Made by a program: the position numbers and the translations under genes
Shown here: in pieces, positions 1-48,956 of the stretch
How the letters are laid out: each line of letters opens with the position of its first letter
How positions within the stretch are numbered: position 1 is the first letter of the stretch
Notes under the pieces: model-generated
The model's database searches: none
Told to the model about the DNA's origin: nothing
The model's input: only the letters and a program-made list of their open reading frames with translations
NCBI GenBank assembly: GCA_016210495.1
Contig: JACQUC010000083.1
Location: 1 to 48,956, forward strand
Direction: 5' to 3'
DNA: 48,956 nt
Origin: Chloroflexota bacterium
GTDB taxonomy: Bacteria; Chloroflexota; FW602-bin22; JACPRP01

Positions 1-324
1 CTGCTGCGCCTGTCGCTCTTTCATATGCTTGCCCATATGTATTGTCAGCCCGCCCATCTTGACATCCGTGCCGCATACCCCGCAGCGATAAACTTCAGCC
101 AACTCAATCACCGGCGGACCGGACGACCTTTGAGCAGCGGTCGGTGTCGGTGCTTCCACCGCCGGTGTCTTCTTGGGCTCTCCCTTTGTAGCCACCTCCC
201 TCAAAGACTGGCCGATCAGTTGTGGGATCAGTTCCCGAACGGTCGTGCCATCGGCAATTGCCCGATCCCTCACCTTCTGCCACAACTCTTCATTCAGCCA
301 TACTCTCGTCGAAACTTCGCTCAT
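1..324 (-). CDS. Partial ribbon-helix-helix-like / zinc-finger protein (3' end outside window)
   Basis: The reading frame starts at the ATG at 324, with GGGGTGAG about 5 nt upstream, and stays open for 108 codons to the window edge, so the C-terminus is missing. The N-terminal ~50 residues (MSEVSTRVWLNEELWQKV...) read like a small DNA-binding or antitoxin-type fold. A Pro/Thr/Ala-rich linker follows. The visible end is a Cys2His2-like finger: CGVCG, then THMGKH-like spacing (residues IHMGKHMKE). No exact family is recognised. A DNA-binding regulator is inferred from the basic N-terminus and the finger. It reads in the same direction as the glgE operon but lies about 225 nt past its last gene, so it may be separate. 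Confidence 0.6.
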   Translation of the reverse strand, partial: MSEVSTRVWLNEELWQKVRDRAIADGTTVRELIPQLIGQSLREVATKGEPKKTPAVEAPTPTAAQRSSGPPVIELAEVYRCGVCGTDVKMGGLTIHMGKHMKERQAQQ

Positions 325-549
325 TTGTCTCACCCCGCATTTGGCTACCCCGAACTCGCCCTATCATACCACATCCATATCGACGTGTGGAGTCGCCACT
401 TTCAACACCGTATCGCCTGGGGCTGTGGTCTGTGGAGTGCGGTAGCTTGCCACCGCTGTCGGCGGCGCACGCAGGTCCGCACGCACCAGGCTCCCGTGTT
501 CATCCTAACGGGCTGCGACCTTAGCGTGCACAACCCCTCTGCAGCCGCT

Positions 550-3500
550 TCAATCAGTAACTCTCTCCAAAAGAGCTAACGGAAAGTGCGCGCACACCAA
601 AGACAGGGGGAGACTAGGCGTGCCCCTCAGCTCGTCCACGACTAGGTCCTCCTCAGTAAGGATATCGCGATATTCTTGCCCGATTTTGTCGCTTGGAAGG
701 ACAAGCCTAGTATCCCCCCAAACTTGCGATCCCAACGGTGGCCGTTCCTTTCCTTCCATCAGGCTGACTACTAGGCGCGGAACCACGATCAGGGTGGCCT
801 CCTCTCCGCGCGTTCGCACGAAGCTACACACGTGGCGTCGCCTCTCACCACGGGCATCTAATGGCAGATAGTCTCCGGCTGAAAATAGCTGCTCGTGGGC
901 GCGGCGAAAGTTGAGCGTGCGGTACATCAAGTAAAGCTTGATCCGCCCGTCGTGGCCCGAATCGAGAAGCTCGCCAGCCAACTGCACCAGTCCTCCACGG
1001 TCGATTCGCTCCCTTAGCTCGGCAAGCAGGGATCTGCGCCTCTCGTAGTCCACCGGCCTCCGATTGTCTGGGTCCACCAGACCATAATCCCACAGCTCGG
1101 TGCCCTGATAGATGTCAGGAACGCCCGGCGAAGTGAGCTTCAGCAGCGTCTGCGCCAGGGCGTTGTACCAGCCGAAGTAAGCTACCCGGCGCTGGAATGA
1201 CACCAGGTCGTCGACGAACGGATCGTCTTTTTCGCATTTGAGTAGGCGATGGACGAAGTCCTGAACCGCCGTGTCGTATGCTTCGTTTGGGTTTACCCAG
1301 CTAGTGTGTACTTTGGCCTCCTTGGTCGCCTTGTGCATGTAGGCGGCGATACGCTCTCTAAATCGGGCGAACTCACCCAAGGACAAAGGCCCATCCGGCC
1401 AGGTTCCCAATAGGGTCTGGTAGAGCAGGTATTCATCATTGCGATCGGGAGCCAGTTCATCGTCCACAACGACCTTCTTTGGATCGTTTATTCGACTCCA
1501 TCTGAGTAGGGCAGCTCTCCATTCATCCGGCATCTCCGACAGCACGTTAATGCGGGCTCGCACGTCTTCGCTACGCTTGGTGTCGTGTGTCGAAGTCGCC
1601 AGCAGAGACTGGGGCCAGCGTCGTTGACGCTCGACATTTTGCTTGTGGAAGGCCGGGACCGGAATTCCGAATCGCTCGGGATGCCCGCCCACCTCGTTGA
1701 GCGAAACGAGACGGTTGTAGACGTAGAAGGACGTGTCCTCCACCCCCTTCGCCATCACGGATCCCGTGATCTGCTGGAACTTCATGACCAGATCGATCAA
1801 CGCGTGCTGATCTTCCTCCGAGAAATCATTGAGATTTCGCAGCAGAAGAGAGTCGCGAACGAAATCGAAGATGGCCTCGGCGGTCCGCGGGTTGCGCTTT
1901 TTGGCCTCTGCCACAGCAACTTCTATGCTGATCCGGTCCTCTCGCCTGACGCAGTCCGGGCCCGTGACATAAGTGCGATATACCGGGAGAGCCGCGATGA
2001 CTTCGCGGATGGCGAACGTGAGACTGTTGAGCGTGAAGTCTCGGTAGAGTCGGTTCTTCTCCGCGATTCGCTCGAGTTGGTGGCCAAGAGCATTGATCTC
2101 GCTGACCATCGAAACCAGCATTATCATCTTCTTTGTAGAATTCGTCAGACTGGAGAAACTCACCTCCTCACCGACGAACCTGCCATAAATGCTATCGAAA
2201 GCCTTGCCATTCCTGGTGTCCACAAAGAGACCGTTCACAGCATTGAGGAAGTCGTAACCCGTGGTACCGCAAACTGGCCAGTCCTCGGCGAGGAGCTCCC
2301 CGCTGGAGAGAATCTTCTCCACTACTACATAGAGAGGCCAGTGGAGAGCAGAGCTTCTGTTGTCGCCAGTACTCTGCTGGAACCACGCCGACGTAGCCTC
2401 CTCGAGCTCGTTTCGAGAGTATTCCTGGCCCAGGCGGTCCTGAAGTTTGTGCAGAAGGTAGCTCTCCTGAAGAAGATGGAAGTAAAGTCGAGGGTTCCAT
2501 AGGCCGTCGGGATGATCGATCCTGAGTCCGGTAGCTTTACCTTCGGTCAACAATCGCAGGACCAACCGATGCGAGGCCTCAAAGACCTCGGGCAGCTCCA
2601 TGTGAATGGCGGCAAGCTCGTTAATGTCGAAGAAGCGACGATAGTTTATCTCCTCGGCGGCGACTCGCCAGAAAGCAGGACGGTAGGCCTGTTCGTCGAT
2701 CAATTTGTCGAGCAAATCGAAGCTGCGGGCGTCGCCAACTGTGCCGTTAAACGACTGCACCGCCATGTCGATCGCGGCTCGCACATAGGCGCTCGCCCGG
2801 TATACCGCCGCGATGCGTGCCTTGATTACCTCCTTCTCCCTGTTCCGCTCCGCGATCCTCTCAGGGTCCGATTCGGTTTGCAGGGGCAGATAACTCAACG
2901 CGGTGAGAATGCTCCGCAACTCTCGAACGTGTTCGTTTTCCTCACCAAGTGCCTGAACCAGAGTGCCCAGTTGGTGTGTGAGAATGCGGCTATAGGTACG
3001 TGGAGCTACCGGCAACTTGACGTTGTGGTAGTGAATGAAAAATGCCCCGTCCTCGTGAGCCAGCCGGAACTTCCCGCTTTCCAGCACCCTGCCGTACTGA
3101 TCGTCCAGGGTTGGCAGGAGTACCTTGTTATGAAGTTCAGCTTTGACGGGGCGCCAGTCGATGTCGAAATAGCAGGAATAGACCGAGCTGGGGCCGTTCT
3201 CCAGAACGTCCATCCACCAGATATTGCTGGTATCGCCAATGCCCATATGGTTCGGCACGACGTCGAGCACGAGTCCCATATTGCGCTCTCTCAACTCCGC
3301 AGAGAAGGCTTCAAAATCATCTGGGCCGCCCAGCGCGGGGTTAAACCGGCTGTGGTCGCAGATATCGTAGCCGTGGCTGCTTCCAGAGCATGGCTTCAGG
3401 AGAGGGGAAGCATAGCAGTCGCTGATGCCCAGCTCGTGCAGATACGGCACCAGAAAACGAGCATCTCGAAAAGTAAAACCCGGACTGAACTGGAGACGGT

Positions 3501-6036
3501 AGATGGCAGAGGGCACGCGCTTTTGGCCGGAGATTTCCGCAGCCATAGCCAGTATTCTCACGGTGTCTTTCGATGAACTCTCTTGCATCTCCACTACCTC
3601 CGTTACTCGGATCCCAAGCTGTTCGCCCAGCCTCACAAAATGCGTGAACGATACGTGGTCTAACCGCTTGCTGTGCTGAGTGCCATCTGCCAACATCGCC
3701 CGCAGCGCCTGCAAGCACTCGAAATATTCGTTCTGCACCTTCCACAGATTGACCTCGAAAGGCAGCGAACGAACCATATCCAGCGTCTTCCGCAGCCGTT
3801 GGAGCAGTTGAAGGTCCGTCGGGTTTGTATGGAACTGCACGATTGCTCGCTCGATGTTGTGCTGCAGCGCATATCCAAGGCCAGATCCGTCGAGCGTAAT
3901 CCCCCATTCCCTTGCCTCGTCCACGAGACCCGCGACGCTTTCGACGTCGAGCTCGTCGCTCTCGAAAATTCGCCGGAGCCGATTGTTGATGGCCAGCTCG
4001 GAAGCTTCCCGCCAACCGTTTGGTAGAGGGGCCCCCATATTCAGGAGAAAGCGCATGGTTGGCGCGTGGTGTTCGTAGACCTGGCGAAACACAGCCTCGG
4101 TGTCCGCCACAGCCGTGTCCAAAAGAGTTGCCAGAATCCTGCGCTGCTCGTCACGAAAAAGCATTCTCAACGAGTAGGTGCGCTGGCCGAAGCTTTTGTC
4201 CAATAGCCGGAGCAGCTCCGTGAGGTCGGCTCGATCGAACGCTTGACTCAACTCCTGCACCAGCGCATTGAATTCGCCTTCGGACTGCGACTCGCGGATG
4301 CCGCCACTCAGGTTGTGATCGCCAAGGTGTATGACGCCGAAATCAACCTCCTCTGCCTCGCCAGTGATTTCCGAGGAAATCCTGGCCCTGCCAATCGCCA
4401 GCTTGACCTTCCCCGTCAGCAGTACGGAATGGGCCTCGCGGTTCACCGAATAGCAGTAGATCCGAGCCTTATCGCCATGCTCCTCGAACAGAGAGCAAAT
4501 GGCGTAATGGGCGCCTACCTTGTGAAGGTCCGGGAGCGCAGGCCTTACCATCTTCTCATAGATGTGACGAGCGTCGCCCCATTCCGGAATGTTGCTCTGC
4601 GCCTGCTCCAACAGACCGAGAAATCCCGGCTCGAGCGAACGGTCGAATGATTCTTGCGCTAGCTGTAGCGCACGGCCAGCATATTGCAGTATCTGCGCTG
4701 TCTCGATCCCGGAGACCTCATCGAAGAACCAGCCGCAGCTCGTGTACATAAGCATCGCATGCCGCTGCATTTCCAGGAGTTTGAGCGCCAGAGTCTTCTC
4801 GGTCTCGTTCAGATCGCGTTTCGCATGTTCGCCCAGGAATCGCTCCACGCTCTCCCTCGAGCGGTCAAGGATTACCGAGATGTACTCGTCCCTGGCTGCC
4901 CAAGGGTCCTTGAGAAGAAGCCGCCCCTGCTTCTCGTAGTATGAGGCCAAGGCTTCGCGCAGCCAATCCAATGCCTCTCGTAGCGGCCTCCGCCACGACT
5001 GGTTCCACTCCGGGTGGCCGCCCGAGTTACAACCACAGTCGCTCTTCCATCGTTCGAGCCCGTGAGCACAGCTCCAGGACGTGTTCTCGACTATCTCCAC
5101 CTCGTGTGTTGGAGGATGTTTCTCCAGGTACTCTCCGTAGTTGGTGAGGCGGACAAGTTTGTGGGACTCGATGTGATGCAGCGCGTAGGCCAGTGCCATG
5201 TCCCCATGCCTGTGATGGTGTCCGTAGCTCTCACCGTCGGTCGCGATGTGCACCAACTGCGGCCAGGAACGAGACGACGAAAAGGCGTCGGCAAGTCGGC
5301 TAGCCAGCTCCCGGCCATCGTTGAGCAACCCTTCGAAAGCGACGGCGCGGGATACGGGGCCATCATAGAAGAATAGGCTTATCTTTCTGCCTGAAGGCGT
5401 ACCCAGTTCGTAGGCCATTGTGGGATCGATGCGTCCACCTCCTACATCTTGCCAGTTGCGCTCGCCAATCTTGCGCACACGGCTGGCCTGGTGCTGCGCC
5501 AGGAGGGTGAACCGTATTCCCAGCTCAGCCAGGATGTCCAGAGTATCCAGATCAACGGCTGTCTCGGGGAGCCACATCCCTTCTGGGAACCTGCCGAAAC
5601 GATGCTCGAAGTCGCGGATCCCCCAGAGCACCTGAGTGCGCTTGTCTCTCGCGTTCGCCAGAGGGAGGATCACATGGTTGTAGGCTTGGGCCATAGCCGA
5701 GCCGTGACCTGAAAACATCTCCCGGCTCTCCACGTCAGCCATCAGGATCGACTCGTAGACATCGGAGGCTTTACTGCTCATCCAGGCGAGCAGCGTAGGT
5801 CCGAAGTTGAAGCTCATCCTGGCGTAGTTGTTTGTGATCTTCATAATGCGGCCTTCGCTGTCCAGAACGCGCGAAGCCCCATTCGGCCCGTAACATTCCG
5901 CCGTGATCCGCTCGTTCCAGTCGTGGAAAGGATAGGCCGAGTCCTGGATCTCTACGGCCTCGAGCGTGGGGTTCTCACGCGGCGGCTGGTAGAAGTGGCC
6001 GTGAATACAAACATATCGGGAACTGCTTTCACTCAT
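550..6036 (-). CDS. treY: GH57 (DUF3536-type) glycosidase fused to maltooligosyltrehalose synthase (TreY)
   Basis: A fusion of about 1828 residues. Residues 1 to ~830 are a glycoside hydrolase 57 protein with a long helical C-terminal part: HGHFYQPPR near residue 12, the nucleophile motif WLPETA (Glu158), and TDGESYGHHH (Asp267) as the likely acid/base. Residues ~839 to the end are TreY (GH13_26): PSAIYRLQF, DVVPNHMG, GLRIDHPDGL with the catalytic Asp, and PGVPDIYQG near the end. TreY rearranges the reducing end of an alpha-1,4-glucan to a trehalose linkage; GH57 members cut or transfer alpha-glucans. The ATG at 6036 is preferred because the family-like N-terminus follows it; a GTG at 6060 is the alternative, and neither has a clear Shine-Dalgarno. 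It is the last gene of the glgE operon, after a 194-nt gap. No TreZ partner is in the window. Fusion of these two families is unusual. Confidence 0.9.
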   Translation of the reverse strand: MSESSSRYVCIHGHFYQPPRENPTLEAVEIQDSAYPFHDWNERITAECYGPNGASRVLDSEGRIMKITNNYARMSFNFGPTLLAWMSSKASDVYESILMADVESREMFSGHGSAMAQAYNHVILPLANARDKRTQVLWGIRDFEHRFGRFPEGMWLPETAVDLDTLDILAELGIRFTLLAQHQASRVRKIGERNWQDVGGGRIDPTMAYELGTPSGRKISLFFYDGPVSRAVAFEGLLNDGRELASRLADAFSSSRSWPQLVHIATDGESYGHHHRHGDMALAYALHHIESHKLVRLTNYGEYLEKHPPTHEVEIVENTSWSCAHGLERWKSDCGCNSGGHPEWNQSWRRPLREALDWLREALASYYEKQGRLLLKDPWAARDEYISVILDRSRESVERFLGEHAKRDLNETEKTLALKLLEMQRHAMLMYTSCGWFFDEVSGIETAQILQYAGRALQLAQESFDRSLEPGFLGLLEQAQSNIPEWGDARHIYEKMVRPALPDLHKVGAHYAICSLFEEHGDKARIYCYSVNREAHSVLLTGKVKLAIGRARISSEITGEAEEVDFGVIHLGDHNLSGGIRESQSEGEFNALVQELSQAFDRADLTELLRLLDKSFGQRTYSLRMLFRDEQRRILATLLDTAVADTEAVFRQVYEHHAPTMRFLLNMGAPLPNGWREASELAINNRLRRIFESDELDVESVAGLVDEAREWGITLDGSGLGYALQHNIERAIVQFHTNPTDLQLLQRLRKTLDMVRSLPFEVNLWKVQNEYFECLQALRAMLADGTQHSKRLDHVSFTHFVRLGEQLGIRVTEVVEMQESSSKDTVRILAMAAEISGQKRVPSAIYRLQFSPGFTFRDARFLVPYLHELGISDCYASPLLKPCSGSSHGYDICDHSRFNPALGGPDDFEAFSAELRERNMGLVLDVVPNHMGIGDTSNIWWMDVLENGPSSVYSCYFDIDWRPVKAELHNKVLLPTLDDQYGRVLESGKFRLAHEDGAFFIHYHNVKLPVAPRTYSRILTHQLGTLVQALGEENEHVRELRSILTALSYLPLQTESDPERIAERNREKEVIKARIAAVYRASAYVRAAIDMAVQSFNGTVGDARSFDLLDKLIDEQAYRPAFWRVAAEEINYRRFFDINELAAIHMELPEVFEASHRLVLRLLTEGKATGLRIDHPDGLWNPRLYFHLLQESYLLHKLQDRLGQEYSRNELEEATSAWFQQSTGDNRSSALHWPLYVVVEKILSSGELLAEDWPVCGTTGYDFLNAVNGLFVDTRNGKAFDSIYGRFVGEEVSFSSLTNSTKKMIMLVSMVSEINALGHQLERIAEKNRLYRDFTLNSLTFAIREVIAALPVYRTYVTGPDCVRREDRISIEVAVAEAKKRNPRTAEAIFDFVRDSLLLRNLNDFSEEDQHALIDLVMKFQQITGSVMAKGVEDTSFYVYNRLVSLNEVGGHPERFGIPVPAFHKQNVERQRRWPQSLLATSTHDTKRSEDVRARINVLSEMPDEWRAALLRWSRINDPKKVVVDDELAPDRNDEYLLYQTLLGTWPDGPLSLGEFARFRERIAAYMHKATKEAKVHTSWVNPNEAYDTAVQDFVHRLLKCEKDDPFVDDLVSFQRRVAYFGWYNALAQTLLKLTSPGVPDIYQGTELWDYGLVDPDNRRPVDYERRRSLLAELRERIDRGGLVQLAGELLDSGHDGRIKLYLMYRTLNFRRAHEQLFSAGDYLPLDARGERRRHVCSFVRTRGEEATLIVVPRLVVSLMEGKERPPLGSQVWGDTRLVLPSDKIGQEYRDILTEEDLVVDELRGTPSLPLSLVCAHFPLALLERVTD

Positions 6037-6230
6037 AGCACTGCCAAGTGTAACATACACCGTCGAAAGGCTTCACGTTTCAGCGTTAGAAGAGTTGCAA
6101 ACCGGGGAGTGTCTCCAGTCTAGTAGTTCTGGCTCTTTGCAGTTCAGGTCACATTTCTGCTGCCACTCGGGCTTGGCTTCGGCTGTGCAGCCCAGAGGCA
6201 TCCCCCGGGACCTCGGGCAAACCTATTTCG
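6037..6230 (-). other. Spacer between glgB and the GH57-treY gene
   Basis: About 194 nt between two genes read in the same direction. I see no convincing terminator with a T-run and no strong promoter, so read-through from glgB is plausible. Confidence 0.4.
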
Positions 6231-8207
6231 TTAGTCAACTCGTGAATCTCTCTTGAAGAGCACCACTGACAACGGCGGCAGCGTGAGATTCAAGGAGTGC
6301 AAGTGACCCTGAAAGGGGATCGGTGTCGCCTCCACCAACCCCATATTGCCGTGACCGCTCCCGCCATACTGCTTGGCATCGCTGTTGAGAACCTCTCGGA
6401 AGACTCCCCCTCGTGGAACACCTATCCGGTAGTTATGGCGTGGCACCGGAGTGAAGTTGCACACGACGACCACGCAGTCGTCAGCAGCCTTCGCTTTGCG
6501 TATGAAGGCCACGACGCTCTTGTCGACGTCGCTACAATCGATCCACTTGAAGCCGTCCTGCTGACAGTCTAATTCGTGCAGTGCCGGCTCACTGCGGTAG
6601 AGATTATTCAGGTGCCCCACCCACTCTTTCAACCCGGCGTGGGAGACGTGCTCCAGGAGGTGCCAATCCAGGCTTTCGTCGTGGTTCCACTCTCGCCACT
6701 GGCCAAACTCCCCGCCCATAAAGAGTAGCTTCTTGCCGGGCTGAGTCCACATGTAGCCCAGTAGGAGGCGCAGGTTGGCAAACTTCTGCCACTCGTCGCC
6801 CGGCATCCTGCCGAGTAACGAGCCTTTGCCGTGCACCGCTTCGTCGTGAGAAAGAGCGAGGACGAAATTCTCGGTAAAGGCATAGAGCATCCTAAAGGTC
6901 AGCCTGTCGTGGCTGTACTTGCGGAAGATGGGATCCTGCGACATATACTTCATAGTGTCGTGCATCCAGCCCATGTCCCACTTCGCGCCGAAGCCAAGCC
7001 CCCCTACGTAGTTTGGCCTGGAAACCATCGGCCACGAAGTGGATTCTTCGGCTATCGTCAGAGTATCTGGATGGTTCTGGTACACGGCCTTGTTGAATTC
7101 ACGAAGGAACTCGATGGCCGCGAGGTTCTCCCGACCCCCGTGCTCGTTGGGAATCCATTCACCCTCTCTGCGCGAGTAGTCGAGATACAGCATCGAGGCC
7201 ACCGCATCCACCCGCAGGCCATCCGCATGGTACTTGTCCAGCCAGAAGAGTGCGCTGCTCATCAAGAAGCTACTGACCTCGCTTCGGGCGTAATTGAAGA
7301 TGTAGCTGTTCCAGTCCGGGTGTAACCCCTGGCGGGCGTCGGCGTGTTCGTAGAGGTGGGTTCCGTCGAAAAAGCCGAGTCCGTGCTCATCGGTGGGGAA
7401 GTGCGAAGGCACCCAATCAAGAATCACGCCGATGCCCTGTTGGTGCAGGTAGTCGACCAGATACATCAAGTCCTGCGGCGTCCCGTAGCGGCTCGTCGGG
7501 GCGAAGTAGCCTGTCGTCTGGTAGCCCCACGAGCCGTAAAAAGGATGCTCCGTCACGGGCAGGAACTCTACGTGGGTGAAGCCCGATCTCCTGACATATT
7601 CAGCTAGCTTGGGTGCCATCTCTCGATAGCCGAGAGGCCGATTCCCATCTTCCGGCACTCGCCTCCACGAGCCAAGGTGCACCTCGTAGATGGCGATGGG
7701 AGCAGCAAGGGCGTTGTAGCGGTGCCGCTGCCTCATCCACTCGGCGTCCCTCCACTGGTAGTTCAAATCCCACACGATGGACGACGTGTTTGGCGGCGTC
7801 TGGCAGTGGATGGCCAGTGGATCGGCTTTGTCCACCCGATAGCCCCCAATCCGAGACACGACGTGGTACTTGTAAAGGCTACCCTTGCCCACGCCAGGGA
7901 CAAGACCCTCCCAAATACCCGATTGACCTCGCGGCCGCAGAGGGTGACTTCCCTTGTCCCAGTTGTTGAAATCGCCCATCACGGACACCCGCTCAGCGTT
8001 CGGCGCCCACACAGCGAAATAAGTCCCCTGGATCCCATTTGTCGTCCACACCCGCGCCCCTAACTTCTCGTAGAGACGACTGTGAGTCCCTTCATTGAAG
8101 AGGTAAAGATCGTCTTCAGTCACGATTGTGGCATCGTAACACATCTTTGGCACACGCGTCTCCCCGGAGAAAGGCGTACTCTCACGCCCAGCATCGTGCT
8201 TCCGCAT
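6231..8207 (-). CDS. glgB: 1,4-alpha-glucan branching enzyme GlgB
   Basis: Makes alpha-1,6 branches in glycogen-like glucan; it is the final step of the GlgE route. The protein is 658 residues, within the normal range. An N-terminal carbohydrate-binding module ([21 protein letters not shown], split here as [10 protein letters not shown] and [11 protein letters not shown]) precedes a GH13_9 barrel. The barrel has [10 protein letters not shown], the nucleophile in [10 protein letters not shown] (Asp334), the acid/base in TIAEEST (Glu387) and LSHDE. The C-terminal beta domain ends LSVVLFKRD. The ATG at 8207 is chosen; an in-frame TTG at 8225 would add six residues and sits only 18 nt after the treS stop. 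Neither start has a clear Shine-Dalgarno, so translation coupled to treS is likely. It is the fourth gene of the riboswitch-led operon. Confidence 0.95.
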
Positions 8208-8243
8208 TCTATGGAGCCCGTCCAAGGAATTGTAGTCTAATCG

Positions 8244-11606
<3,363 letters not shown>

Positions 11607-11616
11607 ACCTCACAGG

Positions 11617-13611
11617 TTATGCATAGTACTCGAACTCTCGCTCCGTTCGTACCCGGCGCCGCACCCGGTAGACCTGGGCCGGGGCGATCTGCGGGTTGAG
11701 CTCGACGTAGTTCCTCGGGCCGTGCCAGAGGTACCTGGCGTCGCCGAGCAGATCGTGCATCTGGTAGGGTTGCTTGGGATCAAGGCCAAGCGTTTCGAGC
11801 GGTAGTTCCACCCATCCCGCCTGAGTGTGATGCGGATCTAGGCTCACCACCACAACGACTGTGTCTGACAGGTCGGCAGTCGATTTCGAGTAACAAATGA
11901 TCCGGTCGTTATCCACCGGGTGAAAGCGCAGGCTCCTGTCGTGACGGAGCACTGCGTTCTCTCGGCGTATGCGATTTACCCGGGCGATGAAATCCCTCAA
12001 GCTGTCCGTTCTCCCGACCTCCCAGCGCTTGATCTCGTATTTCTCAGAGTCCAGGTACTCTTCACTCCCCGGCTCTCTGGAACGGTTCTCACACAGCTCG
12101 AAAGCCGGCCCGTAGATGCCGTAGCTGGCCCCAAGGGTCGCCGCGAGGACCAGGCGGGCCATAAACGCGGGGCGGCCTCCGAATTGCAGATTCTCGGGCA
12201 GGATATCAGGCGTGTTTGGCCAGAGGGACGGGCGGAAATACTCCCTCACATCGGTTTGGGTGAGTTCTTTGAGGTAGTTGGTCAGTTCCCACTTAGTGTT
12301 GCGCCAGGCGAAGTATGTGTAGGATTGCGTGAAGCCCAGCTTTGCCAGGTGGTACATGACACTTGGACGAGTGAAAGCCTCGGAGAGAAAAATCACGTCC
12401 GGATAATCCTTCTTCACCTCGCCTATCAGCCACTCCCAGAAGCGAAACGGCTTGGTGTGCGGATTATCCACCCTGAAGATGCGGATGCCCTGACCGATCC
12501 AGAAGAGCACAATCCCCTTGAGCTCGTCCCACAGGCTCTGCCAGCAGTCGGTTTCAAAGTCAAAAGGGTAGAGATCCTGGTACTTCTTCGGCGGGTTCTC
12601 GGCGTATTGAACGGTGTTGTCCGGACGCCAACTGAACCATTCGGGATGTTCGCTTACGTACGGATGATCGGGTGAGCACTGGAAAGCCAGGTCCAGCGCG
12701 ATCTCTATGCCGCTCTTGGCCGCTCTGTCCACCAGCCGTCGAAAGTCCTCCACAGTCCCCAACTGCGGGTGGACGGACTTGTGGCCGCCCTCCTTGGACC
12801 CTATCGCCCACGGGCTGCCTGGATCGTCAGACTCCGGCGTGGGAGAATTGTTCTTCCCCTTCCGATGGGTTTTGCCTATAGGATGGATTGGAGGCAGATA
12901 CAGCACGTCGAAACCCATCGAGGCAACGTAGGCGAGGCGGTCCTCACAATCCTTGAATGTTCCGTGCCTGCCGGGTTCCGGCGAGCACGAGCGAGGGAAC
13001 ATCTCGTACCAGGCGCTAAAGCGAGCCTTTTCACGATCGACCACCACGGACAGTTCTCTGGGGTAGATGGCCGCGAATCGCCGATCCGGGTATTTCTCCA
13101 TCATCCGAGCAAGTTCATCGTCCAGCGCTCGTTCAAGGGCCAGAGGTAGGTCATCGCCGGCGCGGCGCAAGACTCTGGCGTATTCCTGGAGCGTTTGCAC
13201 ATCAGAGCCTGCAGCGCGCTCGCTCATTTCCTTTACCAACACTGACCCGACGAGCAGATCGACAGACACGTCCTGGCGTGCATCGACCTTCTTTATCAGA
13301 TCTCGCTTCCAGGTTCCAAGTCGGTCTACCCACGCTTGTAAGGTATAGCGGTAGCGGCCGATGTCGGTCACCGTGAACTCTCCCCGCCACCAGTCGTTGT
13401 CTACAGGTTTCAAGGTGGCCTCAGCCCAGTCCCGACTCTGCTCCTTGCGATACTTCAGAACGGCCGAAATGACATCGTGCCCATCGCCAAAGATCTGGGC
13501 CTCAACGACGACCAAGTCCCCAACCGTTCTTTTGGCCGGGTAACGGCCGCCGTCGATCTCCGGTTTGACGCCCTGTATGATCACCCGGCGACGACCTTCT
13601 TCGCTCTGCAT
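11617..13611 (-). CDS. glgE: GlgE, alpha-1,4-glucan:maltose-1-phosphate maltosyltransferase
   Basis: Extends alpha-1,4-glucans by two glucose units from maltose-1-phosphate, without ADP-glucose. The 664 residues match the family length. An N-terminal DUF3416 domain (IDGGRYPAKRTVGD, residues 19-32) is followed by a GH13_3 barrel with the nucleophile in RVDNPHTKP (Asp382), the acid/base in FLSEAFTRP (Glu411) and NTPDILPENLQ (Asp469). The ATG at 13611 is preferred: AGAGGTGG lies 11 nt upstream, and this start falls 19 nt after the stop of the zinc-ribbon gene. A GTG at 13653 would overlap that gene and adds a non-family extension. It is the second gene of the c-di-AMP-riboswitch operon. Confidence 0.95.
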   Translation of the reverse strand: MQSEEGRRRVIIQGVKPEIDGGRYPAKRTVGDLVVVEAQIFGDGHDVISAVLKYRKEQSRDWAEATLKPVDNDWWRGEFTVTDIGRYRYTLQAWVDRLGTWKRDLIKKVDARQDVSVDLLVGSVLVKEMSERAAGSDVQTLQEYARVLRRAGDDLPLALERALDDELARMMEKYPDRRFAAIYPRELSVVVDREKARFSAWYEMFPRSCSPEPGRHGTFKDCEDRLAYVASMGFDVLYLPPIHPIGKTHRKGKNNSPTPESDDPGSPWAIGSKEGGHKSVHPQLGTVEDFRRLVDRAAKSGIEIALDLAFQCSPDHPYVSEHPEWFSWRPDNTVQYAENPPKKYQDLYPFDFETDCWQSLWDELKGIVLFWIGQGIRIFRVDNPHTKPFRFWEWLIGEVKKDYPDVIFLSEAFTRPSVMYHLAKLGFTQSYTYFAWRNTKWELTNYLKELTQTDVREYFRPSLWPNTPDILPENLQFGGRPAFMARLVLAATLGASYGIYGPAFELCENRSREPGSEEYLDSEKYEIKRWEVGRTDSLRDFIARVNRIRRENAVLRHDRSLRFHPVDNDRIICYSKSTADLSDTVVVVVSLDPHHTQAGWVELPLETLGLDPKQPYQMHDLLGDARYLWHGPRNYVELNPQIAPAQVYRVRRRVRTEREFEYYA

Positions 13612-13630
13612 CAGTTGATCAGCCACCTCT

Positions 13631-13837
13631 TTAACCCCGACTGCGACGACCACCTATGGGCGCGCTGCGCGTGATTCCAGCCACCCTGGATCGGCGGACC
13701 ACTGGCCGACGCCGTTGGCTCGCACGCAAGATCGGCACTGAGCGGCCGCACTGCAAACAGCCAAGGGCATCCGGGTCGTTCGACAGATCAAGAAACAGGT
13801 CTCCGCTGCACCTCGGACAACCTTTTAGCAGGATCAT
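13631..13837 (-). CDS. Small zinc-ribbon protein, first gene of the glgE operon
   Basis: A 68-residue protein starting at the ATG at 13837, with a perfect GGAGGTG 6-7 nt upstream. The first half carries two Cys-X2-Cys knuckles (CPRC and CLQC, about 21 residues apart), typical of a single zinc ribbon. The second half is Arg-rich. Its role is unknown: the Arg-rich tail could bind nucleic acid or a polyanion. It lies directly behind the riboswitch terminator and 19 nt ahead of glgE, so it is translated first from this mRNA. Alternative ATG at 13843 gives two more residues but would overlap the Shine-Dalgarno. Confidence 0.7.
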   Translation of the reverse strand: MILLKGCPRCSGDLFLDLSNDPDALGCLQCGRSVPILRASQRRRPVVRRSRVAGITRSAPIGGRRSRG

Positions 13838-13884
13838 CGCCATCACCTCCAACACAGAAACCTGATGGCCGACATGCCGGAGAA

Positions 13885-13913
13885 CCAAAAAACCCGAAGG
13901 ATAGCCCCGGGTT
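13885..13913 (-). terminator. Intrinsic terminator of riboswitch 1
   Basis: On the minus strand AACCCG pairs with CGGGTT (13908-13913 with 13891-13896), followed by six T residues. It lies between the c-di-AMP aptamer and the zinc-ribbon gene, where an expression platform would be. Binding of c-di-AMP is inferred to favour this stop, as in known ydaO switches. Confidence 0.8.
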
Positions 13914-14055
13914 GCGTGCTATGCCTCTCTCACTTGCCTACGAGGTTAGCTGACGGGTTCGGGCTGAAAGAGCATGCCCTACTCGCCTCAGGCGAGATTC
14001 ACCCCACGAACTGGTTCCCCCGTTTCCTTCAAGAGGAATTCGGCCTATTCAATTG
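13914..14055 (-). promoter_or_regulatory. c-di-AMP riboswitch 1 (ydaO/yuaA family), leader of the glgE operon
   Basis: Read on the minus strand, it has the hallmark blocks of the ydaO/yuaA aptamer in order: AACGGGGGAACCA, GGGGTGAATC, a variable hairpin CTCGCCTGAGGCGAG, GCTCTTTCAGCCCGAACC, the invariant CCGTCAGCTAACCTCGTAGG, and GAGAGAGGC. This RNA family binds cyclic di-AMP and usually turns off genes for osmolytes, potassium and cell-wall hydrolases. Here it precedes a terminator and the trehalose/glucan operon. The family call rests on motif recognition, not a covariance-model search. Confidence 0.92.
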
Positions 14056-14063
14056 ACACCATC

Positions 14064-14092
14064 ATAATACATTTAGAGGCCGCTTCTGTCAA
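14064..14092 (-). promoter_or_regulatory. Sigma70-type promoter of the glgE operon
   Basis: On the minus strand a TTGACA box (14087-14092) and a TATTAT box (14064-14069) are separated by exactly 17 nt. The predicted start, near 14057, is just upstream of riboswitch 1. Confidence 0.85.
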
Positions 14093-14161
14093 GCCATTCG
14101 ACCCCTGGTCGTCTTGACTCAGTCACCATATCATCCCACCGTTATTGGGCTTGAGTGCTTG

Positions 14162-14190
14162 TTGACATCGACCGGCCAGTGTGCTAGTAT
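14162..14190 (+). promoter_or_regulatory. Sigma70-type promoter of the riboswitch 2 transcript
   Basis: TTGACA (14162-14167), 17 nt, then TAGTAT (14185-14190). The predicted start is near 14197. It is back to back with the glgE promoter, about 70 nt away. Confidence 0.85.
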
Positions 14191-14229
14191 GGGAACCACG
14201 AATTGATACTTGTCGGTCAAACAAAGGAT

Positions 14230-14392
14230 CAATTCGCCAATTGAATATGAATGGCCGAATCTTCCGCGGAAGAACGGGGGAACCAAAATTTTGGGGTGAA
14301 TCTCGCCTCAGGCGAGTAGGCCAACTCTTTCAGGCCGAACCCGTCAGCTAACCTCGTAGGCACATGAGAGAGGCGTAGCGTAAGTAAACGTC
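14230..14392 (+). promoter_or_regulatory. c-di-AMP riboswitch 2 (ydaO/yuaA family)
   Basis: It carries the same ordered blocks as riboswitch 1: AACGGGGGAACCA at 14273, GGGGTGAATC at 14293, the hairpin CTCGCCTCAGGCGAG, CAACTCTTTCAGGCCGAACC, the invariant CCGTCAGCTAACCTCGTAGG (14341-14360), and GAGAGAGGCGTAGC. It points toward the universal stress protein cluster, away from the glgE operon. Confidence 0.92.
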
Positions 14393-14420
14393 GACCCGAG
14401 GCTATGTCCTCGGGTCTTTT
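14393..14420 (+). terminator. Intrinsic terminator of riboswitch 2
   Basis: A perfect 9-bp stem, GACCCGAGG / CCTCGGGTC, with a CTATGT loop, is followed by TTTTGTTT. It sits between the aptamer and the first Shine-Dalgarno (AAGGAGG at 14432). Confidence 0.85.
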
Positions 14421-14443
14421 GTTTCGCGAAGAAGGAGGTTGCG

Positions 14444-14545
14444 ATGTCGGAGAAATTCTTGTTCCTGGGCAGCGTAGCTGACGAAGTTCAGCGGACCGCG
14501 CCCTGCCCGGTGCTGCAGGCCCGGGCTAACGACGAAGTACTTCAT
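14444..14545 (+). pseudogene. Relic of a universal stress protein C-terminus behind riboswitch 2
   Basis: A perfect AAGGAGG 5 nt upstream starts an ATG frame whose residues 8-28 (LGSVADEVQRTAPCPVLQAR) match the conserved C-terminal end of UspA-family proteins. The N-terminal domain is absent. The frame stays open to 14860 but then has no recognisable content and overlaps the intact usp gene in another frame. The likeliest reading is an internally deleted usp copy that kept its leader and start signals. A functional short peptide is not excluded. Confidence 0.5.
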
Positions 14546-14733
14546 CAATCGCAGAGCGTGGCCGACAAGTACGAGGCCCTGCGGCTCCTGGCGCCTGAAG
14601 GGCGCGAAGCAGTAGCTTCGCGAACAGGTCTCATCGTGGCGGGCCGCTGCCAACGCAGAGTTGGAGTCAGGACCCGAAGTGTGGTGGACCAGCTTGGTGG
14701 CGGCCATGCCACGGCCAGGGAAATGAGTTTGCG
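14546..14733 (+). other. Region between the usp relic and the intact usp gene
   Basis: No recognisable protein on either strand. It probably represents decayed or rearranged coding DNA downstream of riboswitch 2. Confidence 0.3.
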
Positions 14734-15174
14734 ATGCAAAGAAGATTCTACGGGCGAATACTGGTACCTTTGGATGGCACGGACCTGGCCGAGCAAATCC
14801 TACCGTACGTCGAGCCGCTGTCGAGGAGGTTCGGGTCGACAGTCATTCTGCTCGAAGTGATGTCGCCCCCCGAAGTAGAATTGACGCACACGCTGAGCAA
14901 GCTGGGGTCGGCCGTCGAGGCAACGCGACGGGAGGCCACGGACTATTCCGGTGCAGTGGCGCAGCGGCTCCGTGGCCGAGGAGTGACCGTTGAATGCCTT
15001 GTTGAACAAGGCCAGGCCGCGTTCGTCATCGCAGACACTGCTCGCCAGTTGCAGGCTGACTTGATCGCTATGGCCACGCACGGGCGAGGCGGCTTGAGGC
15101 GGCTGTTCTACGACGAGTTGCGACGGGCGGCGCCCTGTCCGGTTCTATACGTGCGGGCCAACGAGCCTGCCTAA
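14734..15174 (+). CDS. Universal stress protein (UspA family)
   Basis: A 146-residue single-domain Usp: N-terminal GRILVPLDGTDLAEQILPYV, a central ADLIAMATHGRGG and C-terminal APCPVLYVRA. Usp proteins act in the cytoplasm under starvation or osmotic stress. In ATP-binding members G-X2-G-X9-G(S/T) follows the THGRGG segment; here the expected second half (LGSVADEV) is replaced by LFYDELRR, so ATP binding may be lost. The missing segment is the very one kept in the relic upstream. The start codon has only a weak purine tract (CAGGGAAATGAG). It is likely co-transcribed from riboswitch 2. Confidence 0.88.
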   Translation: MQRRFYGRILVPLDGTDLAEQILPYVEPLSRRFGSTVILLEVMSPPEVELTHTLSKLGSAVEATRREATDYSGAVAQRLRGRGVTVECLVEQGQAAFVIADTARQLQADLIAMATHGRGGLRRLFYDELRRAAPCPVLYVRANEPA

Positions 15175-15379
15175 GCTAAGAAGAGCCGTGCCTCGATGCC
15201 GCTGTGGAAGAGTTCCGGCAACTTCAGCGTTGTCGGCATCAAGCTGTAGTCTCGTAGGTAAGCGGGTTATGGCGGGGGCCGCCGTCGTGGCCCAAGTAAG
15301 GGCAGCGAAGTCGGTTGTATCGGTGGTGGTCCGATGGCCCGGCGGCCCCTGCCACTGTCGAAGAAAGGAGCGCGTTTTC

Positions 15380-15853
15380 GTGAACGGAATGAAGCTGTTG
15401 TTGCTATGCATGGTCTCCCTGTTGGCGGTTTCCCTGCCGTTGCCTATGGCCGTCTACGCGCAGCCGTCCGACGCACCGATCGGGCCGGCGGCACCCGTGG
15501 GACGCGCCCACGTCAGTCCTCTGTTCGACCCCAACGGGCCCAGCGGGGGACCTGGCGTCTGGCTCTGGGACCCAAACGACGAAAACTGGATGTGGCAGCC
15601 AGCTCGGACGTTGAGCGGGCAGTTTGCAACGATGGCACTGAACGAAGGGCCGCCACCATGGCCAAAAGAGCCATCGTCGCTGTGGGTGGTTCCCACTTCA
15701 AGCGTCGGCTTCGTTTGGGTTTGGGATATCTACGCCTTCGCAGGAGCAGACGGCGGTGGCCCGCACTTCTGGAGACCGCGTTGGCGACTGGCCTACGGGG
15801 AGATCACCCTTGGCGGTGCAGATCAACCCGACATGGCCAGCGAAAGGAGGTAG
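15380..15853 (+). CDS. Secreted protein of unknown function
   Basis: The GTG start at 15380 has AAAGGAG 9 nt upstream and gives a 157-residue protein. The N-terminus is a classic Sec signal: MNGMK, a long Leu/Val core (LLLLCMVSLLAVSLPLPM), then AVYAQ as probable cleavage site. The mature part is rich in Trp, Pro and Gly (GPGVWLWDP, ENWMWQPAR, FVWVWDIYAFAG) and has no Cys pattern or known domain. It precedes a small membrane protein with an overlapping signal arrangement, so the two probably form a cell-surface pair under riboswitch 2. Longer in-frame starts upstream lack a Shine-Dalgarno and give no signal peptide. Confidence 0.68.
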   Translation: MNGMKLLLLCMVSLLAVSLPLPMAVYAQPSDAPIGPAAPVGRAHVSPLFDPNGPSGGPGVWLWDPNDENWMWQPARTLSGQFATMALNEGPPPWPKEPSSLWVVPTSSVGFVWVWDIYAFAGADGGGPHFWRPRWRLAYGEITLGGADQPDMASERR

Positions 15854-15857
15854 TCGG

Positions 15858-16205
15858 ATGTACCTGTCATTAGCAACTAGCACCACACGTCGGTTGAAGA
15901 ATCGCTTAACCCAAGGATCGAGCCGTCTTGTCATCCAGGTGGAGGTCGTCGTGCTGCTGTTGGCAGCAGTCGCGCTCACGGTGATGCCGCTGGAAACGGT
16001 GGCGGCGCTTGCGACCGTCTCGACTTCGGCTCAGCAGTTCACCGTCCAGCACAGGCCGGTGGTCGCGCTGGTCGGATTGATTTCCGTCGGCGTTTGCACG
16101 TGGCTGATGATGGCGCTCTCTTGCGCCACGCAAGGGCACATGATGCTTGCGGGCGAAGGCGAGCATGACCAGGATGATGGTAGGACCTTGCGCCGGGCAG
16201 CGTGA
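15858..16205 (+). CDS. Small two-helix membrane protein
   Basis: The ATG at 15858 lies 4 nt after the stop of the secreted protein and has AAAGGAGG upstream. The 115 residues hold two hydrophobic helices, about residues 25-50 (VEVVVLLLAAVALTVMPL) and 69-92 (VVALVGLISVGVCTWLMM). A charged His/Asp-rich cytoplasmic tail (GEGEHDQDDGR) follows. No family is recognised. It is the last gene before the promoter of riboswitch 3. Confidence 0.65.
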   Translation: MYLSLATSTTRRLKNRLTQGSSRLVIQVEVVVLLLAAVALTVMPLETVAALATVSTSAQQFTVQHRPVVALVGLISVGVCTWLMMALSCATQGHMMLAGEGEHDQDDGRTLRRAA

Positions 16206-16240
16206 TGGCCATCTTCACCACGCTGCAGGAAGGCTGCTTG

Positions 16241-16269
16241 TTGACAAGTGCGAGCAAGCATGCTAGCAT
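16241..16269 (+). promoter_or_regulatory. Sigma70-type promoter of the riboswitch 3 transcript
   Basis: TTGACA (16241-16246), 17 nt, then TAGCAT (16264-16269). The predicted start is near 16276. The architecture is the same as at riboswitches 1 and 2. Confidence 0.85.
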
Positions 16270-16334
16270 TGTTCGCGGCTTGATCCGCTGAGTCACAGGC
16301 ACCCGACGCAAGAACCGATTTAGCGTCAGGTGAA

Positions 16335-16495
16335 TCTCACAATTGAATAGTCTGGCCAAGTCTTCTGCGGAAGAACGGGGGAACCAACCAACTGGGGTGA
16401 ATTCTCGGGAAACCGAGAAAGGGTAGCTCTTTCAACCCGAACCCGTCAGCTAACCTCGTAGGCACGTGAGAGAGGCGTAGCATCACCAATCGTAA
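16335..16495 (+). promoter_or_regulatory. c-di-AMP riboswitch 3 (ydaO/yuaA family)
   Basis: It has AACGGGGGAACCA (16374), GGGGTGAATT (16394), the hairpin TCTCGGGAAACCGAGA, GCTCTTTCAACCCGAACC, the invariant CCGTCAGCTAACCTCGTAGG (16443-16462) and GAGAGAGGCGTAGC. The variable hairpin differs from copies 1 and 2 while the core is the same, which argues for selection on the fold rather than recent duplication. It leads the transcript that includes the MscS channel. Confidence 0.92.
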
Positions 16496-16522
16496 GTCCG
16501 GGGCTATGGCCTCGGGCTTTTT
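16496..16522 (+). terminator. Intrinsic terminator of riboswitch 3
   Basis: GTCCGGGGC pairs with GCCTCGGGC (9 bp, two G-T pairs) around a TATG loop and is followed by TTTTT. It is the expected expression platform of the third switch. Confidence 0.83.
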
Positions 16523-16648
16523 CGTTTGTTTGCAGCCGATGCGTGGCCATCCAGTCGTGTTTCGGACAGGTTGACGGCGCTGCCCCGCTTCCCTCAGCAC
16601 AACATCAGACCGAAAAACGCTGGCTCAGCTCGGTCAAAGGAGGGAGAA

Positions 16649-17089
16649 ATGATGATGACATTGTAGCGCCACCTGGGTCCGGCAAGAACCCCTGGCCAAC
16701 AGGTCGAGGTCGGCGTCGACGCGTTTGTCGCCGCCGGGATCGATGATCTAGCCAAGTATCGCATTGTTCAGCTTCTTTGCTCCAGACCGGAGGCATGCTT
16801 GAATGCTGTGAGCTACGCCGAGCATCTGGGGCTACGGCCTGTCGAACGCACTGCGGCGGAGCTGGAAGAGCTCGTGCAGCGATGCATTCTCGAGCGACAG
16901 GGCTGCAACGGCTCCACATTGTATCGGTTGACCGGCGACAGCCGCGTGCGGGGTCATGTTGTCAAACTGTTTGCCCTATCACAGGAACGATTATGTTTAG
17001 GACATATTCTTCGTCGCCTCGCCGTTCGATCGTTGGAGCGCATAAAATCAGAAACCAAAAGGAAGAGGCAGTCACGTTGTCGTGTTTGA
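16649..17089 (+). pseudogene. Winged-helix-type gene with an in-frame TAG after five codons
   Basis: AAAGGAGGGAGAA precedes ATG at 16649, which encodes only MMMTL before TAG at 16664. The same frame then stays open to 17089 and reads like a helix-turn-helix domain: DLAKYRIVQLLCSRPEA, AVSYAEHLGLRPVER, LEELVQRCILERQG and STLYRLTGD. This looks like a nonsense mutation near the start. Alternatively translation restarts at TTG 16799, which has GGAGG 5 nt upstream, giving a 96-residue protein lacking the first helix. A short regulatory leader peptide is a third reading. It is the first reading frame after riboswitch 3. Confidence 0.5.
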
Positions 17090-17412
17090 AGCGACCCGCG
17101 CACGGCTTCGGGAGAGGACGAGGTGAGTGCAACTGCCCCTTGCCATGCTGCCGAGGCGAGGAATGTGTTGTAGCAACCCGTATCCGGCAGGTCCAATTTC
17201 CCCGCAATTGCAGCGCACCTTGTTGCACGCTGTGACGCCTGCTTTGCGGGTCCCCGTTCTTTCGAGAGTGGGCCACACCGGCGTGGGACGTACCATTCTC
17301 TCTAGCAGTCTGCCGCCGTCGGTGCCGCCGGTGGCAGACGCTCCGAATCCCTCCGGGGATGAAGTAGTGGTTCCAGGCCAGTGTCGGTCGAAGAAAGTGA
17401 TTGGTGGTTAAG
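17090..17412 (+). other. Gap without a convincing gene
   Basis: No frame shows family features. The gap contains the first copy of a dispersed hairpin repeat (17260-17340). Confidence 0.35.
17260..17340. repeat. Dispersed hairpin repeat, copy 1
   Basis: An ~80-bp element starting TTTCGAGAG, then ACCATTCTCT, ending in the stem GTCTGCC / GGCAGAC (17308-17314 with 17333-17339). A diverged copy lies at 19334-19415. Confidence 0.6.
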
Positions 17413-17655
17413 ATGGAGCACGACTCAAGGTTGGAAGGTTATACGCCAACGCAGATGCTTTTTCTGAATCGCCTGGAGCGGTTGCTTTACGCGAGGAGGC
17501 AGTTGGTCGGCCTGCGTCAGGTGCCCTGGCCGCACAGGCTGGTCCCGTTCGCAATCCATTCTACGTTGCTAGACTGCAGGGAGTTAGGCGTCGAAGACGA
17601 GGCACGACGCATAATGGAAGCCTGTGCTGAATATTCTCCAAAAGAGGGTGGGTAA
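17413..17655 (+). CDS. Small protein of unknown function, just upstream of mscS
   Basis: The ATG at 17413 with GGTGG 5 nt upstream gives 80 residues, rich in Leu and Arg (MLFLNRLERLLYARRQLVGL), predicted mostly helical and soluble. It ends 6 nt before the MscS start, so the two are almost certainly co-translated. No family is recognised. Confidence 0.55.
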   Translation: MEHDSRLEGYTPTQMLFLNRLERLLYARRQLVGLRQVPWPHRLVPFAIHSTLLDCRELGVEDEARRIMEACAEYSPKEGG

Positions 17656-17661
17656 GGCAAA

Positions 17662-18780
17662 GTGAGTCAGGTTAGTTGGATTGACCTAGCCTCGGTAATC
17701 GTACCGCTTGGCGTCATCGTCGCCTCGCTGTTCGTGGGCTGGATCGCGAAACGACTGACGGACTGGTACCGTCGGTCCCGGACAGCGCAGGACGTGGTTC
17801 GGCCGGACGACGTAGTGCTGAGTATCAGTGAAGGCTTGATCCTCCCCTTTTTTGCCTTGGTGGGGACTCTGGTAGCCCTGCAAGTGTCGACTCTTCCCCC
17901 AGATGTGCGCGCTTACGCGAATAGCGTGATAGCCGCGCTCCTGGTGTTGGCTGTCACGCTGATCGCCGCGAGAGTGCTGAAGGTACTGATTCATCTCTCT
18001 TTGCCGAAGGTCGAACCCTTAGCCCAAATTGTGCCAGTGTTAGAACGCGTGGCACAAATAGCACTCTGGGCGATCGGATTGATGATCGCCCTCAGCTACC
18101 TCGGCGCGGATATCACGCCATTGATCACAACGCTGGGCGTTGGAGGGCTGGCCGCGGCGCTGGCCTTGCAGGACACGCTCGCCAACTTCTTCGCCGGATT
18201 CTACATCCTGGCCGATAGGCCGATACGGGTGGGTGACTATATCAAGCTCAGCAGCGGCGAGGAAGGGTATGTGATCGAGATCGGCTGGCGAAGCGCGAAG
18301 ATACGAACCCTCCCCAACAACGTGGTCATAGTGCCTAATCAGAAGCTTTCGCAAAGCATCATCACCAACTACCATATGCCGGAGCAGAGAATGTCCTTGT
18401 TGATACCTGTGAGCGTGAGCTATGACAGCGATCCGGCGAATGTTGAGGAGATACTGGTAGACATCGCGAAGACGGCCTCGCGTGAGATAGAGGGGATGCT
18501 GAGCGAGCCGGAGCCGTTCGTGCGCTTCATCCCGGGGTTCGGTGAGTACTCGCTTGACTTCACGCTCATTTGCCAGGTCAGGGAGTTCGTCGATCAATAC
18601 TACGTGCAACACGAGTTGAGAAAACGCATCTTCGCCAGGTTTGCAGAGGAGCACATCGAGATCCCATTTCCAGTGAGGACTCTACACCTATCAAACGGCC
18701 GCGACGGGCGAAGCAACGCCTGGCTTCAAGCCAGCTTGGGTAACGTAGCCTCGAAAGGCGCCGCACCGGAAACAGGCTAA
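17662..18780 (+). CDS. MscS-family small-conductance mechanosensitive channel
   Basis: A 372-residue inner-membrane channel that vents solutes on hypo-osmotic shock. There are N-terminal membrane helices (about residues 8-28, 55-75, 85-105 and 125-145). The pore helix and MscS signature follow (TTLGVGGLAAALALQDTLAN, then FFAGFYILADRPIRVGDYI). The beta domain (EGYVIEIGWRSAKIRTLPNN, VIVPNQKL) and a C-terminal alpha/beta cap follow. The start is GTG with AAGG upstream, right after the 80-residue gene. It lies in the transcript headed by riboswitch 3. A channel that releases osmolytes near enzymes making trehalose, both behind c-di-AMP switches, fits an osmotic role. Confidence 0.93.
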   Translation: MSQVSWIDLASVIVPLGVIVASLFVGWIAKRLTDWYRRSRTAQDVVRPDDVVLSISEGLILPFFALVGTLVALQVSTLPPDVRAYANSVIAALLVLAVTLIAARVLKVLIHLSLPKVEPLAQIVPVLERVAQIALWAIGLMIALSYLGADITPLITTLGVGGLAAALALQDTLANFFAGFYILADRPIRVGDYIKLSSGEEGYVIEIGWRSAKIRTLPNNVVIVPNQKLSQSIITNYHMPEQRMSLLIPVSVSYDSDPANVEEILVDIAKTASREIEGMLSEPEPFVRFIPGFGEYSLDFTLICQVREFVDQYYVQHELRKRIFARFAEEHIEIPFPVRTLHLSNGRDGRSNAWLQASLGNVASKGAAPETG

Positions 18781-18909
18781 CCTTTCGCGCTTCAGAACCC
18801 CTGAGTGTCAGGGGGACGCAAAAACCACTCAACTTGCAGTTGCAAGACATGTTGTTTTCCCTGCGCTCGGCGGCTTGGAGACTCGTGACTCGCGTCGAAA
18901 GGAGCAGCA

Positions 18910-19215
18910 GTGGTGCAAGACATTGAGTTTGTGAAGCGAGAGAAGATTGATCCGGCCACTAACAGGCGGTACGACGAGGTAGTTGTCCTCCGAGGAGGTC
19001 ACGAGGTCGCTGCATTGCCGGAGGCCGACCGATTGGAGAGAGCCCTGGCTTTGCCGCTGGAGGAGGCCAGATGGATAGCAACTCACTTCAAAGAGATAAT
19101 GGGGCGTGAGCCAACCCCTGATCAAAGGGAATTCTGGCGGGCCGTAACCGACTATGCGCTTCACATAAGAACATTGCTCGATGAGCACGCATCACGCGAC
19201 CAGAAAGCGGACTAG
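18910..19215 (+). CDS. Small conserved-looking protein of unknown function
   Basis: The GTG at 18910 with GGAG about 5 nt upstream gives 101 residues. The sequence is acidic-basic mixed and soluble: REKIDPATNRRYDEVVVLRG, then EEARWIATHFKEIMGREPTP. No Cys pattern, membrane helix or known domain is seen. It follows mscS after 129 nt and may be the end of the same transcript, since a strong hairpin follows at 19378. Confidence 0.6.
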   Translation: MVQDIEFVKREKIDPATNRRYDEVVVLRGGHEVAALPEADRLERALALPLEEARWIATHFKEIMGREPTPDQREFWRAVTDYALHIRTLLDEHASRDQKAD

Positions 19216-19333
19216 AACCCGATGGCGATCGATCTCAGGCAACCAAAGGCATCTATGCTTGTTAAGAGAGTGGTCCAAGGATTCGATCTCACGGCACTCG
19301 CAGGCACGTAGCGAGACTTGCTCGTGTCCAATA

Positions 19334-19415
19334 TTTTCGATAGCGGGACGCGCTGGAGTGGAGCCACCATTCTCTTTGCGGTCTGCCCCCGTCGATGCCG
19401 ACGGTGGCAGACCGC
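19334..19415. repeat. Dispersed hairpin repeat, copy 2
   Basis: This is a diverged copy of 17260-17340 sharing TTTCGA, ACCATTCTCT and the GTCTGCC...GGCAGAC stem. Here the stem is longer and cleaner. Confidence 0.6.
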
Positions 19416-19421
19416 ATGTTT
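19378..19421 (+). terminator. Strong hairpin, probable terminator
   Basis: GCGGTCTGCC pairs with GGCAGACCGC (10 bp), continued after one mismatch by CCGTCG/CGACGG around an ATGC loop, then ATGTTTTG. It would end the mscS-side transcript. Confidence 0.55.
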
Positions 19422-19447
19422 TGCCCTTCACTCTCCCGTGATATAAT
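19421..19447 (+). promoter_or_regulatory. Extended -10 promoter for the DUF362 operon
   Basis: TGATATAAT (TG-N-TATAAT, hexamer 19442-19447) is an extended -10 box. TTGCCC lies upstream with a short 15-nt spacer. The DUF362 gene starts 75 nt later. Confidence 0.6.
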
Positions 19448-19521
19448 GCACATATTCCGACGCTCGGTCATCGCTGACCGTTAAAAGCTGATTGTTCGCT
19501 GCTACTTGGTGGGAGATGGTT

Positions 19522-20598
19522 ATGCTCAGCCGTCGCGCCTTCCTACGGCGGCTTCCTCGCTGGGGGCTCGGTGCCCTCGCTACGGGACTCGTATTGCAGG
19601 ACCTGGGATGCTCTGGTCCTCCCTCGCCCGCGCCCACGGCTGCTCCTGCCACGCCCAAATCCCTTGCCGAGCCGCCCGCTACTCCGTCGGCCACCCCGTT
19701 GGCATCCCAGAAGTCCGCCGCGGCCGCCACACCTTCCGCAGCGCCGGCGTCCAGCGCCGGGCGCGTCCCAACGCCAGCTCCCACCCCCGGCCAGACCTAC
19801 CTCGCCGTCGCTCGCGGCGAAAGTCCGGCAGACATCACCCGCGCCGTCGTTGCCGCCCTTGGAGGCATGGGCCGCTTCGTCGAGCCCGGCCAGGACGTCG
19901 TCGTAAAGCCCAACATCTGCGTCGCCTACCACTCCTTCGAGTATGCGGCCACGACCAACCCCGAGGTCGTAGCGGCCGTCGTCGCTATGTGCCGCGAGGC
20001 CGGCGCCAAGCGCGTCCGGGTGATGGATTATCCTTTCGGCGGCAGCGCCGAGCAAGCCTACGTCAGGAGCGGCATCAAGAAAGCCGTGGAGGCGGCCGGC
20101 GGTGAGATGGAGGTGATGGCTCGCATGAAGTACCGCGAGACGGCCATTCCCAGCGGCCGCGACCTCAAGAAGTGGGCCGTCTATCAGGACGCTCTGAAGG
20201 CCGATGTGCTGATAAACGTTCCCATCGCCAAGCATCACTCCCTTGCTCGCCTGACCCTGGGGATGAAGAACCTGATGGGCCTCATCCTCGACCGCAACAG
20301 CATCCATTCCAACATCGGCCAGCGCGTCGCCGATCTTGCCAGCCTGCTGACGCCCACCCTGACCATCGTCGACGCCGTGCGAATACTAACACGCAACGGC
20401 CCCACCGGCGGCAGTCTGGACGACGTGAAGAAGCTCGACACGGTCATCGCCAGCCACGACTTCGTCGCCGCCGACGCCTACGCCGTGACCCTCTTTGGAC
20501 TCAAGCCCGACGACATCGACTACATACGCGCCGGTGCCGCGATGGACCTGGGCAAGCTCGACCTCAAGAACATTCGCACCGAGCAAATCCAGATATGA
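19522..20598 (+). CDS. DUF362 protein, Tat-exported lipoprotein
   Basis: A 358-residue protein. The N-terminus MLSRRAFLRRLPRWGLG holds a twin-arginine signal, followed by a lipobox (LQDLGC) and a long Ala/Pro/Thr-rich tether, so it is probably a folded lipoprotein outside the membrane. From ~residue 95 a DUF362 domain follows: VVVKPNICVAYHSFEYAATT, RVMDYPFGG, LINVPIAKHHSLARLTLGMK and KNLMG. DUF362 proteins are often linked with iron-sulfur electron carriers. The ATG at 19522 has GGGAG 6 nt upstream. Its stop overlaps the start of the next gene (ATGA), so the pair is translationally coupled. Confidence 0.85.
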   Translation: MLSRRAFLRRLPRWGLGALATGLVLQDLGCSGPPSPAPTAAPATPKSLAEPPATPSATPLASQKSAAAATPSAAPASSAGRVPTPAPTPGQTYLAVARGESPADITRAVVAALGGMGRFVEPGQDVVVKPNICVAYHSFEYAATTNPEVVAAVVAMCREAGAKRVRVMDYPFGGSAEQAYVRSGIKKAVEAAGGEMEVMARMKYRETAIPSGRDLKKWAVYQDALKADVLINVPIAKHHSLARLTLGMKNLMGLILDRNSIHSNIGQRVADLASLLTPTLTIVDAVRILTRNGPTGGSLDDVKKLDTVIASHDFVAADAYAVTLFGLKPDDIDYIRAGAAMDLGKLDLKNIRTEQIQI

Positions 20599-22193
20599 CA
20601 CCTCGGGATCCATCTCTGACCTCGGGGAAGGTCAACCTATTCCGTGTATTCCGTGCTTTCCGTGGTTACCGTCTCCCCCGCATCCGCCAGACCGTTCAGT
20701 TGCTAGCGCTCTCTGCCTATCTCTTCCTCGTCGTCGCCACCGTGCGTGATGCTGCGACCTGGCTCCCCCTCGACCTGTTCCTGCGCCTCGATCCGCTCGC
20801 CGCCCTGGTCGCCTGGCTGTCCGGTCGCCAGCTAACGTGGAACTTCGCGTTGGCTGGCCTGACACTGCTTGCCACCTTCGGCCTCGGGCGCGTCTGGTGC
20901 GGCTGGGTCTGCCCCCTCGGCACAGTTCTCGATACGACGAGTCCGCGCCCGAAAGAGCGCCGCCGCGCGCCTGCTCCCGCCTGGCGCTCGGCCAAGTACT
21001 TCGCTCTTTTCGCCGTCTTCGTCGCCGCGCTTCTGGCCAACGCCACCTTGATGGTGCTCGATCCCATCACCATCCTCAACAGAAGCCTTGCCGTGGCGAT
21101 CCTGCCGGGCTTCAGTTGGCTGGCCACGGCGGCGGAGGTGGCCCTCTATCCCGTCGAGTTCCTTCAAGGAGCGCTCGAAGCCTTCGAGAAGGCCTTTCGC
21201 GGTAATCTTCTGGCTTCCCAGCAGCCGTTCTATCAGTTGAACGTGCTGTTGACCTTGTTTCTCATCGCCATCGTCGCCCTCAACCGGGTCTCGCCCCGCT
21301 TCTGGTGCCGTTATATCTGCCCTCTGGGGGCGATGCTGGCCCTGGCCGCCAGGTCCTCGCGCCTGACACCCGTCTTTTCGACCGTATGCGACAACTGCGC
21401 CCGCTGTGTTGCCGCCTGTCCCACGGGCGCCATCGCGGCCAATCGCGACGGCCTCGACGTCGACCCGACCGAGTGTACTCTGTGCCTCGACTGCCTGGAG
21501 TCCTGTCCACAGAAGGCGCTGTCGCTCCGACTCAAAGTCCCTGTTCTGCACCGGCACCCCTACGACCCATCGCGCCGCACCGCGCTGCTATCTGCCGTGG
21601 GGGCCGTCGGCGGGCTCGCCCTGCTGCGCACCGGGCCGGCGGCGCGCTGGGACAACCCGTGGCTGGTTCGTCCGCCCGGCGCGCTGGACACCGACTTTAT
21701 CGGCAAGTGCATCCGCTGTGCCGAGTGCGTCAAGGTCTGTCCGACCAACGGCCTCCAACCTGCCCTGTTTGAGGCTGGCCTCGAAGGCTTCTGGACGCCC
21801 GTCCTCGTCTCGCGCCTCGGCCCCTGCGATTACTCCTGCAACGCCTGCGGGCAGATCTGTCCCACCGGCGCCATCCCGCCCCTCACCCTGGCCGAGAAGC
21901 GCGAAAAAATCATCGGCACCGCTTACATCGACAAGGGTCGCTGTCTGCCCTATGCCAATAGCATCCCGTGCATCGTCTGTGAAGAGATGTGCCCTTTGCC
22001 CGACAAGGCCGTCAAGCTCGACGAGGCCGACGCCGTCGACGCGCAGGGGCGCAAGTTTCGCATCAAGCTCCCCCGCGTCGTCCTCGAGACCTGCATCGGC
22101 TGTGGCATCTGCGAGTACCAGTGCCCCCTCAAGGGCCCGGCCGCCATCCGCGTCTACGTGCCCCAGCCCAGCAGATCGGCCGTTTATGGGTGA
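20595..22193 (+). CDS. NapH/NosR-like polyferredoxin membrane protein
   Basis: A 532-residue membrane electron carrier. The N-terminal half has about four to five helices and two membrane-side motifs, CGWVCPLG and CRYICPLG, typical of the NapH/NosR family. The C-terminal half carries several ferredoxin motifs: CDNCARCVAACP, CTLCLDCLESCP, CIRCAECVKVCP, CNACGQICP, CIVCEEMCP and CIGCGICEYQCP, enough for four or more [4Fe-4S] clusters. It probably passes electrons across the membrane to or from the exported DUF362 protein with which it is coupled by an ATGA overlap. Substrate and direction of flow are unknown. Confidence 0.88.
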   Translation: MTPRDPSLTSGKVNLFRVFRAFRGYRLPRIRQTVQLLALSAYLFLVVATVRDAATWLPLDLFLRLDPLAALVAWLSGRQLTWNFALAGLTLLATFGLGRVWCGWVCPLGTVLDTTSPRPKERRRAPAPAWRSAKYFALFAVFVAALLANATLMVLDPITILNRSLAVAILPGFSWLATAAEVALYPVEFLQGALEAFEKAFRGNLLASQQPFYQLNVLLTLFLIAIVALNRVSPRFWCRYICPLGAMLALAARSSRLTPVFSTVCDNCARCVAACPTGAIAANRDGLDVDPTECTLCLDCLESCPQKALSLRLKVPVLHRHPYDPSRRTALLSAVGAVGGLALLRTGPAARWDNPWLVRPPGALDTDFIGKCIRCAECVKVCPTNGLQPALFEAGLEGFWTPVLVSRLGPCDYSCNACGQICPTGAIPPLTLAEKREKIIGTAYIDKGRCLPYANSIPCIVCEEMCPLPDKAVKLDEADAVDAQGRKFRIKLPRVVLETCIGCGICEYQCPLKGPAAIRVYVPQPSRSAVYG

Positions 22194-22239
22194 GCAAGCG
22201 TGCCCCAACGCCGACCCACGAGGGGACGAGCGTCCTGTC

Positions 22240-22299
22240 CCCTCTCCCTCTGGTCCTTCCCTCGATCTTCGTGCCAACGAGGGAAGGACTGGGAGAGGG
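22240..22299. repeat. Long inverted repeat behind the polyferredoxin gene
   Basis: The arm 22240-22264 (CCCTCTCCC...CCTTCCCTCG) pairs almost fully with 22278-22299. There is no T-run, so it is a hairpin repeat rather than a clear terminator. Confidence 0.55.
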
Positions 22300-22303
22300 T
22301 TAG

Positions 22304-22555
22304 GGTGAGGGCCGTCCTGTTGACTGCTAACAACTTCATCGTGCCCGGCACCAGGGGCCATTCCCTCGATTCCAGCCTGACGCGGGTATCGAAGCCCGGC
22401 ACAAACCCGGTCATCCACGTCGGCTCCCGCATCGGCATCGACGCCACCAAGCCCTCTACCTTCGAGCCAGAAAAGCGCGCCGCGCTCAATCGCATCTTCC
22501 CCAAGGGCTACGGCCGCGTCAACCTGGAGGGAATGCTTGATAGGGGCGTTGGAGC
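22304..22555 (+). pseudogene. Relic of a UbiD-family decarboxylase C-terminus
   Basis: One frame reads NNFIVPGTRGHSLDSSLTR, then VIHVGSRIGIDATKP and FPKGYGRVNLEGML. The GIDATKP motif and its surroundings resemble the C-terminal end of UbiD-type decarboxylases. No N-terminal part (about 400 residues) or start exists upstream, where a hairpin repeat and the polyferredoxin gene lie. The identification is from memory of the motif and is moderate. Confidence 0.4.
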
Positions 22556-22636
22556 CCGACCTGAGCCGTTACAGGGGGTGGGGATCGCCATTTTCATTTC
22601 CAGAACTAGCTAGTTTGTGGCGCGAAATACAGAAGC

Positions 22637-22716
22637 GTAGGGGCGGACGTCCCTGTCCGCCCGGGGTGGGGTGGGGCCACGGCAGCCATTTCGCACCAAA
22701 AGCTGGCCAAGCTAAG
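22637..22716. repeat. GTAGGGGCG hairpin element 1
   Basis: GTAGGGGCGGACGTCC is followed by GTCCGCCC (stem GGGCGGAC/GTCCGCCC), then a G-rich tract and a tail GCAGCCATTTCGCACC. The tail is shared with the elements at 36013 and 46987. Confidence 0.7.
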
Positions 22717-22739
22717 CGCACCTGCGCGCTACGTTGGGT

Positions 22740-23375
22740 CTACCCCCGCCATATCTCCAGAAGCTCGTGAGACGTAGCCACGTTGCCAAAGAATCGTGTG
22801 GTATTCTGAAGCGCCATCCTGTGTTCTTCCCGCGAATAGGCCGCGAGACAATCCTCGACCATCACGACGTAATAGCCGCTCATATAGGCGTCCCTGGCCG
22901 TCGATTCCACGCAGACGTTGGTGGCCACGCCGGTCAGCACCAGCGTCTTGATCTCGTTTTCCTTCAGCCAGGAGCGAAACGCGTCGCTGGTCAGGCCGTC
23001 GTAGCGGTACTTGGGGAAAACCGGCTCTCCGGCTTGGGGGAGCAGGTTGTCGCAAATCGCGCTGCCCCAGGTTCCCTCGATCAAGTAGTCCTCGGTATAG
23101 CCCACGCGGTTTCGCCGTTCATACATCGGCCCGGTGGTGGTCTGTGGACTGAAATACATTGCGAAGTGAGCTATTCTGAGACCCGCTTCGCGGCAGCCGG
23201 CGAGAAACCTTTCCAGGCTCGGCATCATTTCGTGTACCATCGACACGTCGCTGCGCTTACCGAAGTAGCCATCTGGCGAGCAGAAGTCGTTCTGCATGTC
23301 TACGACGACCACCGCCGTGTGCCCCGGCGCGACGATCTCGCCCAACGTCCTGAAGAAAGCAGGCTCCTGGTTCAT
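22740..23375 (-). CDS. Isochorismatase-family cysteine hydrolase
   Basis: A 211-residue cytoplasmic hydrolase. The family triad is visible: Asp in VVVVDMQNDF, Lys in FPKYRYDG, and Cys in GVATNVCVESTARDA with the preceding cis-peptide VAT. Members hydrolyse amides (nicotinamide, N-carbamoylsarcosine, biuret, peroxyureidoacrylate) or isochorismate. The Cys makes an amidase likelier than a true isochorismatase. The ATG at 23375 has GAGGAGG 5 nt upstream; the upstream in-frame start has none. No partner gene suggests its substrate. Confidence 0.9.
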   Translation of the reverse strand: MNQEPAFFRTLGEIVAPGHTAVVVVDMQNDFCSPDGYFGKRSDVSMVHEMMPSLERFLAGCREAGLRIAHFAMYFSPQTTTGPMYERRNRVGYTEDYLIEGTWGSAICDNLLPQAGEPVFPKYRYDGLTSDAFRSWLKENEIKTLVLTGVATNVCVESTARDAYMSGYYVVMVEDCLAAYSREEHRMALQNTTRFFGNVATSHELLEIWRG

Positions 23376-23444
23376 AGCATCCTCCTCAACATCATTCTTG
23401 CGCACCCCGTCAGAAACTCTGTCTCATGAAATCGGCCACCCTAC

Positions 23445-23873
23445 TCACCATCGTTTCTGCCGCAGCAGTTCTAGAAACATTGTGGGCGACAGTATCTGGA
23501 CGTCCCTGTATTCCCCGAGTTCCAGAAGGTGAGAGTCGCCGCTGACAATGTAATCAGCCGCGGCGGCTAAGGCGCAGTCGATAAACTTGTTGTCCTCTGG
23601 GTCCTTGACGATGACCTCGACATTCTGCGTTGCCTCTACAACCTCTGCGAACATCCTCATCGTAGAAATGATCTTGCTAATCTCGTCCTTCGACATTCGG
23701 TGGCGAGCTTGAATGCGCTCGTAGGTCATAGCCTTCTGGTACTCGGCGAGGATGGCCTCCGATACGGCCAGTTCGAATACTCCGTCCTCCCACTGCTCCC
23801 AGATGTGCGCGGGCGGCCCCGACGGGGATAGGAAGCGGCTGACGACCACGTTGCTGTCGAGAACTACCCTCAT
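23445..23873 (-). CDS. PIN-domain toxin
   Basis: A 142-residue putative ribonuclease of the PIN family found in toxin-antitoxin pairs. Acidic residues of the metal site are in place: VVLDSNVVVS near the start, AILAEY (Glu), KDPEDNKFIDCA (two Asp) and YIVSGDSHLL (Asp). It starts 4 nt after the stop of the Phd-type antitoxin. Confidence 0.88.
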   Translation of the reverse strand: MRVVLDSNVVVSRFLSPSGPPAHIWEQWEDGVFELAVSEAILAEYQKAMTYERIQARHRMSKDEISKIISTMRMFAEVVEATQNVEVIVKDPEDNKFIDCALAAAADYIVSGDSHLLELGEYRDVQILSPTMFLELLRQKRW

Positions 23874-23877
23874 CGTC

Positions 23878-24147
23878 TCACTTGCCGCCCCGAATGGCCC
23901 TCACGCCTTCCTCCGCCAGTCTGTCGGCTTCTTCGGGGCTCAAGTTTGCCCGCACCGAAGCTGCCCTTACCCTCTCGAAAAACTCACTACGGGCGCTCTT
24001 CCACTGCTCATAGATCTCGATAGGCACGACGGCAGCCACGGGCTCGCCGTGTCGCTCTACGACGTACCTGTCGCCTTTGGCGACCACCTCCTGCAGGACC
24101 TTGCCGAACTGGCGACGCACCGCGAACGCCCCGATAGTCTTCTCCAT
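23878..24147 (-). CDS. Phd/YefM-type antitoxin
   Basis: An 89-residue antitoxin with the Phd N-terminal DNA-binding fold (AVRRQFGKVLQEVVAKGDRY, VVERHGEPVAAVVP) and a C-terminal acidic helix that would bind the PIN toxin (LSPEEADRLAEEG). The ATG at 24147 has a G-rich tract (GGGGGG) about 7 nt upstream. A strong promoter lies 60 nt upstream, suggesting autoregulation. Confidence 0.87.
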   Translation of the reverse strand: MEKTIGAFAVRRQFGKVLQEVVAKGDRYVVERHGEPVAAVVPIEIYEQWKSARSEFFERVRAASVRANLSPEEADRLAEEGVRAIRGGK

Positions 24148-24205
24148 TAAAATGCCCCCCGTGAACAAACGCTACGCTATCTACGCAATCAGCGCTACTT
24201 CCGTA

Positions 24206-24234
24206 ATTATCTCAGACGGCAAGCCAACTGTCAA
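24206..24234 (-). promoter_or_regulatory. Promoter of the Phd/PIN pair
   Basis: On the minus strand TTGACA (24229-24234), 17 nt, then GATAAT (24206-24211). The antitoxin starts about 58 nt downstream. Confidence 0.75.
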
Positions 24235-24431
24235 ATGCCCAGAATGCTGCCAGTGCCAAGAACACCACGCCTACCACGCCAAAAAAATATGTGAAACAGC
24301 TACTTGACAATCAAGCGCTGTCGCGCCATAATACCGTGAGCCTAGGCACGGCAGAGAGCAGCAACCGCTCGCGGTCTCGAAAGACACTCTGGACTGGCTC
24401 GCCAAGTACCTCTAAGGGGGCGTCATCGTCC

Positions 24432-24467
24432 TTGACAGCCCCTGGACCCCATGCCATAATATGGTAT
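24432..24467 (+). promoter_or_regulatory. Promoter and palindromic operator of the MazEF-type pair
   Basis: TTGACA (24432-24437), 17 nt, then CATAAT (24455-24460). The imperfect palindrome ATGCCATA-A-TATGGTAT (24451-24467) covers the -10 box, a natural operator for the ribbon-helix-helix antitoxin. Confidence 0.75.
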
Positions 24468-24498
24468 GATCGAAGTACGATGACGATAGGAAGATAAG

Positions 24499-24759
24499 AT
24501 GGCCAGGGCCAGCAAAATCACGATTAGTCTGCCCAACGAGTTGATTGCAGCAGCGGATGCGCGGCTGGCGCGCGAGGGTGAGGGCCGCAGCGGCATGCTG
24601 CGGCGCCTTATCGAGGAGGCCTTACGCGAGGTCGAGGAGCGCGAGAAGGTCGAGTCCTACATTCGGGCCTATCGCGAGCAGCCTCAGACACAAGAGGAGT
24701 CCGGGTGGCACGACGCGGCCAACCTTGAGATCGCCGCCGAGCTGCCCTGGCAAGAATGA
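24499..24759 (+). CDS. Ribbon-helix-helix antitoxin (MazE/CopG-like)
   Basis: An 86-residue protein. KITISLPNELIAAADARLAR is a typical RHH strand and first helix, and RSGMLRRLIEEAL the second helix. The Glu-rich C-terminus (PWQE end) would wrap the toxin. It overlaps the toxin start by 4 nt (ATGA). The palindrome over the promoter suggests that it represses itself. Confidence 0.88.
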   Translation: MARASKITISLPNELIAAADARLAREGEGRSGMLRRLIEEALREVEEREKVESYIRAYREQPQTQEESGWHDAANLEIAAELPWQE

Positions 24760-25073
24760 AACGCGGCGACATCTGGTGGGCGAAGTTACCAGCGCCGTGG
24801 GGCCGGCGCCCTGTGCTGTTGATAGCACGAAACGAGGCCTACCAGCTCCTCAACTGGGTGGTAGTCGTGCCATTGACCACCCGACTACACGACGCCCCCA
24901 CCATGGTTCGGCTGACCCCAGCCATCGATGGCGTGCCGCAGCTATCAGTGGCAAATACTGACGAATTGCAGGCCATCCATGTGGAATGGCTGGATGCCTA
25001 CATCACGCACTTGCGTCCAGAGCGCCTGGCCGAGGTCGAGGGGGCCATCCGCTTTGCACTGGCGCTGCGCTAG
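24756..25073 (+). CDS. mazF: MazF/PemK-type endoribonuclease toxin
   Basis: A 105-residue mRNA interferase-type protein. The family start KRGDIWWAKLPAPWGRRPVL and the core VVVVPLTTRLHDAPTMVRL are clear. The usual catalytic Ser/Thr-containing loop is present as LSVANTDELQAIH. It is translationally coupled to the antitoxin. Confidence 0.87.
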   Translation: MKRGDIWWAKLPAPWGRRPVLLIARNEAYQLLNWVVVVPLTTRLHDAPTMVRLTPAIDGVPQLSVANTDELQAIHVEWLDAYITHLRPERLAEVEGAIRFALALR

Positions 25074-25089
25074 GGTGGAAGGGGAAACA

Positions 25090-25951
25090 ATGCCTCAAGT
25101 AATCACCGAGAACCCGATCATAAACTCCCCATACGCCGAGCCCGCCGACATTCCCACGCGCACCGAAAACGCGCCCATCGTCGGCGAGTCCAGCATTCTC
25201 ACCCTCGACGACCTGAAGAAGCGGCGCGAACAGGAGGTGGTCTTTCTTCTAGCCCGACTGGTGCTGGAGAAGTACTTCCGCGACGACGAGGGCGGCATCA
25301 AGCCCTGGCTTTTCCCACAATTGCTGCACGTCGCCAAACGGTGGCTGGCCGAGTGCGTCACCTGCAAGGACAACACCTTCACGCAGCTGCTGCTTCTGAT
25401 CGAGTTCGCCCACGACGCGGCCGACCGCATCTACGGGGCCATCGTCACCTCGGCGGACGGCGAGAAGTCCCTGAGACCCATCCTCCGCCCTTACGACACT
25501 CTGGGCTCGACCCGCTACATCGACTTCGACACCATCCGTCCCGTCTACCCCACCAGGGCGGATAGGTGCCACATCAACTACGTCGTGATCGACACCGAAT
25601 CCTGGGAACAGAAGATGGCGCAGGCATTGGAGGAGATGGACGAGGTCATCTGCTACGTCAAGAACCACAACCTCGGCTTCACCATCCCGTACACCATTGG
25701 CGGCGAGGATAAAGAGCTACACTCCCGATTTCGTCGCCCGCATCCGCGATGGGAACGGCAACACCCACCTGATAATCGAGGTCACTGGCGAAAAGAAAAA
25801 GGACAAAGATGCCAAGGTGAGCACCGCGCGGACGCGCCGGATACCCGCCGTCAACAACCACGGCGGATTCGGGCAGTGGACCTTTTTGGAGATCGTGGAT
25901 CCGTGGAATGCGAAGAATAGCATACGGAGGGCACTGGGAAATGGGCTGTGA
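25090..25951 (+). pseudogene. Type III restriction endonuclease remnant, internally deleted and frameshifted
   Basis: The first 18 residues (PQVITENPIINSPYAEP) look like the N-terminus of a roughly 900-residue type III restriction (res) subunit. They run straight into its C-terminal part (IVGESSILTLDDLKKRREQE, PWLFPQLLHVAKRWLAECVT, LLLIEFAHDAADRIYGAIV, VYPTRADRCHINYVV, LGFTIPYTIGGEDK), so the helicase core is missing. Near 25708 a frameshift moves the rest (SYTPDFVARIRDGNG, LIIEVTGEKKKDKDAKV, AVNNHGGFGQWTFLEI) to another frame, which ends at 25951. The nuclease-like segment (PDF...EVTGEKK) is therefore out of frame. There is no methyltransferase nearby. It is non-functional as restriction enzyme. 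Confidence 0.8.
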
Positions 25952-25960
25952 TGGGCAGCA

Positions 25961-26200
25961 ATCCTTCCGCCGAAGGACTTCAAGCCGCACAGTAGACACT
26001 GTTACCCGTTGGCGGCCTGACGCGGTCCCTTTAGGGCCGCGACTACAGCCCTACCGAGCCGCGGCTGCTGACGCAGCAACGGCGCTGGATTCCTTCCGCA
26101 CGAGGGACTTCCGGCCGCTAGGTAGGCACTGCTGACGGTTAGCGGCGTGACGCGGTCCCTTTAGGGTCGCGACTACAGCCCTACCAAGCCGCGGCTGCTG
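25961..26200. repeat. Tandem direct repeat, two ~110-bp units, period ~130 bp
   Basis: Unit 1 (25961-26070) and unit 2 (26089-26200) share TCCTTCCGC...GGACTT, CGCGGTCCCTTTAGGG, CGCGACTACAGCCCTACC and AGCCGCGGCTGCTG, with scattered substitutions. Each contains short palindromes (CGCGGTCCC...). They lie beside the transposase gene and share GCCCTACC-type blocks with the REP-like repeats there. Confidence 0.75.
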
Positions 26201-26266
26201 TTTTCCAGGTAGTCCAACGGTGGTTCGGATTATTGCTAGGGTAGGTCGCAGCTCGGTAGCGCTGGG

Positions 26267-26294
26267 GCAGCGGCGCTGAAGCAACCGCTTCAGG
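26267..26294. repeat. REP-like palindromic repeat, left copy
   Basis: A 28-bp sequence that is the exact reverse complement of 26801-26828. It contains the perfect hairpin CTGAAGC-AACC-GCTTCAG. Confidence 0.8.
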
Positions 26295-26350
26295 CCTGTG
26301 TATGGACGGTCTCGTCGTTAGATACCTGGTACTTTGGGAGTAGCGATCGC

Positions 26351-26740
26351 ATGGGCAACGAGCAAGTGTTCTGGCACGTGACCTTCCATCCGTACCACCG
26401 ATCAGAGGCGTTGTGGGAGGAAGTGGAAGCCTACTTCTACGAGCTGGCCGCAGAGGTGGCGGCGCGCCTCGGGTTCCAGATCGTCAGGATGGTAGCGATG
26501 CCAGACCACGTTCATCTCCTGCTGTGCGTGCCTCCCTGGCTCAAAGTCGTCGACGCCATCGGGCAAATCAAGGGCTATACCGCCAGACGGATCCTGCAAA
26601 GATACCCGGAACTGCGATGTGATATGAAAAGTCCAGGCTTCTGGGCTGCCGGTTACCATTTTGTGAGACACTCGGATGCCAGCCTTCCCAAGGTGCTTCG
26701 ATATATTGAGACCCAGAAGGCCAGGGGTGGGCTGGAGTAA
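26351..26740 (+). CDS. IS200/IS605-family Y1 transposase (TnpA)
   Basis: A 129-residue HUH single-strand transposase. The HUH motif is in MPDHVHLLL. The family block IKGYTARRIL is followed by a C-terminal FWAAGYHFVRHSD and KVLRYIETQ, where the Tyr is the likely nucleophile. The length is full for this family. Around it lie inverted REP-like repeats with hairpins, as for REP-associated tyrosine transposases. No TnpB or other cargo is present. The Shine-Dalgarno is weak, as usual for such genes. Confidence 0.88.
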   Translation: MGNEQVFWHVTFHPYHRSEALWEEVEAYFYELAAEVAARLGFQIVRMVAMPDHVHLLLCVPPWLKVVDAIGQIKGYTARRILQRYPELRCDMKSPGFWAAGYHFVRHSDASLPKVLRYIETQKARGGLE

Positions 26741-26800
26741 GCATCGCGGCTCCGAGGGGACCCCTTCAGGCCACAATCCGGCAACGTTCCTGCCAAGCAG

Positions 26801-26828
26801 CCTGAAGCGGTTGCTTCAGCGCCGCTGC
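26801..26828. repeat. REP-like palindromic repeat, right copy
   Basis: The exact reverse complement of 26267-26294. Similarity continues outward (GCCCTACC on this side, its complement on the other). Confidence 0.8.
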
Positions 26829-26936
26829 TGCCGCCCTACCAAGCTCCCCGAACTCGGCACCGGCGACCAGAACAAGCATCACGGCCCTGAAGACCCGCTT
26901 CACACTGCTTGGCAAGGGACTACCGCCAGTTTGCGG

Positions 26937-26980
26937 CCAGAAGGGGTTGCTTTGGCGCCGCTGTTATAGCCCTACGGAGC
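26937..26980. repeat. REP-like repeat, third diverged copy
   Basis: CCAGAAGGGGTTGCTTTGGC followed by GCCGCTG and AGCCCTACGGAGC lines up with the right copy (CCTGAAGCGGTTGCTTCAGC, GCCGCTG, GCCCTACC) in the same orientation. Confidence 0.6.
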
Positions 26981-27078
26981 TGCCACCCACCGGCAACCAA
27001 TGCCTGTCGAGCCGATCTAAAGCTGAAGGTGTTCAAGGTGTGAAGTTCGTTGCTGACCAGTTCGGTGGACCGAAGACA

Positions 27079-27107
27079 TTGACTCGCCAGCATACCTGTG
27101 TTACTCT
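27079..27107 (+). promoter_or_regulatory. Possible promoter of the MFS gene
   Basis: TTGACT (27079-27084), 17 nt, TACTCT (27102-27107). The -10 box is weak. The gene starts 75 nt downstream. Confidence 0.35.
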
Positions 27108-27181
27108 TGTCAAGCCCCGCCGTGTTCTAGTTCTCGCCAGGGCTAATGTGCCAAGGCTAGTGCAATATTGGGAGGAGCGCT

Positions 27182-28459
27182 ATGTCGTCGAGTAACAGTC
27201 CAGGGGATTCGGTAGGCTACGTCGAGCAGGTGAGGCGTTTCAGCCGCAACGCAAAGCTTTTCTTGGCCTATGACCTGCTATCCGGCCTGGGCACGGGCAT
27301 TTGGGCTGTCATGTTCAACCTGTACCTCCTGCGCGTCGGTTTTAGCGTGACGTTTGTGGGAGAGTACTGGGGGATAAACATGCTTTTCCACGGCCTGGCC
27401 GCCTTTCCCGCCGGGCTGATCGGCGACAAGATCGGTCGGAGGAAGGCGTTTATCCTGGCCACTACGCTGAGCGTCTGCGCGCGCGGCGTGCTCCTTTTCA
27501 CGCTCGACCCGAGCTGGCTCTTGGTGTTCGCGGCAATAGCGGGTATCGGCGACGGCTTCCATGGCGTCACCGGCGCGCCGTTTATGATGGAGAACAGCGA
27601 GCGAGAGGAGCGTCCCCTCCTCTTCAGTCTCGATGCTTCGTTCCTGCAGGTCTCTATCTTCGTCGGCAGCCTTTCCGGCGGTTTTCTGCCGCTGTTTTGG
27701 GCCGGCATCCTTGGCGTTCCGCTGCTTGATCCCCAGGCCGCGCGGCTGGCCCTGGTTCTATCGCTGCCCCTGACCCTTATCTCGCTGATACCGCTGGCGA
27801 TCATGAAAGAGAAGCCGGTGGAGCTGGTGGAGAGCTTTGTCGAGCTGTTCACGCTGAGCCATATGGTCAGCCACGGCATCATTGCCCGGCTGGTCCTGTG
27901 TAGCGCCTTCATCGGCATCGGGTTCGGCATCAGCACCCGCTTCTTCAACGTATTCTTCGCCGAGGCGCAGGGTGCCAGCGACGATCAGGTGGGCATGATC
28001 ATGGCCATCGGCGCCCTTGGCGCCGCCGCGTCGATCCTCTTTTCGCCTATGATGACCAACAAATGGGGCAAGGTGCGCAGCATCCTCTTTACGCAGGCGA
28101 GCTCGGTTCCGTTCCTGCTGTTAATGGCGATGGTGCCCGATCTGTCCATGGTCACTGCCCTTTTCGTATTCAGGGGCGCGCTATACAGCATCTCGATGCC
28201 CCTGAGGAATCAGCTTTCGATGGAGTTCATCGAATCGCAGGAGCGGGCCACGACGGCCGGGCTAATCCATATGCTATTCGATATCGGCGGGTCGGCTGGC
28301 GCGTGGTTTGGCGGGATGCTAATGTTTGGGGGCAACTTCGTGGCGGCCTTCGGCGTGGCCTCGCTGGTTTTCTTGATCCCGGCCGTGCTTTACTACGTGT
28401 TCTTCGCGGCCATGGAGCGCCGACAACTGGCTCTGGGCCTGGCGCGAAGGCGAGGATAG
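27182..28459 (+). CDS. MFS transporter
   Basis: A 425-residue inner-membrane protein with about 12 hydrophobic helices. The loop between helices 2 and 3 carries the MFS motif A variant AGLIGDKIGRRKAF. The second half repeats the pattern weakly (FSPMMTNKWGKVRS). The substrate cannot be told. The ATG has GGGAGGAG a few nt upstream. It converges with the histidine kinase gene, 6 nt apart. Confidence 0.9.
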   Translation: MSSSNSPGDSVGYVEQVRRFSRNAKLFLAYDLLSGLGTGIWAVMFNLYLLRVGFSVTFVGEYWGINMLFHGLAAFPAGLIGDKIGRRKAFILATTLSVCARGVLLFTLDPSWLLVFAAIAGIGDGFHGVTGAPFMMENSEREERPLLFSLDASFLQVSIFVGSLSGGFLPLFWAGILGVPLLDPQAARLALVLSLPLTLISLIPLAIMKEKPVELVESFVELFTLSHMVSHGIIARLVLCSAFIGIGFGISTRFFNVFFAEAQGASDDQVGMIMAIGALGAAASILFSPMMTNKWGKVRSILFTQASSVPFLLLMAMVPDLSMVTALFVFRGALYSISMPLRNQLSMEFIESQERATTAGLIHMLFDIGGSAGAWFGGMLMFGGNFVAAFGVASLVFLIPAVLYYVFFAAMERRQLALGLARRRG

Positions 28460-28465
28460 CGAAAG

Positions 28466-30376
28466 CTATCGATCCAACCCCTCGCGCACCGCGCGCGCAA
28501 GGCTCTCCAACATTATCGGCTTGCGCACGAAGCTGGCTGCCCCTAGCGTCAGGGCCTCCTCCACGCGAGCCCGCTCGGCGAAGCCCGATACCACTATGGC
28601 CCTTTGCCCGGGCCGCACCTCGAGCGCTCGTCGGTACGTCTCCAGGCCGTCGATACCCGGCGGCATCACCATGTCCAGCACAAGAAGGTCGGCGGGATGG
28701 TTGATCAGGCAGCCAACCGCTTCTTCGCCGCTCCCGACGACATCCACGTGGTATCCGAGCCTCTCCAGAAGCTCTCGCGCAACCTCTCGCTGAAACTCGT
28801 CGTCGTCCACGATCAAGATGCTCTCGCTTCCGCCGCACAAGCCCTCGCCCGCGCTCGCCCTGGGACACATGCTGGAAACGGGAAGGTAGACGCTGAATCG
28901 CGCGCCTTTTCCGGCCTCGCTGACCACATCTACGTGGCCGCGGTGATCGCCGACGATGGACTGGACGATGCTGAGGCCCAGCCCAGCGCCACGCTTCTTC
29001 TGAGAGCGCTTGGTGGTGAAGAAGGGATCGAATATCCTCTCCATAATCTCGGGTGGGATGCCGCATCCCGTGTCGCTCACCGTTAGCCTCACGTACTCGC
29101 CGATTTCGACCCGGCTGAACCTGCCATCGGGTGTGTCCATATATACGTTTTCGGTTTGCACCGATACAACGCCGCCATCTGCCATCGCTTCGAGGCCATT
29201 CGCAACCAGGCCAAAAATAGCACGCGAGAGCTGAGCGGGAGAGCCGTCGACGGGAAGCAGGCCAGGTGCCAGGTCAAGCTTAACCGCTACGTTGGCAGGC
29301 AACTCGGGGATGTGCGCTATCGCCTCCTGTACCAGAGCGTTCAGATCGGTGGGTTCTTTGCTAAAATGGCCTCGTCTACCCAACGTCAACAGATCGTCGT
29401 TGATCGCGGCCATTTGTTCGGCTGCTTTGCGCAGCGTATCGCAGAGCCTGATGCACGAATGGTCCGGCGGTAACTGCATCTTGATGAGCTGCGGATAAGC
29501 CGTAAGTGGCGAAAGCAGGTTGTTGAAGTCGTGAGCCACCTGCGCGGCGATAAGCCCGGCTACCTCCAGCCGCTGGGCCCGCAAGAGACTTTCCTCTAAC
29601 TGCCTGCGCTCCGTGACGTCGCGGGCGATGCCCTCGACCGCAGCAATTCCGCCGAGATCATCGCGAACGGCGACGTTCCGCATTTCCAGAAAGACGGTGT
29701 GGCCGCTCTTGTGCCGCACTCTGGCGGTTATCGCGCGAGGAGGAACTTGTCCTTGCAACAGCGTGGCGACGACACTTCGATCTTCCGCGTGGACCAGTTG
29801 CAGAGCGAATTCGTGATCCGCGTACAACTCCTCAGGCGCATACCCGAGGATGCGGATCAGCGAGGGACTGACGTAGCTGAAACACCGCCTCGGCCTCAGT
29901 TCATAGCGATAGATGATATCCTGGGCATTCTCAGCCATGCGGCAGAAGCGTGCCTCGCTCTCCCGCAGCTCTTCTTGAGCGCGCTTGCGCTCGCGCCGCG
30001 TCGTCACCTCGCGCAGCTCCCGTTGGATCGCGGGATTGAGCCGCGCCAGCTTGTCCTTGCAGACGAAGTCGTGGGCTCCGGCTCTCATCGCTTCCACCGC
30101 GATCTCCTCGCTGATCTCGCCCGAAACGACAATGAACGGCAGGTCGAGCCCTTTTTCCTGCAAAACCCCTAGGGCGGCCAGCCCGCAAAAACAGGGCATC
30201 ACATAGTCGGCGACGACAACATCCCACTCGCGCTCGTCGAGCGCAGCGCGCATAGATTCACGTGTATCAACACGCCGGAAAGTCGGGTCGTAGCCCCCCC
30301 GCCGTAGCTCGCGCAGCAAAAGCTGAACGTCCAATTCCGAATCGTCGACAATCAAGACGCGAAGCGGTACGTTCAC
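28466..30376 (-). CDS. Response regulator-PAS-histidine kinase-response regulator hybrid
   Basis: A 636-residue cytoplasmic signalling protein. Residues ~5-120 are a receiver (IVDDSELD; phospho-acceptor Asp57 in VVVADYVMP; Lys in VCKDK). A PAS domain follows at ~150-270 (FSYVSPSLIRILGYAPEELY). The kinase core has the H-box VAHDFNNLLSPL, an N-box (LVANGLEAMADGG), DTGCGIPPE, FDPFFTTK and GAGLGLSIV. A second receiver ends the protein (SILIVDDDE; LLVLDMVMPPGIDG; VRKP). No membrane segment is seen. GTG 30376 is chosen because GGAGGAGG lies upstream and the receiver begins at once; a longer frame adds an Arg-rich non-family extension. No separate output gene is adjacent. Confidence 0.92.
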   Translation of the reverse strand: MNVPLRVLIVDDSELDVQLLLRELRRGGYDPTFRRVDTRESMRAALDEREWDVVVADYVMPCFCGLAALGVLQEKGLDLPFIVVSGEISEEIAVEAMRAGAHDFVCKDKLARLNPAIQRELREVTTRRERKRAQEELRESEARFCRMAENAQDIIYRYELRPRRCFSYVSPSLIRILGYAPEELYADHEFALQLVHAEDRSVVATLLQGQVPPRAITARVRHKSGHTVFLEMRNVAVRDDLGGIAAVEGIARDVTERRQLEESLLRAQRLEVAGLIAAQVAHDFNNLLSPLTAYPQLIKMQLPPDHSCIRLCDTLRKAAEQMAAINDDLLTLGRRGHFSKEPTDLNALVQEAIAHIPELPANVAVKLDLAPGLLPVDGSPAQLSRAIFGLVANGLEAMADGGVVSVQTENVYMDTPDGRFSRVEIGEYVRLTVSDTGCGIPPEIMERIFDPFFTTKRSQKKRGAGLGLSIVQSIVGDHRGHVDVVSEAGKGARFSVYLPVSSMCPRASAGEGLCGGSESILIVDDDEFQREVARELLERLGYHVDVVGSGEEAVGCLINHPADLLVLDMVMPPGIDGLETYRRALEVRPGQRAIVVSGFAERARVEEALTLGAASFVRKPIMLESLARAVREGLDR

Positions 30377-30646
30377 GTATCCTCCTCCAAGAACGCGCGT
30401 CCCTCCCAGCCGCAGTCGATATGACAGGCGCCGACGCTGGCGCCCTGTTGGGACCAACCCCATACCCACGGGATTGCGAATTCATTTCGCTCTAGATGTT
30501 TTCGAACAGGACAGATTAGCCGAGCGAGGCTTTGCACACCGCTCTTTGTGCAAGAATAGTGCCAGGCACAAGGAATGAAATCGGTTAGAACGAGGTAGGA
30601 AACCGGTTAGAAAAAGATGTGCCCCGGGCGGGGCGCTCTGGTAATA

Positions 30647-31645
30647 TCACAGCAGCAGACGACTGAGGATAAGAAGCAGCAGACCGGCCCCCGCGGTCGT
30701 GCCCGAAACGAGGAACATGCGGGTGACGAAGTCTTGCACGGCCGATTGGGCGATACTCATCAAGACAGTGGTAAACACGGCCGGCGTGCTGCCCAAACCA
30801 TCGTAGACGAGCTCGCCGAGCGACGGCAAGCCAATCAACTGGCCCGGTATCAGCACCAGCAAGGGAGCGAGGCCACTGAAGAACAGCGTCACGCCGATGC
30901 AGCCAACGGCTCTGGAGGCGGGACCATACGCCAGTACGCCAACCAGCGCGATGAGCGCTGTCGCGACAGCGTAGATAACCGTGGACGCCGACTCGAACGT
31001 GCTGGCAGACTGCTTCACCACTTCCAGCGCTGCTCCGAGGTTCGACCCATCCTGGCCCGACCTGCCGAAAGCCTCGAACAGGTCCATACTGTCGGGCAAC
31101 TTGCTCGCTATTTCCTCCCCCGCTCGCGTCGAGACCGCATTAGCCATTCTCTTCGCGACGTCCGTGGCAATGTCGCGCGGGAGGCATTCAGGAAAACCAA
31201 GCGTGGGCAACTGGTATTGCCCGGTGCAGGCTGGTAGATTCGCGAACTGTCGGCCGACGGCTGCGGATAATGCCGCCGGCAGGCGCACCTTCACCTCGGC
31301 AAGTGGGATGCGGATATTGAGAGACGCCCCCGGAGAATCCAGCCAGGCAAAGAAATTGTCGATGGCGCGTTCCGCCTGGCGCTGAACGAAGTCAGGAGGC
31401 ACGACATCGCGGAGCACTCGCTCCACCTCCGCATTCGACAAGCGAATGCCACTGGGGAAGCCCATTGGCTCGCCAACGCTTGTCAGCGCAACCGAATACC
31501 ACTGCGAGTACACATCGTTCCTCACGAGCTGCCGCTTATAGAAGGCCGGGTCCAGCAGCGTAGTCTGCACAGTGACCGTGACCAGTACAATCGGGAAAAG
31601 CAGTAAGAAAACAATCGCCAAAAATACGGCGAAGACGTTGCGCAC
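30647..31645 (-). CDS. Multi-pass membrane protein of unknown function
   Basis: A 332-residue protein starting at GTG 31645, with GGAGG 5 nt upstream. A hydrophobic helix at the N-terminus (VFAVFLAIVFLLLFPIVLVT) is followed by an outside domain of ~190 residues (YKRQLVRNDVYSQWYSVALT, VPPDFVQRQAERAIDNFFAW) containing two Cys (ACTGQ, PECLP) that could pair. Three further helices are at the C-terminus (VIYAVATALIALVGVLAY, GVTLFFSGLAPLLVLIPG, TTAGAGLLLLILSRLLL). I do not recognise the family. Confidence 0.7.
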   Translation of the reverse strand: MRNVFAVFLAIVFLLLFPIVLVTVTVQTTLLDPAFYKRQLVRNDVYSQWYSVALTSVGEPMGFPSGIRLSNAEVERVLRDVVPPDFVQRQAERAIDNFFAWLDSPGASLNIRIPLAEVKVRLPAALSAAVGRQFANLPACTGQYQLPTLGFPECLPRDIATDVAKRMANAVSTRAGEEIASKLPDSMDLFEAFGRSGQDGSNLGAALEVVKQSASTFESASTVIYAVATALIALVGVLAYGPASRAVGCIGVTLFFSGLAPLLVLIPGQLIGLPSLGELVYDGLGSTPAVFTTVLMSIAQSAVQDFVTRMFLVSGTTAGAGLLLLILSRLLL

Positions 31646-31924
31646 TAATTCCTCCGGTGCATTCCTCGATAAGGAGCGCCGTGATGTCCCGTATCGGGCA
31701 CGAGAATTATAACATAGCGGGCGCGCCAAATTCCCCAACCCCTAACCCCGTCCCCCAACCCCCGACGGCCCCCTGGCAACGGGTGGCGGATTCTGATAAG
31801 ATGTGGCCAAGCTAGCAGAGCAAGTCGGCAGCCCCGGGCCTCGGTGAAATTCCCACATTTGTAGGGGCGCAATGAATTGCGCCCCGGCCGATTTCCCCAC
31901 ACATCAGGAGGAGGATGGTGAGGA
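31646..31924. other. Spacer between divergent genes
   Basis: Holds a C-rich tract (31735-31770) and one GTAGGGGCG hairpin (31861-31885). I see no clear promoter for either gene. Confidence 0.4.
31861..31885. repeat. GTAGGGGCG hairpin element 2
   Basis: GTA followed by GGGGCGCAATGAATTGCGCC-type stem (GGGGCGCAAT/ATTGCGCCCC). Confidence 0.7.
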
Positions 31925-34900
31925 ATGGTTCGGAGCCACGTGCCCCATGAGCCGCGCGAAATCTTGCAGAAGCCTCCCCTAATCGGGCGTGCCGCCGAGA
32001 TGCAGGACCTCTCGGTCAGGCTGACGAGCGCCGCCAGAGGGCACGGAGGTGTGCTCTTCTTGACCGGCGAGTCCGGCATCGGTAAGACACGCCTGGCACG
32101 GGAAGCGCTCGCCGTTGCGACGGCACGTAAGTTCCAGGTGCTGCAGGGGCGCGCCTACTCGGTGGAGAGCTGCCTGGCGTACGCCCCGATCCTCGACGCC
32201 GTCGGACCGTTCCTGCGCCGTCTGGATATCGCCCGGCAGTCCAGGCTGGTCGGCGGACTCCCCGACCTGGGCCGCCTGTTCAGTGGCCTGCGGCTCGCTC
32301 CACCGGAGCCGCTGAGCGATCCTGCGCTGGAGAAGACGCGTCTGTTCGAGGCCGTGGCGTGTCTGATCGAGCGGCTAGCAGGCGAATTGCCGGTGCTTCT
32401 GCTCATGGACGACCTGCAGTGGGCCGACCCTGCCTCCCTGGAGCTGTTTCACTACATCGCACGTGGCTTGGCCGACCAGCGGGTGCTGGCACTGGCCACC
32501 TGTACCTCGCCTCAGCTCGACCTCACTCGCGGCCTACGCCCTATGATGAGCTCGCTGCAGCATGCCGGGCTGGCAAGGGAGATTGTCGTCTCGCGTCTGG
32601 ATGCGCAGTCCGTGGGGCTGCTAACCCGTAGCCTGCTGGGCGATGAGCCGCCCCCAATGCTGTCCGACCTGCTGAGTGCGCGCGCCGGAGGAACACCTCT
32701 CTACGTCGAGGCCCTCGTCCAGGCCTTCGTCGACGGTGGCCAGCTCAGCCGCCGGGGTGGCGGGTGGGAGCTCCGCTCGGATGCAGCGAACGTTCTGCCG
32801 GCTACCGTGCGGGAGATCGTGCGACAACGTTTAGAGCGATTGGAGCCGACGGAACGAAGAGTGCTGGACCTTATCGTCGTGGCTGGTAGCCCGGCGTCTC
32901 ATGCTCTGCTCCGTACCGCCAGTGGGATGGAGGACGGCGTGTTGCTCGACGCCCTGCGCCTGCTGCGGTCCACCGGGCTCATCCAGGAAGAGGGGGCCGA
33001 GCTCGAGGTGGTCTACCGGGTGACCCACCCCCTGTTGCAGGAGGTCGCCTACGCGGAGCTACCAGAGGTGCAGCGCCGGCGCACCCACGCGGCCTTCGCC
33101 GATGCCTTGGAACAGCTGAAAAGTGGCGACACTTCGGCAGGCTCGGGGCAGGCTCTCGAGCGGCTGGCACATCACTACCGTGGCGCCGGCCAGGAGACGG
33201 ACGGGGCACGCGCGCTGGAGGTTCTCCTTGCGGCAGGCGAGCGGGCGCATCAGGCCCATGCCGACGACGAGGCCGCGCGCCATTTCGGGGCTGCGCTCGC
33301 GCTGGTTCGCGCGGGATACCGGCCGGCGCCCGCAGTAGGGTACCCCGGCCCCCTGCTGCCGATGCTGCTCCATCGCCTGGGCGAGGCTTGGGAACGAGTT
33401 GGCGAGCTTGGGGCGGCCGTTGCGGTCTGGGCCGAGGCGCTAGCCGAGTACGAGCGCCTTGACGACCTCTTCGCCGCGGCCCGGCTCCGACGCCTGCTGG
33501 CGCTGACCGAATGGGACCGTGGGCATTTCACGGCGGCCCAGGCGCATCTGGGCGCCGGGCTGGCAGCGTTGGCCGGCCGCGACCCGTCGCCGGAACTCGC
33601 GGGCCTGCACCTCGTCAGGATCACCTTCCTCAGTCGCCTGGGCGATACGCGCGCCGCGGTAGCCGCGGCAGAACAACTCACCGACCTGGCCACGCGTTTG
33701 AATTCGCCGCGGGCCGCCGCCCAAGCGCACCTCGCTCAGGCCAGCGTGTACCTGGAGCAATGGAAAATGACCCTGGCGCGACGGCATGCCCTGAGCGCCC
33801 TGGACGCCGCCCAGACGGCCGGCGACCACCTGCTGATACACCGATCGTACGACCGACTGGCTGTCATAGCGCTGGCGAGCGGAGACCACCGGTTGGCGCA
33901 GCAACACGCGTTGGCCGGCCTGGATCTGGCGCAGCGGCTGCGCGCCCCCTCGCTAGAGCTGTCGGCCCGACAATGGGTTGTCTTATCAGACTTCTTCGCG
34001 GGGGCCTGGGATCAGGGCTTGAGCGGCTGCATCGAGGCAGTGTCCCTGGCCCGCCGCCTCGGCAATATGCGTGGCGCCGTAGTGTTCCTGAGCCAGTGGG
34101 CAATGGTGCTGGGCTACCGTGGTGACTTCGACGTGGCTGAGTCCCGTTTGGCCGATGCCCGCGCCGCTTCTCGCGACGGTTCTCTGGTGGACCGCCACGC
34201 TTTTGGTGCCGGCCCGATCGTCGAGGGCAGACTAGCCCTTGAGCGGGGCGACGTCGCGCGGGCCTACGCCGCCACCGCGACCCCTTCCCAACTGAGCGAG
34301 TCGAATCCTACCGGTGGACTTCCCCCGTTGGCCGTGCCGATGGGCCTGGCCCTGTTGGCCGAAACACAGCTTGCCGTGGGCCAGCCGGAAAGCGCGCTGG
34401 CGACGGCCCGCATTCTGCACGCACTCGATGCACCCTTTGTCCAACCTTCCGCGACGCCCGGTAGACGCGAGACCTCGTACCCCGTCGCAGCGGCCGTGCG
34501 GGTGGAGGGTCTGGCCCGCCAGGCCCTCGGCGAATCCGCCACCGCCCTTGCCTGTTTGGAGCAGTCCGCCGCGGACTTCGCGGCCCTTGAGATGCCCTTC
34601 GAGCTCGCCCGCACGCGCCTCGACTGGGCCACGCTGGCGACACTTGCGGATGCCGCCTTGCGTCAGTCTGCCGCCACTGCCGCCGCGGAGAGCCTGGCGA
34701 TCTTCGAGCGACTGGGCACCCGGCGCTACGCCCAGCGCGCCCGGCAGTTGTGCCATCAGTTGGGCATGCGTCCGGCCGCCGCGCGTCCGGTGCGCTCTGC
34801 CGGCGGCCCACTGAGCCAGCGCGAGCTAGAGGTAGCCCGTCTTGCTGTGGAGGGCCTGACCGCCCCGGAAATCGCGGCGCGTCTCTTCATCAGCCCGCAC

Positions 34901-35008
34901 ACGGCCACGACCCACCTTCGGCGCATCTACTCGCGTCTGGGCATCAGCTCCCGCGCCGCCCTGGCCCGCTACGTCATCGAAGCCGGCCTTCTGGACCCGC
35001 CCCCGTAG
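31925..35008 (+). CDS. Large ATP-dependent LuxR-family transcriptional regulator
   Basis: A 1027-residue MalT/LAL-type regulator. The N-terminal AAA/STAND ATPase has Walker A GESGIGKT (residues 48-55) and Walker B LLLMDDLQWAD (about 158-168). The middle, ~400-930, is a long stretch of Ala/Leu-rich helical repeats of the TPR type. The C-terminus is a LuxR helix-turn-helix (LSQRELEVARLAVEGLTAPE, ARLFISPHTATTHLRRIYSR, LGISSRAALARYV). Such proteins sense a ligand and activate nearby or distant genes. The ATG at 31925 has GGAGGAGG about 10 nt upstream. The neighbouring SnoaL-like gene is a possible target, but no link is proven. Confidence 0.92.
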   Translation: MVRSHVPHEPREILQKPPLIGRAAEMQDLSVRLTSAARGHGGVLFLTGESGIGKTRLAREALAVATARKFQVLQGRAYSVESCLAYAPILDAVGPFLRRLDIARQSRLVGGLPDLGRLFSGLRLAPPEPLSDPALEKTRLFEAVACLIERLAGELPVLLLMDDLQWADPASLELFHYIARGLADQRVLALATCTSPQLDLTRGLRPMMSSLQHAGLAREIVVSRLDAQSVGLLTRSLLGDEPPPMLSDLLSARAGGTPLYVEALVQAFVDGGQLSRRGGGWELRSDAANVLPATVREIVRQRLERLEPTERRVLDLIVVAGSPASHALLRTASGMEDGVLLDALRLLRSTGLIQEEGAELEVVYRVTHPLLQEVAYAELPEVQRRRTHAAFADALEQLKSGDTSAGSGQALERLAHHYRGAGQETDGARALEVLLAAGERAHQAHADDEAARHFGAALALVRAGYRPAPAVGYPGPLLPMLLHRLGEAWERVGELGAAVAVWAEALAEYERLDDLFAAARLRRLLALTEWDRGHFTAAQAHLGAGLAALAGRDPSPELAGLHLVRITFLSRLGDTRAAVAAAEQLTDLATRLNSPRAAAQAHLAQASVYLEQWKMTLARRHALSALDAAQTAGDHLLIHRSYDRLAVIALASGDHRLAQQHALAGLDLAQRLRAPSLELSARQWVVLSDFFAGAWDQGLSGCIEAVSLARRLGNMRGAVVFLSQWAMVLGYRGDFDVAESRLADARAASRDGSLVDRHAFGAGPIVEGRLALERGDVARAYAATATPSQLSESNPTGGLPPLAVPMGLALLAETQLAVGQPESALATARILHALDAPFVQPSATPGRRETSYPVAAAVRVEGLARQALGESATALACLEQSAADFAALEMPFELARTRLDWATLATLADAALRQSAATAAAESLAIFERLGTRRYAQRARQLCHQLGMRPAAARPVRSAGGPLSQRELEVARLAVEGLTAPEIAARLFISPHTATTHLRRIYSRLGISSRAALARYVIEAGLLDPPP

Positions 35009-35048
35009 AGACGACCCGGCGAGTCGTCTCACGTGCATCAACTTAAGG
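35005..35048. repeat. Covarying hairpin repeat, copy 1
   Basis: GTAGA, then the stem GAGACGAC / GTCGTCTC (35008-35015 with 35023-35030) around CCGGCGA, then GCATCAACTTAAGG. It overlaps the stop of the LuxR gene. Its pair is at 35909. Confidence 0.7.
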
Positions 35049-35440
35049 TCAACGCCGATTTGGAGGACACCGGCTGAAGACGTAGTTAACGTAGGGGCGA
35101 ACGGCGTTCGCCCTCAGCGTTGGCACGCAGATGTGAGAATTCGACGTGCACACCGATAATGGGGCATCGGACCGATCCTTTGCACGCTAGACAGGCGTGT
35201 CGCTCGGATCGAGAGACCGTACGGGCGAACGGCGTTCGCCCCTACATTATCCATCAAGACCGTTACCGAACCACGTACCTGGCCGTGAGTACCTGTTCGC
35301 ATCGCCAACATTACTATGTTTAGGGGACAGATTCGCACGTGGCAACCACGTATAATCCTCGTAGCGAAACACCTCCAGACGTCGCCACCACGTGCGACGA
35401 AGAAGGCCGCAGCATTACACCAGGCGAGGAGGAACCCGAG
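35009..35440. other. Repeat-rich spacer without a gene
   Basis: Contains the covarying hairpin (to 35048) and an inverted pair of GTAGGGGCG elements (35091-35113 and 35223-35245). A lone TATAAT at 35351 could serve the next gene but has no good -35. Confidence 0.5.
35091..35245. repeat. Inverted pair of GTAGGGGCG hairpins (elements 3 and 4)
   Basis: GTAGGGGCGAACGGCGTTCG at 35091 and its mirror image, ending CGTTCGCCCCTAC at 35245. Each is a hairpin on its own (GGGCGAACG/CGTTCGCCC), and the two copies face each other about 110 bp apart. Confidence 0.75.
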
Positions 35441-35875
35441 ATGTCATTGGAGGAGAACAAGGCCACCGATCTGCGTTTCTTTGAGGAGGTTGTCAACAAG
35501 GGCAATATGGCGCTGCTGGACGAGCTCCTGACCCCCGACTTTGTGGACCACAGCGCTACGCCCGGCACGGGGTCCGACCGGGAGAGCTACGGGCAGATGT
35601 TCCTCGCACTCCAGGCCGCCTTTCCGGACTTCCACTCTACCCTCGAAGATATGTTCGGCGAGGGCGACAAGGTGGTGCAGCGCTTCACGGCGGGGGGCAC
35701 CCACAAGGGTGAATTCATGGGCATACCGGCTACCGGCAAGCAGGTTACCATCACGGGGATTGCCATCCATCACTTCAGGGACGGCAAGATCGCGGCAAAC
35801 TGGGCCGATATGGACATGCTGGGGTTCCTGCAGCAACTGGGCGTCATTCCCACCCCAGGGCAGGCCGCTCGCTGA
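35441..35875 (+). CDS. SnoaL-like / ester cyclase-family protein
   Basis: A 144-residue protein of the NTF2-like fold. DLRFFEEVVNKGNMALLDEL is the usual start, and LTPDFVDHSATPG the His/Asp-containing segment. FPDFHSTLEDMFGEGDKVVQ and FMGIPATGKQVTITGIAIHH follow, typical of the SnoaL-like polyketide cyclase group. Most such bacterial proteins have no known substrate. The ATG at 35441 has GAGGAGG about 9 nt upstream; a longer frame from 35339 lacks both family similarity and a Shine-Dalgarno. Confidence 0.85.
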   Translation: MSLEENKATDLRFFEEVVNKGNMALLDELLTPDFVDHSATPGTGSDRESYGQMFLALQAAFPDFHSTLEDMFGEGDKVVQRFTAGGTHKGEFMGIPATGKQVTITGIAIHHFRDGKIAANWADMDMLGFLQQLGVIPTPGQAAR

Positions 35876-35908
35876 GACTGGTCTATCCGGTTCGCATGCA
35901 CGGCCGCT

Positions 35909-35951
35909 GTAGAGATGACCCGGCGGGTCATCTCATAGGCATCAACTTAAG
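35909..35951. repeat. Covarying hairpin repeat, copy 2
   Basis: GTAGA, then the stem GAGATGAC / GTCATCTC (35912-35919 with 35927-35934) around CCGGCGG, then GCATCAACTTAAG. Compared with copy 1 the C-G pair in the stem is T-A, so pairing is kept. Confidence 0.7.
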
Positions 35952-36012
35952 ACCTTTGTTGCAATGGTCAGGGGCGAGGTCTCCTCGCCCCGGAAGGGAC
36001 TAGGGATCATCC

Positions 36013-36084
36013 GTAGGGGCGGACGTCTCTGTCCGCCCGGGGCGGGGGGATTGCAGCCATTTTGCCACCGAAAACTTGGCTAAC
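36013..36084. repeat. GTAGGGGCG hairpin element 5
   Basis: GTAGGGGCGGACGTCTCTG followed by GTCCGCCC, with the shared tail GCAGCCATTTTGCCACCGAA. It closely resembles element 1 at 22637. Confidence 0.7.
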
Positions 36085-36121
36085 GTCGTGGGCCAAAGAG
36101 AACAACCAAGGAGGACTAACG

Positions 36122-36799
36122 ATGGAAAGCCCAGCAAGAGGGGTACGCTTCATTCACGGCGGTATCCGCAGCGAGGCGGCCGGCATCGCCGAGGCGGCGG
36201 CGACGCTCGATCCCCACAACGGGGATCAGGTGGCCCGGCTCAAGGATCGTCTCGCCTTTCTCCGCAAGGTGGCGAAGACCCACAACGACAACGAGGAGGC
36301 GGTTATCTACAACGCGCTGGATGCTAAGCGGCCACAACTGACGGTGCCCTACCGACTCGACCATCAGGCGGCGGACAGCGCCATTGCAGAAGCCGAGGAA
36401 ACGCTGCTGCGCCTGCACGGCGCCGAGGATCGCAGCGCGCGGGCCGAGCTCGCGCGACTGCTGGCCCGCCAAACCGCCGCCCTAAGCGCCATCACCGCCC
36501 TCTACATCGGGAAAGAGGAACAACACCTCGTCCCCTTGCAAGAACAATATTTCACCGTCGAGGAGCAGGCCGCAAACGGTGGGCGGGTCGTCGGATCCTT
36601 TGGGCCCCAGCTATTGGTGCAGGTAATGGTGTGGCTGCTCCGCATGCAGACGGTGGACGAGCGGGAAGACATGCTCCGCACGCTGACGGTGATGCCCCCC
36701 GCTCAGTTTGCGGCGCTGGCCGGATGGAGCAAGGCCGGCCTCCCAGCCGACGAGTGGGCCGAGCTAGTCAGGCGAGTGCCGCAACTGGCCTCGGTCTGA
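36122..36799 (+). CDS. Hemerythrin-like HHE domain protein
   Basis: A 225-residue protein with a four-helix bundle whose conserved His/Glu residues could hold a di-iron site: FIHGGIRSEA, KTHNDNEEAVIYNALD, YRLDHQAADSAI and GKEEQHLVPLQEQYF. Such proteins bind oxygen, NO or iron, or act as sensors. The ATG at 36122 has AAGGAGG 7 nt upstream. It lies 11 nt before the PEP-synthase-like gene, so the two are probably one operon. Confidence 0.82.
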   Translation: MESPARGVRFIHGGIRSEAAGIAEAAATLDPHNGDQVARLKDRLAFLRKVAKTHNDNEEAVIYNALDAKRPQLTVPYRLDHQAADSAIAEAEETLLRLHGAEDRSARAELARLLARQTAALSAITALYIGKEEQHLVPLQEQYFTVEEQAANGGRVVGSFGPQLLVQVMVWLLRMQTVDEREDMLRTLTVMPPAQFAALAGWSKAGLPADEWAELVRRVPQLASV

Positions 36800-36810
36800 A
36801 CGGCCAGCAG

Positions 36811-37692
36811 ATGTACATTCTCTGGCTCGGCCATCCACTTTGCCACGAACGAAGCCTCGTCGGAGGCAAGGCCGCCAATCTGAGTCGGCTGGCCGAGGCT
36901 TACCGCGTCCCGCCTGGTTTCTGTTTGACCACGCAGGCCTACGACCTAGCAGTGGCCCACAGTGTCGCGGCGGATGCTCCGGGGCCCGAGTGTCCAGGGC
37001 TCCCACCGGATCTGGTCGAGCCCGTCGCGGGCGCGTATCGCGAGCTGGCCCAGCGGTGCCAGGAGGCTGAGCCCGGCGTCGCCGTACGCTCCTCGGCCGT
37101 AGACGAGGATGGGGCCACAGCCTCCTTCGCCGGCCAGTACGAGACCTTTCTAAACGTGGCCGGCATCAAGGCGGTGAGCCAGGTGATCGCGCAATGTTGG
37201 GCCTCGGCCCATTCCGCGCGCGTGGCCGAGTACCGCCGCCAGCACAGCCTGGAGCCGCACGGCGGGCGGCTAGCGGTCCTCGTGCAGCAGTTGATCCTGG
37301 CGGATGTGTCGGCGGTGGCCTTTGGCGCCAACCCGGTAAGCGGCAGCCGCGACGAGATCGTCATCAACGCCAGTTGGGGCCTCGGCGAGAGCATCGTCGG
37401 CGGCACGGTGACGCCGGACACCTTCGTCGTGCGCAGGGCCGACCTGGCCATCCTGTCCCGCCTGATCGCGGACAAGCGGCGGATGACCGTGGCCGTGCCG
37501 GGCGGCACGCGAGAGGTCGACGTGCCGCGCTTCCTGCGCACCCAGACCTCGCTCGACGAAGACCAGGTGGTCGAGATTGCTCACCTCTTGATGGCCATAG
37601 AGGACAGCACGGGCTGGCCCGCCGACGTCGAGTGCGCCTACCGATCTGGCGAGCTATACCTGCTCCAGTGCCGGCCCATCACGACGGTGTGA
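36811..37692 (+). CDS. PEP/pyruvate-binding (ATP-grasp) half of a split phosphotransferase
   Basis: A 293-residue protein covering only the nucleotide-binding domain of PEP synthase or rifampicin-phosphotransferase-like enzymes: VGGKAANLSRLAEAYRVPPG, AVRSSAVDEDGATASFAGQY, NASWGLGESIVGGTVTPDTF and ending YLLQCRPITT. In one-piece enzymes this domain is followed by a linker and a swivelling His domain; here these come as a separate gene 194 nt downstream. The start has no clear Shine-Dalgarno, suggesting coupling to the hemerythrin-like gene. Confidence 0.88.
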   Translation: MYILWLGHPLCHERSLVGGKAANLSRLAEAYRVPPGFCLTTQAYDLAVAHSVAADAPGPECPGLPPDLVEPVAGAYRELAQRCQEAEPGVAVRSSAVDEDGATASFAGQYETFLNVAGIKAVSQVIAQCWASAHSARVAEYRRQHSLEPHGGRLAVLVQQLILADVSAVAFGANPVSGSRDEIVINASWGLGESIVGGTVTPDTFVVRRADLAILSRLIADKRRMTVAVPGGTREVDVPRFLRTQTSLDEDQVVEIAHLLMAIEDSTGWPADVECAYRSGELYLLQCRPITTV

Positions 37693-37738
37693 ACAAAAGA
37701 TACTGGCTGTATTTCAGGCGTTGACGACCGTCCCTGGC

Positions 37739-37853
37739 GTAGGGGCGGACGTCCGGGGGGTGGCCGGGTGTGGTGGGGCTGTCCGCCCCGTTTGCTCTAT
37801 CTCCGGCGGGCGTGCCACCCCGCCCGAGGCGGACAGAGGACGTCCGCCCCTAC
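37739..37853. repeat. Inverted pair of GTAGGGGCG elements (element 6)
   Basis: GTAGGGGCGGACGTCC (37739-37754) and its perfect reverse complement (37838-37853) face each other between the two halves of the split phosphotransferase. Inner GTCCGCCCC/GGCGGAC blocks also pair. Confidence 0.75.
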
Positions 37854-37886
37854 GCTCGTGGACCAATCACTAATTGGAGGCTTACA

Positions 37887-39590
37887 ATGGCAAACCCTAA
37901 CGCAACGGCCCAAGACCTGCGGCACCCCCTGCCCATCCCGCCGGATTTCCCCGTGAGGTGGGAGCATCCCGAAGACGAGCGCCTGTTCTGGACGCGCGAG
38001 GTCGTCCATTACGCCGACCAGATGTCGCCGCTGATGCTCACCACATCGCTGGAGACCGCCTTGCCGGGCTGGCAGGCCGCCGCCGCGGCCTACGAGCTGC
38101 CGGTGGTGGGACCAGCGGGGCTGCTGATCAACACCTACCTCTACACGAGGATGGTCCCCGTGATCGCGCCGCCTGAAGAGCTGGCGGCACGCGGGAAGCG
38201 CTGCGAGCAGAAACTAGGAGACGCTGCGGTCAACCTTCGGGCGCTCTGGGAAGACGAGTGGCTGCCTGAGATAAAGGGGCACATCGGCTGGCTTGCGAGC
38301 TTCCACTTGAACGGCGCAGGCATGCTCGACCTCCGCGACCACCTCGATGAAGCGCTCAAGCGCTACCAGCGCCTGTACGAGATCCACTTTCTGTGCTTCT
38401 TCCCCTCGGCGCTTGCTCTGGGCTTCTTCGAAGAGCTATATCGTGATCTCTTCGGGGGCGACGGAGCCTTCGAGCCGTACCGGCTGCTTCAGGGACTTGA
38501 CAACAAGAGCCTGGAAACCGGCCGGGCGCTATGGCAGTTGAGCCGTCGGGCAGCGGCCGAGCCCGAGGTGCGTGCCGCGTTCGAGTGCCATAAGGCGGCC
38601 GAGGTGCTGGCCACGCTGGCAGCCACACCTGCCGGTCGCACCTTCCTGGACGAGCTGCGGGGTTTTCTCGCTGTATACGGCACGCGCTCCGATAAGATCG
38701 CGTTGGACAAGCCGTCGTGGATTGAGGACCCAATGCCGGTGATTGACAACCTCGAGAAGTATCTCTTACAGCCGGATCAAGACCTGGCCGGCGACCTGGC
38801 GGCGCTGGCCGCCGAGCGGGAGCGACTGGTGGCCGACGCCCGCGAGCGCCTCCGGAGCTACCCTCAGCCCGTGGTGGCGCAGTTCGAGACGCTTCTTGCC
38901 GCGGCCCAGACCGCGACCGTGCTGGTGGAGGACCACACGTTCTGGCTCGAGTACCCAGCGCTACACCATATGCGGCAACTCCTGCTGGCGTTTGGCGGTC
39001 GCTTCGCCGCGGCCGGCGCACTCGCCGCACCCGACGACATCTTCTACCTGACGCTCGACGAGCTGCGGGAGACCGCGGCGGCATTGTCGATGCCGAATCG
39101 CCAGGGGATCGTCGCCGGGCGCCAAGCAGAGTACGCGCGCTTCCGCGACGTCACGCCGCCGCCGGCGCTGGGCACGCCGCCACCAGGTCCGCCACCGGCG
39201 TCGGTGTTCACGCGGGCGCTCGGCAAGTTCTTCGGCACGCCGCCCACGCCGACCGGAGAGGTCGGTGTTATGCGTGGCAGCCCCGGCTCACCCGGCATCA
39301 CCCGTGGCCCGGCGAAGGTCGTACGGCGGCTGTCCGAGGCCGGCAAGCTGGGTCCAGGGGACATCCTCGTCGCGCAAACCACTATGCCACCCTGGACCCC
39401 CCTGTTTGCGACCGCCGCGGCGGTGGTCACCGACGCCGGAGGCGTGCTGTGCCACTGTGCCATCGTCGCGCGCGAGTACCGCATCCCCGCCGTAGTAGGG
39501 GTGGGCAACGCCACAACAGCAATTCGCGACGGCCAGATCGTCGAGGTCGACGGCGACGCCGGCACCGTGCGCATCCTGCCGCCCACCTGA
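37887..39590 (+). CDS. Central and swivelling-His half of the split PEP-utilising phosphotransferase
   Basis: A 567-residue protein. Residues ~1-450 are helical and hold the presumed acceptor site (PVRWEHPEDERLFWTREVVH, SPLMLTTSLE, HTFWLEYPALHHMRQLL, DDIFYLTLDEL). The C-terminal ~85 residues are the PEP-utilising mobile domain (ILVAQTTMPPWTPLF, TDAGGVLCHCAIVAREYRIP), whose His in GGVLCHCAIVAR carries the phosphate. Added to the 293-residue partner the total is about 860, near the size of rifampicin phosphotransferases. The substrate is unknown. The ATG has TTGGAGG 6 nt upstream. Confidence 0.87.
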   Translation: MANPNATAQDLRHPLPIPPDFPVRWEHPEDERLFWTREVVHYADQMSPLMLTTSLETALPGWQAAAAAYELPVVGPAGLLINTYLYTRMVPVIAPPEELAARGKRCEQKLGDAAVNLRALWEDEWLPEIKGHIGWLASFHLNGAGMLDLRDHLDEALKRYQRLYEIHFLCFFPSALALGFFEELYRDLFGGDGAFEPYRLLQGLDNKSLETGRALWQLSRRAAAEPEVRAAFECHKAAEVLATLAATPAGRTFLDELRGFLAVYGTRSDKIALDKPSWIEDPMPVIDNLEKYLLQPDQDLAGDLAALAAERERLVADARERLRSYPQPVVAQFETLLAAAQTATVLVEDHTFWLEYPALHHMRQLLLAFGGRFAAAGALAAPDDIFYLTLDELRETAAALSMPNRQGIVAGRQAEYARFRDVTPPPALGTPPPGPPPASVFTRALGKFFGTPPTPTGEVGVMRGSPGSPGITRGPAKVVRRLSEAGKLGPGDILVAQTTMPPWTPLFATAAAVVTDAGGVLCHCAIVAREYRIPAVVGVGNATTAIRDGQIVEVDGDAGTVRILPPT

Positions 39591-39642
39591 TGCACGGGGC
39601 CAATACGACTTACCAAATAGTCCGACACAAAAAGTACAATTC

Positions 39643-39667
39643 GTAGGGGCGGGTTTGAAACCCGCCC
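39643..39667. repeat. GTAGGGGCG hairpin element 7
   Basis: GTAGGGGCGGGTTTGAAACC then CGCCC: stem GGGCGGGTTT/AAACCCGCCC. Confidence 0.7.
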
Positions 39668-39745
39668 TGCCAGACCAGCAGGTAGCAATTGCTACGCCGT
39701 TCTACTTAGCAGGAGTTACGCGGTGACCTCTGGGGGAGACGACGC

Positions 39746-39817
39746 AACCGCAAAGAGCGCAGAGAACGCAAAGGGGTTCCTCTCAGAGTCTTTGCGCCCT
39801 TTGCGTCCTTTGCGGTT
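39746..39817. repeat. Long imperfect inverted repeat, GCAAAG-rich
   Basis: The left arm 39746-39774 (AACCGCAAAG...CGCAAAGG) pairs with 39789-39817 (GTCTTTGCG...CTTTGCGGTT). Both arms are built of repeated CGCAAAG/CTTTGCG words. Confidence 0.65.
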
Positions 39818-39862
39818 CAAACGTCCCTCACCGCGCAAGTCCAATTGCGAGCGGCAAGGTCG

Positions 39863-40831
39863 ATGAACACTATGACCAACCAGCCTTTATCCGAGCGACT
39901 CGACTTCCTGCGCGAAGCCGCCGCCACCAGCGCGGCCATCGACGTGGCGGAGAGCCTTGGCGTGTTCGCCCGGCTCGATCAAGGGCCGGCCGACGCGCTC
40001 TCCCTGGCCCGCGACTGCGCCATTGGCGAGCGTGGGGCGGGTGTGCTGTTGTCAGCACTCGCGAGCCTGGGCTTGGTCGAGGCCGACGCCGAGCGCGTCT
40101 ACCATGCCACCACGCCCGATCTGGTCGGATTGGCCGCGCTGCGAACACGCTGGAATGGGCTTGCCGAGGTATTGCGGACCGACCAGCCTGTCATCGCCGG
40201 CGATTCCCGCGCGGTCCGCCTCAGGCGGATCTATCCGAGCGTAGTCCCCCACCTGGCCATGTTCTTCGCCGCGGCTGCCGCGCGCGCCGCCGATCACCTC
40301 AGTGTCGCCGGCCTACGGGTGCTGGACGTCGGCGCCGGCGCCGCGCCCTGGAGCATCGCCCTCGCCGCGCGCGACCCGGAATGCCACGTCACGGCGGTCG
40401 ATCTCCCAGCAGTAGCAGCGGTGACTCGCCAGGCAGTGGCACGGGCGGGCCTGGAGACACAGTTCGCGTACGTTGGCGGCGACATCTTCGCCGTCGACTG
40501 GGGCACGGCGGCTTACGATCTGGCCATTGCCGGCAACCTCTGTCATCTGTTCGACGAAAGCACCAACCGCCGCCTCCTGGGGCACCTCCTCCTCGCCCTC
40601 CGCCCCGGCGGGAGGCTGGCGATTTTGGACGCCATCGTCAACGAGCGATCCGACGGCCCGCGGGCCGTGGTGCTCTACGCCCTCGGCCTGCTCATGCGCA
40701 CCAGTCAGGGCCGCGTCTACCCCTTCTCTACCTACGCCGGCTGGCTACGCGACGCCGGCTACGAGGGGGTGGAGCTCCACGAGCTTAGCTCGTCCAGGGC
40801 CATCAGCCTGATCACGGCGCGGCGGCCGTGA
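39863..40831 (+). CDS. SAM-dependent O-methyltransferase-like protein
   Basis: A ~322-residue protein laid out like the plant/bacterial small-molecule O-methyltransferases. An N-terminal winged-helix dimerisation domain (AIDVAESLGVFARLDQGPAD, LLSALASLGLVEADAERVYH) precedes a Rossmann fold with the SAM motif VLDVGAGAAPWSIALAARDP, an acidic strand end (VTAVDLP) and LRPGGRLAILDAIV. The usual catalytic His is not obvious. The start is ATG 39863 (CAAGG close upstream) or 39872. The substrate is unknown. Confidence 0.83.
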   Translation: MNTMTNQPLSERLDFLREAAATSAAIDVAESLGVFARLDQGPADALSLARDCAIGERGAGVLLSALASLGLVEADAERVYHATTPDLVGLAALRTRWNGLAEVLRTDQPVIAGDSRAVRLRRIYPSVVPHLAMFFAAAAARAADHLSVAGLRVLDVGAGAAPWSIALAARDPECHVTAVDLPAVAAVTRQAVARAGLETQFAYVGGDIFAVDWGTAAYDLAIAGNLCHLFDESTNRRLLGHLLLALRPGGRLAILDAIVNERSDGPRAVVLYALGLLMRTSQGRVYPFSTYAGWLRDAGYEGVELHELSSSRAISLITARRP

Positions 40832-40846
40832 CGCCCACGTGACATC

Positions 40847-40876
40847 TTGCAGAAGAGCTAGAGGATAGCGTATCAT
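40847..40876 (+). promoter_or_regulatory. Probable promoter of aroF
   Basis: TTGCAG (40847-40852), 18 nt, then TATCAT (40871-40876). The gene starts 89 nt downstream. I see no T-box or attenuator in the short leader. Confidence 0.5.
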
Positions 40877-40964
40877 GTTGCTCCATAGGGCCTGGCGGGG
40901 AGGCAGGAACGGTGGAGCAGATGCCTTTCGTCGTTTTGGGCCGAATCAGCACGGAGGTATCCCC

Positions 40965-42014
40965 ATGATTGTGCAGATGGCCAAGGGCGCGACCACCCAG
41001 CAGGTCGACCACGTCATCGAGCGAGCCAAAACCCTGGGCTTCGACGTTCAGGTCAACGTCGGAACCGAGAAGACCGTCATAGCTGTTCTGGGAAGTCAAA
41101 CCGGCGAGGTGTCCACGGACACCTTCGAGGTGCTCATGGGCGTCGAGTCGGTGACGCGCATAATGAAGCCCTATAAGCTCGCCTCGCGCGAGTTCCACCA
41201 GGAGCCCACCCGAGTCACGGTGGGCGCTGTGGACGTGGGCGGCGACAACCTGATCGTCATCGCCGGACCGTGCGCCGTCGAGAGCGAGTCGCAGATGATG
41301 CAAACCGCGGCGGCGGTGAAAGCCGCCGGCGCCACGGCCATGCGCGGGGGCGCCTACAAGCCGCGCACCTCTCCCTTCGCCTTTCAGGGCCTCTACGAGG
41401 AGGGCCTGCGCATCCTTGCAAAGGCGCGCCAGGAGTCCGGCCTGCCCGTCGTCACCGAGGTCGTCGATCCGCACCACGTCGAGTCCGTCGCCCAGTACGC
41501 CGACGTGCTGCAGGTTGGCGCGCGTAATATGCAGAACTACGCCCTGCTGCGCGAGATGGGCCGCTCCGGCCATCCCGTGCTCCTGAAGCGGGGCCTGTCC
41601 TCCACCATCAACGAGTGGCTCACGGCGGCGGACTACATCCTGGCCGAGGGCAACGAGCGGGTCATTCTCTGCGAGCGAGGCATCCGCACCTTCGAAACCA
41701 GCACCCGTTTCACCCTGGACATCGCCAGCATCGCGGTGGTGAAGAAGTACAGCCATCTCCCTATCATCGTGGACCCGAGCCACGCCGCCGGCCACTTCCA
41801 GTTCGTCGCCACCCTCGCCCGCGCGGCGGTGGCCGCGGGAGCGGACGGGCTCCTCATCGAGGTGCACCCGAACCCGGAGGAAGCGCTGTCCGACGGCCTC
41901 CAGTCCCTGACCTTCGAGAACTTCGAGCGCCTCATGGCAGAGCTCAGGCCCATCGCCCGCGCCGTGGGCAAAGACCTGGGAGTGGCGACTGATTCAGGGG
42001 TTGTAGCACGGTAG
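40965..42014 (+). CDS. aroF: 3-deoxy-7-phosphoheptulonate (DAHP) synthase, AroF type I-beta
   Basis: The first step of the shikimate pathway: PEP plus erythrose-4-phosphate gives DAHP. The 349 residues comprise an N-terminal ~70-residue ferredoxin-like regulatory domain (MIVQMAKGATTQQVDHVIER...) and the barrel: VIAGPCAVES, RGGAYKPRTSPFAFQG, VLLKRGLSSTINEWL and IIVDPSHAAG, with the metal-binding Cys, His, Glu and Asp in their usual places. The start ATG has GGAGG 7 nt upstream. It stands alone; no other aro gene is in the window. Confidence 0.95.
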   Translation: MIVQMAKGATTQQVDHVIERAKTLGFDVQVNVGTEKTVIAVLGSQTGEVSTDTFEVLMGVESVTRIMKPYKLASREFHQEPTRVTVGAVDVGGDNLIVIAGPCAVESESQMMQTAAAVKAAGATAMRGGAYKPRTSPFAFQGLYEEGLRILAKARQESGLPVVTEVVDPHHVESVAQYADVLQVGARNMQNYALLREMGRSGHPVLLKRGLSSTINEWLTAADYILAEGNERVILCERGIRTFETSTRFTLDIASIAVVKKYSHLPIIVDPSHAAGHFQFVATLARAAVAAGADGLLIEVHPNPEEALSDGLQSLTFENFERLMAELRPIARAVGKDLGVATDSGVVAR

Positions 42015-42079
42015 CGCGGAAGCCTGCCCCCGCCGTTCTGAAGCGAAGCTGCCTGTTCGGACAAATCATCGACCGGTCC

Positions 42080-42106
42080 GTAGGGGCAACCCTGCGTGGT
42101 TGCCCC
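42080..42106. repeat. GTAGGGGC hairpin element 8
   Basis: GTAGGGGCAACCCTGCGTGG then TTGCCCC: stem GGGGCAACC/GGTTGCCCC. Confidence 0.7.
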
Positions 42107-42146
42107 GGACCCCTGCCCGACACAAACCGCCCCGCCGTCCCGACAA

Positions 42147-43382
42147 TCAAGGCCCCCCAGGCCGCGGGTACAAATGCGTCAGCCTGGCCAGCTTCAACCC
42201 CAGGTGCAGCGCAAGCCGATCCTCACCCCGCCACAGGTCTACTTCGGCGATCTCCTGTATCCTCTGCAGGCGATAGTACAGCGTGGCGCGATGCAGCGAC
42301 AGATCGCCGACGGTCGCCTTGGCATCGCCGGCGTTGTCGAGAAACCGCTCCAGCGTCTCCACCAGAACCTGTCCGCCCGGATGCTCCAGCAACCTGACCA
42401 ACCCGGGGTGCAGGACGTCGGCAGTCAGCCGCTCGAGAGGAAACTGCGAAAGCATCTGGTACACCCCCAGTTGCCACCAGGCTGCCACCGGGCCAAGACT
42501 GGGAGCGATCTCCGCCACCGCCGCCGCGTGCTGCGCCTGCCGGTACGATTTCATTGCATCGACGAGCGAATGCTGCGCATCGCCGATGCCAACCAGCACC
42601 CTCTCTACGCCTATCCCCACCAAGCGCTGTCCCAGCACTGCATGAAACGTGTGCCCGAGACTCAACACCTCGCCTGGCCGGTGTTTTGCGCCGCCGAGCG
42701 CCTCCACGAGCACCGCGTGGCCCGTGCGAACCAGTTGCAGACTTTCCCGTGCCGGCCTGCTCCATCTAACCTGCTCCAAGGCCACGCCTACCGCCGACTG
42801 CAGCTCCTCGTCCCAAGCCCTGCCGCCACTCAACACCGGCCGGCCAACCAGAACGGCGACGGCGCCTGGCTGTACGAAAAGCTCCGCCCGCACCAGCTCC
42901 TCCGCGGCGTACTGCCTAACCTCAGCTTGCTCGGAAAGCAGGTCCCGCAGGAGCTCCCGCTCACGGCCCCTCTCGAGTTGGACCAGGAGTTGCTCGCGAT
43001 ATAGGATGTGGCCCGCTGCCTGGGCCGCGGCATTTGCGGCGTCGATGTCCTCCTGGATCAGCGTGCCGTCGGCGTCGATCACCCAGAGATAGCCGAGAAG
43101 AATATCATGGGCGCGTATGGGAACGCACAGGCGGGGGAACGTGCCGACTTCGGCATTGCCGGGGATGTGCACCGGCCCGGTCGCTTCGGCTATACCCAGG
43201 CCGTGCAGCCACGCGATCAGCTTCTCCGGTACCCTTCGGCGCAAAATGCTCGCCACGCGCCCATTGTCGATTACCCCGTTCTGGACGCTGTGGGTGAGCA
43301 GTCGCAACTGGGCATCGTCGATATTGACCGGACGATGAATTAGCTGAGCCAGCGAATCGGTGATGCTCTGAATATCGGACAT
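42147..43382 (-). CDS. PucR/CdaR-family transcriptional regulator
   Basis: A 411-residue regulator. The N-terminal sensor part is GAF-like (HIPGNAEVGTFPRLCVPIRA, ILLGYLWVIDADG). The C-terminus is the PucR helix-turn-helix: LLEHPGGQVLVETLERFLDN, DLSLHRATLYYRLQRIQEIA, LWRGEDRLALHLGLKLARL. It is divergent from the D-2-hydroxyacid dehydrogenase gene with 174 nt between, so that gene and perhaps the dehydratase cluster are likely targets. The start has only a weak GGGTG upstream. Confidence 0.88.
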   Translation of the reverse strand: MSDIQSITDSLAQLIHRPVNIDDAQLRLLTHSVQNGVIDNGRVASILRRRVPEKLIAWLHGLGIAEATGPVHIPGNAEVGTFPRLCVPIRAHDILLGYLWVIDADGTLIQEDIDAANAAAQAAGHILYREQLLVQLERGRERELLRDLLSEQAEVRQYAAEELVRAELFVQPGAVAVLVGRPVLSGGRAWDEELQSAVGVALEQVRWSRPARESLQLVRTGHAVLVEALGGAKHRPGEVLSLGHTFHAVLGQRLVGIGVERVLVGIGDAQHSLVDAMKSYRQAQHAAAVAEIAPSLGPVAAWWQLGVYQMLSQFPLERLTADVLHPGLVRLLEHPGGQVLVETLERFLDNAGDAKATVGDLSLHRATLYYRLQRIQEIAEVDLWRGEDRLALHLGLKLARLTHLYPRPGGP

Positions 43383-43556
43383 GGCGCACCCATGCTACTA
43401 CAATTGCGCGCAGCATTCAACGTTTTGGGCGCGCTTCTTAGACGATTGTCGGAAGAATCGCGCCGGAAATGCTACGTTTGTACATAGCGAATCGCGGCAA
43501 CCCGGTGTAGCATGTTTTACGATTGGCCAAGAATAAGTCCGCAGGGAGGCCAGAAA

Positions 43557-44636
43557 ATGCGCCCAGAGATGCGATTTAAGGTAGTGAACACGTTCCAAAT
43601 GCCCGACGTCTACGCCGGCGAAAGGCTCCTCGAGCCGCTGGGGACCACTTACGTCAGCGGCTGGTGGCTGACCGAGGAAGAGATGCTGGCGCACGCAGGC
43701 GATGCCGATGCGATCATCTGCAGCGCCAGCCATCAGTCCTTCGGCCGGAGGGTGTTGGGCGCGCTCCACCGGTGCCGCATCGTCGCCACCTTTGGCACAG
43801 GCTTCAGCCTTGTCGACCTGGAAGCGGCGACGGACCACGGCATCGTGGTCACCAACGTGCCGGACTACTGTCTGGACGAGGTGTCTGGTCGCGCCATCGC
43901 CTTCATCCTGGCGCTGGGGCACCGGCTGATCCAGTTGGATAGGGCGGTAAAGGGCAGGCACGTCTGCTTTTTGACGGACCGCAAGGCATTGACGGAAACC
44001 GCCAGGCCCATCTTTCGGATGCGTGACCAAACCGTGGGCATCATCGGCCTGGGCAAGATCGGCACGGCTACAGCCATCAAGGCCAGAGGGCTGGGAATGA
44101 AAGTCGTCGCCTACGATCCCTACGTATTCGACGGGGTGATGCAGAGCTGGGGCGTCGAGCCGGTGAGCCTCGACACGCTTCTTCGCACCTCGGATTTCGT
44201 CAGCCTCCACGCGCCGCTCACTTCCGAGACGCGCGGCCTGTTCGGCTACGAAGAGTTCAGGAACATGAAGCGCACCGCCTACTTCATCAACGTCGCCCGT
44301 GGCGATATCGTGGACGAGGCGGCCTTGATTCGCGCCTTGCAGGAGGGACTCATCGCCGGGGCGGGGCTCGACGTGACGGCCCAGGAGCCCATCGCGCCCG
44401 ACAACCCGCTCCTCGAAATGTGCAACGTGATTTTGACCGGTCACAGCGCGAGCTACTCCGAGGCCTCCGATCCCGAGCTGTGGGTGAAGCCTATGACTCA
44501 GGTGGTGATGGCCCTTAAGGGCGAGTTCCCACAGTATGCCGTGAACCCCGCCGTGCGCAGCAAGTGGCTCGCCAAGTGGCGCAAGAAGGTCGAGCGCGAG
44601 CACGTCAGAATGCCGGTGCTGGCGGGCGCGCGATAA
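43557..44636 (+). CDS. D-isomer-specific 2-hydroxyacid dehydrogenase
   Basis: A 359-residue NAD-dependent oxidoreductase that interconverts a 2-oxoacid and a D-2-hydroxyacid. The nucleotide motif GIIGLGKIGTATAIKARGLG, the NAD-pocket Asp (VVAYDP), the catalytic Arg-bearing NVARGDIVDEAAL, and the Glu/His end (TAQEPIAPDNPLL, GHSASYSE) are present. The ATG at 43557 has GGGAGG 7 nt upstream. A product D-2-hydroxyacid would suit the ligase and 2-hydroxyacyl-CoA dehydratase-like protein downstream; this pathway link is inference. Confidence 0.92.
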   Translation: MRPEMRFKVVNTFQMPDVYAGERLLEPLGTTYVSGWWLTEEEMLAHAGDADAIICSASHQSFGRRVLGALHRCRIVATFGTGFSLVDLEAATDHGIVVTNVPDYCLDEVSGRAIAFILALGHRLIQLDRAVKGRHVCFLTDRKALTETARPIFRMRDQTVGIIGLGKIGTATAIKARGLGMKVVAYDPYVFDGVMQSWGVEPVSLDTLLRTSDFVSLHAPLTSETRGLFGYEEFRNMKRTAYFINVARGDIVDEAALIRALQEGLIAGAGLDVTAQEPIAPDNPLLEMCNVILTGHSASYSEASDPELWVKPMTQVVMALKGEFPQYAVNPAVRSKWLAKWRKKVEREHVRMPVLAGAR

Positions 44637-44692
44637 GCGGCGAACACGCTATCGCCGTTGGGTCCTTCCGTAGCAATGATGTGGTTGCCCCA

Positions 44693-44721
44693 TGCACATC
44701 ATGCCAGGAACTTGGTATAAT
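44693..44721 (+). promoter_or_regulatory. Extended -10 promoter candidate
   Basis: TGGTATAAT (TG-N-TATAAT, hexamer 44716-44721). The -35 (TGCACA) is poor. The dehydratase gene lies 200 nt downstream. Confidence 0.45.
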
Positions 44722-44774
44722 GGTGAGCGATTACCGGATGAGACGAGCCTCCTGTCCCTCTTCCAGGGAGTCTG

Positions 44775-44873
44775 TAGTGCGGGGGCTTGTCCCCCGCTAG
44801 GGAGGGGCGGGGGCGCTATCTTGCCTTAACCAAACCGTATTGGGGTTAGAGCGCCTGAGCTCCACCTCAGGCG
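44775..44873. repeat. Two hairpins in the dehydratase leader
   Basis: GCGGGGG-CTTGT-CCCCCGC (44779-44797) and CGCCTGAG-CTCCAC-CTCAGGCG (44852-44873). Neither has a T-run. The first, preceded by GTAGT, may be a worn GTAGGGGCG element. Confidence 0.55.
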
Positions 44874-44921
44874 GACCAGGCAGGTGAGGGTCGTTTACTC
44901 GACAGCAATGCAGGAACAAAC

Positions 44922-46139
44922 ATGCCAGAAATTCAGGCGGCCACGATCTTGAAGGAGATCATGGCCGATCACTTTCTAGAGCTTGACCGTGCGGCCACGG
45001 AAGGAAATCCTAAGATCGCCTGGTGCACCAGCGTCGGGCCCGCCGAGCTCCTGCGCGGCATGGGCTTCCTGGTCTACTTTCCCGAAAACCATGGCGCCAT
45101 GCTCGGGGCCACCCGCACCGCCACCGACTTCATCCCGGTGGCCAACGCCATCGGCTACTCGCCGGACATCTGCTCGTACCTGACCAGCGACATCGGCGCA
45201 TACCTCAAGAAGACCACGCCCCTGCAGAGAGCCTACCGGATCCAGTCGGTGCCTCGCCCGGACGTCCTCGTCTACAACACCAACCAGTGCCGCGACGTCA
45301 AGGAATGGTTCGCCTGGTACGCCCGCGAGTTCGGCGTGCCGCTCATCGGCGTCCACACCTTCCGCAACATCGGCGACGTCACGGATTTCGAGCTGAAAGA
45401 TATCGCCCGGCAGATCGAAGGGTTGATCCCCACCCTGGAGCAGGTTAGCGGCCAGAGATTCGACATCGACCGGTTCAAGGATGCGGTAAGGCTATCGCGT
45501 GATTGCTCGAGGCTCTGGCGGGCCGTCCTGGAGACCGCTTCGCACGTCCCCTCACCCTGGAGCTTCTTCGATGCCACCATCAACATGGGGCCGGCGGTGG
45601 TCGCACGTGGCACGCAGGTGGCCGTCGACTACTACAAGCTCCTGCTGGCCGAGCTGGAGCGGCGCATCCGGGATGGCGTGGCCGCCGTAGCAGGCGAGAG
45701 GCACCGGCTGTACTGGGAAGGCATGCCCATCTGGGGCAAGCTGCGTGCGCTCTCCGATCTCTTCGCATCGTTGCGCACCTGCCTCGTGGCCTCCACCTAC
45801 TGCAACAGTTGGATCTTCGACCGGATGGACCCGGAGCAGCCGTTTCTGAGCATAGCGAGAGCGTACACCGAGCTGTTCATCGTCCGCGACGAGGCGTACA
45901 AGGAGCGCTACATCGAGAGCTGCCACAAGCTGTTCAAGCTCGACGGCATCGTGTTTCACGACGCCAAGACCTGCCCCAACAACTCCAACAATCGCTACGG
46001 CATGCCGGGGAGACTGGCCAAGCAAATCGGCATCCCTGCCCTGGTACTCAACGGCGACCTGAACGACCTGCGTTGCTACTCGGAGGAGCAGGCGCGGACC
46101 CAGATCGAAGCCTTTGTGGAGCAGTTGGAAGAGACATGA
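44922..46139 (+). CDS. 2-hydroxyacyl-CoA dehydratase / benzoyl-CoA reductase-like subunit
   Basis: A 405-residue protein of the HgdB/BcrB family, iron-sulfur enzymes that take a low-potential electron for dehydration or reduction of acyl-CoA. Cluster-ligand candidates are Cys35 (KIAWCTS), Cys84 (PDICSYL), Cys123 (NTNQCRDV) and Cys351 (DAKTCPNN). Family motifs include FPENHGAMLGATRT. Most relatives work as two different subunits; here only one gene of this type is present. It may be homodimeric like YjiM and the double-cubane cluster proteins, or have a partner elsewhere. It overlaps the activase gene by ATGA. Confidence 0.88.
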   Translation: MPEIQAATILKEIMADHFLELDRAATEGNPKIAWCTSVGPAELLRGMGFLVYFPENHGAMLGATRTATDFIPVANAIGYSPDICSYLTSDIGAYLKKTTPLQRAYRIQSVPRPDVLVYNTNQCRDVKEWFAWYAREFGVPLIGVHTFRNIGDVTDFELKDIARQIEGLIPTLEQVSGQRFDIDRFKDAVRLSRDCSRLWRAVLETASHVPSPWSFFDATINMGPAVVARGTQVAVDYYKLLLAELERRIRDGVAAVAGERHRLYWEGMPIWGKLRALSDLFASLRTCLVASTYCNSWIFDRMDPEQPFLSIARAYTELFIVRDEAYKERYIESCHKLFKLDGIVFHDAKTCPNNSNNRYGMPGRLAKQIGIPALVLNGDLNDLRCYSEEQARTQIEAFVEQLEET

Positions 46140-46909
46140 TCTACGCTGGGGTGGATGTGGGTTCGACCAACACCAAGGTGGCGCTCCTCGACCAAGAGGC
46201 CAGGCTCCTGGGCTGGTCCGTGCGCCGCTCCGGGACGGATTTCTCCGCCGCCGCGACGGGCTGCCTGGACGATGCGCTCGCGGCCGCTGGCCTGGCAGAC
46301 CGACCCAACGAGATGCGCACCGTCTCGACCGGCTGCGGCCGCAAGAACGTGCTCAATCGCGACGACGACAAGACCGAGATAAGCTGCCACGCCCGAGGCA
46401 GCTTTCACTTCTTCCCTCGGGCGATCACCGTCGTCGACATCGGTGGCCAGGATAGCAAAATAATCAAGCTGGACGCCCAGGGCCGGCGCATCGACTTCAA
46501 AATGAACCGCAAGTGCGCGGCGGGCACGGGCGCCTTTCTCGAAGAGACGGCGCGCCGGCTGGACATCCCGCTGGAAGACCTGGACACCCTGGCGCGGCAG
46601 TCCACCGAAATCGTCGAGTTGGGCAGCTACTGCACGGTCTTCACGGCCACCGAGGTCATCGAGAAGATTCGGCAGGGCAAGCGCGTGCCGGACATCGTCA
46701 AGGGCCTATTCCTTTCGGTTGTGAGAAGGGTACTGGAAATGGACGTTATGGGCGAAGAGGTCGTGGCCACCGGCGGAGTCGTGGCCTTCAATCCATACCT
46801 GGTCACCCTGCTCTCGGAGAAGCTGGGCCGCGCCGTGCTCACGCCGCCCCATCCCCAGCTCACCGGCGCCTGGGGCGCCGCCCTCTTCGCGATGGAGCTA
46901 AGCTCGTAG
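46136..46909 (+). CDS. ATP-dependent activase of the dehydratase (HgdC/BcrA/YjiL type)
   Basis: A 257-residue ASKHA-fold ATPase that drives an electron into its dehydratase partner. The ATP motifs are GVDVGSTNTKVALLD at the start, VVDIGGQDSKIIKLD in the middle and GGVVAFNPYLV late. The two Cys that bridge one [4Fe-4S] cluster between subunits are Cys127 (NRKCAAGTGAF) and Cys166 (GSYCTVFTATE), the same numbering I recall for the Acidaminococcus component A. It is translationally coupled to the gene before it. Its TAG stop lies inside a GTAGGGGCG repeat. Confidence 0.93.
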   Translation: MIYAGVDVGSTNTKVALLDQEARLLGWSVRRSGTDFSAAATGCLDDALAAAGLADRPNEMRTVSTGCGRKNVLNRDDDKTEISCHARGSFHFFPRAITVVDIGGQDSKIIKLDAQGRRIDFKMNRKCAAGTGAFLEETARRLDIPLEDLDTLARQSTEIVELGSYCTVFTATEVIEKIRQGKRVPDIVKGLFLSVVRRVLEMDVMGEEVVATGGVVAFNPYLVTLLSEKLGRAVLTPPHPQLTGAWGAALFAMELSS

Positions 46910-46945
46910 GGGCGTCCTCCTGCGGAAGGACTGTCCGCCTGGCGT
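46906..46945. repeat. GTAGGGGCG element 9, overlapping the activase stop codon
   Basis: GTAGGGGCGTCCTCCTGCGG then AAGGAC: stem GTCCT/AGGAC. The TAG of GTAGGGG is the stop of the activase. Confidence 0.6.
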
Positions 46946-46986
46946 GGGGCAGGCGTGGGTCTCCGCGCCCTGGCCCCACGATTAGC

Positions 46987-47065
46987 GTAGGGGCGCGGTC
47001 TCCGCGCCCGCGAAGATGGCAGTACGGGCATCCCCGCCATTACGCACCGGAAATGAGGCAAGAAA
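46987..47065. repeat. GTAGGGGCG hairpin element 10
   Basis: GTAGGGGCGCGGTCTCCGCG then CCC, with the tail GCCATTACGCACCGGAAATG as in elements 1 and 5. It runs up to the start of the ligase gene. Confidence 0.7.
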
Positions 47066-48634
47066 ATGACCATCAGCAAATGGCTTCACATCGGCACCGT
47101 CCTCAGGATGAACGCCATCAACTACCCGGACAAGCTGGGCTGGCAGGATAAGCACAAGGCCTACACGTTCAAGGAATGGAACGAGCGCTCCTGCCGCCTG
47201 GCCAACGGTCTGCGCGCTCTGGGCGTCGGCTATGGCGATCGCTTCGCCACGCTGGCCTACAACCGCGGTGAGTGGATGGACATCTACGCCGGCGCGGCCA
47301 AAGGCGGGCAGATCGCCGTGCCCATCATGTTTCGGCTGTCGCCACCGGAGATCGAGTACATCGTCAACCACGCCGACTGCGGCGCCTTCATCGTCGAAGA
47401 GCCTTTCGTCGCGCTGATCGACCGGATCAGAGACAGGCTTCCCGTGCCTCCGGACCGTTACATCTACCTTGGGCAGGGCCCCGTGCCGGCAGGATACGTC
47501 GGCTACGAGGATTGGCTGGGCGCGGCGTCGCTCGAGGAGCCCGACTACCTCGTCGACGCCGCCGACCCGTGGGTCATCATGTACACCTCGGGCACCACCG
47601 GCCGGCCCAAAGGCGTCGTCCGCTCCCACGAGGCCAACATGTCCATGTACTACCTCAGCAACGTGAACATGGGCGTCCTGCCGACGGACAGGCCGCTGCT
47701 GGTTATGCCCATGTGCCACGTGAACTCGCTTTTCTACTCGTTCCCCTACACCCTGGTGACCGCTCCGGTCTTCGTTCACAACATGGTCTCGTTCGATGCA
47801 AGAGACCTGCTGCGGACCATCGGGCAGCACCGCATCACCTTCACGTCCCTGGTCCCGACGCACTACGTGATGATCCTGGAGCTGCCGGACGAGATCAAGA
47901 AAAACGTCGACGTATCCTCCGTGCGGCAGCTATTGATCTCGTCGGCGCCAGCCCGCGCCGAGCTGAAGCTGGCCACAATGGATTATTTCCAGAACGCCGA
48001 GCTATGGGAGGCCTACGGTAGCACGGAAGGCGGCCTGGTGACTCTGCTCCGGCCCGAGGACCAGTTCAGGAAGGTCGGCTCCATCGGCCGCGAGATCTTC
48101 GGCACGGATCGCATCAAGATCCTGGACCAGGATCGGCGGCCGGTGCCGGATGGGCAGGTCGGCGAGCTATTCTACCGCACGCCCCATCTTTTCAGCGGCT
48201 ACTGGAAGGACCCCGAGCGGACCGAGGCGGCCTTCGAGGGCGAGTGGTCATCGGCCGGCGACATGGTGCGCCGGGACAAGGACGGCTACTACATCCTGGT
48301 CGACCGCAAGGCCAACATGATCATCACCGGCGGCGAAAACGTCTATCCTTCCGAGGTCGAAAGCGCCATCTGCACACATCCCGCCGTGAAGGATGCGGCG
48401 GTCATCGGCATCCCCGACCTCAAATGGGGCGAGGCCATCAAGGCGGTGGTCGTTCTCCGCGACGGTTTCGCCGGCACACCCGACCTTGCCCGGCAGATCA
48501 TCGACCACTGCCAGAGCAAGATCGCCAGTTACAAAAAGCCCAAGACCATCCAGTTCATCCCCGATGCCGCCATGCCCCGCACCGCCACCGGCAAGATCCT
48601 GCACCGCGATTTGCGGGAGCGGTACGGAAAATAG
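47066..48634 (+). CDS. Class I adenylate-forming acyl-CoA ligase
   Basis: A 522-residue AMP-binding enzyme that activates a carboxylic acid to its CoA thioester. Its motifs are the P-loop MYTSGTTGRPKGVV, an aromatic/Pro stretch (MPMCHVNSLFYSFPYT), YGSTEGG, SAGDM, VDRKANMIITGGENVYPSEV and the C-terminal lysine motif TATGKILHRDLR. The acid cannot be read from sequence. The position after the dehydratase pair suggests that it supplies their CoA ester. The ATG has GAGG about 7 nt upstream. Confidence 0.92.
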   Translation: MTISKWLHIGTVLRMNAINYPDKLGWQDKHKAYTFKEWNERSCRLANGLRALGVGYGDRFATLAYNRGEWMDIYAGAAKGGQIAVPIMFRLSPPEIEYIVNHADCGAFIVEEPFVALIDRIRDRLPVPPDRYIYLGQGPVPAGYVGYEDWLGAASLEEPDYLVDAADPWVIMYTSGTTGRPKGVVRSHEANMSMYYLSNVNMGVLPTDRPLLVMPMCHVNSLFYSFPYTLVTAPVFVHNMVSFDARDLLRTIGQHRITFTSLVPTHYVMILELPDEIKKNVDVSSVRQLLISSAPARAELKLATMDYFQNAELWEAYGSTEGGLVTLLRPEDQFRKVGSIGREIFGTDRIKILDQDRRPVPDGQVGELFYRTPHLFSGYWKDPERTEAAFEGEWSSAGDMVRRDKDGYYILVDRKANMIITGGENVYPSEVESAICTHPAVKDAAVIGIPDLKWGEAIKAVVVLRDGFAGTPDLARQIIDHCQSKIASYKKPKTIQFIPDAAMPRTATGKILHRDLRERYGK

Positions 48635-48877
48635 GGGCGAATGGTAGTGTACGGAGTATTGCGCAAATCGGGAGTGTTTGCGGCGTCACCGGATAATGAA
48701 CGGATAAACGGATAAGGCATCACAGCCAATCAGAGCCCGATGAAACTGTCGTAAACAAGCCAGGAAAGGGGCATGCCGAATGAGTAGGCCTTCTGATTTC
48801 ACGCCAATCCTCTCACAGTCGCATCCGTTTATCCGTTAGTTATGCGTAATGAAATTGGGCTTCCCTCTCCCCAGCGA
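48635..48877. other. Spacer with a terminal-inverted-repeat element
   Basis: No gene seen. It contains a possible miniature element bounded by 15-bp perfect inverted repeats at 48699-48713 and 48823-48837. Confidence 0.45.
48699..48837. repeat. 139-bp element with 15-bp perfect terminal inverted repeats
   Basis: The left end AACGGATAAACGGAT (48699-48713) is the exact reverse complement of the right end (48823-48837). The ends themselves contain a repeated ACGGAT word. No coding content lies between. Confidence 0.55.
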
Positions 48878-48956
48878 TCACCTGGCTTGCTGCTCGCTTT
48901 TGATCACGCTCGCAATACCCTCAAAGTACTCATTGCGCACCCGGTTGTTCGCCACC
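48878..48956 (-). CDS. C-terminal end of a gene entering from the right edge
   Basis: On the minus strand only one frame is open from the window edge to a TGA at 48880-48878, giving VANNRVRNEYFEGIASVIKS plus EQQAR. The other two frames stop within 20 codons. The fragment is too short for a family call. Confidence 0.35.
   Translation of the reverse strand, partial: VANNRVRNEYFEGIASVIKSEQQAR

Follow-up and report, generated by a model that had tools for sequence, protein, structure and literature searches.

Three riboswitch leaders within 2.6 kb

The analyzed stretch of DNA, here called the window and probably derived from an uncultured, Dehalococcoidia-like member of the Chloroflexota, comprises 48,956 bases, and the whole of it was searched with cmscan at gathering thresholds. 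Three matches were returned, every one to the ydaO/yuaA riboswitch family (RF00379) and over its full length (1-134 of 134), namely the putative c-di-AMP aptamers of leader 1 (13920..14055, minus strand; 107.3 bits, E 1.1e-24), leader 2 (14243..14377, plus strand; 112.9 bits, E 2.9e-26) and leader 3 (16344..16479, plus strand; 102.5 bits, E 2.4e-23). With all scores at 102.5-112.9 bits and the gathering score of the family at 38 bits, the claim of an earlier note on this DNA, that three such riboswitches lie in 2.6 kb, was confirmed. The common core to which the same note had drawn attention is present in all three leaders, but reflects conservation of the family and recurs, identically or nearly so, in many relatives. 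A pseudoknot between an internal CUCUUU strand and the 3' tail is a feature of RF00379, and seven contiguous pairs between these two elements were found in the window leaders 14243 and 13920. On sequence grounds, the leaders are predicted to bind c-di-AMP.

Promoters of the form TTGACA-17-TANNAT, as previously proposed, were located for leader 1 at 14064..14092 (minus strand, TATTAT, 11/12 consensus matches), for leader 2 at 14162..14190 (plus strand, TAGTAT, 10/12) and for leader 3 at 16241..16269 (plus strand, TAGCAT, 10/12); the region 13600-18900 holds four promoter-like sites versus 1.5 ± 1.2 in shuffles. The likewise proposed intrinsic terminators were detected by a hairpin scan at all three leaders, at 13891..13913 (minus strand, followed by TTTT), at 14393..14416 (plus strand, nine pairs, followed by TTTT) and at 16494..16519 (plus strand, followed by TTTCGTTTGT), and every aptamer therefore has an expression platform of terminator hairpin and T run on its 3' side. 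Terminator-like sites in the region total six, not more than in shuffles (5.1 ± 2.0); the three leader terminators have the most pairs among these six and stand directly 3' of the aptamers. The locus resembles the known riboswitch in that the covariance model matches over its full length, the core is conserved, tail and loop can pair and a terminator platform is present; it differs in possessing three separate copies, one of them divergent from the other two.

Genes behind the leaders

Leader 1 had been described as heading a GlgE/trehalose operon. The operon does follow, but its first gene encodes a zinc-ribbon microprotein of 68 aa (CPRC...CLQC) at 13631..13837 on the minus strand, with a likely ATG at 13837 and the stop at 13631-13633, directly before glgE. 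Its open reading frame (13634-13918, minus strand) has two CxxC pairs and falls within 35-130 aa and 450 nt of the aptamer, which was the rule applied to such frames, and the protein is predicted to bind zinc. Among 901 window ORFs it was the best match (E 5.3e-6; next 0.046) to an HMM of 33 ORFs behind leaders of relatives, which were chosen by cysteine pattern, a choice that favours such ORFs. A tblastn search of relatives' loci gave matches in one locus only (L125, E 4e-5), and a short-word search of 5.8 billion proteins gave no homologue.

The following gene encodes GlgE (alpha-1,4-glucan:maltose-1-phosphate maltosyltransferase; 11617..13653, minus strand; PF11896 189 bits, PF21702 111 bits, both above cut-off), whose true start is probably nearer 13611, behind an SD-like AGAGG located 3' of the zinc-ribbon stop. 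Since only a few bases separate the two, microprotein and glgE probably share one transcript. Further along the minus strand lie a TreS-maltokinase fusion (8244..11606; TIGR02456 892 bits, TIGR02457 502 bits, both above cut-off), the 1,4-alpha-glucan branching enzyme GlgB (6231..8225; NF003811 993 bits, above cut-off) and a fusion of 1836 aa joining GH57/DUF3536 to TreY, the malto-oligosyltrehalose synthase (550..6060; PF12055 397 bits, TIGR02401 947 bits, above cut-off). GlgE, TreS-maltokinase and GlgB, the first recognized by Pfam and the others by NCBIfam, together constitute a GlgE pathway operon. The TreS-Mak-GlgE route turns trehalose into glucan, whereas TreY acts in the opposite direction and requires TreZ, which was not found among the window ORFs scanned (all but ORF 1-579). 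Because of the direction of the former route and the lack of TreZ among these ORFs, net trehalose synthesis is unproven, and TreS-Mak-GlgE may here spend trehalose.

On the plus strand, leader 2 had been assigned a cluster of universal stress proteins (USP), of which one intact member stood, at 14734..15174 (PF00582, 84 bits). The first ORF (14444..14860), behind AAGGAGG, appears by eye to hold only the C-terminal end of a USP and gave no Pfam match; a clear cluster was not seen. The intact USP is followed by an ORF with a signal-like start, as judged by eye (15380..15853; longer form 15188-15853), and by a membrane-like protein, likewise judged by eye (15858..16205), whose longer ORF (15756-16205) is without Pfam match. 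Neither 15188-15853 nor 15756-16205 had a tblastn match in relatives' loci at E 1e-3, and the same applied to a microprotein of 84 aa, helical by eye, encoded behind leader 3 (17401..17655, plus strand). The latter was nevertheless the best of the 901 window ORFs (E 3.9e-9) with an HMM built from five relatives, in each of which a member lies downstream of a leader.

The MscS transcript attributed to leader 3 is less direct than had been supposed. A mechanosensitive channel of the MscS type does follow (17662..18780, plus strand, 372 aa; PF00924 69.2, cut-off 20.2; PF21082 41.8, cut-off 21), but 1.18 kb away and past a frame for a small 'AGIDDLAKYRIV' protein (16649..17089, plus strand), which has an in-frame TAG at codon 6, no Pfam match and an HTH recognizable by eye only. 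The channel scored below cut-off with the TM2/3 model PF21088 (21.3 versus 23.1) and with the NCBIfam MscS models, and shows 80% to a protein of a Chloroflexi MAG. Read-through from leader 3 would have to span this distance to reach MscS. With the USP remnant, the TAG at codon 6 and no clear gene in 17090-17400, the plus-strand genes look partly decayed.

Leaders in related genomes

Across the class, RF00379 was found in 127 and the diadenylate cyclase (DAC) domain in 126 of the same 294 genomes; 121 have both, 162 neither and just 11 only one (Fisher p 7e-68). The leader sample comprised 144, the three of the window and 141 others. A terminator-like hairpin with U tract lies 3' of 66 of them, versus seven and five in two controls, and the tail-loop pairing covaries, with a mean longest pairing of 6.68 versus 5.73 when tails were swapped (maximum 5.98 in 200 swaps; 137 of the 144 leaders). 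Covariation of the linker-terminator pairing in 57 leaders was not significant (6.30 versus 5.98 ± 0.16, highest swap 6.39).

A small four-cysteine ORF occurs at most 450 nt downstream of 55/144 leaders, versus two antisense, none upstream and none 2.5 kb further on; by the same rule 89 leaders are without one. These zinc-ribbon microproteins behind leaders, as predicted from sequence, appear to be newly described here. Of 17 Chloroflexia leaders, 13 showed the core motif used to place them, and none of these 13 has a zinc ribbon behind it; on present evidence the link is therefore not phylum-wide. Other leaders head GT20, KamA-like or VTT genes. Synthesis of N-epsilon-acetyl-beta-lysine by the KamA-like genes is not claimed, one tested gene having remained below the KamA model cut-offs. 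The GT20 cluster lies behind 11/144 leaders, plus one (L131) missed by the chain rule, and GT20 is present in 168/294 class genomes, most of them without a listed leader.

The closest parallel was met in G021 (C235, from the same class draw), where one leader is followed by the small 'AGIDDLAKYRIV' protein (39.6% over 111 aa) directly 5' of MscS (54%), then by TreZ and a GH57-TreY fusion homologue 67% identical over 1831 aligned positions to that of the window. Unlike the window, this locus has a single leader on one strand and TreZ in place of GlgE, TreS-Mak and GlgB, and no zinc ribbon was found there by the four-cysteine rule. The other three leaders of G021 head two GT20 (OtsA-like) genes and one Mrp/NuoL-type antiporter subunit, and in G127 a leader precedes a GT20 piece and, further on, an MscS-domain protein; GT20/trehalose genes thus recur behind leaders, twice with an MscS protein. 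However, among 80 GlgE loci spread over many phyla not one has a leader, and in 14 GlgE-bearing genomes searched whole, leaders were present in four (G002, G003, G005, G010) but not in their GlgE locus. As no other GlgE locus examined has one, the window provided the only case of a leader upstream of GlgE, and a general rule that c-di-AMP controls GlgE was rejected. The compact c-di-AMP osmoregulatory module envisaged in the earlier note finds partial support in G021, which keeps the small protein, MscS and GH57-TreY behind one leader. Three leaders this close were found in no relative's locus examined. A search of plasmid DNA gave a single, uninformative match of 104 bases, in Nonomuraea.

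Proposed control by c-di-AMP and competing explanations

We consider it probable (roughly 0.7) that the leaders are three separate c-di-AMP transcription-termination riboswitches, which would place glucan/trehalose genes, USP, MscS and two microproteins under one signal. As best read, they would be OFF-switches released at high osmolarity. At high c-di-AMP the aptamer would fold and its 3' tail pair with the internal CUCUUU strand, whereupon the terminator would form and transcription stop. When c-di-AMP falls, which an osmotic upshift or a loss of K+ should bring about, the tail would become free, the linker-terminator pairing could form as a possible mechanism, and the three transcripts would be released, possibly with a shift in the glucan-trehalose balance and with the MscS valve made ahead of a later osmotic downshift. 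The sign of control, the osmotic trigger, the direction of trehalose flux and the function of the microproteins are presumptive parts of this scheme.

Local duplication is possible, though clearly less favoured: one useful leader before the glg/tre operon would have been copied nearby, leaders 2 and 3 would now have partly decayed genes behind them and be of minor importance, and the cluster would be history and not a built module. The window leaders are indeed mostly mutual closest copies among the 144 (14243-13920 86.8%, 16344-14243 83.8%), so that selection in place of fresh duplication, which the earlier note held likely, is only one possibility; the plus strand carries the USP remnant and the early TAG, and a similarly alike pair occurs in one of five other multi-leader loci (G040, 90.4%). 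Yet three full aptamers above 100 bits have been retained, each with promoter and terminator, 13920 resembles a leader from a different genome (84.6%) almost as much as it does 14243, and the same MscS and GH57-TreY homologue stand behind a leader in G021.

It is rather unlikely that the microproteins are the real targets, with the leaders of the class mainly switching small zinc-ribbon proteins that act as regulators or adaptors, and with glgE as a passenger here. The 55 four-cysteine ORFs against their controls, the rank of the window ORF with the HMM and the leaderless GlgE loci fit this view, but the zinc-ribbon ORF of the window runs into glgE on a probably common transcript and is without homologue by short words, and most leaders head no such ORF by the rule applied, while others stand before GT20, KamA-like or VTT genes. 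That the leaders are ON switches, or sensors of another nucleotide with a logic reversed or unrelated to osmolarity, is very improbable, for although an older comparative study, in the excerpt available, gives ATP as the motif's ligand (PMC3766115) and not even half of the 144 leaders have a detected terminator, all three window leaders do, cyclase domain and RF00379 are present or absent together in most genomes, and c-di-AMP binding ends transcription of Streptomyces rpfA early, according to excerpts of a review (PMC10117811).

The separate termination riboswitches preferred here belong to the same class as the leaders of Streptomyces rpfA and B. subtilis kimA (ydaO), which, as far as the excerpts go, are described singly, the former controlling a hydrolase of the cell wall and the latter an importer of K+, and as that of the B. 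thuringiensis kdpFABC operon, which encodes a K+ pump in a different phylum (PMC6488665). The targets named in the review excerpts are transporters of K+ and of amino acids together with enzymes of the cell wall (PMC10117811), in contrast to the glucan/trehalose genes, MscS and USP of the window. No report of three leaders arranged over such genes was found in the literature searched, which did not include the main target lists (Nelson 2013, Block 2010). Judging from the related genomes, osmolyte genes and small zinc-ribbon proteins appear to be frequent targets of such switches, and we lean, if only slightly, towards a class-wide and so far undescribed c-di-AMP riboswitch regulon in Dehalococcoidia, centred on organic osmolytes, including their release, and not on K+ uptake. 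Its members would be GT20/OtsA-like genes, TreY-TreZ, here also GlgE-TreS, an aminomutase set resembling KamA, valves of the MscS type, and several zinc-ribbon microprotein families, these last being the commonest target in the sample. The window, with three leaders in 2.6 kb, is the densest leader locus seen.

In Firmicutes, c-di-AMP is known above all for restraining the uptake of K+ and osmolytes. Here the same RNA precedes genes of glucan/trehalose metabolism and a valve for the release of solutes, in a Chloroflexota class of which most members are uncultured, and it points to microprotein families without known role.

Three c-di-AMP leaders and the genes behind them

RF00379 was the sole Rfam family matched in the window by cmscan at gathering thresholds (38 for RF00379), and its three matches are all full length and reach 102.5-112.9 bits: leader 1 at 13920-14055 on the minus strand, leader 2 at 14243-14377 and leader 3 at 16344-16479, both on the plus strand. 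The three c-di-AMP leaders proposed in the earlier note are thus correct in coordinates and parts, and each has a promoter of the form TTGACA-17-TANNAT as well as a terminator hairpin followed by a T run. The 20-nt core described there is indeed common to all three but not specific to the locus, as the same or nearly the same core is found in many relatives. Leaders 1 and 2 point away from each other, their aptamers 187 bases apart, and leader 3 lies 2 kb beyond leader 2. The riboswitches are well-formed; their arrangement is unusual, while the element itself is known.

Behind leader 1 (minus strand) the first ORF is a zinc-ribbon ORF of 68 aa, preceded by GGAGG, whose stop is immediately followed by AGAGG and the start of glgE. 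TreS-Mak (gap of 10 nt), GlgB (18 nt) and a GH57/DUF3536-TreY fusion of 1836 aa (170 nt; 550-6060, minus strand) complete the order. TreS, Mak, GlgE and GlgB lead from trehalose to alpha-glucan, and TreY with TreZ from glucan to trehalose. TreY is present and TreZ was not found among the scanned window ORFs (ORF 1-579 lay outside the scan); the operon is best called one of glucan/trehalose metabolism. Of 80 GlgE loci kept for comparison, the first three belong to Dehalococcoidia MAGs (68-69%), and others, under the titles NC10, Methylomirabilota, Binatia and Deltaproteobacteria, are equally close (66-70%). None of the 80 GlgE loci showed a leader, three of them having fewer than 300 bases before the match, so that among the loci compared GlgE stands behind a leader in the window only.

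Leader 2 (plus strand) is followed by an ORF with a good Shine-Dalgarno-like site, whose likeness to a universal stress protein (USP), judged by eye, is limited to the C-terminal end, then by one intact USP and two unknown ORFs. Leader 3 (plus strand) precedes a small-protein frame with an in-frame TAG at codon 6 (16649-17089, plus strand), an 84-aa ORF and MscS, the nearest relative of which is an 80% identical protein of a Chloroflexi MAG. Past the TAG, the frame shares 40% identity over 111 aa with its homologue preceding MscS in G021, a related genome; a pseudogene, a short leader peptide and an assembly error are the candidate explanations of the stop. MscS may depend on leader 3, because apart from the three leader promoters only one weaker site, at 14824 on the minus strand, was found in 13600-18900.

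Elsewhere in the window a PPDK-type ATP-binding domain and a PEP-utilising domain occupy two adjoining ORFs (36631-39590, plus strand), and a 2-hydroxyglutaryl-CoA dehydratase subunit, a BadF/BcrA-type ATPase and an AMP-binding ligase (44922-48634, plus strand) may form a cluster of anaerobic acyl-CoA or aromatic type. A PIN-domain protein (23445-23873, minus strand) and an IS200-like transposase (26351-26740, plus strand) were also observed.

Leaders in relatives: distribution, origin and switching

The survey comprised 294 genomes, G021 included, of the class of G003, whose locus is titled Dehalococcoidia. Given the MscS and GlgE similarities and the homologues in G021, the window probably comes from a Dehalococcoidia-like member of the Chloroflexota. 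RF00379 was detected in 127 and the diadenylate cyclase (DAC) domain in 126 genomes of this draw; 121 possessed both, 162 neither, six the RNA only and five the domain only (Fisher p 7e-68). Leaders are rarer in Chloroflexia (12/158 genomes).

For comparison 144 leaders were used, the 141 outside the window being mainly the best-scoring places among the matches listed, on stretches some of which are cut short by the end of a contig. Five loci carried more than one leader per fetched stretch: those of G002, G003 and G253 represent one gene set, that of G040 has leaders 3.1 kb apart, and that of G127 has two full leaders 6.4 kb apart plus a truncated one that precedes the first by about 400 nt. 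Neither three leaders within 2.6 kb nor a divergent pair was present at any of these five. At L170 (1-604) a GT20 piece is preceded by two leaders with about 400 nt between them, one truncated by the contig end and one full, which may form a tandem riboswitch.

Among the 144, the window leaders are mostly mutual nearest copies (86.8% and 83.8%), and leader 1 is 84.6% identical to a leader of another genome, nearly as close as to its window copy. Judged by these identities, an old local duplication followed by conservation would fit.

Internal loop and 3' tail of the leaders covary, and terminator hairpins follow 66 of the 144 leaders versus 7 and 5 in controls. In leader 2 and some relatives the linker could pair with the loop and 3' arm of the terminator (8 pairs in leader 2 and 10 in L148), with only 5 contiguous pairs in leader 1 and 6 in leader 3; over the 57 leaders tested this pairing was not significant. 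Binding of c-di-AMP would presumably act in the OFF direction, since a published family member behaves so (PMC10117811). An osmotic trigger may likewise be expected from c-di-AMP biology as outlined in PMC10117811 and PMC5919688.

Target genes and zinc-ribbon microproteins

By the chain rule, a co-directional ORF of at least 90 aa follows 95 of the 144 leaders, and the gene clusters behind the leaders include KamA-like (15), VTT/DedA-type (13) and GT20 (OtsA-like; 11) genes. An additional GT20 behind a leader (L131), overlooked by the chain rule, matches OtsA models below their cut-offs. The Pfam scan covered 65 of the 95 first genes, the 30 left out being mostly cluster repeats and some short ORFs, and yielded, as counts rather than frequencies, GT20 (10), GT2 (7), trehalose-phosphatase, VTT and radical SAM (4 each), solute-binding family 5 and MFS (2 each), and single matches including BrkB, class-III aminotransferase, GlgE and an Mrp/NuoL-type subunit; K+ transporter families were absent from this table. 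At L219 a trehalose-phosphatase domain is fused to GT20. GT20 enzymes need not make trehalose, and as GT20 occurs in 168/294 class genomes, the GT20 genes with a listed leader are a minority.

G021 possesses four leaders, two of them before GT20 and the fourth before an Mrp/NuoL-type subunit; the third precedes the small protein, MscS (54% to the window MscS), TreZ and a homologue of the GH57-TreY fusion, its TreY part assigned because 1831 positions align with the window protein at 67% identity. In G127 a GT20 piece and, after it, an MscS-domain protein lie behind a leader. Sugar-osmolyte genes with an MscS protein thus stand behind leaders in the window, G021 and G127. In G002 and G003 two tandem USPs lie directly 5' of a leader. 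Tandem USPs stand in this position at L137 (6652-7764) and L138 (8875-9986); the L137 leader heads a VTT-domain gene and two genes named by eye, one for a membrane protein and one IspD-like.

ORFs of 35-130 aa with two CxxC pairs, starting at most 450 nt from the aptamer, follow 55 of the 144 leaders, including leader 1, whereas control counts were two in antisense, none upstream and none 2.5 kb further on; one of the 55, at L219, looks spurious. By eye they fall into at least four sequence types (leaders within L123-L285), in one of which a C-terminal QRRRQPSHGK(L/I)(R/K)L is constant. An alignment of 13 sequences matched 297 database proteins, and the 120 listed are named hypothetical protein or after a likeness to other zinc-ribbon proteins, for instance TFIIS, TFIIIB or rubredoxin. 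With an HMM of 33 relatives' sequences, chosen by cysteine pattern, window ORF 13634-13918 was the best of 901 (E 5.3e-6, next 0.046), and ORF 17401-17652 matched an HMM of five relatives' ORFs that represent a second microprotein type (E 3.9e-9, next 1.1). No four-cysteine ORF followed any of the 13 testable of 17 leaders in Chloroflexia; at L291 and L302 of that group, ORFs behind leaders bear ALCAYAECRFCAHRMNV-like motifs, another cysteine-rich type.

In the open-access library searched, no paper joined c-di-AMP, riboswitch and zinc ribbon, none dealt with Dehalococcoidia and c-di-AMP, and none joined c-di-AMP riboswitch, compatible solute and Chloroflex. The open-access passages on ydaO and trehalose, a scope outside which the main target lists lie, report no trehalose genes behind the riboswitch, and those on c-di-AMP riboswitch and mechanosensitive channel name an MscS suppressor mutation and no riboswitch control. 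The class-wide target pattern, together with its zinc-ribbon microproteins, is the more interesting result than the arrangement in the window.
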